From positions 1 to 59,209 of the IMG/VR virus record IMGVR_UViG_3300027763_000068: a stretch of 59,209 nucleotides of DNA. The stretch is one strand, 5' to 3'. Positions 1 to 59,209 of the stretch are shown here, piece after piece (positions within the stretch are counted from its first letter, which is position 1; every line of letters begins with the position of its first letter). The DNA is from a virus. The position numbers were made by a program, and so were the translations under genes. Under the pieces are notes generated by a model that had not been told where the DNA came from, made no database searches, and saw only the letters and a list, made by a program, of their open reading frames with translations.

Positions 1-16
1 GCTATTATTAGATCGT

Positions 17-775
17 TCATTTAAATTCAAAATTCCAATTCGGGCCATACTTTTCTGACATTACTGTTTCCATTTCCTTATACGCTTCTCGGTCTAAATT
101 ATTATACGATTCATCACCCACTTGTTTTTGATAAGTGTATTGACCGTGATGATTAATAACGACACCATCGTACATATAAATTTCTTTTCCTGCTCGATGT
201 AGACTAGTGTAAAAATCTTTACCAGAACCGTAACAACGGGTTAATCTGGGATCCTGACCACCAACAAGATTCCAATCGGACTTTCTGACAAGAATTGGAG
301 ATGTGTCATCCATATTAATAACGCCGTGTTTATTTGGCATTACTCGTCTAAACGCGTTATTACTTGTTGGATCGTATACAGTAAAGCGATCACCAATCCA
401 AATTTTAGTTGCTTCTTGATTTAAGGCAGGATGGACTACAGCTACTTGTTCATTAGCTTCCATAAATTGAACCATATCGTAAAGGATATCTGGTCCATCT
501 TTAAATGTCATGTCATTATGAAAATAAAATACGTATTTAACATCTGGTTTTCTATTAAAATAATGAGCACCCAGTAAAATAGCACCCATCGTTCGTGTGT
601 TTACCAAAGACTTTATTGTAGTATATTTTGATGGTGCAGCTTTATCTGAAGCGTTATCAACTACACAAATTTCATAATTTGTCCTGTTTAAATTTTTAAC
701 AAGACTCTCATATACGTAATCAGTTTCTTCTGGCAGATTATAGTTTAAAAGCGCAATACCAACTTTTGGTGTCAT
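17..775 (-). CDS. GT2-like glycosyltransferase (paralogue A)
   Basis: Predicted GT-A fold glycosyltransferase of 252 residues that would move a sugar from a nucleotide-sugar donor. The N-terminus (VGIALLNYN, residues 5-13) and the VVDNASD segment near residue 39 are the nucleotide-binding part of family 2. The usual DxD metal motif is replaced by HND near residue 87. It resembles the two genes at 2983-3801 and 3794-4552, sharing the KYTT block and the spacing to the xND motif. It is the last complete gene on the left and follows the cupin gene with a short gap, so it probably belongs to the same sugar operon. A TGA stop closes it inside the window. Substrate unknown. Confidence 0.8.
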   Translation of the reverse strand: MTPKVGIALLNYNLPEETDYVYESLVKNLNRTNYEICVVDNASDKAAPSKYTTIKSLVNTRTMGAILLGAHYFNRKPDVKYVFYFHNDMTFKDGPDILYDMVQFMEANEQVAVVHPALNQEATKIWIGDRFTVYDPTSNNAFRRVMPNKHGVINMDDTSPILVRKSDWNLVGGQDPRLTRCYGSGKDFYTSLHRAGKEIYMYDGVVINHHGQYTYQKQVGDESYNNLDREAYKEMETVMSEKYGPNWNFEFK

Positions 776-786
776 GATGTAGATCC

Positions 787-1098
787 TTATGTGATATATT
801 TATCTCCGATTACGGAGGGAGTTTTAATTACAACAATACACGCGTCTTCCAAGCATTCAAATTTGTTTTCTACGTCTGGAAGTACTGTGACTATTTGACC
901 TTGTTTAAAAGTTTGGTTAAGCATACTAACAGTTCCGTATAAAATTATACTATATTCTGTTGCCACTTTATGATAGTGCTTTTCTTCTTTGTCTCCTGCT
1001 TTATAATATTTAATACCAACTTCAATGTCTTTGGTTTTGAATAGTGCAGGTTCAAAGTCTCCAACCAGCCATCCCTTTGTAAATTCTTCTAAGTTCAT
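787..1098 (-). CDS. Small single-domain cupin protein
   Basis: A 103-residue protein with the cupin metal motif HYH at residues 41-43 followed by E48 and G55, the spacing of cupin motif 1, and a Gly-rich turn near residue 67 for motif 2. Cupins next to sugar-nucleotide enzymes often act as sugar isomerases or epimerases or simply bind small metabolites; the sequence does not say which. It overlaps the start of nothing but touches the nucleotidyltransferase gene by 4 nt (ATGA-type coupling), so the two are translated together. The family assignment is good, the function unknown. Confidence 0.75.
   Translation of the reverse strand: MNLEEFTKGWLVGDFEPALFKTKDIEVGIKYYKAGDKEEKHYHKVATEYSIILYGTVSMLNQTFKQGQIVTVLPDVENKFECLEDACIVVIKTPSVIGDKYIT
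797..804 (-). promoter_or_regulatory. Possible late promoter octamer (GATAAATA) before the leftmost glycosyltransferase
   Basis: On the minus strand the octamer GATAAATA differs by one base from the T4 late consensus TATAAATA. It is followed by an AAGGAT Shine-Dalgarno-like stretch and then the ATG at 775, which is a workable promoter-leader-start arrangement. It lies inside the end of the cupin gene, so chance is a real alternative in AT-rich DNA. Confidence 0.3.
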
Positions 1099-1808
1099 TT
1101 TTGTTTCAAGTAAGCGTTAAGATCTTCTGGAGTACCAATACCGTGCATCTTATCTACGTAGAATGGAATCAACATTTTTCCGTCTGCTACGTATTCATTA
1201 TATACCGGAGCTACATAAAACTCATTATTGACTCTGATGTTTTTGCTGATCATTTGTTCTGCGTATTTAACAAACTCTGAACCTTTTCGATACCAGTAAA
1301 TACCACAAGTTGCTATATTTGAAATAGGATTCTTTTCTTGTAGTTCTGTGATTATACCACGAGAATTGACTCGAACAAATGACCATTTAGGATGGACCGC
1401 ATTAAAAGTAAACACAATTCCGTCTGCAGCAGTTAAAGATTTTAGTAGTTTAAAGTTTTCTGCAGAATACTCAAGAACCTGATCGGAATTAGCAATCAGC
1501 AATTCTTCATCGTCGTTTATAAGTTCTTTGGCAAGCAAAGCAGTACAAGCTGCTCCTTCGGTCAGGCCGTCAACTTCTACTATCTTAAACTTACCATTAG
1601 TAATTCTATCTAATGTGGTTTTTAAACCGCTATACTTTTGTAGATGTTCTTTGCGAACTAAGAAAATGTAAGTGGCATCAAAATCAAGATTTTCAACAAC
1701 CACTTGAATCATTGGTTTGCCATCAACATCAATCAAAGGTTTTGGAAAAGTGTACCCTTCTTTGGCAAATCGACTACCTTCTCCTGCCATTGGAATTAAT
1801 ATTTTCAT
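1095..1808 (-). CDS. Sugar-1-phosphate nucleotidyltransferase
   Basis: A 237-residue NTP_transferase protein that should activate a sugar-1-phosphate with an NTP to give a nucleotide sugar. The N-terminal signature is clear: PMAGEGSRF (residues 6-14) for the nucleotide loop, then PKPLI (residues 23-27) with the catalytic lysine. ANSDQV near residue 106 stands where the family has its metal-binding aspartate. Length matches single-domain family members without the hexapeptide C-terminal domain. It overlaps the cupin and FkbM genes by 4 nt on each side, a tight operon. It would supply donor sugar for the glycosyltransferases nearby; the sugar and base specificity cannot be read from the sequence. 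Confidence 0.88.
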   Translation of the reverse strand: MKILIPMAGEGSRFAKEGYTFPKPLIDVDGKPMIQVVVENLDFDATYIFLVRKEHLQKYSGLKTTLDRITNGKFKIVEVDGLTEGAACTALLAKELINDDEELLIANSDQVLEYSAENFKLLKSLTAADGIVFTFNAVHPKWSFVRVNSRGIITELQEKNPISNIATCGIYWYRKGSEFVKYAEQMISKNIRVNNEFYVAPVYNEYVADGKMLIPFYVDKMHGIGTPEDLNAYLKQK

Positions 1809-2368
1809 TCTGGCCTCTTATAACTGCTGTGTACGTATACGTCATCTTGGCGATTGATGCAGCCCATTAAATTATAACCAAACTTACTTAAATATTCTCT
1901 GCTAATTCTAGCTCTTTCTAATCCGCCTTCTCGGTACTCATCTACTTCAAAGGTTATAATATTAAATTTATATTTGTTCAGTGGTAGCTTTGCAAGGCAC
2001 TTCATAGTAATATCAGGTGGTTCAAGATCTAAAGACAGATAATCGATTGTTTCTGGCATGTTGTTTTCTTGAAATACCTTTTCATAATCTAAAGCCAAAG
2101 CATCTGTTACCATATGTTTTGTTTGTGGTCTGTGTGATCTCCAAGTTTCACCACCATTATCTCTCATGTCTTGAATATCAATACCAATTCCTCTCCAATT
2201 AAAAGTTGCTTCAAAAACAAAAGTATTGCTGATACTCATTGGCATTGCACAACCAATATCAACAAATGTTCCGTTATATTTTACACCAAGAAAATCAAGA
2301 ACTGCTCGGTCTTGTCCTATTTCACTCTTAAAATTTAAATGACTGATATACTTGTCTAAATTTTGCAT
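1805..2368 (-). CDS. FkbM-like methyltransferase
   Basis: A 187-residue SAM-dependent methyltransferase of the FkbM type. Motif I is TFVDIGC (residues 34-40), the acidic end of strand 2 is GIDIQD (near residue 64), and a YLSLDLEPPD block follows, the place where FkbM proteins carry their SxDxEG signature. FkbM enzymes methylate hydroxyls of sugars and other small molecules, which suits the glycosyltransferase context. It overlaps the nucleotidyltransferase by 4 nt and follows the HAD gene by 12 nt. Acceptor unknown. Confidence 0.75.
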   Translation of the reverse strand: MQNLDKYISHLNFKSEIGQDRAVLDFLGVKYNGTFVDIGCAMPMSISNTFVFEATFNWRGIGIDIQDMRDNGGETWRSHRPQTKHMVTDALALDYEKVFQENNMPETIDYLSLDLEPPDITMKCLAKLPLNKYKFNIITFEVDEYREGGLERARISREYLSKFGYNLMGCINRQDDVYVHSSYKRPE

Positions 2369-2380
2369 AATTTAATCATC

Positions 2381-2986
2381 CTAAAAAGATTTTGTTATTG
2401 TATCTATATTAACTTCACTAGTATTTTTCACAACTAAAAGATGTTTTGCAACAGATGCCACTGCTGCTTGTATTCCTTTTTCCGAATCTTCCACACATAA
2501 AACGTTTAATGGATTTGTATCCAATAACTGAATTGCGCGATTATAACATTCGGGGTGTGGCTTGTTTTTTGATACGTCTTCGTTTGTTATTACAATATCC
2601 ATATACTGTAATTGCCCGGTGGCTCTAAGCATTTCCTCTGCAGTTTCTCTTATTGAATTTGTAACACATGCTATTTTTATATTTTGCTGTTTTAAAAACT
2701 CGTGAAGTTTTACTTTTTCTTCCATAATTTTAGCATTAGATCTTATTGTTTCTAATGTAAAATCTTGTTTTAGTCTATTAATTTTTTTGGCTTCTTCTCC
2801 GATTATTCCTAACATTTCTAGCTTGACATGAGTAGGCAATCCATTGAAAGAAGCAAGATGGGCATCTCTACTTATACAAGCGTGTCCTAAAGCCTGTAAT
2901 GCCTTATTAAGGGCTTCGTAATGCCAATCGCAAGCGTCTACCAATACTCCATCTAAATCAAATAATACGGCTTCTATCATACTCAT
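2381..2986 (-). CDS. HAD-superfamily phosphatase/phosphomutase (beta-PGM-like)
   Basis: A 201-residue HAD hydrolase. Motif I FDLDGVLVD places the catalytic aspartates at D10 and D12; motif II is CVTNS; the lysine motif is NKPHPE; motif IV is CVEDSEKG. A helical cap lies between motifs I and II, as in beta-phosphoglucomutase and sugar-phosphate phosphatases. With the neighbouring nucleotidyltransferase and cupin it may form a small pathway making a modified nucleotide sugar; whether it removes or moves phosphate cannot be told. ATGA overlap with the upstream glycosyltransferase. Confidence 0.88.
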   Translation of the reverse strand: MSMIEAVLFDLDGVLVDACDWHYEALNKALQALGHACISRDAHLASFNGLPTHVKLEMLGIIGEEAKKINRLKQDFTLETIRSNAKIMEEKVKLHEFLKQQNIKIACVTNSIRETAEEMLRATGQLQYMDIVITNEDVSKNKPHPECYNRAIQLLDTNPLNVLCVEDSEKGIQAAVASVAKHLLVVKNTSEVNIDTITKSF

Positions 2987-3801
2987 CCCCTATATCCATC
3001 ATTCATTGACAGCCAAAGATAAAGTGCTTCTTTAGAAACATCAGCGGGAACACCCTCCATAAGAATTTGCATCCAATCTAAACCATACTTTTGTTGAAAT
3101 CCTTCATGCATATTCTTTCTGGCTAGTTGAATAAATTGATTTCCATCCATTATTTGTTTTGTTTTTTCTTTATTTTTATATGAAGTAAACGGATCGTGAA
3201 AAATACCAACTTTGTCTGAGATATACGTTTTAAATCCATTATTGTGAAGCTGGTATGGCATATCATAATCCAAACCCCAACCATAGAAAAATCTATTGTC
3301 TAAAAAATCTTCTCCACACGCATCCCATGCTTTTGCGGAAATCATTGGGCATATGATTTCACAGAAACTTTCTTTACGAACTCCCCCATCGGTTACCTTA
3401 CCTAATCTAGTGTGCGGTGGATATATGTTGGATTGATACGGTGCAATTTGGCCGCAATCCGGCAAAGCTTTCATATCATGATATAAGGTACTAATAATAT
3501 CAGAATCATCAATAAACTTGGCATCATTCACAAAAAGCATATACGCATCGTATTTTTTTCCGGTCTTGTATTTTAATACTGAGTCTGCATACGATTTTAA
3601 TAGATTGAACCCCCGGGTCATTCTACAACCATCAGAAACCCATAAGGTAATATACTTTGAAAAATTACCAATAGAAGAACCGGTTTCTATCACGTGAAGA
3701 TCATAATCTACCCCCTTGGTTCTCTTTACTATTCCTTCGCAAAGAGCATCGGTTAATTCTGGATAATTATGACTAACAACCAATACACACACTTTACTCA
3801 T
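2983..3801 (-). CDS. GT2-like glycosyltransferase (paralogue B)
   Basis: A 272-residue predicted GT-A glycosyltransferase. It starts CVLVVSHNYPELTD, and carries the RMTRGFN block (near residue 61) shared with the next gene, and a VND motif (near residue 92) where DxD is expected. The C-terminal half has WGLDYDMPYQL, the acidic 'ED'-like segment of family 2 that holds the catalytic base. It overlaps the upstream glycosyltransferase by 8 nt and the HAD gene by 4 nt. One of three paralogues in the cluster; acceptor unknown. Confidence 0.8.
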   Translation of the reverse strand: MSKVCVLVVSHNYPELTDALCEGIVKRTKGVDYDLHVIETGSSIGNFSKYITLWVSDGCRMTRGFNLLKSYADSVLKYKTGKKYDAYMLFVNDAKFIDDSDIISTLYHDMKALPDCGQIAPYQSNIYPPHTRLGKVTDGGVRKESFCEIICPMISAKAWDACGEDFLDNRFFYGWGLDYDMPYQLHNNGFKTYISDKVGIFHDPFTSYKNKEKTKQIMDGNQFIQLARKNMHEGFQQKYGLDWMQILMEGVPADVSKEALYLWLSMNDGYRG

Positions 3802-4552
3802 ACCATTCTCCTACATGATCTGTAAATGTTTTTTTAAACAGTTCGTTCCAATTTATTCCATACTGATTATTTAATACCGAATACATTTCTCTAAAAGCAG
3901 AACTGTAATACTGTTTTCTGTCTTTGAATTTACAATCAAAGCCATTATCATATGTAGACGAAGTATTATGCATCACTATTAAATCGTGATTTATCCCTAC
4001 TTGCATTTCATTTTTTCTTGCCAGATACGAGGTCTCTTGATCTATTCCCCAACCCAAAAATAAATTGTGATTGAATGCACCACCCACAGCTTCTAAACAG
4101 CGTTTAGAAAACATTGGGCAAACAAAATCGTATTCCACTACAATCTTTACTCCAGATTGTTTTTTATTTTTGATATCATAGGACACCCTAACATTTTGAT
4201 CCATGGAAGGATGTAATATTCCTATGTTTGGATATTTGCTCATTCTTTGTAGCATGTTTTCTAGTGGATCAGTATCAGACACAAAATAACAATCATTTGT
4301 GAAGAACCAAAAATAATTGTAATCTTGACCCGATTCTTTTGCGAGCTTTATGATTTCATTGAACCCTCTAGTCATTCTGCAGTTCTTTTGGCCCCGATTA
4401 GTTGTATACTTTGAAATTTTATCTGGAGAAGAACCGTTATCGTAAACCATTAAATCGTAAGGGATGTTTATACGCAATTTAAGATTTTCAACCAAACGAT
4501 CAGTTAATTCTGGATTATTATAACTCAATATTGCAATTAAAGTTTTCATCAT
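3794..4552 (-). CDS. GT2-like glycosyltransferase (paralogue C)
   Basis: A 252-residue GT-A protein closely resembling its downstream neighbour: the TLIAILSYNNPELTD start, KYTTN and CRMTRGFNE blocks, FFTND in the metal-motif position and GWGIDQETSY for the catalytic acidic segment. The similarity suggests tandem duplication followed by divergence, so the two enzymes may act successively on one glycan. Its ATG is followed by a second ATG, and the stop of the preceding gene overlaps the start by 1 nt. Confidence 0.8.
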   Translation of the reverse strand: MMKTLIAILSYNNPELTDRLVENLKLRINIPYDLMVYDNGSSPDKISKYTTNRGQKNCRMTRGFNEIIKLAKESGQDYNYFWFFTNDCYFVSDTDPLENMLQRMSKYPNIGILHPSMDQNVRVSYDIKNKKQSGVKIVVEYDFVCPMFSKRCLEAVGGAFNHNLFLGWGIDQETSYLARKNEMQVGINHDLIVMHNTSSTYDNGFDCKFKDRKQYYSSAFREMYSVLNNQYGINWNELFKKTFTDHVGEWYE

Positions 4553-5235
4553 TATTCGCCGTAAAGATTAATACAATATTGTTTTTCTGATTCTAATAAT
4601 CCACTGTCTTTGTTTTGCATTTGATTATCATGCACACGATTAGCAATTAAAGGATCTTGGATTATTATTGGGGTACCATGTTTAATATATAAACGTTTAT
4701 ACATTTCGCAATCAATCAGTAAAGCAAGATTTTCATCAAAATACTCTTTATTTCTCATAGTTAAAACACTCGGAGAACTAATAGTGTTAGCTCCGTGGTG
4801 AATTTTATCCTGATAATATGGTATTAGTCTGTCATAAAGCATATGGATAGATTTTGCATGTCCACATCCACTAAGTAACCATTGTTTATCTTCATTTACA
4901 TAAAATGCTTTTACAATTTTTGTTAAAGCACTGTCGTCTATAAAAAAATCATCAGCGCACATTGTTTTTATTAAATCACCAGTGCAGTGTTTGATTGCAT
5001 TGTTTATATTTGGACCTATTTTTCTATCAAGGTGTTTTGAGTCCAAATACACAATATTCATCATTTCAGCGTACACGCCAACTAGCTTTTTAGTTTTATC
5101 GTCAATACTTTGATCACTAATAACAACTTCATAATTAGAATAGTCTTGTTTTTTTATGCTGTTTAGTAATTCAGAAATAAACAACCACCCTAATCCGTGG
5201 CATTCATATGCTGGTATGGCTATAGAAATTTTCAT
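4552..5235 (-). CDS. Family 2 glycosyltransferase
   Basis: A 227-residue protein with the classic family 2 N-terminus ISIAIPAYE (residues 3-11), YEVVISDQSIDD for the nucleotide-binding loop, and CADDFF (residues 93-98) as the metal-binding DxD-type motif. It ends near residue 227, so it is a single catalytic domain without membrane segments and is presumably cytoplasmic. It is more canonical than the three xND paralogues around it. Sits 3 nt after the preceding gene. Donor and acceptor cannot be predicted. Confidence 0.85.
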   Translation of the reverse strand: MKISIAIPAYECHGLGWLFISELLNSIKKQDYSNYEVVISDQSIDDKTKKLVGVYAEMMNIVYLDSKHLDRKIGPNINNAIKHCTGDLIKTMCADDFFIDDSALTKIVKAFYVNEDKQWLLSGCGHAKSIHMLYDRLIPYYQDKIHHGANTISSPSVLTMRNKEYFDENLALLIDCEMYKRLYIKHGTPIIIQDPLIANRVHDNQMQNKDSGLLESEKQYCINLYGE

Positions 5236-5238
5236 TTA

Positions 5239-5931
5239 TTATTGTTGTATTTTTTTATTTTCGTATTCTGCGCTCTTATTCGGATCAATATCTGGATGAG
5301 GATTCCAATCTGATAATGGTTTATCTTTTAAATAACGAACAACTGAATACGGATTTAATTTATATTTCCATTTTGATTGACATCTCATACCCCACTCCAC
5401 ATCTTCTCCCATGCCCCATATTAAATTATTATTTAAAGGATTTTGTGACATGAAATTCTTTTTTGCACACCAATACGCGCCATTAATGTACATTTGATTT
5501 GTTTTAGAATTATCACTGTAATCTAAAAATTTAAGTGGTCGATGCTGTGTAAACCAGTCTCTGTGTCTAAGACCATTTTTCATTCTAACTGGATTCATAC
5601 AAACATCCCAGTCGTAACCAAACTGCTCGTAACCATCATACCAGCCTTCGCATAAACCAATATAATCATGCAAAAAACATACATTATCAAATTTAGAATT
5701 TTGTATTATAAAATTCTTTTTAGCTGTTATCCAACCAGGTCTGATGCTCTCATCAAAAATATAATAATTAATATCGATATCGTTTGTCAATAAAGACTTA
5801 ACATTGTCAGAATAAGGACCAACAAGTATAATTTCAAATTTTTCTTTTTTTAAATTATTTTGATTTTTTATAGATTTTATTATTCCATCTATAAACTCAT
5901 CATTATAAAAACAAATACCAAAAGTCCACAT
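5239..5931 (-). CDS. GT-A type glycosyltransferase-like protein
   Basis: A 230-residue protein starting TFGICFYND with KFEIILVGPY further on, a divergent GT-A nucleotide-binding half. HDYIGL (near residue 88) is the candidate for the metal motif, and WGMGEDVEWGMRCQ (near residue 173) matches the GxGEDxE segment that ends the catalytic domain in galactosyl- and GalNAc-transferases. That GEDVE block gives most of the support. No transmembrane segment is visible. Part of the sugar operon, just upstream of the family 2 gene. Confidence 0.72.
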   Translation of the reverse strand: MWTFGICFYNDEFIDGIIKSIKNQNNLKKEKFEIILVGPYSDNVKSLLTNDIDINYYIFDESIRPGWITAKKNFIIQNSKFDNVCFLHDYIGLCEGWYDGYEQFGYDWDVCMNPVRMKNGLRHRDWFTQHRPLKFLDYSDNSKTNQMYINGAYWCAKKNFMSQNPLNNNLIWGMGEDVEWGMRCQSKWKYKLNPYSVVRYLKDKPLSDWNPHPDIDPNKSAEYENKKIQQ

Positions 5932-5940
5932 AAAATATCC

Positions 5941-6729
5941 TCACATATTAAATTTAACACCATCAATCATAACAAAAGATTCATTATCGCCTTTATCGTG
6001 AATTTCGCTGGTGTGTGCTATTTCGTTATTTAATTCCACCTGTAAATAATTTGTTGTTAAAAACGCGTTCATTCCACCAAATACTGCTTGACCTATTGGT
6101 GGTTTTTGCACACACCTTAAAATATAATTATCTGCTGGAAGCATAAATCCCAAATCGTTTATTGGTTTTAATAATTTTTCAGCACCAGATTTAGTTAAAA
6201 TATAACCAGTAGTTCCTTCTGCAATTTCCCAGAATGAGGATTGTTGTGTTGCTACTATTTCTATTTTATTAGTTAAATGAGAAAATATTCTTTTTCCATT
6301 AACAAAATTTGGAGAATTTCTTTGGCAAAATATTAAATCTATACCATCTAATGGTTGGTTTTCAATAAAATATTTTAAAGTGTTTCCATCAAATAAAGGT
6401 TTACCATCATCCTCCAGAATAAGATAAGCGTCTGCATCGTCTGTTGAGAGTTGTTTCCAAAGGCAATAATGACTTATTAAACAACCTATTTCTCCTATTT
6501 TAAACCAACCCCTTCCTCTGAAGGAATCGCTACTGGAAACATCAAGATTTAAAGGAAATTTAAAATCTTTAAAATAAAAAGTCTTATCTTCTCTTTTTAT
6601 AGAATCCCTATCTGCTGCATCAAAAAAAGAAAAATCTATATTTTTTGTTTTTAAATATTCTTCTACTGTTTTTCTTCTGTCAGAAGTAATCCTACTGATT
6701 ACTTTTGTTTTAATTTTTTGTAATTTCAT
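5941..6729 (-). CDS. Glycosyltransferase family 25 (LPS-type)
   Basis: A 262-residue family 25 enzyme, the group that includes LPS beta-galactosyltransferases such as LgtB/LgtE. Visible marks are the N-terminal ISRITSDRRKTVEEYL with the RR pair, FFDAAD (residues 35-40), GEIGCLISHYCLWKQL (residues 79-94) and YLILEDD (residues 102-108), which is the family's metal-binding motif. Family members usually extend LPS core chains, supporting a role on a surface glycan. It overlaps the GT10 gene by 20 nt. Confidence 0.88.
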   Translation of the reverse strand: MKLQKIKTKVISRITSDRRKTVEEYLKTKNIDFSFFDAADRDSIKREDKTFYFKDFKFPLNLDVSSSDSFRGRGWFKIGEIGCLISHYCLWKQLSTDDADAYLILEDDGKPLFDGNTLKYFIENQPLDGIDLIFCQRNSPNFVNGKRIFSHLTNKIEIVATQQSSFWEIAEGTTGYILTKSGAEKLLKPINDLGFMLPADNYILRCVQKPPIGQAVFGGMNAFLTTNYLQVELNNEIAHTSEIHDKGDNESFVMIDGVKFNM

Positions 6730-7588
6730 TAATTAAACTCTCATATAAAAAATCATCAGCCAGCTTCATTTTTTGTAATGCTGCTAAATTATCATTAGCT
6801 GCTTGTATTTTATTTAGATACAATTCTCGTGTTAGTGTATTTAAAATTTTAAATTCTCTTTCGAGTTCTAGGAATATAATTCCTTCTTTGTTAAAAGTGT
6901 TTGGTATATTTTTTGTGCCCAAATAAATTGGAATAGTACCAACAGCAAAACAGTCTGTTAGTTTTTCTGTCCAATAAGAATCGTATTGGCCATTCTCTAT
7001 TACTATACTAAACATATAATCCTTTAAACCATCTATTTTTGTGTTCCATGGATTGTGTGGATCTATTACTGTTCTTGGTGTTCCGTGAGCACCGCCAAAA
7101 ACATCAAATCCCAAATCTAAAGCAAGTCTTGCTATTTGGTGTCTATACACATGTCCTTCTGTCATTTTTTTAGGCGAACAAAACATAGAACATAATTTTG
7201 ATTTAGGATACATGTTCCAATCTTGTTTTTTAATCCACGGATAATTACTTCCATTCGGACAATACACAAAATTTGAATTTAAATTCAAAAGAGTTTGATC
7301 ACATGTAAATATTTTATTATAATAATCATCAAATAATAATTTATAATTATTAATTAAAAAATCATAAACGTTTGGAATGATAAATCGAGATTCACATACC
7401 CATCCAAATCGTTTTATTTTAGAAGTATTAATATCTGGTTGCATTAACAACCCCCGATCGATATGAACTTCGTAATCTCCGGGTTCTAGAGACCAATCAA
7501 AATTTGCTGGTTTTAAATTTGAACAAGAAGAATAATTTATATCAAAAGGAGCACCAATACCTCTTATCTTGTGCCGGGGCATTGCCAT
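6710..7588 (-). CDS. Glycosyltransferase family 10 (fucosyltransferase-like)
   Basis: A 292-residue protein whose C-terminal half carries the alpha-1,3-fucosyltransferase motif of family 10: YMFSIVIENGQ (residues 191-201), then YWTEKLTDCFAVGTIPIYLG (residues 205-224). This region binds GDP-fucose in known members. The N-terminal acceptor domain is divergent. The start at 7588 lies 25 nt inside the upstream gene but has a good GAGGAA ribosome site about ten bases before it, so the overlap looks real. Donor sugar is probably GDP-fucose or a related GDP sugar, an inference from family only. Confidence 0.85.
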   Translation of the reverse strand: MAMPRHKIRGIGAPFDINYSSCSNLKPANFDWSLEPGDYEVHIDRGLLMQPDINTSKIKRFGWVCESRFIIPNVYDFLINNYKLLFDDYYNKIFTCDQTLLNLNSNFVYCPNGSNYPWIKKQDWNMYPKSKLCSMFCSPKKMTEGHVYRHQIARLALDLGFDVFGGAHGTPRTVIDPHNPWNTKIDGLKDYMFSIVIENGQYDSYWTEKLTDCFAVGTIPIYLGTKNIPNTFNKEGIIFLELEREFKILNTLTRELYLNKIQAANDNLAALQKMKLADDFLYESLINEITKN

Positions 7589-8205
7589 GCTATTAATTCC
7601 TCGTTCATTCCAAGATCTTTTAGTGCTTGTTTCTTGGAATCCACATCAGCCAATCCCATTACAATAAATGAATTTTCATTTTCTTGACCAGGCCAAGCAC
7701 AATATTCTGGTCCTATAAATTTCATGTAAAATCCTTCTTTTTGATAAAAAGTATGCAAAAGACCAATAAGCGTTTCGTGGTCAAACCATTTACCAGTATT
7801 TGCCATCTGATTTGATATCTGCATCCAATGTTGTAAAAATTCTAATACTTTAGAATTGAATGCAAGATAGATTGGTGAAGCTTTTGCCGCATGTAACTTA
7901 TTAGCAGAACAAGATACTACAAGATCTGTGCTATTATTAGCAAAATGATCAAATACGTCTAATCCTTTTCTAACATCAGAATCGATGTCTAACCAAACAA
8001 CAGGTTTTTGTTTTTCTACTAACATTCTATAAATGAATGAAGGTTTACTTAAACAATTCTTTTGATATGTTCCTTGAGACGGCTTGTCTCTAATATCAAA
8101 AGGAATATTTAAACTGCTTAATTGAAAAGCTAATCTTTTAGCATGATCACTGTAATAAGTTTTGCCGTCTATATCACTAAAAAAAGAAATCACTTCAGTT
8201 TGCAT
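7564..8205 (-). CDS. Putative DxD nucleotide-sugar transferase
   Basis: A 213-residue protein with WLDIDSD (residues 71-77), the DxD motif of nucleotide-diphospho-sugar transferases, preceded by KPSFIYRMLVEKQKPVV, the helix-strand layout typical of that fold, and followed by FDHETL near residue 142. It is the first gene of the sugar cluster after regA, separated by 2 nt, so the replisome operon runs directly into the sugar genes. Exact family less certain than for its neighbours. Confidence 0.68.
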   Translation of the reverse strand: MQTEVISFFSDIDGKTYYSDHAKRLAFQLSSLNIPFDIRDKPSQGTYQKNCLSKPSFIYRMLVEKQKPVVWLDIDSDVRKGLDVFDHFANNSTDLVVSCSANKLHAAKASPIYLAFNSKVLEFLQHWMQISNQMANTGKWFDHETLIGLLHTFYQKEGFYMKFIGPEYCAWPGQENENSFIVMGLADVDSKKQALKDLGMNEELIAWQCPGTR

Positions 8206-8207
8206 AA

Positions 8208-8612
8208 TTAAGAGTTTCCTATATGGTATTTAGGCACCAGTTGCCATTCTTTCTTTTCTTTATGAGGAATAATTTTTAGTTGAGCCAAAGAAATAATTGG
8301 TTCTTTGTACTCGTCTGGATCCACAGCTTCTACTAGTCCCCATTCCACCAGAAGCTTTACAATCATGTTACGACGGCCAAGATCTGTATCGTCTATATCT
8401 GTTTCTAAACCGTCTAGATCAAGCATTTCTTTAAAATGCATGATAGCGTATCTACCACGTTTGTGGAGGATATGACAACTTTGATACAACTTTTTTTCTT
8501 TCTTAGACGACACACCCATTCGGGTAAGAGTCTCTTTTACCTTGAGAAAATCGTCTTTAGATTTTAGTTTGATTTCAACTCCAAGGCCATCAAAAATATC
8601 TTCGGGTTCCAT
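8208..8612 (-). CDS. regA: RegA translational repressor
   Basis: A 134-residue homologue of T4 RegA (122 residues), which binds start regions of early mRNAs and blocks their translation. The core is recognisable: LKSKDDFLKVKETLTRMGV, SCHILHKRGRYAIMHFKEM and the DLGRRNMIVKLLVEWGLVE stretch near residues 76-95. It occupies the same place as in T4, directly after gp62. The 38-bp leader between gp62 and regA is unusually long for this operon and has weak GGAATAT pairing to ribosomes, a possible site of autoregulation as known in T4. Confidence 0.93.
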   Translation of the reverse strand: MEPEDIFDGLGVEIKLKSKDDFLKVKETLTRMGVSSKKEKKLYQSCHILHKRGRYAIMHFKEMLDLDGLETDIDDTDLGRRNMIVKLLVEWGLVEAVDPDEYKEPIISLAQLKIIPHKEKKEWQLVPKYHIGNS

Positions 8613-8650
8613 TATATTCCGCTTTCATTAAAAAATTCAGTAATACGGAA

Positions 8651-9046
8651 TTATTTAGGATTTTTAGTATTTGTGCCGCCTTGGTCTAAAATGGAAAAAA
8701 TTTCATCCCAATCTTCTTGTTTGATCAGGTCTACTACCTGTTTGGCCTTGGTGTGAGAGTATCCGTATAGGGTCTTTAAAGCGTCTATACGGTCATTAGA
8801 CTCGTCCTTGATCCACTTGCTGAATCTCTTACGTGGTCGAACCGATATACGCAAAAAGTCAAACTGCATCTTTTTATCCAAGCCAGACAAACGATTCATC
8901 TCATTGGCTAAAAAGATAGTGTCTGAAAAGTAAGAAAGACCTCGGTTGGCAAGAAATGGAATATATTCTCGTTCGCAACCGGGATCTTCGTCCATCAAAG
9001 AAACCTTGGTTTGATTTATGGAATTTAAGAAGTCAAACGGCTTCAT
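8651..9046 (-). CDS. gp62: Clamp loader small subunit gp62
   Basis: A 131-residue small subunit of the gp44/gp62 sliding-clamp loader. It starts MKPFDFLNSINQTK, close to T4 gp62, and contains YFSDTIFLANEMNR and FDFLRISVRPRKRF. It is shorter than the 187-residue T4 protein but of the size seen in cyanophage-like relatives. The 4-nt overlap with gp44 suits the fixed 4:1 complex these two proteins form. The C-terminal half is variable. Confidence 0.9.
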   Translation of the reverse strand: MKPFDFLNSINQTKVSLMDEDPGCEREYIPFLANRGLSYFSDTIFLANEMNRLSGLDKKMQFDFLRISVRPRKRFSKWIKDESNDRIDALKTLYGYSHTKAKQVVDLIKQEDWDEIFSILDQGGTNTKNPK

Positions 9047-10002
9047 TCTTTAAATCCACAATTCATCATTAGTTCCACCATGAATGCACACAGATTGATC
9101 TCTTGATCCGCCACAAACGCTGTCTTGTACTGGTATTCACCAATGATAACCACCGCTTGAGGGATGCTAGCAGGCTCTAGGAACTCGTATAAGCCATCGT
9201 AGACCTTCCTAAAGATGTCTTGGGGGCTGTTGTCTAGGTTGTTGGCTATCCACTTACGGATCTCTGTAAAGTTCTTGGTCTTCAAGAACCCCATGAGTTC
9301 CTTAACGTTCAGTTCACCAGCAGTACTTAAAATTCCAATATCAATAGTACCGGCAGCAGAGTATCGCTGAAGTTCATTTAGGGTTCGCCTAAAATCCGGA
9401 AAATACTTAACCACAACCTTGGACAACACCTTGTTATCATAGTCGATACCTTCTTCTTCCAGAATGCCTTGGCAGCGTTCTAGGAATTGTTTGGCTAGTT
9501 CTGGGCGTTCCTTGGTTGGAAAGTTAAAATCAATAACCGTACAACGAGAATGGATTGGTTCAATAATCCGATTCTTGTAATTACAAGTCAGAATAAAGCG
9601 ACAAGTCTTGGCAAACTCCTCAATGGCTCCACGAAGGGCTGGCTGGATACTTTGAGCATTAGAGTAATCAAACTCGTCTAGGATTACAATCTTTTGCTTG
9701 GCATCCTCTGATAAAGAAACCGTGCTGGCAAACTGTCGGATCTTGGTTCGCAGAGTATCAATATTACCGTCTTCCGAACAGTTGATCAGAATATAGTCTG
9801 CTCCCAGTTGAGTACAAAGAGCACGAGCAACCGTGGTCTTACCCATACCCGGCTTGCCTGCTAGCAGTAGATTAGGACACTCCCCGGATTCAACAATACT
9901 GTTAAAAGTATCCTTGAGGCTCTTGGGCAGAACACAATCATCAATGATTGCTGGACGATACTTTTCTACCAGCAGACCAACTGAATTGTTTGATGTTAGC
10001 AT
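9043..10002 (-). CDS. gp44: Clamp loader ATPase gp44
   Basis: AAA+ ATPase that, with gp62, opens and loads the gp45 clamp at primer ends. Numbered from the chosen ATG, Walker A is GKPGMGKTT (residues 49-57), Walker B IVILDEFD (105-112) and the SRC arginine-finger motif lies at 152-154. The start at 10002 was taken instead of a longer reading frame because the protein then begins MLTSNNSVGLLVEKYRP, like T4 gp44, with AAGGAA just before it and a 1-nt gap to the gp45 stop. 319 residues, the family's usual length. Confidence 0.96.
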   Translation of the reverse strand: MLTSNNSVGLLVEKYRPAIIDDCVLPKSLKDTFNSIVESGECPNLLLAGKPGMGKTTVARALCTQLGADYILINCSEDGNIDTLRTKIRQFASTVSLSEDAKQKIVILDEFDYSNAQSIQPALRGAIEEFAKTCRFILTCNYKNRIIEPIHSRCTVIDFNFPTKERPELAKQFLERCQGILEEEGIDYDNKVLSKVVVKYFPDFRRTLNELQRYSAAGTIDIGILSTAGELNVKELMGFLKTKNFTEIRKWIANNLDNSPQDIFRKVYDGLYEFLEPASIPQAVVIIGEYQYKTAFVADQEINLCAFMVELMMNCGFKE

Positions 10003-10003
10003 T

Positions 10004-10690
10004 TTATTCCTTATAAGTGCTGGTTGCGTCCATAGCAACCCAGTAAGTCAGAGAACGACTAGCGTGAGTAAACTGACCAATCACATTCTTGGACAGGGCC
10101 ACATGATAATCGCCATCAAACATCTTCATGTTCTCTAACTTGAAGTTGAACGAGAAGTCTGCTTGATCCTTGTTGTCTCCAACACGAATAGAGAATACGT
10201 TGCAGGTTGGATCCTTGAGATCCTTAACTACTGCAAGCACAGCATCGTCATCAGATACGAAGCACAGATCTGGATTTTGTAGAACTGCACCTGCACGAGA
10301 CAGTTCGCGGAAATCATCACTGGTCAGGTCAAACTCAACCACGGCATCAATCTTCTTGATGCTCTTGGTTGGATAAGACAGCAGCTTGGGATCTGAATAA
10401 AAATACTTAACCTTGGAACCACTTGCTCCAGTAATAGTCATGTACTTGTCATCAAAAATAAACTCTGGATCTTGAAACAGTGAAACCACGCCAAGCAGCT
10501 TATTGAGATCCCAAATACCAAACTCGGTATCAAAAGATTCCTCGACCTCAACTTCCGCCATGATATTCTTGGTGGGAGACATAGTTGTGATCTTTGATCC
10601 GGGCTTTACGTAGAGATTGGAATTAATACCACTGAAATTCTTAAGAATATTCAGTGTGTCCTTAGAAATTGTTGTTGTCGCTTTAGTCAT
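10004..10690 (-). CDS. gp45: Sliding clamp gp45
   Basis: A 228-residue DNA polymerase sliding clamp; T4 gp45 has the same length. It forms a trimeric ring that tethers the polymerase and, in T4, also activates late transcription through gp55 and gp33. Recognisable pieces are the N-terminal SKDTLNILKNFSGIN and the central FGIWDLNKLLGVVSLF stretch. Followed at once by gp44, gp62 and regA, the T4 order. Ribosome site AAGGAAC before the ATG. Confidence 0.96.
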   Translation of the reverse strand: MTKATTTISKDTLNILKNFSGINSNLYVKPGSKITTMSPTKNIMAEVEVEESFDTEFGIWDLNKLLGVVSLFQDPEFIFDDKYMTITGASGSKVKYFYSDPKLLSYPTKSIKKIDAVVEFDLTSDDFRELSRAGAVLQNPDLCFVSDDDAVLAVVKDLKDPTCNVFSIRVGDNKDQADFSFNFKLENMKMFDGDYHVALSKNVIGQFTHASRSLTYWVAMDATSTYKE

Positions 10691-10705
10691 AATATAGAGT
10701 TCCTT

Positions 10706-10885
10706 TTATTGTTCAAATCGTTCAAAATTTTCAAAATCACCATCATCGGATGAGTGACCGTGCTTTAAGTCGTTCAGCCATTGTTGTTGATTTGGCTTGC
10801 GTGGACGCTTCTTTCGCTTTTGCTTTCGTTCTTTTTGTTCACGCTTCCAACGCTCGTATTCGGATTCGGGTTCAGGAGTATACAT
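10706..10885 (-). CDS. Small charged hypothetical protein
   Basis: A 59-residue protein dominated by a Lys/Arg-Glu block (residues about 10-32) and an acidic tail ending DDGDFENFERFEQ. I do not recognise it. The ATG at 10885 shares one base with the TGA of the RNase H gene (TGATG), so it is probably translated by coupling; a TTG one codon earlier is the only alternative. The position between rnh and gp45 suggests a small replisome-linked protein, perhaps one that touches the clamp through its hydrophobic-poor acidic end, but that is a guess. Confidence 0.6.
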   Translation of the reverse strand: MYTPEPESEYERWKREQKERKQKRKKRPRKPNQQQWLNDLKHGHSSDDGDFENFERFEQ

Positions 10886-11721
10886 CAAAATTCCTCTAGA
10901 TGTGGCATAAGAGTCTTAAGTTTATGGTCCATAAAATATTGGAGCAGCTTTTCTCTGCCCTTTCCTTGTTGTGATTGATACGTTTCTAGAATCTTGTCTT
11001 GAAGATCTTGTGGAATATTATTCATGTCAATAAGAGTACTGTTCCGGATGTATTTAGGATCCTCAAAAAATGAAGAATTTTCAGAATCTTTCTTTAGTTG
11101 ATCGATCCTCTTTTGAGTCATTCGGACCTGTCGCTTACCGTCCGTAACAAAAGTATCATCGTCACTAAGCATATTAGGCACACCATCACTTGAATCACCT
11201 CCAATAATATGTTCAAAAAGAACCCCACGAGGATCTTCACACTTTAAAAATTTCTTGGTGGTTGGACTGTACTGCTGTACGTTTGGAAAAATTTGTAGTT
11301 GCTGAAAGTCTTTATCATTAGAAATGATAAGGATATTTTCAGATTGGCAGTACGTCTTGGTTAGCACGTAAATAATATCGTCTGCTTCTGCTCCCTGTAG
11401 ACGAATACTGGGATACGGAAACACTTCTGCTACTTCATTACGAATCTTGTCCAGCACGGCAAAAGCAGCCTTCCATTCGTCCTTCTTGGCTTCCTGTTGC
11501 TTACGGCGATTTTGCTTATAGTACGGAAAGTACTTGCGTCGCCAATAGTCAGTACCGTCACTGCAAATAACCAGTTCTCCGTACTTACGAAAATCGGTTC
11601 GATACTTGCGATAAGTGTTTAATACGGTATGACGAATATAATCCTCGTTAAGAGGTTCGCCATCTTTAGAAGCCTGAAAAATATTGGCTAAGATAATTTG
11701 ATTGTTGTCAATAAGTAACAT
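10885..11721 (-). CDS. rnh: RNase H / 5'-3' flap exonuclease
   Basis: A FEN-1-type nuclease that removes RNA primers from lagging-strand fragments, homologous to T4 RNase H. Shared blocks: LLIDNNQIILAN at the start with the first catalytic aspartate, YWRRKYFPYYKQNR, GAEADDIIYVL and ILIISNDKDFQQL with the acidic cluster, and EKLLQYFMDHKL near the end. I chose the ATG at 11721, which starts directly at the conserved LLID strand; a TTG nine codons upstream would add an unusual Cys-rich leader. The 278-residue length fits the family. Confidence 0.93.
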   Translation of the reverse strand: MLLIDNNQIILANIFQASKDGEPLNEDYIRHTVLNTYRKYRTDFRKYGELVICSDGTDYWRRKYFPYYKQNRRKQQEAKKDEWKAAFAVLDKIRNEVAEVFPYPSIRLQGAEADDIIYVLTKTYCQSENILIISNDKDFQQLQIFPNVQQYSPTTKKFLKCEDPRGVLFEHIIGGDSSDGVPNMLSDDDTFVTDGKRQVRMTQKRIDQLKKDSENSSFFEDPKYIRNSTLIDMNNIPQDLQDKILETYQSQQGKGREKLLQYFMDHKLKTLMPHLEEF

Positions 11722-11751
11722 AATATGAGTATAACACGGATTACACAAAAG

Positions 11752-12072
11752 TCAAAAGATTTGTACCCATTGTTCGCTAGTTGCATCAACAATATATTTG
11801 TACAATATTCCGGTATCTGGATTAAACCATTCATCTCCCTGAACAACTCGTGTTGGAGGAATCTCTGAATTATAAAAAGTTACAGTAGTTCCAGATCGTT
11901 CTCCCGTTAGTGGTTCCCAGCCAGAATTTTTATGTTCTGGTGATTTGCAGAGATCTGGTGTACGACTGGCAATGTATGCTTCTCCATTTTTATAAACAAT
12001 ATCGCCTTCAGCGTATTGAATACAATTACCAGAACCGTCTGTTACTTTAAATATACTTTTAAAACTAGTCAT
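11752..12072 (-). CDS. Carbohydrate-binding/fibre-like small protein
   Basis: A 106-residue protein with two recognisable halves. Residues about 15-55 read YAEGDIVYKNGEAYIAS and then SGWEPL, the layout of family 5/12 carbohydrate-binding modules (GDxVxYxGxxYxA...W). Residues about 75-106 read GDEWFNPDTGILYKYIVD and QWVQIF, a motif common at domain ends of marine phage tail fibres. It looks like a virion or adhesion protein yet lies inside the DNA metabolism operon, overlapping the upstream gene by 8 nt. Function unproven. Confidence 0.6.
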   Translation of the reverse strand: MTSFKSIFKVTDGSGNCIQYAEGDIVYKNGEAYIASRTPDLCKSPEHKNSGWEPLTGERSGTTVTFYNSEIPPTRVVQGDEWFNPDTGILYKYIVDATSEQWVQIF

Positions 12073-12796
12073 TTAAAATATCCTTGAATTCCTCTAAAGT
12101 AGTTATGATTGTTTTAATTTTACGCTTACCAAGGAATGAAAACGCTTCCTTTAAATCCGGATCTCCCTTATATGCCTGCTTGAGTTCCTTGATATACGGA
12201 TCTAGATTCTTTGCCAGTTTCTTAAAATGCACATGCTTGATGCCTTGTAGAACCAGCCAGTCAGCATGATCCACATTCTTAAGTTCGTCGGATTCAGCAA
12301 GTTCAAACAGCTCATCAATTCGACTTTCCAAAACAGACATGTATTCTTTAGTCTTGTTTTGAATACGTTCTTGGACATTAACCTTTTCTTTATCGGTGTT
12401 GTCTACGTGTGGTCTAGTCTGACCCAACATAATGATGTCTTTAACTTTAGAACGTACCATTTCAATCGTTCGAGGATCTAACTTGGCTCCCAGAGTCATA
12501 ATGCGGCATCGGCTACCAACCTGAATAAACTCTAAAGCATTAATATCGCATGCCATTGCGTACTTGATATCCTTCTTGGAGTATTCGTTTTTCATCATCC
12601 AATCGATAGTCCAAGGCTTGCATAGATTATTTTCGCACGAATAACTATACCAGTTAAGAGCTTTCAACACTCGGGAATCGTGTTCTTCCGGAGTCAGTTT
12701 ATCTGCATCCTTCCATGTGGGTTCGTCACCCATAATTAAAGAATCAACAGAATCACCACGACCAATACGACGAGTTTTCTTCTTTTTCTTTTTCAT
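12065..12796 (-). CDS. Conserved-looking hypothetical protein with poly-lysine start
   Basis: A 243-residue protein that I do not recognise. It begins with a run of six lysines and further basic residues, then is helical and charged (for example ELAESDELKNVDHADWLVLQ near residue 170). No nucleotide-binding or membrane motif is visible. It overlaps both neighbours by 4-8 nt between gp46 and RNase H, so a role in DNA replication or recombination is likely by location. The basic N-terminus could contact nucleic acid. Confidence 0.7.
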   Translation of the reverse strand: MKKKKKKTRRIGRGDSVDSLIMGDEPTWKDADKLTPEEHDSRVLKALNWYSYSCENNLCKPWTIDWMMKNEYSKKDIKYAMACDINALEFIQVGSRCRIMTLGAKLDPRTIEMVRSKVKDIIMLGQTRPHVDNTDKEKVNVQERIQNKTKEYMSVLESRIDELFELAESDELKNVDHADWLVLQGIKHVHFKKLAKNLDPYIKELKQAYKGDPDLKEAFSFLGKRKIKTIITTLEEFKDILND

Positions 12797-12984
12797 CTGT
12801 ATCCATATTTTTTAAGTTCTTTTTTGTACCACTCAAAAAATTCTGTTTCTTCTTTTTTCTTTTTGTTTTCTTCTTTTTTTATTCTGGCTTCCCATAACTT
12901 GGGATTTTTAAGATAAGCATCAGGGACTCTAAATTTATGTGGAGACCCTTGATACGGTATTTTTCGTTTATCTTCTTTTCTCAT
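12793..12984 (-). CDS. Small basic hypothetical protein
   Basis: A 63-residue, lysine-rich protein (roughly one third Lys/Arg) that overlaps gp46 and the following gene by 4 nt each through ATGA junctions. Such tight coupling supports it as a real gene. It contains YQGSPHKFRVPDAYLKNP and ends in a charged helix. No known family is evident; possibly a small nucleic-acid-binding accessory of the gp46/gp47 complex. Confidence 0.6.
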   Translation of the reverse strand: MRKEDKRKIPYQGSPHKFRVPDAYLKNPKLWEARIKKEENKKKKEETEFFEWYKKELKKYGYR

Positions 12985-14705
12985 ACAATACGACTAAAGT
13001 TCTTTTTCTTATCGAATTGAAAAACATTATTAAATCTATCTAGCAGTTGATCCGTTTTATGGCTGATCACATAAACGTTTGCTTTGGACCCAAAACTAGA
13101 TAGAAGTTTCATCAGCTCATCCACTCCACCACTGTCCAAACTGGAATCAAATACTTCATCCAGAATAAGCAGATTAGTATTGACACTGTTCTTCAACTTT
13201 GCGATCTCTCGCCATGTCAGAAGCAGTGCCAGATCGATCCTCATCTTCTCGCCTTCACTAAACGACTCGTAACAGAACTCATCACGATGGCGACTCTTAA
13301 TGACTTCATTAAACTCCTCGTCTAGATGGAAGTTTGCGTAGAAGTCCATGCTGTTCAAATACTTGTTCACGTACTTATTAATTAACGGAATATAGTATTT
13401 TACAATTTTTGCTTTAATACCACTGTCCTTGAACAGAAATACCAGTTTATCATAAGAACGAAGTGTGTCAAGAGCTTTCTGTTTCTTTTTTAGTAATTCG
13501 CTTTGTTTGGTTAAAAGTTCGGACAGTTTATCTTGATTTTCTTGAATCTTGGATTGAGTATCAGCAGTTTCCACAACAGCTAACATCTCTTCATCTAGCC
13601 TTTGATTTAATTTAATCAAAGACTCTACAGTTTGTTCTTTTGAAGACGATTTAATGATTAGATCGTTTAATTTATTCTGAACACTTATCATCTTGTTCAG
13701 ATTATTTTTGGACATATTGATTGCTTCTTTTATTCGGCTCAGACTATTCTTATGTTCTTCGGCTTTTTCTGTCTTCTCAGCAATCACATGTTCTTTATGT
13801 TCTTTGCTAATGGTCTGTTTACATGTTGGGCAACTTTGACTCTTTTCAAAGAACTTGATGTCTTCTTGTACGCCTTCAAGAGTACTTTCCAGTTTAAACA
13901 ACACGATCTGTTGTTTCTTGAGTTCGGCATTTATTTGGTCTCCTGGTTCTAATTCAGTTTCCAGGATCTTCATTGCGCTTTGAAGTTGTTTAATTTCTTT
14001 TGAAATACTCTTTATAGTTTCTGTATTTTCTTCCAAAGTGCGCTTGCGGTCTGCAACACGATCTGAGGTGTTCTTTTGGTAAGATTCTAAGATCTCTTTG
14101 GTGGCAGACACCTTTTCGTTTACAAGCACTAGTTCAGACTCAATAGCCTGCATTACTCCTTTGGCAGTACCAATTTTGGTTTTTAGTACGCCATTCATTT
14201 CAGAGAAGATACCGATATCCAAAATATTTTCAATGACTTGACGGCGATCAGCAGGAGTTAACTGCATGAATGGAATGAATGAAGACGAACCAAGAACCAC
14301 AACCTGAGAAAACGTTTTGTGGTTCATACTTATAATCTGTTCTTCTAAGATGTTTTGATAATCTTTACTTTTAGCGTCTTCATTTAAAAGCTCACCATCT
14401 TTAAATATCTTAAACATCTTTGGAGCAAGACCACGAACAATCTTATATTCTGTCTTTCCAACAGTGAATTCCAGTTCAACAACACAATTCTTTTTATTGA
14501 TGCTATTGACTAGTTGTGGAATATTCATGTTTCGGAATGGCTTTCCGAACAACGCAAAAGAAATAGAATCAAGAAATGCAAACGATTTGCCGTTGCCGTT
14601 TGAACCACACACCAAAGTGGTTGCGTTCTTGCCTAGTTCTATTTCAGTAAATGTGTTACCGAAAGAACCAAAATTCTTAAAACGAACAGTCTTAAAATTA
14701 ATCAA
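12981..14705 (-). CDS. gp46: Recombination endonuclease subunit gp46 (Rad50-like)
   Basis: ABC-type ATPase that partners gp47 in double-strand-end processing. Walker A is GSNGNGKS (residues 34-41); two long coiled coils flank the zinc hook CPTC (292-295); the ABC signature SEGEKMRIDLALLL and Walker B NLLILDEVFD lie in the last hundred residues. At 574 residues it is close to T4 gp46 (560). The first codon is TTG, overlapping the gp47 stop in the sequence TTGA, with GGAGAG about eight bases upstream; no ATG is available near the conserved N-terminus. Confidence 0.95.
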   Translation of the reverse strand: MINFKTVRFKNFGSFGNTFTEIELGKNATTLVCGSNGNGKSFAFLDSISFALFGKPFRNMNIPQLVNSINKKNCVVELEFTVGKTEYKIVRGLAPKMFKIFKDGELLNEDAKSKDYQNILEEQIISMNHKTFSQVVVLGSSSFIPFMQLTPADRRQVIENILDIGIFSEMNGVLKTKIGTAKGVMQAIESELVLVNEKVSATKEILESYQKNTSDRVADRKRTLEENTETIKSISKEIKQLQSAMKILETELEPGDQINAELKKQQIVLFKLESTLEGVQEDIKFFEKSQSCPTCKQTISKEHKEHVIAEKTEKAEEHKNSLSRIKEAINMSKNNLNKMISVQNKLNDLIIKSSSKEQTVESLIKLNQRLDEEMLAVVETADTQSKIQENQDKLSELLTKQSELLKKKQKALDTLRSYDKLVFLFKDSGIKAKIVKYYIPLINKYVNKYLNSMDFYANFHLDEEFNEVIKSRHRDEFCYESFSEGEKMRIDLALLLTWREIAKLKNSVNTNLLILDEVFDSSLDSGGVDELMKLLSSFGSKANVYVISHKTDQLLDRFNNVFQFDKKKNFSRIV

Positions 14706-15739
14706 TCTAGACTCTCCATATAAAGTTCACGAACAATATTCTTCAGTTCTTCTTTGTTTTCTGCTTCCATACCGTCAATCTCTTTATTGATTAAGCTTAG
14801 TGTGTCTTCAGAAATATCCACTTCACCTTCTTCACGAACACGATCACTCAGATCTTCAATGATACTAACACTGGCAGGTTCTGCTGCGTAAAGACTGTCC
14901 AAGAACTGATCAAACTTGGTTTCGCTTTTCTTTTCGTACACCAAAACCTTGACGTAAGTTCCCTTGTATCGTGCAGGATCAAATCCTTCAATCAGCGTTC
15001 CGTTTCTCCACTCCACATTATGAAACATCTTCATAGGATTTTGAATGAACTGCAATTCTCGGGTTTCTGTGTCTAAAACGTGAAATCCCTTTACCTCATT
15101 AGTATCGATACTAGTCATCTGATATTGAGTACCAAGATAATGAACATTACCTTTAGAACTCTTGCTGTGAAAATGCCCAGACAGCACCATATCAAATTTT
15201 TCTAAAAACTTGTCACTCATGCCTTCATTAAATTTTATTCCGGGCATAACTTCATAACCACTGAGTTCTAAGTGGCCTGCCAAAATGGTTGCTTTACTGT
15301 CCTTGATTGTTTTTAAAAACTGTTCTTTGTTTTCTTCATTCAACCAAGGAACCATTAGTATGGTTGCACCATTAAAACATACTTCTGTTGGTTCTTCGTA
15401 AAGATGGAACGATGTATGGCATTCTCCCAGCACTTCTTTGGGTGAATTTAAACGATTTGTGTTTTTATAAAACACATCATGATTACCAAGAATACAGTGC
15501 AGTTCTACCCCATTAGTTTCAAACCACTGCACAAATCGCTTTTTAGTGTGATGTAGTGTATTAAAATTAATAAACTTTCTACGATCAAACAGATCACCAA
15601 GATGAAGTACTTTAGTGATACCATGTTCCTTGAGATAAGGAAAAAACTGTTCTTCAAAGAACTTTAAAAAATGATTTAAGAATAGGGGAGAATCACCTCT
15701 GGCCCCAAAGTGCGTATCACCAATAACTGCAATTTTCAT
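14702..15739 (-). CDS. gp47: Recombination endonuclease gp47 (Mre11-like)
   Basis: Calcineurin-type metallo-nuclease of 345 residues. The metal-binding motifs are in order: GDTHFG (residues 7-12), GDLFDRR (48-54), GNHD (85-88), AGHLELSG and SGHFHSK. It works with gp46 to resect DNA ends for recombination-dependent replication. ATGA-like coupling to gp55 upstream and 4-nt overlap with gp46 downstream keep the subunits co-expressed. The acidic C-terminus is less conserved. Confidence 0.96.
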   Translation of the reverse strand: MKIAVIGDTHFGARGDSPLFLNHFLKFFEEQFFPYLKEHGITKVLHLGDLFDRRKFINFNTLHHTKKRFVQWFETNGVELHCILGNHDVFYKNTNRLNSPKEVLGECHTSFHLYEEPTEVCFNGATILMVPWLNEENKEQFLKTIKDSKATILAGHLELSGYEVMPGIKFNEGMSDKFLEKFDMVLSGHFHSKSSKGNVHYLGTQYQMTSIDTNEVKGFHVLDTETRELQFIQNPMKMFHNVEWRNGTLIEGFDPARYKGTYVKVLVYEKKSETKFDQFLDSLYAAEPASVSIIEDLSDRVREEGEVDISEDTLSLINKEIDGMEAENKEELKNIVRELYMESLD

Positions 15740-16332
15740 GATTTATTTTTACTACGCTTCTTGCGTTTCTTTGGTTCATACTTTTCAATATCTCGTTCAG
15801 AAATATTAAAATGTTCTGTTAATGCTTCACGTTCATTAGATTTATCAAAGTAATTTTCTTTAAACCACTTGTGAAGTGTACCATCATTCATCTCTTCTGT
15901 CAATCTAAATTTTATATAAGCTTGCTTTTTTTCTCTTTCTATTCGACGGAGAAACGCATAATAGATTATTTGAGTAAAATAAGAAAATGGATTTTTGGAT
16001 TTGCGTGGATTAAAATTGTGTGCGTACATTAAACAATTTTCAATTCCATCTCCAATCATTTCATCCTTATACGGATAATTCATAAAATTGGATTTTGAAC
16101 ATAATCGTTCTGCGATCTTTAAGAAGCAACTTCCGATATATTCGGAAACCGGGGGCTTATCGTCTCCACTGTCTTCAGCTTCTCTTATTTCTTTTTTCCA
16201 CTTAATCATTTCTAGTAGAAATTGTTTATTGTCTACGTAATGATCGTTATTTAATTGTTTTTCTAATTTCTTTTCTATTGTTTTATCTGTTTTTATTTTT
16301 AATTTATCTTTTTTAGGTTTTCCACTTGACAT
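15736..16332 (-). CDS. gp55: Late-transcription sigma factor gp55
   Basis: A 198-residue homologue of T4 gp55, the minimal sigma factor that directs host RNA polymerase to TATAAATA promoters. The conserved core is plain: MIGDGIENC (residues 92-100) and NPFSYFTQIIYYAFLRRIE (114-132), the region 2 segment that contacts polymerase and the -10 element. The N-terminus is a lysine-rich extension and the C-terminus ends in a KKRKKRSKNK basic tail. Its presence agrees with the late-promoter octamers found before head and tail genes. Overlaps gp47 by 4 nt. Confidence 0.95.
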   Translation of the reverse strand: MSSGKPKKDKLKIKTDKTIEKKLEKQLNNDHYVDNKQFLLEMIKWKKEIREAEDSGDDKPPVSEYIGSCFLKIAERLCSKSNFMNYPYKDEMIGDGIENCLMYAHNFNPRKSKNPFSYFTQIIYYAFLRRIEREKKQAYIKFRLTEEMNDGTLHKWFKENYFDKSNEREALTEHFNISERDIEKYEPKKRKKRSKNKS

Positions 16333-16383
16333 GCTATAAATTTCCTGATATAATATATTGTCTGAGTAAAAAAGGAATATTAG

Positions 16384-17091
16384 TTACTTGTAGTCCTCAG
16401 AAGACGGATCAGCATTCCAATCCGTCCACTCATTACCCAAATTTTTATTTTCCTTCTTGTCACCGGTGAATTTGTTAGGGTTCATGCCCTCACCATTTTC
16501 ATCGGTTATTTCATTAATCATTTCACCAAAATCTTTTCGATCAAGTATTCCTGAGCGAAGAAGTTCAACGATAACTTCGGGAGAAAAGACCATGTTCATG
16601 AATATCATTTTATCATCAAAACGAGGTTTTGCAAGATCTTTTAAGCTAGATTCATTTTCAACAGGATCGTTTAAATTAGTCATCATATCCTCTAATTTCT
16701 TCTGAAGATTGTCTAAAAAGCTATCAGATTGATCCTTTATTTCAGGTAAATTTGGAGGAGGTAAAAGTGGTTCTTTCCGTTTTGCTTTCACACCATTAAA
16801 ACGAAAATCTTCTTTAATCTTTTCTGCATCGTATAAATTACTTGCTTCTTTTGTTGGTTCTAAAATTGCATTTACCGTATCTGGTGAAATGAGTGTTTTT
16901 ACTTCAGATGAAAGAATCAACCAATTTTTTAACATAAAGATTTCTCGCATGCCTCCGAATAAATCAGAAGAAACCATACTCTTAAAAACCATGGGTCGGT
17001 GAAGACGAAGTTGGCCGTCTTTAGTTTTACGAACGTCTGCAATAATTTCTTCACCCGATTTCATTTTGAGTATCTTGTATGTTTTTCTCAT
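16384..17091 (-). CDS. Sm-like domain hypothetical protein between UvsW and gp55
   Basis: A 235-residue protein. The N-terminal 70 residues (KMKSGEEIIADV, then RLHRPMVF) resemble the Sm/LSm beta-barrel, an RNA- or protein-binding fold. The middle is Pro- and charge-rich and the C-terminus, WTDWNADPSSEDYK, is acidic and probably disordered. It starts 41 nt inside the end of uvsW but with a strong AAAGGAG ribosome site, so the long overlap is credible. A 51-bp gap with a TATTATAT box separates it from gp55. A link to late transcription is suggested only by position. Confidence 0.72.
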   Translation of the reverse strand: MRKTYKILKMKSGEEIIADVRKTKDGQLRLHRPMVFKSMVSSDLFGGMREIFMLKNWLILSSEVKTLISPDTVNAILEPTKEASNLYDAEKIKEDFRFNGVKAKRKEPLLPPPNLPEIKDQSDSFLDNLQKKLEDMMTNLNDPVENESSLKDLAKPRFDDKMIFMNMVFSPEVIVELLRSGILDRKDFGEMINEITDENGEGMNPNKFTGDKKENKNLGNEWTDWNADPSSEDYK

Positions 17092-18580
17092 TGGACTCCT
17101 TTGGTAACTGAATAGAAATTAACTTGTACGGAAATCTCTCATTAGTATATATTTTTAGTCTGGCACCAAGATGGTTCATTCCGTGATTAGTGTAGCTCTT
17201 GTAACGCAGATCGTCTGCAATATCAAATAATTTCATTTGTTGTTTAGTATCACTTCTTCGCAATCCACGACCAATAGACTGTAAAACACGAATTATAGAT
17301 TTAGATGGAGAAGCAAAAACTACGTTGTGAATATTTTTAATATTGATACCAGTACTACAAGTTCCGTAAGAAGCTAACAATATCGAATCTGATCCTTTAT
17401 CTACCGCTTTACGAATTTGTTCGCGTTCGTCTACTTCAGTTTGACCGTGAATAAAGTAAACCGGTTTTGTGGAATCTTTTTGTAGTATTTCGTGTAATGG
17501 CTTTCCTTGCAGTTCCACAAAGTTAAAAAGAACTAAAGTATTGCCTGTCAGCTTACTACACAGGTTTTTAATAAATTGATTGCGTCTGGAATTACTTACA
17601 ACCCAACGAATCTCGTCCACGTAAGTCATCTTTTTTGTTGTTTGAATGTCTTCTGGAGAGTACTGAAGTTGTAAGCAATCAATATTAATTTGTGAAAGTA
17701 AGTCTTGATCAATTAATTTTTTGGTTGTGGTTGTGTGGTATGTTGGTCCAAACAATCCTTCAATAACCAGTTTGTGGGTTTGTGTGCCGTCCAAAGTACC
17801 GGTTGTACCTATACGGTATTTGGTTTTTTTAGCTTTGCTCATGATGGACGCAAGAGATTTGGCTTTGAATAAATGGCACTCGTCCCCAAACACTCCCATA
17901 AAATCGTCAAAGTAGGTGAACGGCTGATTGTAAATACTTTGCCAAGTAGAAATAATTATTCGTTTGGTGGAAGTTTTATCTTTTCCAGACATTACTGTAT
18001 GGATGTTTCGATCTGCCTTCCACGAGTCTTGTTTAGAATAATCCCGAAAATCTGCCAACATCTGAGCAACCAGACTGGTGGTTGGAACAATTATGAGTAG
18101 CTTTCCTGTTGGGTTCTTATCTAACATCCAACGGCACAGTAGGTAGATCATCATGGACTTACCAGAGCCTGTAGGAGACACTAGGAGGGCTCTGGATCGA
18201 TTCAGAGCGTGTTGGACGGCCTCTACCTGGTAATCGTAAGGTTGGATGGGTTTACCGCCTGCACTGAGTGGCAAACTTTGAATGAATTGCTTGACTTCTT
18301 CTGGCTTCGGGGTATCGTATGGAACCGGAACATGCTCCCAAGTATACCCACGATCTTTGGCAAACTTAATTACAAGGTCTGTGAGACCTGCGTAAATAGT
18401 CTGGGTGTACAGATTAAAAAGACGAATTTTTCCATCCCAAAGACGCTTTTTAAAAGCTGGGGTGTATTGAAAATTTGGAACAGTAAACGTAAAATAACCG
18501 TTTAGTTCTCTGGCTAAAGAACGATCACACTCGACCTTTAAATCGACAGCATCAGGTTGTGTGATACGTATATCTGCCAA
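17051..18580 (-). CDS. uvsW: RNA-DNA and DNA helicase UvsW
   Basis: A 509-residue superfamily 2 helicase that unwinds R-loops and branched DNA, switching T4-type phages from origin to recombination-dependent replication. The N-terminus (RLWDGKIRLFN) matches the UvsW DNA-binding domain. Walker A SPTGSGKS is at residues 135-142, the DECH box at 233-236, TGTL near 260, and motif VI QSIGRGLRR in the C-terminal half. The first codon is TTG two bases after the uvsY stop region, with GGAG just upstream, and the resulting start aligns with T4 UvsW. Confidence 0.95.
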   Translation of the reverse strand: MADIRITQPDAVDLKVECDRSLARELNGYFTFTVPNFQYTPAFKKRLWDGKIRLFNLYTQTIYAGLTDLVIKFAKDRGYTWEHVPVPYDTPKPEEVKQFIQSLPLSAGGKPIQPYDYQVEAVQHALNRSRALLVSPTGSGKSMMIYLLCRWMLDKNPTGKLLIIVPTTSLVAQMLADFRDYSKQDSWKADRNIHTVMSGKDKTSTKRIIISTWQSIYNQPFTYFDDFMGVFGDECHLFKAKSLASIMSKAKKTKYRIGTTGTLDGTQTHKLVIEGLFGPTYHTTTTKKLIDQDLLSQINIDCLQLQYSPEDIQTTKKMTYVDEIRWVVSNSRRNQFIKNLCSKLTGNTLVLFNFVELQGKPLHEILQKDSTKPVYFIHGQTEVDEREQIRKAVDKGSDSILLASYGTCSTGINIKNIHNVVFASPSKSIIRVLQSIGRGLRRSDTKQQMKLFDIADDLRYKSYTNHGMNHLGARLKIYTNERFPYKLISIQLPKESNEKNIQDTQNEIG

Positions 18581-19015
18581 TCAAACTCCTTGGGTAAACT
18601 TCAACCAGTCAATCATGGCTCTGATTTGCCATTGACGATTTTGTACAATTTTAATTACACTCTCCAGATAATTAACTTTTTCTTCCTGAAAGTTAACCTT
18701 TTCAGAAGCCTTGATGTAGTCTGCATCCGATTCAATCATATCATCGGCTTCAGTCTTTAAAATATTTAATTCAAACGGCTCCCAACCAAACTGAGTCAAC
18801 TCTTCTTGACTCATTCGACCAGTATAGTAAAGCCATTTATTTCTACGAAGAACAGACAGCTCATTGTTCATTCGTTTTAGCTTTAACTTTTCATCCATAA
18901 ACATTACCAAATATTTGTTGTGAAGTTGAGGAGTTCTGGAAGACTCTACATCAAGAGCAGTTTGATCAATATCCAGATCCTTTTTAATCATTATTTTTAA
19001 TTCATCTAGGTTCAT
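18581..19015 (-). CDS. uvsY: Recombination mediator UvsY
   Basis: A protein of 144 residues that loads the UvsX recombinase onto gp32-covered single-stranded DNA. The start MNLDELKIMIKKDLDID closely matches T4 UvsY, as does NKWLYYTGRMSQEE in the middle. I took the ATG at 19015; a TTG six codons upstream would add residues not found in the family. It is adjacent to uvsW as in cyanophage-like genomes. Confidence 0.92.
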   Translation of the reverse strand: MNLDELKIMIKKDLDIDQTALDVESSRTPQLHNKYLVMFMDEKLKLKRMNNELSVLRRNKWLYYTGRMSQEELTQFGWEPFELNILKTEADDMIESDADYIKASEKVNFQEEKVNYLESVIKIVQNRQWQIRAMIDWLKFTQGV

Positions 19016-19035
19016 AATATTATTATACACCAAAA

Positions 19036-19560
19036 TTACGGAGTTTCAAGTCGTTCTATAGTATATCCTGTGTGTGCAAACTTAACTGTGGCAATTGCTT
19101 CGGTAGAAACTGGAGCGTTTACCACAAAATTAATTCCACTTACGTATTGTGGAAATACGTGTTTAAAGTGTACTTTAATTTTAGGTTGATACGAACTGTT
19201 TGTAATTAACAGAGTTGCGTCTGTTGTTTTGATCAATTGACCGGGTGTATCAGAATAATACGGCAAAGTATTAGAATCATCATAATAGTTACCAGCAGTA
19301 GCAATCCAATTTTGAAGTTCTATCCAATTGTTTAAATTTTCGTCTACACGAAAAGTTAATTCTAAATCCTCAAAACGAAAAGCTCCGGTTGGAACTTTAA
19401 CTGGATGGCCTAAAGTTGTTGGCTGATCCACAACACCAAATCCAATACCTGGTAGATTTGCACTTTGGCAAAAGTAAACCAAGTTGGGAACTCGATCCAT
19501 TACAAATTGAAAATAATTTATTAGTAATGGATTACTGGCGTCATTACATGCTGATGTCAT
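19036..19560 (-). CDS. gp3: Tail completion protein gp3-like (tube-fold)
   Basis: A 174-residue protein in the gp3 position of cyanophage-like T4 relatives, between gp23 and uvsY. gp3 caps the tail tube and helps set its length; T4 gp3 has 176 residues. SANLPGIGFG near residue 33 and FEDLELTFRVDENLNNWIEL (residues 63-82) are the hallmarks of this tube-like fold. CATAAATA lies only five bases before the ATG and there is no visible ribosome site. The specific assignment rests on position plus length. Confidence 0.7.
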   Translation of the reverse strand: MTSACNDASNPLLINYFQFVMDRVPNLVYFCQSANLPGIGFGVVDQPTTLGHPVKVPTGAFRFEDLELTFRVDENLNNWIELQNWIATAGNYYDDSNTLPYYSDTPGQLIKTTDATLLITNSSYQPKIKVHFKHVFPQYVSGINFVVNAPVSTEAIATVKFAHTGYTIERLETP

Positions 19561-19581
19561 ATTAATATTTATGTAAACGAA

Positions 19582-19609
19582 AAGGGCTCCCTTTTTAGGG
19601 GGAGCCCTT
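19582..19609 (-). terminator. Rho-independent terminator after gp23
   Basis: Perfect 10-bp inverted repeat AAGGGCTCCC / GGGAGCCCTT with an 8-nt loop, in the 75-bp gap behind the major capsid gene. On the minus strand it is followed by TTCGTTTACAT, a moderately U-rich tail. It should end the heavy gp23 transcript before gp3 and the uvs genes. It is the only strong GC-rich hairpin I see in an intergenic position of this window. Confidence 0.82.
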
Positions 19610-19635
19610 AGCGTTAGTTTTAGTTAAGGTTTAGA

Positions 19636-21072
19636 TCAGAGACCGAAACCAGTGTTACCGTGGAGATTGCTTACCTTGAAGATACGGTAGTATTGGTTAC
19701 CAATTGTTGCGTTGCCGAGAGTATTAATGTCGGTAACGTCAGCGAATGGGTTAGCAACCATGCCGTAACGAGTCTTGAAGCCAATCTTGGGTTGGAAAGT
19801 AGCGGTATCAACAGCTCTTACCATTTGTAGCGGAACGTATGGGCAGTAGAATACGCCAGCGTCGTATGGGCTTGCGCCACGATAGCCTACTAGAGCGAAG
19901 TCTGAGCCTAATTGAGCGTATGGATCAATATAGACCTTGAACTTGCCGTTTAGGACACCAGCAAAGGTGTTGCCGGTGTCGTCAACTTCTAGTTGGGTTT
20001 GTAGAGCTGGGGTGAGGTTTAGGAAGCCACCCATGGCGAGAGCCGAAGCTACGTCGCTTGAGCAAACTACGAAGTTACCCTTGCCACGGCGAGTTTCCTT
20101 GGCGATGGTGTTGGCTTCGCGCTCGATTTGGAACATGAGACCACGGAAGCGTTCTGCACTCCAACGACCGTCAGAGTCGGTGTTCAGATCGTAGGTACCA
20201 GCAGTGGTGATGTCCTTTTGGGTAGCACCAGTCTTGGCAGTACGGTATAGAGTGTAGATTAGCTCGCGGTTGATTTCGTTGAGAATTTCGGTGCTAAGAA
20301 TGTTAGCAAGTTCGCTCTCAGCGTCAAGACCGTGAACAGCCTTGAGATCTTGTGCTAGCTCAGTGGTGTACTCAGCCTTTAGAGCACGAGTCTTGGCTTC
20401 TACAGCTAGACGTTCAATGGTGAATGCCATTTCATTGAAAGTCTTAGCAGTTCCGCCTTCGCCTAAAGCTTCACTTGATGAAGTTAGTAGACCACGGAAA
20501 GCGTTCATGTCGAAGGTTGTGCCGCGAATTGATCTGGCATCACCACCGGTTGTGCCGACTGGATCAATACCGCCTGCAGCAGCAGTTGAAGCACCAGCAG
20601 AGGTGTTACCTGAACCACCGAATTGAGCCCAAGCTTCTTGGAAGAGAGCTTCAGCACCTACGCCGTTAGCACCACCACCTGGGGTACCTAGAGGACCTTG
20701 CTTGGTGTAGCGTGAACGCATGGCGAAGATTAGGCCGGTTGGTGCACTCATTGGTTGAACGCCAGCTAGATCGTAAGCCATGAGGTTTGGCATGCTACGA
20801 CGAACTAGGCTGATTAGAATTGGGTCGTAACCTGCGATACCGCCTGAAGCGACGCCTACTTGACCGGTAGCTGGGTTACCGTTCATAAAGTTGACAGGAG
20901 CTTCGGTGAGGTATTGTTCACGAAGAGCCTTCTCTTGGTTTTCTAGTAGTTGGGCAGTGACCTTCTTCTTGTACGAATCTTGAATCTCTGGAATAGCCTC
21001 GTGATTTAGTAGAGGGTTCCATTTTTCTACGAGTGTATCGTAGGGGGTTGTGTTGTTAAAGTCCATTGACAT
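19636..21072 (-). CDS. gp23: Major capsid protein gp23
   Basis: A 478-residue HK97-fold major capsid protein. Family hallmarks include VRRSMPNLMAYDLAGVQPM near residue 90 and RGTTFDMNAFRGLLTS further on. REQYLTE-A puts a gp21 cleavage site (L-x-E) after E57, shortly before the segment that starts the mature protein in T4 (E65-A66). The gene has its own late promoter, a strong AAGGAG ribosome site and a terminator, as expected for the most abundant virion protein. Visibly higher GC and more even codon use than its neighbours also fit strong expression. Confidence 0.97.
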   Translation of the reverse strand: MSMDFNNTTPYDTLVEKWNPLLNHEAIPEIQDSYKKKVTAQLLENQEKALREQYLTEAPVNFMNGNPATGQVGVASGGIAGYDPILISLVRRSMPNLMAYDLAGVQPMSAPTGLIFAMRSRYTKQGPLGTPGGGANGVGAEALFQEAWAQFGGSGNTSAGASTAAAGGIDPVGTTGGDARSIRGTTFDMNAFRGLLTSSSEALGEGGTAKTFNEMAFTIERLAVEAKTRALKAEYTTELAQDLKAVHGLDAESELANILSTEILNEINRELIYTLYRTAKTGATQKDITTAGTYDLNTDSDGRWSAERFRGLMFQIEREANTIAKETRRGKGNFVVCSSDVASALAMGGFLNLTPALQTQLEVDDTGNTFAGVLNGKFKVYIDPYAQLGSDFALVGYRGASPYDAGVFYCPYVPLQMVRAVDTATFQPKIGFKTRYGMVANPFADVTDINTLGNATIGNQYYRIFKVSNLHGNTGFGL

Positions 21073-21097
21073 TTTAAGTTTCTCCTTGATTTAAAGT

Positions 21098-21105
21098 TAT
21101 TTATA
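21098..21105 (-). promoter_or_regulatory. Late promoter of gp23
   Basis: Perfect T4-type late octamer TATAAATA on the minus strand. It is followed by a short leader containing AAGGAG and the gp23 ATG, so transcription start, ribosome site and start codon are correctly ordered. It lies in the 35-bp gap between gp22 and gp23. Confidence 0.88.
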
Positions 21106-21107
21106 TT

Positions 21108-22109
21108 TTAGTAAGTTTTGGCTTGACGTGACAGTGCATTCACATATACAGACATTGGGCCTTCAGATGCTACTGCAACGTTGCTTTGTTCTGTAAGTGT
21201 TTCCATTTCTTGGGCAGCTACGGGTGCGGCCTTAAGATAATTTTCCTTGAGAATAGTGAGCTTGTTTTGGAAATCTTCTGGGCTGTTGAATTCTACGCTT
21301 TCAGCTAGAGAAGCAAGTCTCTCAGCGTCTACTTGAGATAGATCAGCAACAGTTTCTAGGAAGATGGCGCGAGCACGACCAGCAGCAATCTCTTTGTTGA
21401 GATCTACATTAGCCTTGATTTGCTCGTTTAGTGCGTCTTCTAGTTGGCTGTTTTCGTTGAACAGATCTTCTAGAATGTCATGCTTCTTTTCTGGAACTTC
21501 GATGTAGTGGGTTTCAAACAGACTCTTTAGGCCACCGATAAAGCTTTCAGCGATCTCGGTACGAATACCGGACTCTACAGCAAGCTTGTTCTCCTTGACC
21601 CATTCTTCCACCACGTAGCTTAGGTACTCGTCTAGACGGGTAGCTAGTTCGTTTACAGTCTTGCTGACTTCTTCTTCAATGATAGCAGCACTCTCACGAA
21701 GAACTTGCTCGCGGATAGCGGTTGTTCTCTCGTTGATGACGGCTTCAAATACTACGGTTGCCTTGTTCATGAACTCTTCGGATAGATTCTCTCCACCGAA
21801 TAGAGCGTTTAGATGCTCTTGAACATTATCTGGAATAATATCTTGACCAGCATGTTCAGTGTCTGGTACGTCTACACCAGAAGTGGTGGCCTGGGCGTTA
21901 GCCTTGTCTTTCGTTTCATGCTTTAGTTTGCTGGCATCACCTGCAAATTGTGAACCACCTGGACGAAGGCTCATTTGATTACGTTGAGCGAGTCCTTCCA
22001 TAGAACTGGTGTCTAGTGTACCAAGGAAAGCACCCTTTCCAGTGGTGTCAAAAGTGCCTTTACCGGTTGTGTCGTGAACTACAGGTCGTTGTTGTTGTGT
22101 CTTTTTCAT
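21108..22109 (-). CDS. gp22: Prohead scaffold core protein gp22
   Basis: A 333-residue, Glu-rich, helical scaffold protein that forms the core around which gp23 assembles and is then degraded by gp21. The central region is coiled coil (residues about 100-230). It precedes gp23 as in T4. The N-terminus contains a tandem eight-residue duplication, DTTGKGTF then DTTGKGAF. Own late promoter and an AGGAAA ribosome site. Confidence 0.9.
   Translation of the reverse strand: MKKTQQQRPVVHDTTGKGTFDTTGKGAFLGTLDTSSMEGLAQRNQMSLRPGGSQFAGDASKLKHETKDKANAQATTSGVDVPDTEHAGQDIIPDNVQEHLNALFGGENLSEEFMNKATVVFEAVINERTTAIREQVLRESAAIIEEEVSKTVNELATRLDEYLSYVVEEWVKENKLAVESGIRTEIAESFIGGLKSLFETHYIEVPEKKHDILEDLFNENSQLEDALNEQIKANVDLNKEIAAGRARAIFLETVADLSQVDAERLASLAESVEFNSPEDFQNKLTILKENYLKAAPVAAQEMETLTEQSNVAVASEGPMSVYVNALSRQAKTY
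22026..22073 (-). repeat. Tandem 24-bp duplication in gp22 N-terminus
   Basis: Residues 13-20 and 21-28 of the scaffold protein are DTTGKGTF and DTTGKGAF, an in-frame tandem duplication of eight codons. It lies in the flexible N-terminal tail, where length changes are probably tolerated. Confidence 0.8.
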
Positions 22110-22132
22110 TTTATTTTTTCCTAATACTTGTT

Positions 22133-22140
22133 TATTTATA
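22133..22140 (-). promoter_or_regulatory. Late promoter of gp22
   Basis: Perfect TATAAATA on the minus strand, 23 bases before the gp22 ATG, with TTAGGAAA as ribosome site between. It lies in the 52-bp gap behind the Gly-rich protein gene. Confidence 0.85.
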
Positions 22141-22161
22141 ATTTACTAAGTTTTAACGTTT

Positions 22162-22722
22162 TTATTTCATTCTTCCCAATGAACGAGGATCATACAAAGC
22201 AGCAGTCATTAGTTTAGCTGGTTCTTCTGTGGTTGCATTGGCCCACTGTTGGGCTAAATTAGCACCTGCAACAAAAGGTTGAGCTAATACCGAACCACCT
22301 GGTAAGTTTCCAATAGTTCCAGCAAGCATGCCTGCTGCATTAGCTGCGGTTTGTAGTGGATTTATTCCACCAATAGCAGCTTTATAGTATTTCATACGAT
22401 CTTCAATACCTTGGTTAGAAAATCCTAGACCACCTAATCTACCTGTTGTTGCTGCTGTTACTTCTTTTGGAGGAGTGCCCATTAAAGCAGATGCAGTTGC
22501 CGCTTTACTAACATATCCAAGTTGTCCAGCTACATTTTTAACTTTATCCCATGCGGTATTGCCAAGGGGATCTGGAAGAGTGATACCACCAGTATGTGTT
22601 TGATTGATTCCACCACCGGCTCCCATGCCACCGCCACTACCGGCACCACCACCGGCTCCGCTGGCTTGTTCTAATAAACTCTTAAGAGTTCCTGGTTTAA
22701 ATTTTAAATTATACTGATTCAT
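22162..22722 (-). CDS. Gly/Ala-rich hypothetical head-region protein
   Basis: A 186-residue protein not recognised. Residues about 20-45 are almost only Gly, Ala and Ser, and the rest is rich in small residues with hydrophobic helices (for example PLQTAANAAGMLAGTIGNLP near residue 122). It stands between the prohead protease and the scaffold, so it is probably a core or internal head protein. The hydrophobic helices could also insert into a membrane during infection. Its start follows the gp21 end in reverse order with only a 5-bp gap, indicating co-transcription. Confidence 0.7.
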   Translation of the reverse strand: MNQYNLKFKPGTLKSLLEQASGAGGGAGSGGGMGAGGGINQTHTGGITLPDPLGNTAWDKVKNVAGQLGYVSKAATASALMGTPPKEVTAATTGRLGGLGFSNQGIEDRMKYYKAAIGGINPLQTAANAAGMLAGTIGNLPGGSVLAQPFVAGANLAQQWANATTEEPAKLMTAALYDPRSLGRMK

Positions 22723-22727
22723 TTTGG

Positions 22728-23375
22728 TTATTTTAATTTGTTTAGGAAGTCTTCAAACAATCTGATACCTTTAGACTCTAGTTGTCTAGCAGACGCTCTG
22801 GAAAGTTCTCGGTGGTATTCTTTAATTTGACGTTCAACTAACATGCCGTTATCCCAGATCCATTCTTTGCCTTCCATGATGCCGTTTACAAACGCATTAG
22901 GAGCTGAAGGATCTGCAACAATGTCTACAGCGGAAAGCATGAAGTCAGGTTGAACTTCGTTGTATCCGTTTTTGGCTTTTAATGAACCCATACCACGAGT
23001 TGAAACTCCAAGACGAGCACCTTCATTGATAAGATTTTTAACAATCTCACCCATGGGAGTACTCATTACTTTAGCTTTACCGTAAACGTCTGAACCATCA
23101 CATTTAAACTCTTTAATAATGATAGCAACTCGATCCAGATTTACTGTAGGGCCTGCTGGATGGTTTAATTCACCAAAAGCACGGCTATTATTTACAAACT
23201 CTTTGGTGTAACGATTAACTTCATTTAACAGAATGTGCTTTGGGTACATTCTTTTGTTTCGATTGAGGGTATCAGCTTGCATGAAAGTACCTTCAATGAA
23301 ATAATTTTTGCCACCGTCAGCAGCTGCTTCGGTTAAAAACTCTACTTGTTCAACTGTCTCGGTTATTAGTTTCAT
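22728..23375 (-). CDS. gp21: Prohead protease gp21
   Basis: A 215-residue serine protease of the herpesvirus-assemblin-like fold that cleaves head proteins after (L/I)-x-E. Catalytic residues visible: H72 in GELNHPAG, S125 in GVSTRG and an aspartate in AVDIVADPS (D151 or D155). FLTE-A at residues 13-17 is a possible self-cleavage site. The family's usual length and position between portal-side core genes and gp22. Confidence 0.94.
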   Translation of the reverse strand: MKLITETVEQVEFLTEAAADGGKNYFIEGTFMQADTLNRNKRMYPKHILLNEVNRYTKEFVNNSRAFGELNHPAGPTVNLDRVAIIIKEFKCDGSDVYGKAKVMSTPMGEIVKNLINEGARLGVSTRGMGSLKAKNGYNEVQPDFMLSAVDIVADPSAPNAFVNGIMEGKEWIWDNGMLVERQIKEYHRELSRASARQLESKGIRLFEDFLNKLK

Positions 23376-23380
23376 TGATT

Positions 23381-23782
23381 TCAGTCTTTCTTTTCTTCTG
23401 AATCTTCGTCAACTTCTTCTGAGTCCTGATCTGCTTCCTCGTCTTCTTCTTTTTCGGACCCACCTTCTTCTTCTTCCTCAGATTGCTCCTCGTCCTCGGC
23501 TTCATCATCGTCTTCTCCTTCAATAGCCTTACCGATAGCGTCACGACGGTTCTTTAGGTACTTGTCAGTGCTGTCAACTTTGCCGTCGTTGTTAACGTCT
23601 TCGTCTTCTTTGCCGACAGGATCTAATGCTTCAAAAATGCTGGGAGCAAATTCTTCAAACTTTCTTTCTAAAGCATCAGCGAGTTTTTGATTTAATTGGT
23701 TATTGAGAACTTCTTTGGCTTGTGCCAGATTCTCATTAACAACTAAATTTATGAATGATTGTAGGTTTTGACTGTTTTCCAT
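23381..23782 (-). CDS. Acidic prohead core protein (gp67-like) with calcium-loop motif
   Basis: A 133-residue protein with a helical N-terminus and an extremely acidic C-terminal third (from residue 89, almost only Glu, Asp and Ser). T4 gp67, found at the same place, is a short acidic core protein that yields an internal peptide. Between the two parts lies DVNNDGKVD (residues 62-70), which has the D-x-N-x-D-G-x-x-D spacing of an EF-hand or dockerin calcium loop, followed by a KYLKNRR helix. The gp67 assignment is by position and charge, not by clear sequence match. Confidence 0.68.
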
Positions 23783-23790
23783 AATTTTCC

Positions 23791-24195
23791 TTACTTTTTA
23801 TTTTGAGCTTTTGCTAATTTCAAGATTCTGTTGAAGGATTCTTGAGATTCTGAGAGTAATTTTACCATTCGTTCTTTGTTATCATTATTTAGACTTTCGT
23901 GTAGTTTACCTACCATTTCTCGTTCCACTGGGCTTAGAATACCAATATTTCCGTCTCTTAGTTTATAAGCACTTTCTGGTAAGAATTTTACAAAAACTGG
24001 AGTTGGTTTTAGTGTGGAAACGACAGCTGGTGGTGCTACCTGTTCCGCACTCTCTAATAATTTACCGGTTTCAATACGATAAATTTCTTCCATGATAACA
24101 GAAGCTCGATGTTGTAATTCTTCTTGCAGAATTGCTTTAAATTTGTCTGCATGGCCTCTAAGAATCATGGTTACCAACTTTTCTGGGATGCTCAT
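23791..24195 (-). CDS. Prohead core-type protein (gp68-like position)
   Basis: A 134-residue, mostly helical protein located between portal gp20 and the acidic core protein. T4 has gp67 and gp68 between gp20 and gp21, so this is probably the second core protein although the order differs. Visible features are an N-terminal amphipathic helix ([20 protein letters not shown]), a PPAVV linker and a C-terminal helix ending KLAKAQNKK. Overlap of 4 nt with gp20. Confidence 0.6.
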
Positions 24196-25766
24196 TGTGG
24201 TGCTTCCTCTTCTGGAGCTTGTTCTTCTTCTGGCGATTCACCAGACATCATTTGTTGATACGCCTGCATCTCTTGGGCTTCTAATTGTTTTTGCATTTCT
24301 CTGTTTATTTGAGCATCAATTTCTAAAATTTCTTCTTCAGACTGCTTTAAGAAATTCTTTCTGATGTATTCACCAGAGAAGAATCTACCAATGTAAGGAG
24401 TTACTGCAGCAATAATGTCTAATCGTTCTCTCAAGATATCATTATTTTTTAATTCAGTAAAGTAAGAATCGTTATTGAATTTGAAAGTAATGTCTTGATT
24501 GATTCTGTTCCAGTCTTCCTCACTCATAATTCCCTTAAGGATCACTTGAGTTTTTAGAATGTCTAAGAATATGGTGCAGAAACGGTGGCGTAGACGATCA
24601 ATAAATTTATTAAATCTGACTTCATCTCGGGTGATTTCAGCAGATCGACCCATGTTGAAACCACTTTCGCCCATCATTCTGGAAAGTGGAACGCCTAATG
24701 CTCTGAACAGTTTTTGTTGCAGGTACAGAACGTCTTCCATCTGACCAAGGTTTTGGCCACCGTCTAGAGTGCTGATTTCTGTGCCACGCCCACCTTCACG
24801 GCGAGGCATCCAAAAATCTTCAAGCATGCTCATATGGTTACGCTCATCACGAATTTGACCGGTAGCAGGATCGTATTGAATCTTGTTACGGTATCGATTC
24901 ATCAATTCACGTAGATACTGTTCAGCTTTTTGCTTTGGTAGATTACCAACGTCCACATAGAAAATACGACGTTCTGGTGCACGAGAAATTCGGTAGATGG
25001 CAACAGCGTCTTCAATTTGTCTTAGCAGATTTAAAGGACGAACAGCTTTTTGTAGGTAACCAACAACGCGCTTGGTTGCTGAATCAATAATACCAGAGTG
25101 AGCGTAAGCAACCGTATCTGGTGCTATCTTCCAACCAGTACCTGATGTTGGAAATGCTGCATCTTTATCTGTGTCGGTGTAAACGTAATACTCTTGAATA
25201 CTCTTGACTGGAGAAAATGGCCCAATTCCTCCGTAATATCCTTTATCCTTTTCAATCTTTCTGATCTTTTTAATCTTTACTGGATCAATAGGAATCAGTT
25301 CAAGAATACCTTTTCGTAGATCGTTTTTATCTACTTTCTTATAATAAAAAATCTTGGAGTCAATATACCACCGACGAAAAATGTCGCCAGCTCGATTTGA
25401 AAAGTCTAATAGTTTTAGTATATGATTAAACTCAGAGTACATCTTTGTTTTGATGGTGTCTGATAGATTTACGTGATCTAAATTTAATTTTACTGGTTTT
25501 CTGTCTTGATCTAAAACTACAGCTTCGTTCACAATATCTTCAATAGCAGCATCCACTTCTGGATAAAGAGCCATTGAACGATAGTGTTGAACCATCTGAT
25601 TTTCATCACGAATTGCACCAGAGAAATCAACGTATGTACCAAAAACACCACCGGTTTCTAGCACATAAGAACCATCATAAGAATCGGGAGTGATTACATC
25701 ACGATTCTCGACAGTTTCTTGTTGTTTCTTTTTGCCTATACTAAAACCAAATAGTTCTAATTCCAT
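24192..25766 (-). CDS. gp20: Portal protein gp20
   Basis: A 524-residue portal vertex protein; twelve copies form the ring through which DNA is packaged and to which the neck binds. Family blocks are clear: YRSMALYPEVDAAIEDIVNE, FRRWYIDSKIFYY, RAPERRIFYVDVGNLPK near residue 262 and GFNMGRSAEITRDEVRFNKF in the C-terminal half. The end is a Glu/Gln-rich tail. Length equals T4 gp20 (524). Confidence 0.97.
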   Translation of the reverse strand: MELELFGFSIGKKKQQETVENRDVITPDSYDGSYVLETGGVFGTYVDFSGAIRDENQMVQHYRSMALYPEVDAAIEDIVNEAVVLDQDRKPVKLNLDHVNLSDTIKTKMYSEFNHILKLLDFSNRAGDIFRRWYIDSKIFYYKKVDKNDLRKGILELIPIDPVKIKKIRKIEKDKGYYGGIGPFSPVKSIQEYYVYTDTDKDAAFPTSGTGWKIAPDTVAYAHSGIIDSATKRVVGYLQKAVRPLNLLRQIEDAVAIYRISRAPERRIFYVDVGNLPKQKAEQYLRELMNRYRNKIQYDPATGQIRDERNHMSMLEDFWMPRREGGRGTEISTLDGGQNLGQMEDVLYLQQKLFRALGVPLSRMMGESGFNMGRSAEITRDEVRFNKFIDRLRHRFCTIFLDILKTQVILKGIMSEEDWNRINQDITFKFNNDSYFTELKNNDILRERLDIIAAVTPYIGRFFSGEYIRKNFLKQSEEEILEIDAQINREMQKQLEAQEMQAYQQMMSGESPEEEQAPEEEAPQ

Positions 25767-25779
25767 ATAAATTCACCTA

Positions 25780-26442
25780 TTAAATAAATGTCGTACTTCT
25801 AGTAGTAAAATCAAATTTTAAGTGGCTGAACACCATAGTTACAGCAAATGTTGATAACACATTATCTTGACTCATATCCAACTCAACAGGACCAACAGCA
25901 ACCGGCCAACAATTCCACAATTCAAACTTTCTTATTGTGTTGGCTCCATTAGTATCTAGTTGCTCTATAGTCCACGCTGGAGTTGTTTTTCCTAATACAT
26001 TTGATCCACCAGCAAAATGTTGGCTTGGATCTGTATTATTAGCAGCTTCATATGTTGAAATGTTGTTTGCGTGGCTGTTTATTCTTTCGTGCCATTCATG
26101 AAATGCTCGATATAATGATATTTTATCTTTTGATTTATCTGATATTTTATTGTCATCAATTATCACTATATTCCAAGGTTGATATATTCTATCTCCTGGA
26201 TAATTTACGGTTCTTCCTCTAAAATTTATAGGAATAACACCTAATTGTGATGTCGGTAGAGAAGCAGCTCTAACATGAAAATCAGTAATATCAGTGTTTA
26301 AAGAAGGCGAATTAAAAGTAGTGCTTCCAACACGCAGCCCATCACCATTAATAGTTGGAATACTGCCTGTTACTTTAAATCTATTAATTCGGTGTCCACC
26401 ACCAAACCCGTTGATAAAATCTGTTATTGAATGGCTAGGCAT
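25780..26442 (-). CDS. gp19: Tail tube protein gp19
   Basis: A 220-residue tail tube subunit. It starts MPSHSITDFINGFGGGH with NRFKVTG behind, the standard start of the family, and has NYPGDRIYQPWNIVIIDD in the middle and LELDMSQDN-like conserved residues near the end. It lies between portal and sheath genes as in many T4 relatives. A second protein with a similar start is encoded at 58145-58753. Confidence 0.92.
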   Translation of the reverse strand: MPSHSITDFINGFGGGHRINRFKVTGSIPTINGDGLRVGSTTFNSPSLNTDITDFHVRAASLPTSQLGVIPINFRGRTVNYPGDRIYQPWNIVIIDDNKISDKSKDKISLYRAFHEWHERINSHANNISTYEAANNTDPSQHFAGGSNVLGKTTPAWTIEQLDTNGANTIRKFELWNCWPVAVGPVELDMSQDNVLSTFAVTMVFSHLKFDFTTRSTTFI

Positions 26443-26452
26443 TTATTTTTCC

Positions 26453-27643
26453 TTAACCTGTGAATGCTTCAGAGGTATTTGTGTTGATAATTGTAATGAC
26501 TAATGTTTCTGCTGTGTTGTACGGATTAATATAAACATCAATTACTAATTTATTATCTGCAATAGTAGCAGCAGTATTGTTTGTTTCATCACAAACTATT
26601 CGGTAATCAGAAATTCCATTTCCTGTTTTTACTCCTTCTAAAACAGGACTTAAAGCGGCCACAACTCGTTGTCTGGTTCTTGTATCATTGATTTCAAATA
26701 AGAATGTTTGTGCAACCGATGTTAGTTGCTTTCTTAAATATGCAACCAATAAAATGCCATTTATCTTGGTCAAATAACCAGAACCTGTAAATGAAGTATT
26801 ATTGCCCATCAAGAAAGTGCCTTCTCCTGGGAACACTGTTACGGGATTTACGTCTCCCGCATTCAGATAAGACACATCAGTTTCACTGAAGTTTTGTTGC
26901 ATTGCAACAACGCCTAAAATACGGCCTCTAGTTTTTCCTGCTGGAGAAGTCCAAATATTTACGTCTCTGGCACATCTTGCCACACAACCAGCAACATCTG
27001 GGCTTAAATCTGCTTCTAAAATATTAACTGTTGTGCCAACACCTGCAGTAAATTTCTTTCTACCAGCAACATACACAACATTTTCGCTGGTAAAAGTAAC
27101 ACCAAAGTCTGCTTGTTGATTTGCGTATGTTGTGGTTAATGGAATGCCTGTAATTCTTTTGTAGTTACCAACAATGGCTACACAATCTTTTCTAGTCATT
27201 GCGGCATTCACGGCAGCACCAGCAGAGAAAGTATTTCCAGCTTCAAAAACAACATCAATTCTAGCAAGAGATTTATTGTGTATTGGGGTGTTTGTAATAC
27301 CTAAAACGCCGGTTGCGTTGTAATAATCACCGGTAGAACCAGTTGCTCCTATGAAACAAATACCACCGTATTGTAAATAATTGTGTACCGACCACCACTC
27401 GCCAGCCCAAGAACCGGTAGGACCAGACAAACCTACATTTCTAGAGTAAAGACGGCTAAACCATTCATTAACACTAGATACACCCATTAAACCAATTTCT
27501 GTTTCGGAAGTTCCATTAGTTCCGGTTGTGCCGAATAAATTGACTAAACCATTGAAAGAAACAACGCCTGCAACTAAAGGAGAAGGTCCTTCACCGGTAA
27601 TAGTAGAAGTAAAATTGTTGGTTTGTGTGGTAAATACTGACAT
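26453..27643 (-). CDS. gp18: Tail sheath protein gp18 (short form)
   Basis: A contractile sheath subunit of 396 residues. The C-terminal domain is typical: VTVFPGEGTFLMGN, LFEINDTRTRQRVV, DYRIVCDETNNT and DVYINPYNTAE. The protein is far shorter than T4 gp18 (659), lacking the outer domains inserted in the middle of the T4 protein; the core N- and C-terminal sheath-forming parts are kept. Own perfect late promoter and TTTAGGAG ribosome site. Confidence 0.93.
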   Translation of the reverse strand: MSVFTTQTNNFTSTITGEGPSPLVAGVVSFNGLVNLFGTTGTNGTSETEIGLMGVSSVNEWFSRLYSRNVGLSGPTGSWAGEWWSVHNYLQYGGICFIGATGSTGDYYNATGVLGITNTPIHNKSLARIDVVFEAGNTFSAGAAVNAAMTRKDCVAIVGNYKRITGIPLTTTYANQQADFGVTFTSENVVYVAGRKKFTAGVGTTVNILEADLSPDVAGCVARCARDVNIWTSPAGKTRGRILGVVAMQQNFSETDVSYLNAGDVNPVTVFPGEGTFLMGNNTSFTGSGYLTKINGILLVAYLRKQLTSVAQTFLFEINDTRTRQRVVAALSPVLEGVKTGNGISDYRIVCDETNNTAATIADNKLVIDVYINPYNTAETLVITIINTNTSEAFTG

Positions 27644-27676
27644 TTTTTCTCCTAAAATATTTTTACTTTTCGTATT

Positions 27677-27684
27677 TATTTATA
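27677..27684 (-). promoter_or_regulatory. Late promoter of gp18
   Basis: Perfect TATAAATA on the minus strand between gp17 and gp18, followed by an AT-rich leader with TTTAGGAG and the gp18 ATG. The 52-bp gap holding it is one of the longest in the structural region. Confidence 0.85.
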
Positions 27685-27695
27685 TTTTTGGAGAG

Positions 27696-29378
27696 TTAAG
27701 CCTTAATCCAGTTGTCTTGGTCGTCAGACGGCTTATTTTCTATGATTGGGTCTTCATCCATACCTGAAATAAACCCAAAACTAAACCAGTCGTCTTCTTC
27801 TATTTTTTTAATTTCACCTTCAAATAACTCTTTTCTGATGTCAATATTGGTAATTTCTTTAAAATACGGTTGTTTAGTAACCCAAGAAAATAAAACTAAA
27901 CACATAACTAAATCGTCTGTATGCCCATCATCCGCTGAAAAACTGTTCCACTTTGCAATAAACGACAGCAGTTCTTTTATTGTTTCTTCGTCTTGAATTA
28001 ATAGCTTGTCTTGTTCTATCAGGCTCTTCAGTATGGAACATCCTAATTTTTTAACAACAGCAGTAGTTCTAACACCTAATAAGGTTTCGCCTTTACCAAA
28101 CCCACCGTTAAGTACCATGCCACTTCTACCTTTATTCATGCTGGTCAGTAGATTATCGTATTCTAGATCGTAATGCAAAATGTCTGCAACCTGTCCACCA
28201 ATATCATTTACTTCTACCAGCATGTATGCAGTGTTGTATTTTCTACCCAACGCAGCCAATATGGTTGGGTAAAGCATGGGCGATATTATGTTATTTCTGT
28301 ATTTTGCTACTATTCGATACGGAGCCTCAGTGATATCAAACACAACAGCAGCACTGTAATCTTTACCCTGACCTCTAGACGTATCTACAGTTATAACATA
28401 GGCCCTGTTTTGTTTTGGTTCTTCATAAACAGTAAGACCTTCACTTGTTTTAGTTTGTGGAGACTTTGATACCAGAGTGTGAAGTTTAGCGGTAGAAATG
28501 AGTGTGTTGGACGATCCAATAAAATCACAATCGTATTCGCTCTTAAACTTTTGTTCACCACCAGAACCACCACCCAACTGTTTGATGGTTCTTTCTTTCC
28601 ATTTTTGATCACGAAGAGGACCACCCGGATACAAAGGAACTTGGCTCCAATGCACTTCCACTGGAACGTATTCGTTCTTACCTTCTTCTCCGGTCTTTCT
28701 AGACGCTCCCTGCCACAGGTTGTAAAACATGTTTAAACCGTTTGGGGTCGATACTATGATAACTTTAGTGGTTTGACCGGATGTAATAGTTGGATATACC
28801 GAGCTGAAAAACTCATCCGCAATATTGGCTGGAACGTGAGCAAACTCGTCCATGAAGATTACGTTATACGAACCACCACGGACAGCAGAAGCAGAGGTGG
28901 CAGAAGCCAGTACACGAGATCCATTTTCTAACTGAATAGAAGTCTTGTTCCACTCGACAACGCCGTGTTGAAGCCATTTTGGAAGATACTCGTAAGCTTC
29001 TTTCAACCGCTTCATAATTTCCATAGCAGTCTTCATCTTGTTGGCAAGAATTGCTATATTTACGTTTTGATTGAATATAAGATAATGAACCATCCACGCA
29101 ACTGTGGTTGTGGTTTTACCGGTCTGTCGAGGCAGCTTGGCAATAACAAAGCGATTATCTTGGATTGTTCTAACAATATCTTCCTGATAATCATACAACC
29201 CAAAAGACTCAAGACCTTTATCGGTGGTTACAATCTTGATGTATTTTTTAATAAAATACACCGGATCATTAGCACACTTGATATACTCTTCAACTTGTTC
29301 TTTGGTAAATTCAATGGTAACACCAATCTCTTTCAGATTAGGATTACCAAGATAACCTGACTTCTTTTTATACCCCAT
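27696..29378 (-). CDS. gp17: Terminase large subunit gp17
   Basis: A 560-residue packaging motor with ATPase and nuclease domains. Walker A LPRQTGKTT (residues 82-90), Walker B NVIFMDEF (172-179), coupling motif IIVSTPNG (207-214). The RNase-H-like nuclease has D332 in TVDTSRGQGKD, E389/D392 in LVEVND, and the third acidic site in GHTDDLVM. It overlaps the small subunit by 11 nt. Complete and of usual size (T4 610). Confidence 0.97.
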   Translation of the reverse strand: MGYKKKSGYLGNPNLKEIGVTIEFTKEQVEEYIKCANDPVYFIKKYIKIVTTDKGLESFGLYDYQEDIVRTIQDNRFVIAKLPRQTGKTTTTVAWMVHYLIFNQNVNIAILANKMKTAMEIMKRLKEAYEYLPKWLQHGVVEWNKTSIQLENGSRVLASATSASAVRGGSYNVIFMDEFAHVPANIADEFFSSVYPTITSGQTTKVIIVSTPNGLNMFYNLWQGASRKTGEEGKNEYVPVEVHWSQVPLYPGGPLRDQKWKERTIKQLGGGSGGEQKFKSEYDCDFIGSSNTLISTAKLHTLVSKSPQTKTSEGLTVYEEPKQNRAYVITVDTSRGQGKDYSAAVVFDITEAPYRIVAKYRNNIISPMLYPTILAALGRKYNTAYMLVEVNDIGGQVADILHYDLEYDNLLTSMNKGRSGMVLNGGFGKGETLLGVRTTAVVKKLGCSILKSLIEQDKLLIQDEETIKELLSFIAKWNSFSADDGHTDDLVMCLVLFSWVTKQPYFKEITNIDIRKELFEGEIKKIEEDDWFSFGFISGMDEDPIIENKPSDDQDNWIKA

Positions 29379-29811
29379 CGTCTAAAAATTTCTGGCTGTC
29401 TAGAGCCTTGTTTCTGCTGCGGTCTTTGTTTATTAAATCTTGCAGCTCACTAGTGGAACCAACGTAAATTGAATTGTTGGTGGTGTGGTTAACTTTAATT
29501 TCTTCTTTTTTGATTGCTTTAGACTTTTGATATAGATCAATCAAATCTTTATTCATCTCCGAGACCGTCTTTAATAACTGTCCAAGAACTTCATACGCTC
29601 TTGGTGAATCACCAGCCTTTGCAACTTTAAGGATCTCATCCACTGCACAAGAACCGTTATCAATAAGTCCTTTGATGTTGTCTCGAACATAATTAAAGTC
29701 TACATCTAAACTAGTGCCAGCTATACTAGTTTCAGGCTTTATTATTTTTATAGGTTCGGGCGCATTAAACTCTATTCCTAGAGTTTTTGATATAATATCA
29801 GTAGGTTCCAT
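29368..29811 (-). CDS. gp16: Terminase small subunit gp16
   Basis: A 147-residue DNA-recognition subunit of the packaging motor. The central helices (DNIKGLIDNGSCAVDEILKV, then YEVLGQLLKTVSEMNKDLID) form the oligomerising coiled coil typical of the family. Position directly before gp17 supports the call. GATAAATA lies five bases before the start codon. Confidence 0.9.
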   Translation of the reverse strand: MEPTDIISKTLGIEFNAPEPIKIIKPETSIAGTSLDVDFNYVRDNIKGLIDNGSCAVDEILKVAKAGDSPRAYEVLGQLLKTVSEMNKDLIDLYQKSKAIKKEEIKVNHTTNNSIYVGSTSELQDLINKDRSRNKALDSQKFLDDGV

Positions 29812-29819
29812 ATAATTAT

Positions 29820-30503
29820 TTATCCAGTTAAACCAAACGAATCATAAGTTATTCCTGATATATTAAAATTCAAAGCTTGATAATTGACAGTATCAATTAC
29901 AGGAATATTACTCTTAATTTCGCCGTAAACGTACGATTTTGCAATAAATTGATAAGAACTAACAATAAACCGTCTTGTGCTAAAATCGCCTTCATATTCT
30001 TGTGTTAGTGTAGTTGTGTTTAAAGAAATTGGAATTTTTACTCCCTGTTGCATAGAATTCATATTTAAAGAAATTACAAACTCTGGTCCAAAATACGGTA
30101 ATATTTGTTCCATTATTTGAAAATTTTCTTCTAAATTTCTTGTAAACACATTAAATCCAAACACAAAATTATACGGCACTTCAGAATAAATATATGTTGC
30201 ATTGCTACCAGAAGTACAAACTTTTTTGTTTGTTTTATTTAATCTTCTTGTTGGATCATAAACAAAACCTAAAAGCTCAAAAGACATTCTAGGTAAAGAA
30301 ATTTCAATACGTGTTTTATCACTTATCGAACTAGGTTCTGTTAAACGCTTAACAAACTTTTCTTTATTGGCGTAAGAAAGAGGAACGGTAAATAATCGTT
30401 CATTATTGTTTTCGTCTTTTTGTTCTAGTTGAATACCGTTAAATAAACTACCAAAACCAATTACTAATTTTCTTATTGAATCGTTTTTAAAATGCGAAAA
30501 CAT
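29820..30503 (-). CDS. gp15: Tail sheath stabiliser/tail completion gp15
   Basis: A 227-residue protein that forms the hexameric ring ending the tail and joining it to the neck. It begins with FKNDSIRKLVIGFGSLFNGI and continues VPLSYANKEKFVKRL, both typical of gp15, with LPRMSFELLGFVYDPTRRLN near residue 70. It follows gp14 with a 1-nt overlap, the T4 order 13-14-15-16-17. Confidence 0.93.
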   Translation of the reverse strand: MFSHFKNDSIRKLVIGFGSLFNGIQLEQKDENNNERLFTVPLSYANKEKFVKRLTEPSSISDKTRIEISLPRMSFELLGFVYDPTRRLNKTNKKVCTSGSNATYIYSEVPYNFVFGFNVFTRNLEENFQIMEQILPYFGPEFVISLNMNSMQQGVKIPISLNTTTLTQEYEGDFSTRRFIVSSYQFIAKSYVYGEIKSNIPVIDTVNYQALNFNISGITYDSFGLTG

Positions 30504-31435
30504 TAGTAATTACCCTCAGAAAATGGATCTATTTCGCTAAAATTAATTAAATCTAATTTAGCTGCTTCTGTTTCAATTTCATCATTATCTCCTGCCGGAG
30601 TTCTATCTTCACTGTTATTCAACACAATGTTTGTGGTTTGACCTGTATTGCTTAATACGTAACACTCTAAACCGCTGTCTACACCCTTTAAGGTTTCTCC
30701 TGTACTAATAGTTCCTGTTATATTAATCAGTTCTATTATACCTGTCAGACCTGCTGGTTTCATTGCAATAACACCAGAACCGGTTGCGTCTTCTTCCAGA
30801 GCATTATTGCCGGTAAATCCAGCAACTTGATAAACAAATTCTCCTGCATAATAATTAGTTGTAGTTATACCTGTAATATCATTTCCTGTAACAAATTGAT
30901 ATGTGTATTGTCTGCTTTCCGGTTGAACTGCATCGATATCGGTAGTTCCAGTGGTAACTCCTTCTTGATCGTATGTGAACAGTTCACAGGTTAAACGATA
31001 AGAGTATAATTTTCCTAGCTCATAAAAAGGATTTTCATGTTCCACAAAGTTAATTTCAAACAAAGATTTAGAAAGAGGAAAATAAATAAGATCGCCTTCT
31101 CTTGGTCTGGTTATTACAGAAAATCTAGTTTGTATTTCCTGCATGAATCTTTTCTTTGAAACAGTTAAAAATATATTATCTTTAATTTCAATGCCAAATT
31201 TACTGGCAATATCACCTTGTCCTTGAAATCCAGAAACAGAATCAATATACATTTCAATAGGAACTGAATCTTTATAATTAACTCGCTTTCCTTCACCAAA
31301 AATTTTATCTAATTCCACCATATTTCTTGGAATATAGTACATCTCTCTACCCATCGTTTTAATGATTTCGATGGTTAGATCTTCTGTAATATCTTGCTCA
31401 CCAGAATAATCTTTGAAATATGGATTAGTTGCCAT
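30503..31435 (-). CDS. gp14: Neck protein gp14
   Basis: A 310-residue neck protein that, with gp13, bridges portal and tail. Family signatures are the start ATNPYFKDYSGEQD and MGREMYYIPRNMVELDKIFG near residue 30. A C-terminal extension after residue 160 carries thrice repeated Gly-Thr-rich segments of the fibre type (GVIAMKPAGLTGIIELINIT). It is slightly longer than T4 gp14 (256) because of this extension. Confidence 0.93.
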   Translation of the reverse strand: MATNPYFKDYSGEQDITEDLTIEIIKTMGREMYYIPRNMVELDKIFGEGKRVNYKDSVPIEMYIDSVSGFQGQGDIASKFGIEIKDNIFLTVSKKRFMQEIQTRFSVITRPREGDLIYFPLSKSLFEINFVEHENPFYELGKLYSYRLTCELFTYDQEGVTTGTTDIDAVQPESRQYTYQFVTGNDITGITTTNYYAGEFVYQVAGFTGNNALEEDATGSGVIAMKPAGLTGIIELINITGTISTGETLKGVDSGLECYVLSNTGQTTNIVLNNSEDRTPAGDNDEIETEAAKLDLINFSEIDPFSEGNY

Positions 31436-31436
31436 T

Positions 31437-32237
31437 TTAACCTGTCATAAAGTTTACTGGTAATTCGTATTCGTTTTGCATTTGTTGTTCAATTGCTGCT
31501 ATTTCATTAATAGCTTCCTGATAAATTTGTCCACCGCGCATCACCACACCACCAGGCAATGCCACACCATCAAATTTAGCCATATTTGCACCCCATTGAC
31601 GCTTGATTAAAGCAGTCAAATATCGTTTAAGGTAACGATCATTGAACATCTCGGTGTATTTTTCTGGATTAAGTGCGGCGTACGCCCAGATACAAATAAA
31701 GTCACCAACTTTTGTTTCTTGGCCCCAATTCATTTCTAAGTACAATCTGTTGGTTACCTTACTGAATACTACAGTTTTTTCTGGTTGAAACATGTCTTGG
31801 ATCAACTGAATATACCGTTTTGTTGAGTCGTATGAAGCAAGACCCATAGAGTTTACACCACTAAGATTTCTGTTAATACCAAAGTAGTCGGTTAGTGCTA
31901 GTTGGTATCGCACATCAAACATGTTGATATTGGTAAATGGACCAAATTGCATTACCTTAATTATAGAAACAATTTCCTTTCCAGTAGGTCCGTCTACTTC
32001 GTTTGGAGAAAGGATGTCTTCAGTATTGATGTATCGGTTATTAATATCGGTTTGAGTTAATTGATATTTAAAAAATACTTTCTCAACACCATCAAAATGG
32101 CGTTCAGTAAAGTATTGCAAAGCGTCATCCAGACGATCTTCTGCTTGTTCCCAATCTACGTTTATATCAATAACCGGTGATCCTAATTGTCTATAAGCGT
32201 ATTCGATTATGGTTTGTCTTGAATTTGGTGCTGCCAT
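31437..32237 (-). CDS. gp13: Neck protein gp13
   Basis: A 266-residue neck subunit. The N-terminus SRQTIIEYAYRQLGSPVIDI, then WEQAEDRLDDALQYFTERHF, and the C-terminal helix KRYLTALIKRQWGANMAKF are the conserved elements of gp13. It is first in the run gp13 to gp17. Good AAGGAAG ribosome site behind a CATAAATA element. Confidence 0.95.
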   Translation of the reverse strand: MAAPNSRQTIIEYAYRQLGSPVIDINVDWEQAEDRLDDALQYFTERHFDGVEKVFFKYQLTQTDINNRYINTEDILSPNEVDGPTGKEIVSIIKVMQFGPFTNINMFDVRYQLALTDYFGINRNLSGVNSMGLASYDSTKRYIQLIQDMFQPEKTVVFSKVTNRLYLEMNWGQETKVGDFICIWAYAALNPEKYTEMFNDRYLKRYLTALIKRQWGANMAKFDGVALPGGVVMRGGQIYQEAINEIAAIEQQMQNEYELPVNFMTG

Positions 32238-32253
32238 TGTACTTCCTTAAAAG

Positions 32254-32261
32254 TATTTATG
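32254..32261 (-). promoter_or_regulatory. Possible late promoter of gp13 (CATAAATA)
   Basis: One-base variant of TATAAATA on the minus strand, in the 36-bp gap before gp13, followed by AAGGAAG and the ATG. It stands at the head of the neck-terminase run, a sensible place for a promoter. Confidence 0.5.
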
Positions 32262-32273
32262 GCAAATTGAAAT

Positions 32274-32807
32274 TTAAGACTGGGGAGTTGCTGGTGGTTC
32301 TTGCTTGTTTTCTGGAAGAGTTACTGGAATGCCTGCAACTTGATTATAATCAATATTTTCAATGTAATATCGTCTTGTGATTGGTTCATTGGCCTCGTCT
32401 GGCTTGCTTGGTTGATAATTAGTAAATCCAGGCATATTTAAAGGACAATTTAGTTTTGGATAATCTAATTTGCTGTACTCTTCACCGTTAGAAGTCAACC
32501 AAGTCATTGGTTTATCACCACAACCGCAACCACCACAGAAATGCTTTCCGGGAGTAGTGCTTTCCTTTAGGTGCTCACATGGCGGTAATTCGCCACCTAA
32601 ATGTTTATTGCCAAAACAACTAAGTACTCTTAATTGTTTGGTTGCTTTATTTACTTTATGGCCAGCAAGTCCTCGGGAAGTTAAAGCAGTAGCAAAACTT
32701 TGAATCATGCCCATTTTTTGGGACAAAATAGTTTTAGCTTGTTCTGGATTTCCTTCTTGACGAAACTCAGGATTATTTTGATTATTTTTATTGCATCCAC
32801 ATCCCAT
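32274..32807 (-). CDS. Cysteine-rich protein beside the neck genes
   Basis: A 177-residue protein of unknown family. It starts MGCGCN and has further cysteines in LSCFG, PPCEH, HFCGGCGCGDKP and LNCP, nine or more in all. The close spacing (C-x2-C-x-C) suggests a bound metal, either zinc or an iron-sulphur cluster, rather than random cysteines. A helical region (residues about 20-60) precedes the cysteine core and the C-terminus is proline-rich. It is co-directional with gp13 and the adhesins, so it is probably a virion or assembly protein. Confidence 0.75.
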   Translation of the reverse strand: MGCGCNKNNQNNPEFRQEGNPEQAKTILSQKMGMIQSFATALTSRGLAGHKVNKATKQLRVLSCFGNKHLGGELPPCEHLKESTTPGKHFCGGCGCGDKPMTWLTSNGEEYSKLDYPKLNCPLNMPGFTNYQPSKPDEANEPITRRYYIENIDYNQVAGIPVTLPENKQEPPATPQS

Positions 32808-32831
32808 AATATAAACTCCTATAATTATATA

Positions 32832-34133
32832 TCATGAATCCAAATAAATTCTTCGGAATAATCTTACACCTATGGTCTTTCCTCTGTACACCATATTTGT
32901 TTTTCCGTAATTTTCTTCAGTATTTGCCATTTGAGCAACCACAAAAGTTTTTCCACTAAACTCCTGAACACCATTTAAAGAGAATACGGTGGAAGTCATG
33001 TACTGTTCTTTAGTTAAACCAAAGAATCCAGAAGTTTCATAACCAAACGAAATATTTTTAAAGTATAGTGCTAGTTCGTCTTGACTGGGAAGATACCAGT
33101 CAGAGAAACCATTAATCTTATACTGTTTAATCTGAGACAACAGTGTATTGTTTTCAGATATTGTTGTGTCGTAAGTGTTGTATAAACCATCGTAACTTGA
33201 TGTTGTTAGTGTACTGGTTGGTTCGTTTTCCACGTTGTACGGAAAATCTGTAAAGTCTGATACACTTGCAATCAGTATCCAAGACTTTTCTTTAGTGCCA
33301 GGACTATTTCCTCTTGCACGATAATTTCCAGCAGTTCCTGTTGTTCTGTTTCCGTATACTTCACTGCCCAACGAATTTACCGGAGATCCTGGTTGAAATA
33401 CTCCAACGTATAAACCACCCTGATATAATGATCCTACTGCTGGTAACGTTTCTATAGGATTTGTGGAAGATATTATGGTGCTTAAAGAAGCTCTGGCTGG
33501 AGTTTTTGCTCCACTGAGTCCTGCAAAATAAACACCAGAACATGGATTAAGATCTAAACACGATTGAATAGTTTTATTTGGAGCCGACCAATAACCAAAA
33601 CAATTTTTCTTAGATTTTATTGAACAATCAATAGTTCCATCATTGTTTTGTGTACAACAATTTCCTATCGAATTATTTGAGTTATAGCAATTAGTGTAGT
33701 CGTTAGGATTGCAATTATCAGATACATCACTAGCAGAAATATTAACAGAATTGCATTGTATATTACCACCATCAAAAACACAAGTTTCTCCGGGATAGAA
33801 AGAATAACCTAAATTTTCTGCAGCTCCTTGATTTGCATTAATGCAATCTAATTGAGAGTTTACTGCAGTGCATCCTTGAGTGTATAAACCATTGGTTTTA
33901 GTCCAATAACAACAAGCACCCGATACATCACCAATCAATTTACTAACACAAAGTCCAGAGGACGGGCAGTCTGTTCCATCAAAAGCTCCAGATATAAAAT
34001 ATCCGTTTGCCGCATCGCATGCAGCTCTGGTAGAAACACTAGAAAGACCACAACACCAACCGGTAGATAAAGGACCAATTACAGTTGGTGGATTGTATTG
34101 AGCAGAAATTCTTGATCTGAATTGAATTGACAT
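32832..34133 (-). CDS. Cys-rich adhesin with DUF1566 (lectin-like) C-terminus
   Basis: A 433-residue protein from the ATG chosen directly behind the stop of the large fibre gene; a GTG eight codons earlier is possible. The N-terminal half holds three 'CC' repeats that start GWCC (residue 25), GACC (72) and GNCC (157), each with about six cysteines. The C-terminal half (from about residue 238) is a DUF1566/Lcl domain with the signature WYLPSQDE (346-353) and a final KTIGVRLFRRI strand. Such domains have a C-type-lectin-like fold and bind ligands. Probably a receptor-binding tail protein. No collagen-like part, unlike its neighbours. Confidence 0.75.
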   Translation of the reverse strand: MSIQFRSRISAQYNPPTVIGPLSTGWCCGLSSVSTRAACDAANGYFISGAFDGTDCPSSGLCVSKLIGDVSGACCYWTKTNGLYTQGCTAVNSQLDCINANQGAAENLGYSFYPGETCVFDGGNIQCNSVNISASDVSDNCNPNDYTNCYNSNNSIGNCCTQNNDGTIDCSIKSKKNCFGYWSAPNKTIQSCLDLNPCSGVYFAGLSGAKTPARASLSTIISSTNPIETLPAVGSLYQGGLYVGVFQPGSPVNSLGSEVYGNRTTGTAGNYRARGNSPGTKEKSWILIASVSDFTDFPYNVENEPTSTLTTSSYDGLYNTYDTTISENNTLLSQIKQYKINGFSDWYLPSQDELALYFKNISFGYETSGFFGLTKEQYMTSTVFSLNGVQEFSGKTFVVAQMANTEENYGKTNMVYRGKTIGVRLFRRIYLDS

Positions 34134-34134
34134 G

Positions 34135-37100
34135 TTAACCGTTCGGTAATGAATCACACAGTACTTGTACTTGTGAGCAGTCTAATGATACTAATGTGCC
34201 GTCTAGTAATTTATTTTTAAATTGGGTTGTAGGAGCAAAACCATAATCTGAATATAATGCATGATTGTACGCAAAAATTTTAGTTATGGTTCTCCACGCT
34301 TCTTGTCCTTGCCAGTCGTATCCAATTAACGTTTTTGCGGTTAATTTAAATACAAATTTGTATATTTTAGTGTCTGCGCCTTTTGCTTTGTACCAGACAG
34401 GAGTATCGATTCCATCAAAATTAAACACAAATCCAAGTATATTTTCTGATGGATTCGTTACATAATCAATGCTATCCTCATACTTATAATCTACACCGGT
34501 AAAATCTGTCTTTAACAACCAAGCCTCAGCTTTAAACTCACTAATAGTTCCACGTTGGCCATTTGCGTTAAAAAGTTTTTCTAAGTTTGGTCGTATATTG
34601 ATGAATACACCTTCTCTGCCACCAGTTGTATCTACTCCTGATGTTACTTTTGGAAGCATGGTACCAAAAGGCATTACAGTTTCGTTTACGTAACCGTCTC
34701 TATTCCAAATAGCATCCACAGAAATGGTAGGAACTCCTTTTAGCGCAGGTCCTGCTGTAATGTGAGCGTTTGCAACCACTCCAAAATATTCTTGAGTATA
34801 TTGTGAATTGTTAGCAAAAGGAAAAGGAAGTGGGTAGTCTGGTGTTCCTGGAACTATCGCTGTAGTAAACTGTTCTCGATTATATTGGTATAATGCAAAT
34901 AATGGATTGTAACCTAAGTCCAACACAACACTACTTTGTTGTGGAATTCTCTCACGCGTGCGTTCATCAATGTAATAACTCATAACACTATACTCTAATT
35001 TATTTGGTTGTGTGGTATTTACTCCATTTATATCTAAAGTTAAACTTTCTCCAAATAAATTAACAGGAATAGGTTGATTTAATATGTCATCACAGTAACA
35101 ATTACTGTAAGAACCGTATTGACCAAACAGTAAACAGCTGTTTGGTGGATAGCAAGACAAATCTGTGCCGGTATCACAATGTCTGCCTCGGAACATCTTG
35201 TCCATAAATTTAAAGTATATGTCTTCTCTGCTTCCAAACTCAGCAAGATTAAATTGGCTATAAACTGGTTTCAGGCAATTAAAAGCTATGTATTTCCACC
35301 ACTCCGATTCCCAAGGCTGAGGAGTAGCTCCTATAGTATCACATGTTTTTCCCCATTGTTCAATTGGAATTTTACAACCATCTTCTGCAGAAATTGTATC
35401 TCGTTGTAAACTGTATTTTGTTTTACCACCAACTGTAGTTTTAATCAAATCAGATTCTTTTAACTCACCAAGAAGATACAAAGACCAATCCGGACAAGGA
35501 GATCCAGTAAGAATATCAGGTTGTCCTTCCACTTCTTTACACACACAATTAGTATCATCCCCCCAGGTTTTGTTCTTCTTATAATAATAAGAAAATCCAA
35601 TAGGTGTATCAGTAGAAAATAAATTATCAGAACACGATAAAGTGGTGTCTATACTCTTATCTGAATTATTGAATACAACACGAGATATATTTAAATTGTA
35701 ACCTGCCCAACAGTGTTCTGCAGTAAAACCAGAAAGACATGCTGAACATAGTGCACCAAATACACCACAATAATCTGGTTGTCCACATTCACTGGCTCTT
35801 TGCATGGATCCGCCAAGTTTATTCATCCAAAGTAAGTATTTTACAGTTTTGCCTGCAGGAGCATTAAATCCTAAATTTAAAATTTCCCCACCATTTGCTA
35901 GTGAACCAAACACTATATTTCCAGCACAACAGCTGAGTTCGCTTGCATTTATTGTGACTTTTTTGTTTACTTTTGCGGGATTAAACGCCATCAAAGCGTT
36001 ATCACTACCAGCATTAATATCTGTTTGATTTAAAATAGCAGTTTGTAAATCATTTAAAATTTGTTTTTGTTGATCTTGTTTTATTCCGCGACTTGCAATA
36101 GCAAGCGGTGCTTGTATAAAATCTATTTGTGAAAAATAAGGGTCTAACACATATCCGGTGCATCCACCAATAGATGCAAATACCTTTGAAAGACCTTTGC
36201 AGGAAAATGTTGCTGGATTTTTTTGATTAAAACATCCAACAGATCGTGTTTTTATTTCTTGTAAATAGTTCCATTGAACCGGATCACAACCGGAAGCGCA
36301 TGTTGTTGGGCGATTACCTTGCCAAACACCAACCCCGTATTCTGCGTGAACACATTCGTCTGATGCTTTATCAGAATCTTTACAATCCCAAACTTCTTCT
36401 ATTGGTCCATATGTTATACAATCAATATTAACATTCCAACCACAAGATCCGTTTTTAGACACACAGAAATTAACTAATCCCTTTTGTGTTTTTACAGGAG
36501 GATATTCTAAATATGAACCATAATCTTTAGCACAATCCATACACAATCTGTTTATAGTAAATTGTGATTGTACTTTAAATTGATCGGTCGGACTGCCACC
36601 TTGACAAGTATTACACCCATCTATAGGTACAGGAGGTTTAGATACTACATAAAAATTTATATTTTGTGAAAATTTAGTATTAAGTAGTGTATCTAATAGT
36701 ACTGCGTTTATAGTATTTTTAATACCATTTTTTCTACCAAATTCATCGTATGTGGTACTAATTTTTATGGTTACTGTAGCACCATTTGGTAGCAAACCAC
36801 CAGTATAACTAGAACCATTATATGTTTGTGTTATAGTAAACACATGGCCTAGTGTATTTGTGTGTGTGCTTGGCAGCTGTAATCTAACACCAGCAGGATC
36901 TGTAGTGCTTACTGTTATTTTGAATTGTGTTTCTTGTGGGGTGCTATCAGGAAGAATGATATCGGTTACAGGAGAACCATCAGCATTTAATATTGTAAAG
37001 CTGTAAGTGTACACAGGAATAACACAGGGTGGCACAGCGTCCGAGCAGTGCTTAGTGCTATTCCAAGTTCCGGTACAATTAGACCGAATAGTTTCTGTAC

Positions 37101-38772
37101 AAACACTACCATTACAACAAGCACCGTAAACTGGTGGTGGAGGATTCGAGCAATTTATGGTAGCACATGTCGAGTTTGGATAAAATACTGTCGTTGTGCC
37201 ATTTATAGCTTTGGCATCACATGATATTTGTGTTTCGTCTGGTGAACAGGATTTGCTGCCAGAAGAAGTGGTGACACAACACACACCAGAGGTACAATCT
37301 GCAGTTGTACATGTAGCACTTGCTGTCCATATATATCCACTTCCTTTAGCAAAACAAGCGGTTTGTGATATATTATTGTTAATAATACAAGCGTCTTTGT
37401 TTATACAACAACCTAAAACTGGAGAACAAACAACGCTTGGATCACTGCACGCGAGACCCGAATAAAAAGTTTTTCCTCCAGTACAGTTTGCTGGCAGTAC
37501 ACCATCTGTGCAAGTTCCAGCATCACAACAAGCTCCAGTGCTTGGAGAAGTACCACAATCAGTACATGGAGTTGTTGAAAACACACCATTTATTTCATTG
37601 CACGTATTTTCATTTGAATTATCATAACAAGTACCTTGACTACAACAGTAACCAATTCTTCCACAAGTTTGAGTACAGCTGGTGAGTGGAGTAAACACTC
37701 CTTCACCTAGTGTTCGTGCTTCACAATCAGATCCAGATATATTATCCCAACAATAATTAATATCTTGCCAGCAACACGATCCTACTGGATCACTGTAAAA
37801 TTTTCCTGTTTTTCCTATACCTCGATCAACAAATGCAGCATTAAAAGTAAGACCACCGTTCTCACTCCACATATGAACAATGTTCATGCCTTCCAGGAAT
37901 CCGTATTTACCTATTCCTTTATCAGTATTTTCAAAATATACATTTGAAGGAAAATTCCAAACGTCTTGGCCTTGTACAAACAGTGTGTAAGACTGTAAAA
38001 CAGAATTATCTGCGCTTGTTGTAAATGCTGTTATTCCAATTGGAGTCTTTAATTGATAAACAGAATATTTGTCCAGATTAATTGTGAAACCACTGGAATC
38101 CACTGCTAAAACTATATCGTTTGTTGTTCCAGTTACTATATTTCTGGCCATAGGTGTTAGATTATAAAAAGGTTCTACAAATTCTGAATAAACTTTAATA
38201 GAACTACCGGTTGCACCATTATCTGCTGTTAATCCAAACGATAGAACAGAATTAGAACCGGTTACTCCTATTCTTGTCGTAGTTGCTGAAAAGGTATCAG
38301 CAGTGTACACCACATAGTTTGCTGTGGTAGTTCCGTAAACTCCACTGTCAGTAATTGGTGATACAGTTAATAAAATTTCAGAACCATCAGAACTTAAAGT
38401 TGCTGCTATATTTCCACCACCACAAATTCCTCGAAATTCAAAAGTTTTTCCAGATATTACACTGGAAAATCCAGAATAATAAGTTGCACCAGACTGCAAA
38501 GAAACGCCTCGGGAATCTGAGTAACTTCCGGTTGGGCCAGTAAATCCAAATAATGGACCTAGTATAGTTCCGTTAGATAACTCGAATGTTATTCCACTAG
38601 AAACCAGATCAGAAACCGCGTTTATAATCCAAACACCAGTAGCACCAGTAGGACCTGAAGTTATACCGATCGCACCACGCAATCCGGCTGGACCGATGGA
38701 TCCAGTAGGTCCTGTTGGACCGGTTCGACCAATCAAATTTCCTATTGTGCTGTTTCCTATAATTGAAGGCAT
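34135..38772 (-). CDS. Giant Cys-rich, collagen-like fibre/adhesin (1545 aa)
   Basis: The largest gene of the window. Residues 16-46 are collagen-like (GRTGPTGPTG...); 50-320 a beta-rich stem; 331-583 six tandem 'CC' repeats; 585-720 an Ig-like domain (YTYSFTILNADGSPVTDI); 740-1200 a further region with many scattered cysteines (CNTCQGG, CMDCAKD, CGVFGALCSACLSG, CVCKE); the remaining part is beta-rich and ends CDSLPNG. The mosaic suggests a long tail appendage with repeated binding modules. No enzyme motif is visible. The protein would be one of the most cysteine-rich in the virion. Confidence 0.8.
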   Translation of the reverse strand: MPSIIGNSTIGNLIGRTGPTGPTGSIGPAGLRGAIGITSGPTGATGVWIINAVSDLVSSGITFELSNGTILGPLFGFTGPTGSYSDSRGVSLQSGATYYSGFSSVISGKTFEFRGICGGGNIAATLSSDGSEILLTVSPITDSGVYGTTTANYVVYTADTFSATTTRIGVTGSNSVLSFGLTADNGATGSSIKVYSEFVEPFYNLTPMARNIVTGTTNDIVLAVDSSGFTINLDKYSVYQLKTPIGITAFTTSADNSVLQSYTLFVQGQDVWNFPSNVYFENTDKGIGKYGFLEGMNIVHMWSENGGLTFNAAFVDRGIGKTGKFYSDPVGSCCWQDINYCWDNISGSDCEARTLGEGVFTPLTSCTQTCGRIGYCCSQGTCYDNSNENTCNEINGVFSTTPCTDCGTSPSTGACCDAGTCTDGVLPANCTGGKTFYSGLACSDPSVVCSPVLGCCINKDACIINNNISQTACFAKGSGYIWTASATCTTADCTSGVCCVTTSSGSKSCSPDETQISCDAKAINGTTTVFYPNSTCATINCSNPPPPVYGACCNGSVCTETIRSNCTGTWNSTKHCSDAVPPCVIPVYTYSFTILNADGSPVTDIILPDSTPQETQFKITVSTTDPAGVRLQLPSTHTNTLGHVFTITQTYNGSSYTGGLLPNGATVTIKISTTYDEFGRKNGIKNTINAVLLDTLLNTKFSQNINFYVVSKPPVPIDGCNTCQGGSPTDQFKVQSQFTINRLCMDCAKDYGSYLEYPPVKTQKGLVNFCVSKNGSCGWNVNIDCITYGPIEEVWDCKDSDKASDECVHAEYGVGVWQGNRPTTCASGCDPVQWNYLQEIKTRSVGCFNQKNPATFSCKGLSKVFASIGGCTGYVLDPYFSQIDFIQAPLAIASRGIKQDQQKQILNDLQTAILNQTDINAGSDNALMAFNPAKVNKKVTINASELSCCAGNIVFGSLANGGEILNLGFNAPAGKTVKYLLWMNKLGGSMQRASECGQPDYCGVFGALCSACLSGFTAEHCWAGYNLNISRVVFNNSDKSIDTTLSCSDNLFSTDTPIGFSYYYKKNKTWGDDTNCVCKEVEGQPDILTGSPCPDWSLYLLGELKESDLIKTTVGGKTKYSLQRDTISAEDGCKIPIEQWGKTCDTIGATPQPWESEWWKYIAFNCLKPVYSQFNLAEFGSREDIYFKFMDKMFRGRHCDTGTDLSCYPPNSCLLFGQYGSYSNCYCDDILNQPIPVNLFGESLTLDINGVNTTQPNKLEYSVMSYYIDERTRERIPQQSSVVLDLGYNPLFALYQYNREQFTTAIVPGTPDYPLPFPFANNSQYTQEYFGVVANAHITAGPALKGVPTISVDAIWNRDGYVNETVMPFGTMLPKVTSGVDTTGGREGVFINIRPNLEKLFNANGQRGTISEFKAEAWLLKTDFTGVDYKYEDSIDYVTNPSENILGFVFNFDGIDTPVWYKAKGADTKIYKFVFKLTAKTLIGYDWQGQEAWRTITKIFAYNHALYSDYGFAPTTQFKNKLLDGTLVSLDCSQVQVLCDSLPNG
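37024..37782 (-). repeat. Six tandem cysteine 'CC' repeats in the giant adhesin
   Basis: Six units of 30-45 residues start GSCC, GYCC, GACC, GCCI, GVCC and GACC. Each follows the pattern G-x-C-C, x3-8, C, x7-9, C, x-rich G-x-F/Y segment, C, x3-6, C, so about six cysteines per unit. The units differ in sequence and spacing, showing old duplication rather than recent slippage. The same unit occurs in three neighbouring genes. Confidence 0.8.
38635..38727 (-). repeat. Collagen-like G-x-y segment in the giant adhesin
   Basis: Residues 16-46 are a Gly-x-Thr/Pro series (TGPTGPTGSIGPAGLRGAIG) interrupted once near GITSG. Such short collagen-like runs trimerise phage fibres. Related runs open the next two upstream genes. 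Confidence 0.75.
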
Positions 38773-38781
38773 AGTTTATTT

Positions 38782-38789
38782 TATTTATA
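38782..38789 (-). promoter_or_regulatory. Late promoter octamer before the giant adhesin
   Basis: Perfect TATAAATA on the minus strand in the 20-bp gap before the 1545-residue gene. Only nine bases (AAATAAACT) separate it from the ATG and no ribosome site is seen, so a transcript begun here would be nearly leaderless. It might also be chance in AT-rich spacer DNA. Confidence 0.5.
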
Positions 38790-38792
38790 ATA

Positions 38793-39902
38793 TTAACAAG
38801 GAGGCGGATTTGCCGAGCAAGAAGTGGCGGAATCAAAAACACCACCATATTGCAAACAAACTGTGCGATTAGTGTCTACACAGGTTCCATTAATACAACA
38901 AGCACCAAAATCATCACAGTCTTGCGTTCTTCTATTGATACAGGGATTGGGAGAAAAATTACCACTTAAATTGTTTTCGCAGACATATCGAGTGATATAA
39001 TCTAAACACGTTTTTGCTCCATTTGAATTACAGTAACAACAAGAACCAATAATTTTGTTTTGGTATGTTGTGGTATTGGTGTCGTTAAAAATATCAGAAC
39101 TTATATAAGTTATACCAGAATTTTGGTTTGTTCCGGTTACACCTTTATAGCCGGTGTGATAAATTTGCTTACTGGTCCAAGTATTTCCAGACTTATAAAA
39201 TGAATTAACTGAAGAATCCCAAGGATTTGTAACCAAGGCAGTGATTCCAGTTATATTGATAAGATTTACATTTGTAATACCTGTGGTATTTTTGCCTTGC
39301 AAAAAGGAACCCATTAACGCACTTGCTAGATGTGCTGTCGTGGATCCACTAGTTACTGTTTGATAACGAAATACTCTGTTTCCTGTTTTGTCTAGTAAAG
39401 TATTAGCTGTATTTCCTAACGCATATAAAACAGTACCACTAACACCTAATGCATTAGAAGAAGTTGCAGTTACTCCTTTGAATATTAAATTATTACCACT
39501 GTAAGTTAAACTTAATCCAGCAGAACCAAAAATAGATTTAAAGTAAGCAGTTAAACCTATTACTGGATTATTGCTAACAATACTAAAAGCATTAGTATCA
39601 ACTCCGGTTACACCTTTAACATCAAACGGATTGGTAGATACTAAACCAGAAAAATCTGTTGGAGTATTGCCTGAAAGGCCAGTTATTGATATTTTGGTTC
39701 CATCAATTAAGTGTACAGTTATTCCGTTTGCATCTATTTTTGTTATGAATGCAACACCAAGTCCGGTGGCTCCGGTTGCTCCGTTATTACCTCCAGTTGG
39801 ACCGGTTGGACCGGTTGGACCTGTGGAACCAGTAGCACCAATAAAGGTGTTGGCTATCGGCATATTACCAATTGGGATATTACTGGATCCTAGTCTACTC
39901 AT
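38793..39902 (-). CDS. Collagen-like, Cys-rich fibre protein
   Basis: A 369-residue protein with three parts: an N-terminal anchor-like stretch (NIPIGNMPIANTFIG), a collagen-like run at residues 22-48 (GATGSTGPTGPTGPTGG and GATGATG), a beta-rich stem, and two 'CC' repeats at the C-terminus from residue 286 (GSCCYC... and GACCINGTC...). The C-terminal end PPPC closes the second repeat. It is a small version of the giant neighbour, which probably arose by duplication. Likely a homotrimeric tail fibre. Confidence 0.75.
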   Translation of the reverse strand: MSRLGSSNIPIGNMPIANTFIGATGSTGPTGPTGPTGGNNGATGATGLGVAFITKIDANGITVHLIDGTKISITGLSGNTPTDFSGLVSTNPFDVKGVTGVDTNAFSIVSNNPVIGLTAYFKSIFGSAGLSLTYSGNNLIFKGVTATSSNALGVSGTVLYALGNTANTLLDKTGNRVFRYQTVTSGSTTAHLASALMGSFLQGKNTTGITNVNLINITGITALVTNPWDSSVNSFYKSGNTWTSKQIYHTGYKGVTGTNQNSGITYISSDIFNDTNTTTYQNKIIGSCCYCNSNGAKTCLDYITRYVCENNLSGNFSPNPCINRRTQDCDDFGACCINGTCVDTNRTVCLQYGGVFDSATSCSANPPPC

Positions 39903-42763
39903 AGTGGGGAGCTCGGAAGTGTTGGTGTGGTTGTATTATTTATTGTCTGATTTTTATTTACTATTCTATCTTTATATACTGGTGGTATCTTCCATAATTT
40001 ACTACTAGCTGGAATCAACCCGTCGCAACGCAACATACGAACAGGTCTTACTTTATATAAATCCTGTCTGCTAGCTTTATACACTTTATAATTGTTTATA
40101 TCACCATTAACATCAATATTCATGGCAATTGCAACAGAACCTGGAGAAGAAGTAATTTGTGTTTTTACTCCATTTATAATAAATTCACCATAACATCCTT
40201 CTAGTTTTGCAAAATTAAAAGCACCAGTAGAAGTCCAATACGTTCCATTTAATGGTTCACCGTTTACAACTAAATTTTGATTAATATTGTAACCAAAAGT
40301 ATTTGTTGTATTTGCTGCAATAAAAGCCATTTCATCGTGGCTTGGTAAATACCATCCAGAAAGTATTGCGTTGTTTGGAGTTGCTGTTTGAGTATCGGAA
40401 GTCAATCCATCAGACAATAATCTGGTTGCTCTAAATGCATTTGGAATTGTGGTTACTGCGTAGAATTGATTGTAATTTATAGGATTTGTGCCAGGAGGAT
40501 TTACTGCTCGTTGCCAATAAGCATTATTTGCATTAACTGCTCGAATAGTATTGTAAAGTCCCCAAGATGTTTTCCAATAACCAAATAATTTGGGAGTTTC
40601 TGATGCTGTATCAAATGCACGAGATTCGCCACCATTACCCAGACCTGTTGATGTAGAACATGTGACAAACGTATCACGTAATATTATTTGAGCTAATGTT
40701 GCACCAGTAAATCCCTGTGCCCAGTATCCTTCTTTAAGATAAAATTTTGTAGTATAATATTCGTACGGATTATCATTATATGTAATATCATTTCCACCTG
40801 GCATAGGGCCCCAAGATGATCCAGTTGCTCCCCATGGGAATGTGTTATATTGATACGTTTCATCTGGAGATTTAATATTTAATTTTGAATCAATGTAAAC
40901 GTCATCCGGATAAACTATAAGCACATAAGATTCATTAATATTATTACAGTCTTTAGTTATACCGTATGCTCTATGATCAACATAAGAAGTGTAAAATTCA
41001 GAAGAATAAGTAGTTTCTGGCATACATCCAGTAACTCCTGATGGAGAAAATAAAGTTTTAGCTCCTAAAATTAAACTTTTGCCAGGATTAAATACATCAA
41101 CAACAATTCCGCCACCGTATTTTGATCCTTTACTAATAGGAACACCGTCAACAAAACCCAAGCAAGATATTGTGGTTGGGCATATAAATGAATCACAAGA
41201 TTGTGTTACACCACCATAAAATCCGTTAGAAGTAAAACAAGTAGAAAAAGATGTTTGTGAACAAGAACCATTTATGCAACACGGACCAGTGCCAGAAGCA
41301 CAAACAGCACGACCTAATGTGTCAAAACAAGAACTGGAGTCTCCTTGATAAAAACCACCAGACGATACGCAAGTATTATACGGCAATTCTTGACAATTTC
41401 CTCGGCCATCACAGCACGCACCTATCCTGTCAAATATCTTATTACAATTAGTGGTTGCTGTGCTTGTAAAATTTCCTGCAAATTTTACGGTTTGAGAAGC
41501 TAATCGTTGTAAACAGTCAGTACAGGTTAATTGATCAGAAATTGCTTCTCTTATCTTTGTACTGCCGGAAGTAGTTTCTTGACAACAACAACCCGGCTTA
41601 TCGCAGATAAAATCTGTGGCAGGACCACACGTAGTTCCTGCTCCATGAAAAAATCCAGTACAATTAGACGCTATGGTTTCAACACACGTACCGTCAGATT
41701 TACAACACGCACCCACAATAGTGCCCAAATAAGATTGACCAGATCCAGAACTAGTACTGCAATTTGTTTGATATAATGTGGTATCACATTTAGTTGATGT
41801 TGGTACAGCAGTAGCATACCAGCTACCATTTATACCGAAGAAAGAAATCTTCATATCACAGGTAACACCATCCACCGACAAACAAGGAGATTGTTGTTGT
41901 GGCCAAAAAATGTTTGAACTGAATCGTTTTGTTATATCTCTAGGATTCTTTGCACCAGAAACAATTAAATCAAATGCGTATGCATTTTGGTCTGGTGTGT
42001 AATCATTAACAACTATGGTTCCAGTATTATTTGCAAAATCTGCAACAAATACTCTAGATCTGGCACCAAACATCAATGAATCGTATTCAGCAGTAAACGG
42101 ATTAAACGTACAAGTTATACCATTGCCAGAGTGCTCGCAATAAACAGCTCCTGTAGAACCTGTCCATCCAGCTCCTCTTACGTGTTCAAACACGTTTGCG
42201 TTTACAAAACGAACACTTTGAACAGGTGGCCCAGATATTCCTGTACTTTGTAAGTAAGTAATACCGGACGTATTTGGTATTCTTTCAAGCTTTCCGGAAG
42301 AATTAAATCTTAAGAAATTTCTGTCTGTGGTAGAACTGGCAGCAACAGTTACGCCTTGAGAAATGTTCTGCAAAGATATATCAATATAGTTTACCCGATC
42401 TACGACAGACAAAACAGAATTTGAATTATTTACAAATCTAACAGGACGTAACAGTATATCACTACCACTAATACCGTAAGCCAAACTAATACCATTACCC
42501 AGATTGTTTACCGCCAGTGAGTATGATGCATTTCCGGTTGCACCATATATTTGAGTAGCAGTACCATAAGTTTTACCGTTAGAAAATGTAGTAATAAGAT
42601 ACCGATTTACCAGAGTGATACCAACAATACTTGGTCCTGTGTTTCCTGTTAAACCAATACCAGTGGCACCTGTTATACCGGTAGCACCTGTAGGCCCGGT
42701 AGGTCCGGTAACACTGTACTGCGATCCGAATAGATTGACTGAGCTGGAACTCAGAATGTTCAT
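39899..42763 (-). CDS. Collagen-like, Cys-rich fibre with DUF1566 domain (954 aa)
   Basis: A 954-residue mosaic. Collagen-like run at residues 20-45 (TGPTGPTGATGITGATG), beta-rich stem to about 290, four 'CC' repeats at 351-534 (GACCKSDGTC, GCCCQETTSG, GACCDGRGNC, GPCCINGSC), then a large DUF1566 domain with GWYLPSHDE near residues 802-810, TYWTST and a VRPVRMLRC end. After it a short Thr/Pro tail. DUF1566 domains are C-type-lectin-like and suit receptor binding. It overlaps the next gene by 4 nt, so the two fibres are co-translated. Confidence 0.78.
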   Translation of the reverse strand: MNILSSSSVNLFGSQYSVTGPTGPTGATGITGATGIGLTGNTGPSIVGITLVNRYLITTFSNGKTYGTATQIYGATGNASYSLAVNNLGNGISLAYGISGSDILLRPVRFVNNSNSVLSVVDRVNYIDISLQNISQGVTVAASSTTDRNFLRFNSSGKLERIPNTSGITYLQSTGISGPPVQSVRFVNANVFEHVRGAGWTGSTGAVYCEHSGNGITCTFNPFTAEYDSLMFGARSRVFVADFANNTGTIVVNDYTPDQNAYAFDLIVSGAKNPRDITKRFSSNIFWPQQQSPCLSVDGVTCDMKISFFGINGSWYATAVPTSTKCDTTLYQTNCSTSSGSGQSYLGTIVGACCKSDGTCVETIASNCTGFFHGAGTTCGPATDFICDKPGCCCQETTSGSTKIREAISDQLTCTDCLQRLASQTVKFAGNFTSTATTNCNKIFDRIGACCDGRGNCQELPYNTCVSSGGFYQGDSSSCFDTLGRAVCASGTGPCCINGSCSQTSFSTCFTSNGFYGGVTQSCDSFICPTTISCLGFVDGVPISKGSKYGGGIVVDVFNPGKSLILGAKTLFSPSGVTGCMPETTYSSEFYTSYVDHRAYGITKDCNNINESYVLIVYPDDVYIDSKLNIKSPDETYQYNTFPWGATGSSWGPMPGGNDITYNDNPYEYYTTKFYLKEGYWAQGFTGATLAQIILRDTFVTCSTSTGLGNGGESRAFDTASETPKLFGYWKTSWGLYNTIRAVNANNAYWQRAVNPPGTNPINYNQFYAVTTIPNAFRATRLLSDGLTSDTQTATPNNAILSGWYLPSHDEMAFIAANTTNTFGYNINQNLVVNGEPLNGTYWTSTGAFNFAKLEGCYGEFIINGVKTQITSSPGSVAIAMNIDVNGDINNYKVYKASRQDLYKVRPVRMLRCDGLIPASSKLWKIPPVYKDRIVNKNQTINNTTTPTLPSSPL
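41162..41713 (-). repeat. Four tandem cysteine 'CC' repeats in the 954-residue fibre
   Basis: Four units following the same G-x-C-C...C...C...G-x-F/Y...C...C plan as in the giant adhesin. The second unit has an extra cysteine (GCCCQE). Units are diverged at the DNA level. Confidence 0.75.
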
Positions 42764-42779
42764 TTAATGTTTCTCCGGA

Positions 42780-43922
42780 TTACCACAGTGATGGAACAGT
42801 ATTATTTTTTAGTAGATTCAAACGAGTTTCGAGTAATGATATTTTTGCTTCTAGATCGGTTATAGAACCAACAGCCACAGTTCCAGACACATCAAGAGAA
42901 GCTATGCTGAGAGCGTCTGGTATGGTTACTCGGCTAGATTGTTGAGTTTTGATCCATGGAGTAAAGTTTGCGCTGTTTTGAACAGGAGGATTTGTGTCGG
43001 TTACAGGAGGCACTTCAAATTGAGAAATGCTGGTTGAAGAAGCACTATATGGATTTCCATTTATTGTTAATGTTTGTGTTGTGTTTATTAAAGATTGTGT
43101 GCGAGTTTTAAGTATATCAATGTATGGAGAGGGGCTAGTTCCTGATCCGTAGACAGTACCTACACTAACACTATTTTGTGTTACTATTCCTCGTGGAGAA
43201 CTACTAGTCACAGTACCACTAGAAACAATAACTCTTTCAATGTATCCGGCTGTAGTCCAAGCAGTAACCCATACTTGATATAAATCTGGATATGTTGACA
43301 CACTAAAGTAATTATTGCTGCTTTGAAGTTGTGTCCATCCACCAGAATTAATAAAACTGGTGTAATTTACATAATCAGCCGGGAAGTACACCACAGAACC
43401 TATAGGTAGACCACCAACATTTTCGCTGATTGTGGCTTGATTTCCTGCTTTATAACCAACGTAATTAGTCACTACTGCATTGTAAATGCTGTGTGGGGCC
43501 ACTTGCATGACTGGTTTGATAATTTTCTCACCAGAAGTGCTCATGTCTACAGTTCCGGTTAAACCACCAGAAACAGTATCACTCAAGAATAAAACGTCTA
43601 CGTTGCCTGCTCCACCACTGGTTATAGCACTTAATCTGGAACTGGGGTATTGAATAGATCCAGTTAAAACAACCGTGCAACCACTAGCGTTGACACTTTC
43701 AACCACACCTAATACTTCAGCTTTTGGTTCTGTACTTGCTACTGATAGAGTGTATCCTCCGGTTGGTACGTCCCATCGGATAACGTCTCCTGCAGTGATT
43801 CCGGTTGTTGGTAATCCGTCTGTAGTTTTAATACTAATTGCCAGACGACTGGTATCTTGAGTTAATATAGTGTACGGTGCAAATACTCGGGTGTTTTGAT
43901 TTGATGTGGAGAAAGATGTCAT
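42780..43922 (-). CDS. Tail fibre/collar-domain protein
   Basis: A 380-residue structural protein. Residues about 170-220 (LPIGSVVYFPADYV, GGWTQLQ, STYPDLYQVW) follow the plan of the phage tail collar domain found in gp12-like fibres. An N-terminal module (residues 43-95: GDVIRWDVPTGG, AEVLGVVE, VVLTGSIQYP) is repeated in the next upstream gene. The C-terminus is a short coiled coil (DLEAKISLLETRLNLLKN) that could trimerise. A tail fibre or short-fibre component is likely. Confidence 0.7.
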   Translation of the reverse strand: MTSFSTSNQNTRVFAPYTILTQDTSRLAISIKTTDGLPTTGITAGDVIRWDVPTGGYTLSVASTEPKAEVLGVVESVNASGCTVVLTGSIQYPSSRLSAITSGGAGNVDVLFLSDTVSGGLTGTVDMSTSGEKIIKPVMQVAPHSIYNAVVTNYVGYKAGNQATISENVGGLPIGSVVYFPADYVNYTSFINSGGWTQLQSSNNYFSVSTYPDLYQVWVTAWTTAGYIERVIVSSGTVTSSSPRGIVTQNSVSVGTVYGSGTSPSPYIDILKTRTQSLINTTQTLTINGNPYSASSTSISQFEVPPVTDTNPPVQNSANFTPWIKTQQSSRVTIPDALSIASLDVSGTVAVGSITDLEAKISLLETRLNLLKNNTVPSLW

Positions 43923-43931
43923 CCGTTATCC

Positions 43932-46256
43932 TTATACGTTAAGATTTAAGTCTGCGTCTGCAACATAATGGAATGTTAGTGTGTCTAAGTGGGTAGCACC
44001 ATTCAATATACTTAAAATCATGCCATTCTTTGAAGCAGAAATTGCTGATATGTTTGGACTTGGCCAAGCTGAAGTTGTTCGGCTGGTTGTGGTATCCCAA
44101 GGAAGATTTACTAATCCGTCTCCAGAATAACGCATATCTTTTCCAGTGTTAACATTGTATGCGTCTCCTTGTTGACCGCTTGGAGAATACAAAGTTATTG
44201 TTGGTGTAGTTACAGTTTCTACTGGGAACGGTATTGTGTAAAATCTTTGTGAATTTAGATTACCAAGTTGTAGTTTTTGTTCGTTGAAACGAGAACTGCC
44301 GGTGAAACCGTTGTTTTGATCCCAATCGTAAGTTCTCAGATAATACGGACTACATCTTTCCAGTTCTAGTTTAGGATCTTTATAAATTGCGTCAGTCACA
44401 TCGCCACCAAGTTCTAGTTGAACTTGAGCCAAGCTAACCGTGGCCGTGCTGGACGGGAATTCTAGTCCGACAGCTAACCAACCGGTTTCTGTTACACCTA
44501 AAGTAAATCCTGCAACAGCTGGAGTGAATGTGTATTGGTATTGATTCCATAAAGTGTTCAGTGTGATGCCGGTTGGATAAGTTACATTTACACGAGATTC
44601 GGTTGCAGTTTTTACCGCAGCAGAATTGGCGTAAGTGTCTTTATATCGGTTATAAACAATATCTAAAGTAGAACCACTCACAGTAGACTTGGCCCAGAAT
44701 GATAAGGTTGCTTGTTGTCCTTGAAGCAGTCTGGCTTCACTTTGAACGTTTTCTAGTCTTGGTCTATTTTGTGCAGCACTAATACCAGAGTATTGTGTGT
44801 TAAAATCCACGTAATATAGTGGAGAACCTGGTACTGAAGTTTGATTTGAGTCAAAAGTTTGTCTGCTAGTGTTTAATGTTAGACCAGAAATGCCGGTTAA
44901 ACCGTTCTTCACCACAAACCATCTGTCAGCAAATGGTGTAGAGTAAGTATTTAAACTACCGGCAGTTAATGAAGTTGCTTGTCGTTGCCAGATAGAAAAT
45001 GCACCATTAGGAATTAAATTATCATACTCTAAAGCAGCAGTAGTTCCACTAGTTGCAACTGATCCAGCTCCAACATATGAACTGCCACCAGAACCTGTTG
45101 CATCACGCGCACCAATAATTATTTTTGCATTTGAAGCATCAGTTTTAATAAAATCAACAAACTTGGCTTTATTGAGAGCAACAGCATTTATACCAGTGAT
45201 TAAACGACCACTGGAATCTAATATTAACTGATCTGTTTTAGTTGTTGTTGTAAAGAAATTTGTGTCTAAATCAGAAATTAAAGTATTAAATGAGCCACCC
45301 GGTAAAGTAACTTCTAAAATATATTTGGTACCATCATTTACTAAAATTTTACTAATTAAACCTAAGAAACTATTTCCTGTCAACCAAGTTCTATCGATTG
45401 ATGAAGCTAAATTTAAAACATAACACACATTATACGTAGAACCGTTTATTTTTCCATAAGTTTTTGATGCAAATCTGGCACTATTACTGTCATTTGTAGT
45501 ATCGTCTGTAAAGTAAATCACAGGATCACCAGTTTTTACTGTTGCAGTAGGAGTGTCTGCTATGTCTATTTGAATTACAATTTTATTATCAAGTTCCGCA
45601 GTAATACCAGCACTTATACCTTCTATTTGAATACCACGATAAGGAAGCAAAGCACCAGCATTACCACAAATACCTAAAATCATAGGTTTAGAAACGTAAC
45701 CGTAAGTTTGTGGTTCTACTGTAGTAATACCACCAGCAACTACAGGATCTAAGAAGTACGCCCGACCAGCAATCAAAGTACCACCAGCAATTCCTAAAGC
45801 ATTTCCTATTATTGATGAAAAATTAGTACTGTTAATGGAACCGTTAACCGCAACAATATTCGAGGTTGCGTCTTCACCAATAACAATTCCCAGCACTTCA
45901 GCGTTTGTTCTAGAGTCTGCTTTTGCTAGAGTTACACCGCTTGATGTCACACGAACAACATTTCCTGCGGTTAGTCCAGACACTTTAGGAAGTACACTGA
46001 TGGTTGTGCTGGAAACTGTTGGGCTGGAAGCAAAAGAAACTGTTCCGTTAAATTTTACATTACCAGCAAATGTAACACCAGTTGATACATTGTTACTATG
46101 ACCAATAGTAAATACGCCACTAGAACTGCTAAGACTAATACCGTCACCAGCAAGAATATTATAAACTGTCACTCCATTTAATGTACTAATAACAGTATTG
46201 GTTGTGTCGAACCAAGTCTTAAACGTATCGGTGTATAATAGGTTGCTTATTGCCAT
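43932..46256 (-). CDS. Tail fibre with C-terminal jelly-roll-type domain (774 aa)
   Basis: A 774-residue fibre. The N-terminus LLYTDTFKTWFDTTNTVIST is the baseplate-attachment motif common in marine T4-like fibres. Residues about 95-145 carry the AEVLGIVIGED/VNGSI module also seen in the neighbour. The C-terminal 360 residues begin NLIPNGAFSIWQR (413-425) with ADRW (443-446), a carbohydrate-binding-type jelly roll that is often at the tip of tail fibres. No chaperone or cleavage motif seen. Confidence 0.75.
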   Translation of the reverse strand: MAISNLLYTDTFKTWFDTTNTVISTLNGVTVYNILAGDGISLSSSSGVFTIGHSNNVSTGVTFAGNVKFNGTVSFASSPTVSSTTISVLPKVSGLTAGNVVRVTSSGVTLAKADSRTNAEVLGIVIGEDATSNIVAVNGSINSTNFSSIIGNALGIAGGTLIAGRAYFLDPVVAGGITTVEPQTYGYVSKPMILGICGNAGALLPYRGIQIEGISAGITAELDNKIVIQIDIADTPTATVKTGDPVIYFTDDTTNDSNSARFASKTYGKINGSTYNVCYVLNLASSIDRTWLTGNSFLGLISKILVNDGTKYILEVTLPGGSFNTLISDLDTNFFTTTTKTDQLILDSSGRLITGINAVALNKAKFVDFIKTDASNAKIIIGARDATGSGGSSYVGAGSVATSGTTAALEYDNLIPNGAFSIWQRQATSLTAGSLNTYSTPFADRWFVVKNGLTGISGLTLNTSRQTFDSNQTSVPGSPLYYVDFNTQYSGISAAQNRPRLENVQSEARLLQGQQATLSFWAKSTVSGSTLDIVYNRYKDTYANSAAVKTATESRVNVTYPTGITLNTLWNQYQYTFTPAVAGFTLGVTETGWLAVGLEFPSSTATVSLAQVQLELGGDVTDAIYKDPKLELERCSPYYLRTYDWDQNNGFTGSSRFNEQKLQLGNLNSQRFYTIPFPVETVTTPTITLYSPSGQQGDAYNVNTGKDMRYSGDGLVNLPWDTTTSRTTSAWPSPNISAISASKNGMILSILNGATHLDTLTFHYVADADLNLNV

Positions 46257-46260
46257 GGGA

Positions 46261-46992
46261 TTATGCTACCACTATGTTATAGTTGTTTTTAAAGGCGATA
46301 ACCACGGAACTTCCGGGTCTGCTTGCTGTTATTATTGGTAAGAAAGTTTCTCCGGTTGCAACATCGGTTGCTTTACCGAAACCAATAATTTGTACTTGTA
46401 ATCTGGCAGCACCACAAGGACCATTAATAACGTTAATGTTTGAAGAATCTTGTAATGAACGGTCTTCGTAGGTTGCTGCAGTGGCATTAGTGGTGCATTG
46501 AATAGTATTTTGTTTAATAATTATTCCATAATCCCCATCAAGACCAGGATTTGAAGAATTACTGTAATCAGTTAAAATTACAGTATCTGTATTGTTGTAC
46601 ACCCATATTCCAAATCCACCATTAACATTGTTTTGCTTTGTTAGATACCAACCAGCTTTAAAGGTTACTGTTACTTTACTGGATGCTGAAGTGTAACTCA
46701 CTAGTGCTGGATCTACTGGAGTACAGCCGTTCCACGGAGTTGCCAGCATACCAACACCATTTTGTTCCAAATAATTCATATTGTGCCAGTTGGCAAACAT
46801 GTTTTGTGTTAGAGTTTGTTGAATATAAAAATTTTCTTGTAATTCATTTAATTCGGAAGCTTGTAAAGGGAAACCAGGCTTAAATGCAACCGCAAAATAA
46901 TTCTTTGCAGCATCCATTTGAGATTCTGATCTGCTTCTGAACGGGTTTTGCTTTAGCGGTAAATCGCTGATGAATGGTTGTGGTATTGTCAT
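46261..46992 (-). CDS. Putative tail/baseplate structural protein
   Basis: A 243-residue protein. KQNPFRSRSESQ and VAFKPGFPLQASELNELQEN (residues 34-53) resemble the N-terminal baseplate-attachment part of DUF4815-like tail proteins. The rest is beta-rich. It stands between baseplate wedge genes and the fibres, so it may link fibre to baseplate. A TATAAATA octamer lies 16 bases before the start. Exact role unknown. Confidence 0.62.
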   Translation of the reverse strand: MTIPQPFISDLPLKQNPFRSRSESQMDAAKNYFAVAFKPGFPLQASELNELQENFYIQQTLTQNMFANWHNMNYLEQNGVGMLATPWNGCTPVDPALVSYTSASSKVTVTFKAGWYLTKQNNVNGGFGIWVYNNTDTVILTDYSNSSNPGLDGDYGIIIKQNTIQCTTNATAATYEDRSLQDSSNINVINGPCGAARLQVQIIGFGKATDVATGETFLPIITASRPGSSVVIAFKNNYNIVVA

Positions 46993-46994
46993 TT

Positions 46995-47396
46995 TTATAT
47001 GTCGTTTATATTTATACTAATATCAAATCTATAAGTACGCTTAGTACTGGGAAATACTTCAATCGGACTATCGCTTATAATTTGGGGGGAAACTATTTTT
47101 CCGCTGTCAGGAGCAATTTCTGGAGTTACCAATTCTCTCACTTTATAAACGGTACTGGCAATTGTTACTTCATCATTAACGGCAACTATGTCTCGCTTAT
47201 CTGCAACATCTAGTCTATAACCGGGACCTTCTGTGGTGGTTGATACCAGTCTTACTTTACCATTTGATTTAGTGTTTAAACTGGTGTAAAAAATATTATA
47301 ACTGTTTAAAGCTGGCTTAGTAACAGAAGTACCAGTGGTTGCTTGGTACTGTGATACAGAAAAAACTTCTTGAAATGATCCGGGATTGTATGCCAT
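46995..47396 (-). CDS. Small beta-rich hypothetical tail protein
   Basis: A 133-residue protein of unknown family, predicted mainly beta strand, without cysteine or signal sequence. It begins MAYNPGSFQEVFSVSQYQ and contains RDIVAVNDEVTIASTVYKV. Spacing to both neighbours is 2-10 nt. Position directly after gp8 corresponds to the gp9 to gp11 region of T4, but I see no sequence support for those. Confidence 0.6.
   Translation of the reverse strand: MAYNPGSFQEVFSVSQYQATTGTSVTKPALNSYNIFYTSLNTKSNGKVRLVSTTTEGPGYRLDVADKRDIVAVNDEVTIASTVYKVRELVTPEIAPDSGKIVSPQIISDSPIEVFPSTKRTYRFDISININDI
47009..47016 (-). promoter_or_regulatory. Possible late promoter before the 243-residue tail protein
   Basis: Perfect TATAAATA on the minus strand inside the last codons of the 133-residue gene, with 16 bases to the next ATG and no ribosome site between. 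Plausible head of the fibre transcripts, but its placement in coding sequence lowers confidence. Confidence 0.4.
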
Positions 47397-47406
47397 GTAT
47401 TATTCC

Positions 47407-48774
47407 TTATCCTACTTCAGTAAATGGTCCAGTTATAGCAAATGCGTTTGTTTGTAATGGTCTAAAATTACGATCACCTTCTGGGTAAATTGCTGTGGCT
47501 TCACTACCGTAAAATTGTGGATTACTTAATACCGCAAATTTAGTTATTTGTTGAACATTAACATTACTTGCAAGTTCGTCACTAGTTATTTGAGCCTTGA
47601 TTCTATACCTTTTTCCGGGAACTAATTGAGTTGGATCATTATAAAAATTACTTGGAAAATGTACCAATTTAATGTAATCATCCACAAAAGTGTTATTTAA
47701 GCTCCAGTCTGTTACTTCGGTATAGCCAGTACCAGACGCTAACAACTCAACACCAGTAACCGGATAACGACCAGTAGTTGGATCCAAGCCACTAGTCAGT
47801 ACTCTAACTCTGGCACCAGTTCCGGTTTTATCTTTAATTGTTATTTCTGGATTTTCTGTGGTTGTAGAAGTATATCCAGATAGAGTTAAACCACTTAAAT
47901 CTATACGTGCAGCCATTATACCGGTTTCGTTTGTGAAATTGTTAAGAAGATATAAGGCGTACTCTCTGCTTGAGCCCGGAACCAGCGTGTACTGTTCTTC
48001 TGTTAGTTCGTCTTTCAGTGTTTTTATTGTTTTTGTGGCTGGGCATAACGGATTTTCTAAAGGATGGGAACTGGTGATACCACCAGAAGTAACACCACTC
48101 AAGAAGATAACGTCTCTGTCTAAAGCATCTGCCAGCTTTTGACATTCAAAGCAGTCTGAAAAAATTACTTCATTAGTAACGTCACCTGCATTATAAACTT
48201 CTGATGTTACTTCATCTACGCTATTTTCTTTAAAATACAGACAGCAACAACCGTAAGAAGTTAATCCGGTACCACAAAGAGATTCGTATTTGTCTGAAAA
48301 AGAACTAAACGCTTGTGATTTTCCTAAATTTGGAATAGGAAGATCGGTTTTTGACAAAAATTCTAGTTGAGTGATGTCTGTTTTAAAATACGGAATCCAG
48401 CTGTATCCATCCTCATAAGTTTCAATTGTGGGAGTTGTATGTGATGGAATAACGGTAGAAATTGCAGATTCTTCGTCTATTCGGTTATTTGGTTTGTTGT
48501 CTGTACAGATATAAACTATTCTATTGCTGGTGTTATAAGCATAATAATTTGAAGTAATATCTGGACCCCATGCGGTATACACTTTTCCGTATTGCCATTC
48601 GTTATTGTCTGCAATTAATGCTCTTTCAGTTGCACCAATTCTTCTGGCAACCAAAGAGTCTGCAGTTGGATTGAATGAATTAGGGTCACTTTGGCCAGAT
48701 AAACCACCTAAAACCAAATGTAATTCTGGAAATTGTATCTCTTTTAAAAAGTTTTGTGATAATTTTTCGTTCAT
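47407..48774 (-). CDS. gp8: Baseplate wedge protein gp8-like
   Basis: A 455-residue protein in the T4 gp8 position behind gp6 and gp7. YGKVYTAWGPDITSNYYAYN (residues 62-81), IVYICTDNKPNN and EDGYSWIPYFKT (near 121) are the recognisable gp8 elements. It contains an inserted cysteine-bearing segment (YGCCCLYFKENS near residue 174, SDCFECQKL near 207) absent from the T4 protein. Longer than T4 gp8 (334) by these inserts. Adjacent to gp7 with a 1-nt gap. Confidence 0.78.
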   Translation of the reverse strand: MNEKLSQNFLKEIQFPELHLVLGGLSGQSDPNSFNPTADSLVARRIGATERALIADNNEWQYGKVYTAWGPDITSNYYAYNTSNRIVYICTDNKPNNRIDEESAISTVIPSHTTPTIETYEDGYSWIPYFKTDITQLEFLSKTDLPIPNLGKSQAFSSFSDKYESLCGTGLTSYGCCCLYFKENSVDEVTSEVYNAGDVTNEVIFSDCFECQKLADALDRDVIFLSGVTSGGITSSHPLENPLCPATKTIKTLKDELTEEQYTLVPGSSREYALYLLNNFTNETGIMAARIDLSGLTLSGYTSTTTENPEITIKDKTGTGARVRVLTSGLDPTTGRYPVTGVELLASGTGYTEVTDWSLNNTFVDDYIKLVHFPSNFYNDPTQLVPGKRYRIKAQITSDELASNVNVQQITKFAVLSNPQFYGSEATAIYPEGDRNFRPLQTNAFAITGPFTEVG

Positions 48775-48775
48775 A

Positions 48776-49897
48776 TTATGAGCAGGTTAATCCTGTGTTT
48801 GGATAACTTTGTCCTTCTTTTGGTGTTAAATATAAGAAATCACCAATATTTATCTCTCCAAATGACATGCCTGGATAATACTTACTGGATATTTCTGCAT
48901 CCCAACTGGGGAAAACGTATATTGGTTGACCAGTAACGCCACCATAGGCTCCAGAACAACCAAATGTATACCCAATACTTGCAGTAGACCCTAGTTTATA
49001 CAAAGCATAATTTGCCAAAAATGGCAATTCACTTTTTACGTTACTAGTAGCGTCTGATACATTATTAAATATATCTTGTCTTACTTGGAAGAAATCTTTA
49101 GTACCAGCAGGATGTAATATTGGTTTTACTACATTTTCATAAGCTTCTAAAGACACACCAGAAACGTTAACCACGTAAGAATGTTCTTGCCACAAATCAT
49201 TATCGTAAAGAACAGAATAATTTAAATAACTGCCTGTTAATTGTGGATAAAAGTCATCAAGATTGGTGGAATAATTGGTAGCAGAAGCCAGATTATCTGA
49301 CATCCAATCGTATCTGCCTCCGTTTAATCGTAAAACGTATCGTTTAGGATAAGATATTGATATTAAATCTGGATCTACACCAAAAAATTGATTAATTACG
49401 TATTTAAATCCGTCTTCTGCTCCCTTTTTAGAGTAAAGATTTACTTTAATGTTATCAATAATATTTTTAACTTTTTCCGGGCTAACAATATTGTTATTAA
49501 TAGAATCAGCGGGTAAAGCATTTAAATAAGTATTAGATAAATGTTCAATTAATTCGTCTGGAATATTTTCTAAATCTATAAGATCTTCTAAACGAAAAAA
49601 ACTTAAAGTGTTTATATCTTTAGTATTGCAAGTTAACCACTGATAATATTTTTGGGTCAAGGATATTAAAACAGAATCACCATTAGAAGTTAATCTTAAC
49701 CAGTACGGAAAAAGTTCTCGTATATTTAAAGGGTAATTACAAGAAGTGGTTAAATCTACTGTTGGAGCGTAATAAGAAGCTACCGGTTGTGCTAATGATT
49801 TAAATTGAGCTGTCGGTTCTGTATCGAGAGTAGAAAGGTCTCGATTTGTACCGTATTCTTTGTTTTGTTTATTTTTATTGAAGAATAATAGTATCAT
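48776..49897 (-). CDS. gp7: Baseplate wedge protein gp7-like (short)
   Basis: A 373-residue protein between gp6 and gp8, so by position gp7. KKGAEDGFKYVINQFFGVD (near residue 155) and YPKRYVLRLNGGRYDW resemble the segment shared by gp7 and related tail proteins that mediate wedge assembly. T4 gp7 is 1032 residues; the reduced size is normal in cyanophage-like members. Start MILLFFNKNKQ is basic. Confidence 0.65.
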   Translation of the reverse strand: MILLFFNKNKQNKEYGTNRDLSTLDTEPTAQFKSLAQPVASYYAPTVDLTTSCNYPLNIRELFPYWLRLTSNGDSVLISLTQKYYQWLTCNTKDINTLSFFRLEDLIDLENIPDELIEHLSNTYLNALPADSINNNIVSPEKVKNIIDNIKVNLYSKKGAEDGFKYVINQFFGVDPDLISISYPKRYVLRLNGGRYDWMSDNLASATNYSTNLDDFYPQLTGSYLNYSVLYDNDLWQEHSYVVNVSGVSLEAYENVVKPILHPAGTKDFFQVRQDIFNNVSDATSNVKSELPFLANYALYKLGSTASIGYTFGCSGAYGGVTGQPIYVFPSWDAEISSKYYPGMSFGEINIGDFLYLTPKEGQSYPNTGLTCS

Positions 49898-49902
49898 TTA
49901 TA

Positions 49903-51621
49903 TTATGCTCCGGTTACTGTTGCCGAAACATTAACTAAAAATTCATTTTTTATTGTTATTGAATCTGTGTATTTTGGTTTTGCTGTCACGGTTATGTCTG
50001 TGCCAGCCAATAAAACATTACCGTTAATAGCAACACTACCTATAGAATAATCAACAGATCCTAAATTACCAAAACTATTAATTATTGCTCCGGTTGAAGC
50101 GTTGCGTGCCACCAAATATCCTTCAGTGCTGTTTATCTTTTGGTCCACCAAATTTATTGTTACTCCTTTGTAACTAAAAGAAGTAGAAAACACAACTGCT
50201 CCTGCTGTGGAAGGATCATTTAATTGATTTTTAAAGTATAGTGCTTTATCAGAACCAGAACCTTTTACCACCAATAATAGACTAGCAGAACTCATATCTA
50301 CTCGTCTTACGCTGGAATAATTATCGGTTATTAGGTTTTTTATATCGGTTAGTACTACTGAATTATTAAAAATCAAAGTGGTATTATAATTATCTTCTAT
50401 TAATTTTTTGATACCCGCTAATTCTGCAGTACTTGCTCCAGTCGCAATAATAGACAACTGTGCTGTAATTGTTTGTGGTTGAACATATTCTGGAAGAACG
50501 GTAACCACTGATTTATTTTTTAAGAAAGCTATGCTCTTCTTGACAGAAGCAGTATTTGTTGTTAATGTGGTATCTGCATATGAAATAAACACTCTTCCAA
50601 ATGCTGGAGGATCTGCTTCTTCGCCACCCCAAACATTTACTTGCTCGGATTGTGTTATTGAGGATGGTAGAATATTTGAAGAAAATAATAAACCATAATA
50701 ATCGTCTTTAGTTACTGCACGATCATTTGCTGCAAACATTTTGGGGGCAAAGAATTTTACAAGATTTAAATCTACACCATCCGTACCACCAGCAGACTTG
50801 CTTGTTGATGATGCAGTAACTTTACTATTTTTGATTGAAGTTATATTGTTGGCAACCGTTCCAGACGGTACCATATAAGAAACAGTAACCACATCATTTT
50901 CTGTAATTTGTTTACCAAAGGTTGCTTGATAATCGTTTAAAGTTTTTTTACCAAATATTATGTAAAAACCTGAAGAAGTTCTGTCTAAGAAATAAACTTC
51001 ACTGTCTGGTCCTGGATCAGCTTGAAATGCACTATACTGTGCCCATGCAGTTCCATTAACTTTCACAGTCAATGTGTTTAAATCTATATTTGTATTACCC
51101 AAAAATCCTTTTTGATCTGTGATATCAACCACTATTTGTAAATTATTAGCAACCGTCCTGCCTTCGTACAGTACAATATTAGTACTTGCTCCGGACGCCA
51201 AGCTATAATTTTGTATTGGATAAAATTTATAAGAAGCACCCGATGTGCTTAAAGCAGTGAAAAAATCAGTGTAAGCGGTTAGAGTATCGGTTGTAGATAC
51301 AGACTTGACTGTCATTTCTGTTTTAGAAGCAGATTTACCGGTAACAAGATACCCTAGAGGTTTTACTAATGAAACTATATTATTTTCTATCTGAGCGGTA
51401 TCTAAGAAAGTTTCATTACCAATCATATTACTGTAAAAAGAGTAGTACAATGTATTATAAGATAAAATATCTAACAATACATTAATACCGGCTCCATCAA
51501 AGTCATATCCTTCAAAGGTAAGAGTACCATCGGCGTTCTTTAAACCACTTAAATAGGTCTTTAAAGACGTTTTGATGCTGTCAAAGTCTAATGATGAGAT
51601 GTTTATTTTAGGATTAGCCAT
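49903..51621 (-). CDS. gp6: Baseplate wedge protein gp6
   Basis: A 572-residue inner baseplate wedge subunit (J-like). Family features: an N-terminal helix pair, YDFDGAGINVLLDILSYNTLY (residues 39-59), NETFLDTAQIENNIVSLVK and a middle domain with AVTKDDYYGLLFSS. The following gene order gp25-gp6-gp7-gp8 is conserved. One-base overlap with the gp25 stop. Confidence 0.93.
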   Translation of the reverse strand: MANPKINISSLDFDSIKTSLKTYLSGLKNADGTLTFEGYDFDGAGINVLLDILSYNTLYYSFYSNMIGNETFLDTAQIENNIVSLVKPLGYLVTGKSASKTEMTVKSVSTTDTLTAYTDFFTALSTSGASYKFYPIQNYSLASGASTNIVLYEGRTVANNLQIVVDITDQKGFLGNTNIDLNTLTVKVNGTAWAQYSAFQADPGPDSEVYFLDRTSSGFYIIFGKKTLNDYQATFGKQITENDVVTVSYMVPSGTVANNITSIKNSKVTASSTSKSAGGTDGVDLNLVKFFAPKMFAANDRAVTKDDYYGLLFSSNILPSSITQSEQVNVWGGEEADPPAFGRVFISYADTTLTTNTASVKKSIAFLKNKSVVTVLPEYVQPQTITAQLSIIATGASTAELAGIKKLIEDNYNTTLIFNNSVVLTDIKNLITDNYSSVRRVDMSSASLLLVVKGSGSDKALYFKNQLNDPSTAGAVVFSTSFSYKGVTINLVDQKINSTEGYLVARNASTGAIINSFGNLGSVDYSIGSVAINGNVLLAGTDITVTAKPKYTDSITIKNEFLVNVSATVTGA

Positions 51622-52001
51622 TACTTGTCGTTACCTACTGTTAGAGTGATACTTTTTGTTATAGATTGATCATAGACAGGAGAATATGTTATTTCTATAT
51701 TCCAATAACCCAAATTAGAATCTGTAATATTTAGGCTTTGAACAATAGCTCTAGGTTCGTGTACTCCTATAGCAGCTGTCAATTCTTTTTCTTTCAGTCT
51801 TGTACGCAAAGGAGATAACTGATTAAAAACTAAATCGTAAGCGTTTCCACCAAAAGTAAAATCAAAGAATCGTTCTCCTTTGGTTGTTAATATTATATTT
51901 TTAATAGACTGGCCTATTGCAGCAATATCCAATTTATAATTAATATCGTTGGTTATTTCGTTTTTAGTTAGATATAGATCTATGTCTGTGTATTTTGCCA
52001 T
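51621..52001 (-). CDS. gp25: Baseplate wedge protein gp25
   Basis: A 126-residue gp25/GPW-type protein that nucleates the sheath onto the baseplate. GERFFDFTFG (residues 42-51) and the EPR core motif HEPRAIV (81-87) are the diagnostic blocks, and the C-terminal strand ITYSPV... follows. Length matches T4 gp25 (132). Confidence 0.95.
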   Translation of the reverse strand: MAKYTDIDLYLTKNEITNDINYKLDIAAIGQSIKNIILTTKGERFFDFTFGGNAYDLVFNQLSPLRTRLKEKELTAAIGVHEPRAIVQSLNITDSNLGYWNIEITYSPVYDQSITKSITLTVGNDK

Positions 52002-52002
52002 T

Positions 52003-52866
52003 TTATGCTACTCCGTCTCGCATAAGATAGAGATACATGGAATGTTTTTGTGCTGTTAAGATTCTTTGTATTTTGTAAATCATCCAACGACCACCAAAAT
52101 TAAAGTAATCTACATTTACCATTCTTCCTGGTCTAGCGTTAAAATTACCGTGAACAAGAATTTTAATTCTTTGAGTGTTCATTAATGTGGTTTGAGCTCT
52201 TCTAAGAAGTGGTGTTTTTGGTGGAGTGTTCCAAAATGTAGCCGCAGTTTTTGAATATTCTTTATAGTATTTAAAATATGGACCAATTAAACTGGTATTT
52301 CCACAATCTACCGTATTATCTAAAACTTCACTGGAATCTGGTGGAAATGGCGATTCACCAAATAATTTTCGTTTATCGTAATTGTAATAATATTTTTTAT
52401 CTGATGTAGCAACCAACTGTTCACCACCACCGGCATCACCACCACTGTCAGTATTAATTTCTACTTCAACATACGGTTTCCAATCAGCATTTACACCACT
52501 AACAGCAGTAAATTTTTGTTCAGTAGGACTATCACAATTTGTGCAATTATAGTCTGCATGGGGATTGCCGTAATCTATTCCAATCCAATCAGTGTTTAAT
52601 TTTTGTTTAATTAATAAACACTCGCTTGTTCCATTTTTTAATTCTGCCAGATAGGTATCGCTTGGTTCTGCATCAGAAGGTTTTAATTCTGCAACTTTAT
52701 CTGGACATGTGCAGTACGGTTGATCTTTAGGGCAGTTTATATTAGAAACTGGCCCATACGGACTCATACAAGAATACTTATTATCCGTATAAAAAGAATT
52801 TATTCCTTTTTTATACGGAGGATACGAGTATTCGTCGCTTGTTGTGTTGTATGGAAATTGAGACAT
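52003..52866 (-). CDS. Putative hub-associated protein, C-terminal tube-like domain
   Basis: A 287-residue protein from the ATG at 52866; a GTG 12 codons upstream would run back into the previous gene. The N-terminal half contains cysteine pairs (YCTCPDK, CTNCDSP), while the C-terminal part (TQRIKILVHGNFNARPGRMV, DYFNFGGRWMIYKIQRI) is like the second tube-fold domain of a phage hub protein. Read with the 710-residue gene directly upstream it may be the other part of a split gp27. Separated from that gene by 20 AT-rich bases. Confidence 0.55.
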   Translation of the reverse strand: MSQFPYNTTSDEYSYPPYKKGINSFYTDNKYSCMSPYGPVSNINCPKDQPYCTCPDKVAELKPSDAEPSDTYLAELKNGTSECLLIKQKLNTDWIGIDYGNPHADYNCTNCDSPTEQKFTAVSGVNADWKPYVEVEINTDSGGDAGGGEQLVATSDKKYYYNYDKRKLFGESPFPPDSSEVLDNTVDCGNTSLIGPYFKYYKEYSKTAATFWNTPPKTPLLRRAQTTLMNTQRIKILVHGNFNARPGRMVNVDYFNFGGRWMIYKIQRILTAQKHSMYLYLMRDGVA

Positions 52867-52886
52867 TTTTATTATATATTTAATGT

Positions 52887-55019
52887 TTAACAGTCGGCAC
52901 ACAAACCGTCATGGCCGTTTTCTACATCAAACAAATATAAATTATCTGTTGGTATTGATGTTTTTTGTGTGTAAATATCAGAACTTGCTAGTGATATACT
53001 TTGTATTCCCGTTAATGTTTGTTTTGGTATTCTGTACATTTGTACTATTCTACCACCAAAATAAAAATCATCGGTAAAAGGTTGGGTTCCATCGTCGTCA
53101 AATGCAGGTGGACAATCACCAGTTAGAACTCTAAATTTACCTACTGGCATCATTGCAAAATTATTAGGATATGATGATAATGATCCTTTGTTAGCCGTTA
53201 CTCCTAAACCATCACTAATGCCCGGATTCATCATTAATGTCCAAGGACCGGCATTACCACCATACAATTCAAAATCATCGGGAATTCTTGAGTTTAAAAT
53301 TTCATTTAAATTATAAGCTCTGGTGTCTGGAAATTCTTCTATGTTTGGTTCTGGTGGTGCCATTCCTTGTGCTGCACCTTGTGGTTTAATGAAAACAAAC
53401 GGAAAACTATTATCTTCAAACTCTATTATTTGATAAAATGAATCAGATAATATGCTTGCAGCTTGATCTCTTGGCCAAAATTCTACTTCAGTCCATGTGT
53501 ATTTCCACACACCACTGGAATCTTTTTCTATATCTTGATCTACTTCGTAATTTATTGCACCATTACTGCCATAAATTTTTTCTGCACCAGTTAATACCGC
53601 AAAGAATGTTTCAGGAACTGGTCTTACACAACAAACACTATTTTTATAAACTTCCCATTTTTTCTTTAATCTTTTTGCTTGTGCGTATTCTTGGCGAGTT
53701 GTAATTAAAGGCCATTTGATCGTTCTCCAAATTTTCTTTAACCAACCACCAGGCAACTCACAAAAATCTGATTCTGATCTCCAAAAATTATTTTCCAGTC
53801 TTTCTGGTTCGATTTCAAAAGTTTCATCACCAACATAAGAATCGTATCTATCATAATAGTTCCACCAAGGAGATTCTAAACTATTATACGGATAAGAATA
53901 ATAACCGTAATTAGTATCAGTAATGCGACAAGTTGTACTAAGAGCTCCAGGATAATTTTTAATTGGATCTTTTGCTATCTTTTTCCAATCTCCACCTTCA
54001 TCTCCGTAATCGTATTTGTATAACACTTTACTTAATTGACCGTTAGTATCCAAAAAGTCGCTATAGATATCATCCCATCTAGGTTTAACACGCAAATATT
54101 CTCCGATAAAAGCACCTTTATCAAATAAATTTGGTGGACTTATTGCGTTTATAACTTCAAAAGAAACTATAGCGTTTGCTGCATTTTCGTCTAGTACTGG
54201 ACTAAAAGATAAATGAGGATACGTTTCTTTTTCATACTCTTCCACTAGGCTTTCAATACATCTAAAATTCCAGTTGTATAGATCTTCCCAAAAGAAAAAA
54301 TTAACTGCTTTTGGATTTTTGGCGTAACAAGCGTACTCAGCAACGTAATTCATTATTTGTGAAAGTCTGGAAGTATTACCAGCTTTAGACCAAGGGTAAA
54401 GAAACGGATCGTGTTTATACCAGATATCGTTGAATGTGGGATCTGCTTTTAGTTCCTTGTTTGGATTTACTTTAGATATTATATCTTGAATAAACCCATC
54501 CATTGGTTCTTCAGATTTTTGTAAATCAATACCTTCAACAAATTCTTCTTTATCATAATCTGCAGTTTTTGATATTTTACCAATAAAATCTTGTACGTAT
54601 GTGGTATCAAAATTTCTATACAAAAACAGTTTAGAAGCAAAACGAACAATAATTTTAGCTGGCCGTCCGTCTGGTCCTGTTAAACGCTTTGAAGCTAGAT
54701 CTGTAGGCACCTGAATATCCACAATATCAAATTCAAAAGTTTCTGTTTCATTTGCTGAAATATTGTGTGTAATTTTTACAACATTATCAAAACTTAATTT
54801 ATTAGCGTAAGAAAGATTAGGACTAGGATCTACAAACTCTATAGAACCAAAAATAGACTCAGCAAACATGTCTTCATCTATAGTAATTTGTTCAAATAAT
54901 ACTGGTTCATAATTTGGATCTCCTGTATCACTTTTTGGATCTTTTGGAAATATTTCTAAATTACCAATCGTGACTTTTAAACCAATAATGTTAGGAAATG
55001 GTATGTTCGGTTCGCTCAT
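52887..55019 (-). CDS. Putative baseplate hub protein, gp27-like N-terminal domains
   Basis: A 710-residue protein. The N-terminal ~200 residues (LFEQITIDEDMFAESIFGSI, DVFKITHN-like strands, NFDTTYVQDFIGKISKT) resemble the beta-barrel start of hub proteins that fit onto the tail tube. The middle and C-terminal parts are rich in Trp, Tyr and Asp and not assignable; the end is HDGLCADC. It lies between gp53 and gp25, where a hub would be expected. Overlaps the gp53 end by 4 nt. The gp27 relation is a structural guess. Confidence 0.55.
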   Translation of the reverse strand: MSEPNIPFPNIIGLKVTIGNLEIFPKDPKSDTGDPNYEPVLFEQITIDEDMFAESIFGSIEFVDPSPNLSYANKLSFDNVVKITHNISANETETFEFDIVDIQVPTDLASKRLTGPDGRPAKIIVRFASKLFLYRNFDTTYVQDFIGKISKTADYDKEEFVEGIDLQKSEEPMDGFIQDIISKVNPNKELKADPTFNDIWYKHDPFLYPWSKAGNTSRLSQIMNYVAEYACYAKNPKAVNFFFWEDLYNWNFRCIESLVEEYEKETYPHLSFSPVLDENAANAIVSFEVINAISPPNLFDKGAFIGEYLRVKPRWDDIYSDFLDTNGQLSKVLYKYDYGDEGGDWKKIAKDPIKNYPGALSTTCRITDTNYGYYSYPYNSLESPWWNYYDRYDSYVGDETFEIEPERLENNFWRSESDFCELPGGWLKKIWRTIKWPLITTRQEYAQAKRLKKKWEVYKNSVCCVRPVPETFFAVLTGAEKIYGSNGAINYEVDQDIEKDSSGVWKYTWTEVEFWPRDQAASILSDSFYQIIEFEDNSFPFVFIKPQGAAQGMAPPEPNIEEFPDTRAYNLNEILNSRIPDDFELYGGNAGPWTLMMNPGISDGLGVTANKGSLSSYPNNFAMMPVGKFRVLTGDCPPAFDDDGTQPFTDDFYFGGRIVQMYRIPKQTLTGIQSISLASSDIYTQKTSIPTDNLYLFDVENGHDGLCADC

Positions 55020-56231
55020 AATTCACTTATTTTAATTTTATTATCTGTATTACTTTTTAATAAATTTGCCACTGCAGTTTGTAGGTTATTAACACCGGTT
55101 TGACTTAATTGCTTAATCTGTGTTTTATTGTAAAGGTCATTATCTAAAAGTTCTTTTCTTAAAGTTACAAAGTCATCATTGTCATTTGCTTGCTGATAAC
55201 CGGAAATGTATGTGTTTTGCCAATTATTATTAGAACCAATATTTAATATCTGGCCACCTTGTTGTATGTATTTTGTTGAATCCAAATATCTTTGAATACC
55301 AAGTAATTGATTTTGAATTGTTCTTATTTGAACATATTTGTTTTTAGCCGAATCGTATCTCCAAACAGAAACTATAGTACCTGAAGGATCATCAAATGAT
55401 ACTGGAAGTGTGTCTGGGAATTGATAAGTTTTTACAAATATTCTTTTGTATTGATTATCAACAGTCTCAACTACTCCCAGATATTTTTTATTTGTGTCTG
55501 TTCCTCTTAATATGATGTGATCGTAACCAGAATCTATTTGTGAAAAAGCACCGCTCAAACCTAAAGCAGTCACCTTTTCTAATGTTTGACCAGCACATCC
55601 AGCATCACCGTATTTTAATATATTACCCCAAACAACTAGTTGTTTGTTGGTATTAATACCAGCAGAATGGTATCGCCCTGCTGAAACTGTAGTATATGTT
55701 CCTGTAGGAATGTTTAACTGGCCGTCTGCAGTTGCTCCCCAAGCGTATGCAGTACCATTAGAATGCACAGCAAGGGCGTGATTATAAGTGGCAGACACCA
55801 TGGTGATACCAGTAACGCCTGCTGGAACAACTAGTTGTTGATACGTATTTGAACCCCAAGCAGTAAGACCGTAGTTTGCGCCTAAAATACCAACACAGAA
55901 TCCAGCACCACAATCAGCATCATAAAAAGTTACTCCTGCTGGCGCAGATGTACCAAAATTTACAAGAGTTCCGTTTTCTTTTATTGCTACACCACCAGAT
56001 AAATCACTGGTCCACGCGGTTTTAACTATTCCAGTTGCACCAGAAGCAGCCACTGTGAAATCATCACACTCATCACCAAAACAATACATGGAACCGTCTT
56101 TAACGGCAACAATTCTGTCACCAGAAGCGTCAATGTAAGAGTAGTTTCCTGTTTTGGATTTGTAAAGTTCTCCAAATTTATTAAAAGAACCAGTATACTC
56201 ATCAGTGGCTGGTAGATATTCCAGCCAATCC
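55016..56231 (-). CDS. gp53: gp53 C-terminal part (RCC1-like propeller and end) after frameshift
   Basis: Continues gp53 in the next frame. From the frameshift zone the reading frame gives DWLEYLPATDEYTGSFNK and runs openly to the stop; the first ATG inside it (at 56089) is not a convincing start, having no ribosome site and sitting in mid-domain. Residues show repeated strands of the RCC1 kind: VAVKDGSMYCFGD, GVAIKENGTLVNFG, ALAVHSNGTAYAWG, SAGINTNKQLVVWG. The last third (TISGYQQAND-like helices, KELLDNDLYNKTQIKQL) belongs to the wedge protein. A corrected protein would have about 611 residues. Confidence 0.75.
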
Positions 56232-56852
56232 TATATCTTTACCCCAGGCGTAAATGTAACCTCTAGAGTCTAAACAAGAACTAAAATAATTGCCATTGGA
56301 TATTTGAGTAATATTTGGTTGTTGATTAAATGTGTCTGGGATTATGGATTGACCGTATTGTGGAGAACCGCACGAAGACTCGGATGTCACGCCGCCAGCA
56401 CCATAACATTTAATACTAAATGGACCAGTGCCTGTTTCGTAGATTAGTATATCGCCTGCAGATATACCATCAAGATTAGTTCCAGTATACCCCTTTAAAA
56501 AATCACCAGTAAACCCAGTGGAACCAGCTGCTGGGATAAAATCAGAGATGTTAGCAAACTGATACACCCAACCATCGTATTCCAATTCTATTTGAGAATT
56601 GTAACTTTCTTGTGTTTGGGCCCAGTCACGTAACGGATTTCTTACACCATTAACTAAAAATAAAGACCAGTAGTACTGAGGATCATTATATAAACGATAA
56701 GAAACTTGATCGGCGCGTTCACCTGGTTGTGCCTGAGTTGTAAGAATTGCTCCCGGACGGTCAAACACCAAATTTATAGACTTAAAAATATTGGTAACTT
56801 CGTAAGTTCCACCATCAAATCCATACTGTATTTTAGGAAAGAATTGAAACAT
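56202..56852 (-). CDS. gp53: Baseplate wedge gp53, N-terminal part before frameshift
   Basis: gp53 joins the wedge to the hub. The N-terminus MFQFFPKIQYG and then GERADQVSYRLYNDPQYYWS (residues about 44-63) and FLVNGVRNP match the family. The ATG at 56852 overlaps the gp48 stop (TAATG), and is preferred over a GTG three codons earlier. The reading frame stops at 56202 within an RCC1-like strand (GYIYAWGKD), although the same protein clearly continues in another frame. Family members are about 200 residues; this one is enlarged by the propeller. Confidence 0.82.
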   Translation of the reverse strand: MFQFFPKIQYGFDGGTYEVTNIFKSINLVFDRPGAILTTQAQPGERADQVSYRLYNDPQYYWSLFLVNGVRNPLRDWAQTQESYNSQIELEYDGWVYQFANISDFIPAAGSTGFTGDFLKGYTGTNLDGISAGDILIYETGTGPFSIKCYGAGGVTSESSCGSPQYGQSIIPDTFNQQPNITQISNGNYFSSCLDSRGYIYAWGKDIGLAGISTSH

Positions 56853-57682
56853 TAACTCCACCCTCCTCGCGGTGGTTCTGCTCTTCCTTTACCGGATATA
56901 AAACGTTCTGCTCTATTCATCAATGATAGTGTTCCGCTTTGATTACCTATGCCAGTTTGCATTGCAGGTTCTAGTTCTACAAATAATAATTTAATGTTTA
57001 ATGCTATAGGTCTGTAATTTGGTGTAGCAAATGGTGTATTTAAAATTGGTGATCTGTTTATATCTACCTGTTTTAATACAGATGTTAATGGTTGTCCGTC
57101 CCAGTAGTCTGGAACAAAATTTGATTTATTAGTAGAAGTTGCCTCAAAACACCAAATATACGGATGTTTCATGGTTAAAAGTGATGCAGTATTTGCTATA
57201 GGAAAGCAGTTATTTTGAAAAATCAGGGCTATAGTATTTGCTATTTTTGCTTGTTTTTCATTTTTAGCCACCATGTTTATTTCAAAACTGTGAGTTCGTC
57301 TAGCACCCGGTTCTAAAATAGTCTCAAAGTGATCAAATCGAATTATGGATCCGCCACTAAAAAAGCTGTTAGCAAGTTCTTTTGTTGCTGCTATTTGTTG
57401 GCCGAGTGTTCCTAATAAATTGCCGGTTTCCACAGATTGAACATTTAGACTACCACCAGCAGTATACGTTTGACTATTACTGGTATTCATTTGTCTTGGG
57501 TATGGAATAGATATAACAAGGCCTGGTGTATTTTTTATAGAAGTTCTTGTTCTGCCACTATTAAAAGTAGTCCAGTCTTTTGCATAAAACGTCATCCAGA
57601 CAGGAATCTCGTTTTCGTATTCGTCTCCTGGTGGTGGAAATTGGTAATAATTGCTGGTATTTGGATTTACTGGTTGTGCCAT
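56852..57682 (-). CDS. gp48: Baseplate tail-tube cap gp48-like
   Basis: A 276-residue protein that should sit on the hub as the first ring of the tube, as gp48 does in T4. ETILEPGARRTHSFEINMV (residues 123-141), then KIANTIALIFQNNCFP, follow the tube-fold pattern of gp48 in cyanophage-like phages. It is the first gene of the leftward block, directly at the divergent promoter region. T4 gp48 has 364 residues. Confidence 0.72.
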   Translation of the reverse strand: MAQPVNPNTSNYYQFPPPGDEYENEIPVWMTFYAKDWTTFNSGRTRTSIKNTPGLVISIPYPRQMNTSNSQTYTAGGSLNVQSVETGNLLGTLGQQIAATKELANSFFSGGSIIRFDHFETILEPGARRTHSFEINMVAKNEKQAKIANTIALIFQNNCFPIANTASLLTMKHPYIWCFEATSTNKSNFVPDYWDGQPLTSVLKQVDINRSPILNTPFATPNYRPIALNIKLLFVELEPAMQTGIGNQSGTLSLMNRAERFISGKGRAEPPRGGWS

Positions 57683-57688
57683 TTGTGT

Positions 57689-57696
57689 TATAAATA
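57689..57696 (+). promoter_or_regulatory. Divergent late promoter of the rightward gp4 operon
   Basis: Perfect TATAAATA on the plus strand in the 29-bp gap between divergent gp48 and gp4 genes. It is followed by TTGGAA and the gp4 ATG at 57712. The opposite strand offers only a weaker AT-rich sequence (TATATATTTATA) for the leftward block. This gap is the strand switch of the window. Confidence 0.68.
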
Positions 57697-57711
57697 TATA
57701 TTGGAATTTAC

Positions 57712-58143
57712 ATGGCGTATAAAACTAAATATGAACCAAAAAATCCACAAAAATATGTTGGCAATTACGCCAACATTGTTTGTCGTTCTAATTGGGAACG
57801 TAAGTTCTGCAAGTATTTGGATGAAAACAATAATGTTGTCAGATGGTCTAGCGAAGAAATAAAAATTCCATATCTGTCTACAATAGACAGACAGATACAC
57901 CAATATTACCCAGATTTTGTGTTTGAAGCATTAAAAGGCGAACAAGTTGAAACTTTCATGGTGGAAATAAAACCTAAAAAGCAAACAATACAGCCAGCTC
58001 CTAGAAAGAATAAAAGAGCGTATCTAAACGAATGCATCACATACGAAACCAACACGTGTAAATGGAAAGCAGCAAACGCGTACTGTAAAGATAAAGGGTG
58101 GACTTTTAAAATATTAACAGAAGAAAACCTATTTAAAGGCTAA
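57712..58143 (+). CDS. gp4: Head completion nuclease-like protein gp4
   Basis: A 143-residue homologue of T4 gp4 (150 residues), needed to finish packaged heads before tail joining. Conserved features: NIVCRSNWERKFCKYLDEN (residues 19-37), YYPDF (near 65) and VEIKPKKQ (near 79), which is an endonuclease-type D...ExK arrangement (TnsA-like). First gene on the plus strand, 1 nt before the next gene. Confidence 0.9.
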   Translation: MAYKTKYEPKNPQKYVGNYANIVCRSNWERKFCKYLDENNNVVRWSSEEIKIPYLSTIDRQIHQYYPDFVFEALKGEQVETFMVEIKPKKQTIQPAPRKNKRAYLNECITYETNTCKWKAANAYCKDKGWTFKILTEENLFKG

Positions 58144-58144
58144 A

Positions 58145-58753
58145 ATGGCATATCCAGACAACAACGACGTAAATTCACTGATTAGTTTTTTTCAGGGAGT
58201 ATCCGGATTTCAACGATCAAACAGATTCAAGGTGGTTATTAATGTTCCAACCCAAATAACCACACAATATCCTGGCCAATTTACTATAAAAAACAATCAA
58301 ATATCTTTATTTGCAACAACAGTACAAATTCCACAACAAGTAATCACGTACTTTCCTGATACCATGTCTCCTTCTGGTGCTGAGATTGATATTCCTCTAA
58401 AAAGAGGATTTGATGAAAGATTTATAATAGACTTTATAGTGGATTCTAAATGGCAAGCCAGAAGATTTTTTGAAGCTTGGATGAATATCATGTTTATTAA
58501 CGATACCACATCTTCTTTTAAAAATTCAATTATAGTAAATTATCAAAATAATATTAGCAGTACTGTTGATATTTACGCTCTAGACCAAAACGGAAATACT
58601 AATAGACGAATAACACTATATCAAGCGTGGCCAAGCACAATACTTCCAACTCAAATGATGAATGATGCTCCTAACGATTATTTAACTTTAAGTGTGGATA
58701 TGAACTATAGATACTATAGAGCGTTTGACGCAACAAATGGGTTAGAAACTTAA
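58145..58753 (+). CDS. gp54: Baseplate tail-tube initiator gp54-like (tube fold)
   Basis: A 202-residue protein with the start DVNSLISFFQGVSGFQRSNRF and NRFKVVINVP, close to tail tube gp19, so it shares that fold. In T4 gp54 follows gp48 on the hub and starts tube polymerisation; position between gp4 and the hub gene fits. It is shorter than T4 gp54 (320), which lies against a firm call. It could alternatively be a second tube subunit. Confidence 0.65.
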   Translation: MAYPDNNDVNSLISFFQGVSGFQRSNRFKVVINVPTQITTQYPGQFTIKNNQISLFATTVQIPQQVITYFPDTMSPSGAEIDIPLKRGFDERFIIDFIVDSKWQARRFFEAWMNIMFINDTTSSFKNSIIVNYQNNISSTVDIYALDQNGNTNRRITLYQAWPSTILPTQMMNDAPNDYLTLSVDMNYRYYRAFDATNGLET

Positions 58754-58755
58754 TT

Positions 58756-59209
58756 ATGGCCATTAAAGATCTTTTATTATCGTCTCTACCGCAGTACTGC
58801 GAAATATTAGCTTCAGGAAAAGAAGTGTGTTTTAGACCAATGATTGTTTCTGAGGAAAAGGCCATGTTGTTGGCAAAACACTCTGAAAACAAACAAACCA
58901 TACTAAAAACATTAACTAATATAATTTCCACCTGTTTTGGTGGTTCTAAAGACTGGTCTATTGCAGATTTTGAACACATGTTTCTATTGCTTCGAGCAAA
59001 ATCTATAGGCGAAGTAGAAGGATTTACAATCAAATGCCCAGTGACTGCAGAAGACGTTAATATTAAAATAAATTTATTAAAAGACGTTAAATTAACAAAA
59101 TCAAAAGCTAATAATAAAGTTAAATTAAATGAAAATTTAGTTGTTGTATTTAAAGAACCAACAATAAAAACACTGGCAAAATATCCAGACTACAAAGAAA
59201 CAACAGAAC
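58756..59209 (+). CDS. Baseplate hub assembly protein gp26/gp51-like, truncated
   Basis: The first 151 codons of a gene that runs off the right end of the window. The start MAIKDLLLSSLPQYCEIL and FRPMIVSEEKAMLLAKHSEN (residues 26-45) followed by CFGGSKDWSIADFEHMFLLL are the conserved core of the T4 baseplate family (gp26/gp51), needed for hub formation. GFTIKCPVTAED with a CxV pattern resembles a zinc-ribbon start. Complete length and the next gene are unknown. Confidence 0.75.
   Translation, partial: MAIKDLLLSSLPQYCEILASGKEVCFRPMIVSEEKAMLLAKHSENKQTILKTLTNIISTCFGGSKDWSIADFEHMFLLLRAKSIGEVEGFTIKCPVTAEDVNIKINLLKDVKLTKSKANNKVKLNENLVVVFKEPTIKTLAKYPDYKETTE

Follow-up and report, generated by a model that had tools for sequence, protein, structure and literature searches.

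Four adjacent minus-strand ORFs of an uncultured T4-like phage carry tandem copies of a six-cysteine module, here called the CC unit, which is a real and widespread building block that has no name in the family databases searched. We think it likely that these genes encode modular, probably trimeric receptor-binding fibres in which disulphide-clamped beads lie between a stalk and a lectin head. Our window was a stretch of 59,209 nucleotides, and the features discussed are collected in Table 1.

The CC units and their conservation

The cluster lies where an earlier note, made from the sequence alone, had placed it, and recounting the unit G-x-C-C…C…C…C…C reproduced its tally of 15, with three copies in the 433/441-residue protein (441 residues when counted from a GTG, 433 from the conserved MSIQFRSR start), six in the 1545-residue, two in the 369-residue and four in the 954-residue protein. 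Exactly six cysteines were found in 13 of the 15 units, the exceptions being unit 1 of the 441-residue ORF (five) and unit 1 of the 369-residue ORF (seven); unit 2 of the 954-residue ORF has six that are off-pattern. The spacing is CC-x(2-6)-C-x(6-9)-C-x(about 13)-C-x(about 5)-C. A loose six-cysteine pattern occurs 12 times, far above chance, as 2000 shuffles of the whole proteins gave a mean of 0.02 (maximum 1) and 2000 shuffles of the cysteine-rich stretches alone a mean of 0.5 (maximum 4).

Table 1. Coordinates of the CC-unit genes, their parts and their flanks within the window
Feature	Coordinates	Strand	Content
433/441-residue protein	32832-34157	-	MSIQFRSR start, three CC units, C-terminal Lcl_C-like domain (core about 32979-33167)
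CC units 1-3, 433-residue protein	33528-34064	-	33924-34064, 33726-33923, 33528-33668
1545-residue protein	34135-38772	-	N-terminal GNS peptide, collagen-like stalk (about 38623-38730), beta-rich region, six CC units, C-terminus
CC units 1-6, 1545-residue protein	37009-37785	-	37657-37785, 37540-37656, 37420-37539, 37291-37419, 37132-37290, 37009-37128
369-residue protein	38793-39902	-	N-terminal GSS peptide, collagen-like stalk (about 39759-39839), two C-terminal CC units
CC units 1-2, 369-residue protein	38796-39050	-	38910-39050, 38796-38909
954-residue protein	39899-42763	-	collagen-like stalk (about 42629-42709), beta-rich region, four CC units, putative lectin-fold head
CC units 1-4, 954-residue protein	41168-41716	-	41597-41716, 41426-41599, 41291-41425, 41168-41290
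954-residue protein, C-terminal 419 residues	39902-41158	-	model superimposes at Z 10.5 on 8q4e, the C-terminal domain of Legionella Lcl
177-residue conserved protein, 8 Cys	32274-32807	-	directly downstream of the CC-unit cluster
Flank: tail sheath stabiliser, head closure Hc2, head-tail adaptor Ad2	29820-32237	-	T4 gp15, gp14, gp13 equivalents
Flank: tail fibre-like 774-residue ORF and baseplate wedge proteins	42780-51621	-	PHROG 4492; PHROG 219, 438, 17744

Retention of the cysteines is far above the background divergence of these proteins. Against relatives in L003, the 441-residue ORF keeps 19 of 19 cysteines at 36% identity elsewhere and the 369-residue ORF 13 of 13 at 28%; against L002, L009 and L015, the 954-residue ORF keeps 23-24 of 25 at 29-35%. 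The units appear old and kept, as the earlier note had proposed, and the cysteines, whose loss in relatives would have told against it, are largely retained in these comparisons. The L003 relative of the 1545-residue protein has two units rather than six, so the arrays change by whole units. Structure prediction for the unit, also suggested in that note, yielded a model with a pLDDT of 87.5. A unit profile (alignment A4) recovered seven units of the window at E ≤ 1, five of them at E < 1e-5; the diverged units score low against it.

The unit in bacteria and a possible relative in iRhom

Searches of Pfam and NCBIfam revealed no family shared among 50 unit pairs, PHROGs gave no match confined to the CC-unit stretches, and BFVD held nothing matching a unit pair; nor did a literature search find published accounts of such repeats in planctomycetes or phages. 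The unit is, nevertheless, present in many predicted-exported bacterial proteins, above all those of Phycisphaerae, where it was found in about a quarter of the sampled genomes of one class. These proteins have tandem GACC units in the same order, and one profile detects both groups, but the bacterial proteins often have a signal-like N-terminus as well as dockerin, multicopper-oxidase or reprolysin domains, and the collagen stalk was not found in those examined. The earlier suggestion that no such system had been described therefore holds for the domain family, which matches no known, well-characterised domain in Pfam, NCBIfam or PHROGs, and fails for a phage-only system, because the profile finds the unit in bacteria and also matches, with marginal scores, the extracellular domain of iRhom.

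Profile and fold comparisons with solved structures both gave as best match the final cysteine module of the iRhom homology domain. The structure of this domain has been called unprecedented and had no known relatives; the CC unit is a candidate for one. All 16 cysteines of the iRhom domain are paired in a predicted model (PMC10148629), and cryo-EM structures have eight disulphides (PMC11248996; PMC13277793). The putative likeness to iRhom1/2 comprises a spacing of the C-C-x5-C-x7-C-x(3)-G-x-F-x(6)-C-x4-C type and the fold of the C-terminal module, with an hhalign probability of 88% for CC unit against module. However, iRhom is an animal signalling protein with two units and a long insertion, in contrast to the tandem arrays of the phage, and the phage proteins are without its rhomboid membrane core (Pfam scans of the four ORFs found no rhomboid family).

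We regard the link as suggestive, not proven, and would give even chances to convergence of small cysteine-rich folds without shared ancestry. Consistent with convergence, the profile E-values are marginal, at 0.034-0.078 (HMM) with single units and 0.18-6 with pairs, and the structural superposition, though good locally (41 residues, rmsd 1.6 Å), has a Z of 4.6, in the range of common arrangements. Against it, two profiles and the fold comparison picked the same module, the domain seems to contain a weaker second copy of the unit, and none of 3000 cysteine-fixed shuffles of the module reached its 32.8 bits (maximum 23.7), a result uncorrected for preselection of the module as the best in the PDB. 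We can offer only tentatively the broader idea that the CC unit is an ancient extracellular module common to phage fibres, secreted proteins of Phycisphaerae and iRhom; on that view the iRhom domain would have arisen from a prokaryotic bead module, now present in two diverged copies, and the phage beads would be oxidised into disulphide clamps only after lysis, hardening the fibres outside the cell.

Stalks, heads and the case for receptor-binding fibres

Collagen-like repeats of the G-P-T type are visible in three of the four ORFs, where Pfam Collagen is below cut-off or absent. Most collagen-bearing members begin with a GSS-type peptide and the 433-residue protein with an MSIQFR-type one. 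All 68 full-length relatives of the 954-residue protein have CC units (2-4 each), with a GSS-like N-terminus in 59 and, likewise in 59, a second CC ORF at the same locus. At least 68 uncultured T4-like phage contigs have this unnamed domain family in their putative fibres, which gives a way into host recognition for phages without an isolate. No homologue was found by tblastn in 50,697 phage records, although its low-complexity filter may hide cysteine-rich units, and there is consequently no isolate to test; the search works for ordinary proteins, as portal homologues were found in 2499 records.

The 954-residue protein is predicted to end in the C-type-lectin fold of the Legionella adhesin Lcl. 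Its C-terminal model (mean pLDDT 64) superimposes on the Lcl C-terminal domain at an rmsd of 3.3 Å over 126 of 131 residues; Foldseek alone gave no match below E 0.2, and 8q4e was found by a second comparison (VIA). Scores for Lcl_C / DUF1566 (PF07603) were 20.3-21 bits for the 441-residue ORF, a weak C-terminal match by sequence, and 16.6 bits for the 954-residue ORF, below the curated cut-off of 34.9. The 1545-residue protein has a cysteine-containing C-terminus of about 960 residues. Lcl is a lollipop-shaped trimer that binds glycosaminoglycans (PMC11162425). It has a collagen-like stalk followed by a lectin-fold domain, an arrangement also predicted for the 954-residue protein, whereas the phage protein inserts CC units between stalk and head, has large insertions in the head and is without an export signal. 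The model also resembles the receptor-binding protein Mtd of Bordetella phage, a tropism determinant of C-type-lectin fold (Z 6.1), but there is no sequence match. We know of no CC units in Mtd. A diversity-generating retroelement, considered because of this likeness, was discarded, as the window has no reverse transcriptase.

The array sits between baseplate wedge and neck genes and is oriented like the surrounding structural genes. Marine T4-like phages (pelagi- and cyanomyophages) are described as having their host recognition cluster at this position, and collagen repeats and carbohydrate-binding domains have been reported there (PMC7029224). CC units are not known to us from descriptions of that cluster. 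Lectin-fold head, collagen-like stalks, common N-terminal peptide and conserved position are additions to the earlier picture of adhesins with beads on a fibre; its fibre-like outline with bead modules is upheld, and the virion role is one that we infer. The short N-terminal peptide probably anchors each protein to baseplate or neck, the collagen-like stretch would assemble it as a trimeric stalk, the CC units would be strung together as small beads clamped by disulphides, and the C-terminal domain, Lcl-like in two of the four proteins, may bind glycans on the host surface. The most likely role of the beads is that of a stiff, protease-resistant spacer of adjustable length, possibly adding weak multivalent binding.

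Less probably, the beads are themselves the binding modules and the terminal domains secondary. No other domain follows the two units that close the 369-residue protein, some relatives have a dozen or more units in one protein, and the related iRhom domain makes protein-protein contact with ADAM17 (PMC11248996); in the 954-residue family, however, the number of units is nearly constant and a lectin-fold-type domain always comes next, which fits a spacer. We consider it unlikely that, instead of receptor-binding fibres of the baseplate, the genes encode appendages of the neck or collar (whiskers, fibritin-like) or decorations of the capsid, with a role in controlling fibre retraction or sensing the environment. 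The array does adjoin the neck genes, and T4 wac maps to the same region, but lectin-like heads in two of the proteins and the clustering of several diverged paralogues suit receptor binding better, and PHROGs gave no wac-like match. Very improbable is a role outside the virion, after release at lysis or display on the host, as decoys or aggregation factors. Prediction does place the bacterial CC proteins outside the cell, but a crude test found a signal-like N-terminus in 0 of 79 viral CC ORFs compared with 76 of 134 bacterial ones; moreover, the genes are embedded among structural genes and their common N-terminal peptides resemble anchors.

Probable disulphides in cytoplasm-made proteins

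The earlier note had left open a disulphide- or metal-stabilised module, and we favour the former. Disulphides are unexpected in proteins synthesised in a reducing cytoplasm, and how these would acquire them is a biochemical question that they pose. Since signal-like N-termini are absent from the viral CC proteins, bond formation would come late, most probably in oxic water once the cell has lysed; no phage-borne disulphide enzyme was found among those ORFs of the window, a partial contig, that were scanned with Pfam. Binding of zinc or iron-sulphur would suit the absence of signal-like N-termini and folding in the cytoplasm, where the cysteines would stay reduced during assembly, but it is quite unlikely because the unit also occurs in predicted-exported bacterial proteins, and the matching iRhom module belongs to an eight-disulphide domain. 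To our knowledge, moreover, the spacing of the unit fits no known metal-binding pattern.

The 177-residue neighbour of the cluster was considered as an obligate partner of the CC ORFs and set aside, as the association is not strict: 48 of its 63 relatives sit downstream of a CC-unit ORF.

Cysteine repeats in four adjacent ORFs

The CC-unit feature is real and partly new. Sixteen CC pairs lie in the four ORFs, and 15 of them open a unit of roughly 38–66 residues. An earlier note, made from the sequence alone, had placed the ORFs where their coordinates put them (see table) and had correctly counted three, six, two and four units; its description of six cysteines per unit holds in general, although some units have other than exactly six. 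A loose six-cysteine pattern occurs 12 times in the four ORFs, as compared to a maximum of one in shuffled whole proteins and four in shuffled cysteine-rich stretches (2000 shuffles each). Aligned pairwise with their relatives, the proteins keep nearly all cysteines, with identity at other residues falling to about 30%. The relative of the 1545-aa protein at viral locus L003 has two units versus six in the window.

Coordinates of the CC ORFs, neighboring genes and other features (window positions unless a locus is named)
Feature	Position	Strand	Description
433/441-aa protein	32832-34157	-	three CC units
1545-aa protein	34135-38772	-	six CC units
369-aa protein	38793-39902	-	two CC units
954-aa protein	39899-42763	-	four CC units
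177-aa protein	32274-32807	-	8 Cys, begins MGCGC; between CC array and neck genes
Neck genes	29820-32237		flank the CC array
Baseplate wedge and fibre genes	42780-51621		flank the CC array
Main tail tube gene	25780-26442
Glycosyltransferase-type gene run	17-7588	-	families 2, 10, 25 and DUF707, with HAD phosphatase and FkbM-type methyltransferase; beside replication genes
TnsA-like protein	57712-58143	+	endonuclease domain; opposite strand
gp19-like ORF	58145-58753	+	weak match to T4 tail tube protein gp19; opposite strand
Viral ORF at L009	L009:12797-22765	+	at least 3322 aa, open at locus end; collagen-like start, CC units, RCC1-like repeats; adjoins a relative of the 954-aa protein
Planctomycetota CC-unit protein at L054	L054:353-3001	-	M12B reprolysin (ADAM-type) protease domain

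Fold of the unit and likeness to iRhom

Comparison of 50 unit pairs with Pfam and NCBIfam found no shared family. In the two-unit model (pLDDT 87.5), each unit consists of two short strands and a short helix. A Foldseek search of the PDB with this model listed four chains, three of them with Z ≥ 2 and all of these from iRhom-ADAM17 complexes; the best iRhom match had Z 4.6 and an rmsd of 1.6 Å over 41 residues at 29% identity. A separate search with a unit-pair sequence profile ranked four iRhom chains first (E 0.18–6), including the one bearing the best fold match, and the two methods fall on the same module of 8snl chain B (568–615 by fold, 570–606 by profile). iRhom again came first with a single-unit profile (E 0.034–0.078), which also detected a second, weaker unit in that domain. 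The score of the iRhom module, 32.8 bits (iRhom1, 29.6), falls inside the span covered by units from the window itself and was reached by no cysteine-fixed shuffle, a comparison uncorrected for picking the best of 177,635 sequences.

There are 16 cysteines in the iRhom homology domain, all paired in a predicted model (PMC10148629), and cryo-EM structures show eight disulphides (PMC11248996; PMC13277793); the authors found no similar structure. Taken together, these results are good support for the CC unit being a disulphide-clamped fold, and shared ancestry of the two modules is suggested.

Architecture, position and probable role

The 369-, 954- and 1545-aa proteins share one layout: a short N-terminal peptide, a collagen-like stretch, about 240 residues (probably beta-rich) and the CC units. 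The N-terminal peptide in relatives is mostly of the x-G-S-S-x-I type (59 of 68 in the 954-aa family). The 433-residue protein has no stalk and starts MSIQFRSR, a type of start also found in shorter or longer relatives (L001, L003, L010, L011, L026, L030, L036). C-terminal to the units, the 954-aa protein carries a 419-aa head, whose AlphaFold2 model (pLDDT 64, pTM 0.77, 13 sequences) best matched the Bacteroides fimbrial protein 4eps (Z 11.8); it also matched the C-terminal domain of the Legionella collagen-like adhesin Lcl (Z 10.5) and, at Z about 5–6, a number of C-type-lectin-like structures, Mtd among them. The 433-residue protein has a weak sequence match to the Lcl_C family (E 7e-4 and, in another search, 1.5e-5) and a short profile match to this larger head.

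Baseplate wedge and fibre genes flank the array on one side and neck genes on the other, which puts it at the site that PMC7029224 calls the host recognition cluster of marine T4-like phages and for which its authors report tail fibres, triple collagen repeats and carbohydrate-binding domains. Searching IMG/VR with the 954- and 1545-aa proteins uncovered 11 loci, with gene order conserved in the better-covered ones. The head alignment in turn found 91 relatives, and 80 of them were retained; all 68 with full ORFs have two to four units, and 59 of these 68 loci hold a further CC ORF. Some viral relatives have a dozen or more units per protein, and some add FG-GAP (L004) or RCC1-like (L009) repeats. 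Viral contigs contain at least 128 relatives of the 177-aa protein, often though not always after CC-unit ORFs; in phage records it has no match.

The best-supported reading is that the CC proteins are stalked receptor-binding fibres, in which an anchor would be followed by a collagen-like stalk, a bead array and a lectin or other head. Domain order, position and cysteine conservation were observed and the fold was modelled, with attachment, trimerisation, redox state and ligand as putative elements. A spacer role for the beads is favored by the almost invariant number of units in the 954-aa family; that the 369-aa protein terminates in units argues for the beads also doing some of the binding. 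Signal-like N-termini were found in 0 of 79 viral CC ORFs versus 76 of 134 bacterial ones by a crude hydrophobicity test, the bacterial figure being rough because many ORFs are cut and starts uncertain. With no evident export signal in the viral members, disulphides would have to form after lysis or, by some unusual route, while still in the host cytoplasm; we favor formation after lysis as the probable course.

Distribution of the unit and genome setting

The canonical-unit DNA pattern was found in 25 viral stretches, and because some lie in short collagen-free ORFs (L016, L024, L035), other phage lineages may use the unit too, perhaps through independent acquisitions. Bacterial genomes yielded at least 118 stretches, which among the matches listed belong mostly to Phycisphaerae and other Planctomycetota, with some Myxococcales, Zixibacteria, Eisenbacteria and Bacteroidota. 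The single-unit profile (E ≤ 1e-5; taxonomic groups as judged by record titles) detected the unit in 46 of 198 genomes from the class and 9 of 294 from the phylum of a Phycisphaerales genome (G001); for the phylum of a Bacteroidetes genome (G004) the figure was 1 of 247, and for that of G009 (titled Proteobacteria) 17 of 237. Dockerin, multicopper-oxidase and reprolysin domains are joined to units in bacterial members; the reprolysin domain at L054 is curious because iRhom, bearer of the related module, binds ADAM17.

The CC proteins are a known kind of object, the modular phage fibre that has a collagen stalk and a lectin head, and the six-cysteine module they are built with is widespread and unnamed. 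The earlier note's "undescribed virion system" was too strong, since bacteria have the module too, and also too weak, since it missed the head with its lectin fold, the conservation of the cluster and the link to iRhom.

The window, an IMG/VR virus record of 59,209 bases, has on its minus strand T4-type genes for capsid, tail, neck, terminase and replication. Portal proteins of a Methylophilales phage and of cyanophages share about 50% identity with that of the window, which is therefore from a T4-like phage distant from any isolate in the phage collection. The glycosyltransferase-type gene run possibly serves to alter host surface glycans. The gp19-like ORF is separate from the main tail tube gene.

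Follow-up and report, generated by a model that had tools for sequence, protein, structure and literature searches.

A viral contig of 59,209 bases, analysed here over its whole length (the window), encodes on its minus strand a baseplate wedge protein, an orthologue of phage T4 gp53, that carries a predicted seven-bladed β-propeller of the RCC1/BLIP-II type (Table 1). The reading put forward here, which is favoured if narrowly, is that the protein consists of a wedge N-domain, a complete propeller and a C-terminal extension, and that the propeller is a docking platform. A known domain type and a known core protein thus occur in a combination that was not found described; a literature search, which missed most subscription journals and preprints, returned no published report of an RCC1 domain or propeller in gp53.

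The assignment of the gene to gp53 is shown by its N-terminal domain and by synteny. The window copy is divided between two open frames, and the N-terminal one matches Pfam Phage_gp53 (PF11246) over residues 1-86 (E = 9.5e-10) and PHROG 232, the baseplate wedge subunit (E = 1.4e-18). In L006, a relative with an unbroken gene, the Pfam match has E = 2.6e-9; the scores of these two copies are 37.5-38.9 bits against a cut-off of 21, which is exceeded in 27 of 28 sequences scanned. Profiles of the N-domain match T4 gp53 (5hx2; 2.1e-10 over residues 1-94) and the wedge subunit 9F4A (2.4e-12), and residues 1-95 align with gp53 proteins that have no propeller (hhalign, 2.9e-20). The gene lies in the order gp4-gp48-gp53-hub, in a T4-type neighbourhood that also includes gp25 and gp6, and the same baseplate gene order is found in the relatives compared. 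The order gp4-gp48-gp53 is common to the window and cyanophage S-MbCM6, and gp4-gp48-gp53-hub to the window and Ochrobactrum phage OC; the gp53 proteins of these phages (307 and 187 residues, respectively) are both without a propeller. The genes around it include members of portal, capsid, terminase and baseplate families of T4 type, and the major capsid protein shares 55-58% identity with gp23 of cyanophages. The hub gene seems to be split, its adjoining ORFs 52003-52902 and 52887-55019 (minus strand) matching consecutive parts of PHROG 350 (tail protein); both are matched, with their order kept, in the related contigs G001, G003, and G005.

The two open frames of the window gp53 adjoin on the minus strand, one running from 56861 to 56202 and the other (P0001) from 56224 down to 55016, and the six propeller strands quoted in an earlier sequence-only reading of this DNA are all found on that strand, spread over both frames. 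Since three relatives, 93-95% identical, have a single open frame of 612 codons with the same start methionine, the break is particular to the window copy, either as a sequencing or assembly error or as a recent mutation. There is no support for programmed frameshifting as an explanation of the split, the relatives being open through the same place.

The propeller is recognized from sequence in both the window copy and its relatives. The C-terminal frame of the window copy exceeds the curated cut-off of Pfam RCC1_2 (22 bits) with E = 1.5e-14; the three matches to this family in the record all fall within the gp53 gene, and RCC1_2 was found in none of 14 control genomes. L006 matches RCC1_2 (3.9e-15, 55.6 bits) and the RCC1-like domain (7.9e-22), and both were matched in every one of the 23 propeller members scanned. 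The best match among PDB sequences is BLIP-II, by single sequence (6.2e-14) and by profile (1.6e-26), followed by UVR8, HERC, and RCC1.

The structure was predicted with AlphaFold on a relative 93-98% identical to the window copy, not on the broken window copy itself. With eight sequences the model had a mean pLDDT of 51.8 and was poor except in the propeller, so an alignment of 28 sequences was used instead; it gave a mean pLDDT of 78.6, with most of the propeller at 80-96 and lower values in loops 154-164 and 207-221 and around 416-432. The strands of this model form seven groups, and residues 142-452 superimpose on BLIP-II with Z 29.0 and an rmsd of 2.3 Å over 255 of 271 residues (Foldseek, 4.1e-20). 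The structure search says little on the N- and C-terminal parts of gp53 because the propeller fills the match list. The predicted RCC1/BLIP-II-type seven-bladed fold is thus well supported, and the earlier proposal of an RCC1-like propeller within a baseplate wedge protein is borne out by Pfam RCC1_2 and Phage_gp53 matches, by the predicted fold, and by conservation in relatives. The domain is wider than the 55400-56300 that had been given, and shifted (residues 142-452; 55499-56429): the last blade appears to be completed by strand 147-151, which precedes the first motif that had been noticed. The positions of strands 147-151 and 437-451 are those expected from the alignment range 142-452, and from the model we infer that both ends of the domain would contribute to one blade and so close the ring, strand 147-151 pairing with 437-451.

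Table 1. Features of the propeller-bearing gp53 gene, in window coordinates
Feature	Position	Strand	Remarks
gp53 (baseplate wedge) gene with propeller	55016..56852	-	frame-broken in window copy; closest intact relatives have 612 aa
gp53 N-terminal domain, residues 1-95	56568..56852	-	PF11246; profile matches; hhalign
Linker, residues 96-141	56430..56567	-	partly low confidence in model
Seven-bladed RCC1/BLIP-II-type propeller (predicted), residues 142-452	55499..56429	-	sequence matches, AlphaFold model, structure comparison
Closing blade 7, N-terminal half, residues 142-173	56334..56429	-	model strand 147-151; BLIP-II alignment begins at residue 142
Blade 1, residues 174-212	56217..56333	-	strands 181-186, 190-195, 200-204
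Frame break of window gp53	56207..56231	-	intact relatives read through in one frame
Blade 2, residues 236-272, with Cys258/Cys263	56039..56149	-	strands 240-244, 247-252, 255-260
Blade 3, residues 272-306	55937..56041	-	strands 276-281, 288-292, 297-301
Blade 4, residues 306-345, with Cys315/Cys320	55820..55939	-	strands 310-315, 319-324, 330-334
Blade 5, residues 346-383	55706..55819	-	best RCC1_2 match; Pfam and model
Blade 6, residues 383-425	55580..55708	-	Pfam and model
Blade 7, C-terminal half, residues 433-452	55499..55558	-	strands 437-442, 446-451
C-terminal region, residues 453-612 and stop	55016..55498	-	beta-rich, then three helices

The part of the protein that follows the propeller is less readily placed. 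The sequence-only reading had described the propeller as lying between recognizable N- and C-terminal parts of gp53; the N-terminal part is confirmed by Pfam and by profiles, but for residues 453-612, which are conserved across the propeller-gp53 family, neither Pfam nor profile comparison gave a significant similarity to gp53. In a comparison with the gp53 C-terminal half (profile positions 96-200), their last helices line up with the C-terminal ends of gp53 proteins at a non-significant hhalign E of 0.43, and comparison of the region with the PDB gave no significant match (best E 0.077). The region may be a diverged equivalent of the gp53 C-terminal half; the propeller may have been inserted into gp53 or may, along with new sequence, have taken the place of the C-terminal half.

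A search of IMG/VR for the same arrangement in related phages returned 28 intact contigs encoding a gp53 with a propeller, together with one (L073) that is also broken, although elsewhere, after residue 55. The intact members are 598-625 residues long and 38-98% identical to the L006 copy, and some of the contigs that carry them measure 118-154 kb. A search of 50,697 public phage records gave no propeller-gp53; it yielded only RCC1 proteins unrelated to it, from Marinobacter phage PS6 and Salicola phage SCTP-2, and gp53 N-domains without a propeller, such gp53 proteins being common. Genomes of bacteria and archaea, covering 84,980 species, gave none either. When a tree was built from the N-domain, a branch with support 91/92 separated the proteins with a propeller from the rest, with one change in 94% of bootstrap trees; the other branches are long, which calls for caution, but the proteins with a propeller apparently form a single clade of one origin. 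The phages that carry them are an uncultured T4-like group.

Several known systems share a part of this arrangement. T4 gp53 (PDB 5HX2, 5IV5) shares the N-terminal domain and occupies the same position among the baseplate genes, but it is a protein of 196 residues without a propeller, and its C-terminal half gave no significant alignment with that of the window gp53. BLIP-II (PDB 1JTD, 3QHY, 3QI0) has the same seven-bladed RCC1-type fold and is the best match by sequence, profile, and structure; it is, however, a separate inhibitor protein, whereas the propeller described here belongs to a baseplate protein of a phage; it shares about 24% identity with BLIP-II and has an additional long loop that follows blade 1. 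There is no reason to expect that the gp53 propeller binds β-lactamase, or that the functions of RCC1 proper (Ran exchange, chromatin binding) operate in a phage baseplate. RCC1 propellers had been taken to be known mostly from eukaryotic exchange factors and bacterial surface proteins, yet they are less rare in phages than this implies: the RCC1-like protein GAP_001 of phage GAP32 was detected in the virion by mass spectrometry and has homologues in other Rak2-like phages (PMC5259590), phAPEC6 encodes eleven RCC1-like proteins (PMC7247149), and three RCC1 proteins of phage W70 were found in virions by mass spectrometry (PMC11370258). Unlike the window gp53, the RCC1 proteins of the Rak2-like phages (GAP32, phAPEC6) and of W70 are products of separate genes, often in several copies, and are not described as gp53 fusions. 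Other viral contigs (L038-L044) encode tandem RCC1 repeats with no gp53 domain seen; these proteins have about 740 to more than 1800 residues and many near-identical repeats, and their N-termini are not those of gp53, that of L038, L040, and L044 being shared.

A docking or wedge-stabilizing role for the propeller seems the most likely. It is proposed because most well-studied RCC1-fold domains bind other proteins, as in the pairs RCC1-Ran, BLIP-II-β-lactamase, and UVR8-COP1. In T4, gp53 is present in six copies and its binding makes the wedges associate (PMC3004832); by extension from this copy number, there would be six propellers per baseplate, each held on its wedge by the N-domain. Each propeller would act as a rigid platform for protein docking, and docking would either tighten wedge-wedge contacts or hold a neighbouring protein of the baseplate or fibre base. 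Blades 2 and 4 may in addition be stapled by conserved cysteine pairs.

The rate at which the propeller evolves bears on this proposal. Within the family, pairs of N-domains are on average 53.6% identical, pairs of propellers 47.0%, and the first parts of the C-terminal region 50.8%; column entropies are 1.26 for the N-domain, 1.39 for the propeller, and 1.45 for the C-terminal part. The dN/dS of the propeller is 0.06-0.35, except for 0.47 in one near-identical pair with very few changes. Propeller loops are more variable than strands (mean entropy 1.58 vs. 1.09), a pattern that fits any propeller and singles out no conserved binding face. Between the window and G001, gp53 is 98% identical in its N-terminal part and 93% in the rest, gp25 is 99% identical, and gp6, matched as two pieces, is 81% and 100% identical, while identity of the ORFs at 34135-42763 is only 62-77%; in G003 and G005 these ORFs are matched in part or not at all, the stretches compared ending within that region, and gp53 is 59% and 40% identical, respectively, over the part that bears the propeller. 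ORF 52887-55019, which is hub-like, reaches no more than 77% identity to G001, so core genes are not uniformly slower than the ORFs at 34135-42763. The latter are three large fibre-region ORFs on the minus strand, with stretches similar to one another, and are likely to encode host-specific fibres; wedge ORFs at 47407-49897 are 95-98% identical in the relative whose fibre-region ORFs are 62-77% identical. Taken together, the alignments indicate that the propeller is under purifying selection and changes at about the rate of the gp53 core, a pattern that speaks for a built-in structural or docking domain and against a hypervariable receptor-binding module.

Receptor binding, which the sequence-only reading had proposed alongside fibre binding, is accordingly regarded as an improbable, if serious, alternative. 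The propeller would then project from the wedge and bind a conserved surface molecule of a common host, such as a core glycan; binding of a conserved host molecule would be compatible with slow evolution of the propeller. One parallel is phiKZ gp131, the C-terminal domain of which (PDB 4GBF) is, like the window propeller, a seven-bladed propeller at the baseplate; situated at the baseplate edge, it has been suggested, without experimental confirmation, to bind a receptor (PMC4901313). This structure is among the structural matches to the propeller model (Z 14.3), but gp131 is a separate peripheral protein, not gp53, and is absent from the sequence matches of the window propeller. The receptor-binding protein of S. 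aureus phage phi11 also has a propeller, in that case five-bladed. Against receptor binding stand the lack of hypervariability, the apparently single origin, the divergence of the propeller jointly with the wedge core, and the presence in the same phages of separate, faster-diverging fibre-region ORFs.

An unlikely alternative is that the propeller has no specific partner and is a stabilizing decoration, a rigid block, possibly stapled by disulphides, that fills the space between wedges or shields the hub. The four near-invariant cysteines of the domain form two C-x4-C pairs (258/263 and 315/320; window about 55895-56083, minus strand), of which Cys258, Cys263, and Cys320 are present in every one of the 28 intact members and Cys315 is present in 27; additional cysteines of gp53 are clade-specific. 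The pairs sit at a strand end in blade 2 and in a hairpin of blade 4, and it is plausible that they staple these blades as putative disulphides; phage Milano shows that a contractile tail can be made rigid by disulphides (PMC10811340). That the entire domain is conserved across members only 38-40% identical, however, suggests more than filling.

For the docking reading favoured here, a more far-reaching form can be considered, in which the six propellers would make up a new docking ring that joins fibres or wedges in a manner unlike T4, and gp53 would be the part that passes the signal from the fibres to the sheath trigger; this form is regarded as quite doubtful. The idea that metagenome misassembly joined an unrelated RCC1 gene to gp53, to which the frame break of the window copy might lend colour, has a negligible probability and is rejected, since the 28 intact contigs, from many separate datasets and down to 38% identity, share the same layout.

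A propeller of a usually protein-binding type, built into gp53 and retained in one clade, would demonstrate that the inner baseplate, conserved as it is, has room for large new domains. It also gives the RCC1 propellers of virions a defined place in the particle, one that is accessible to cryo-EM.
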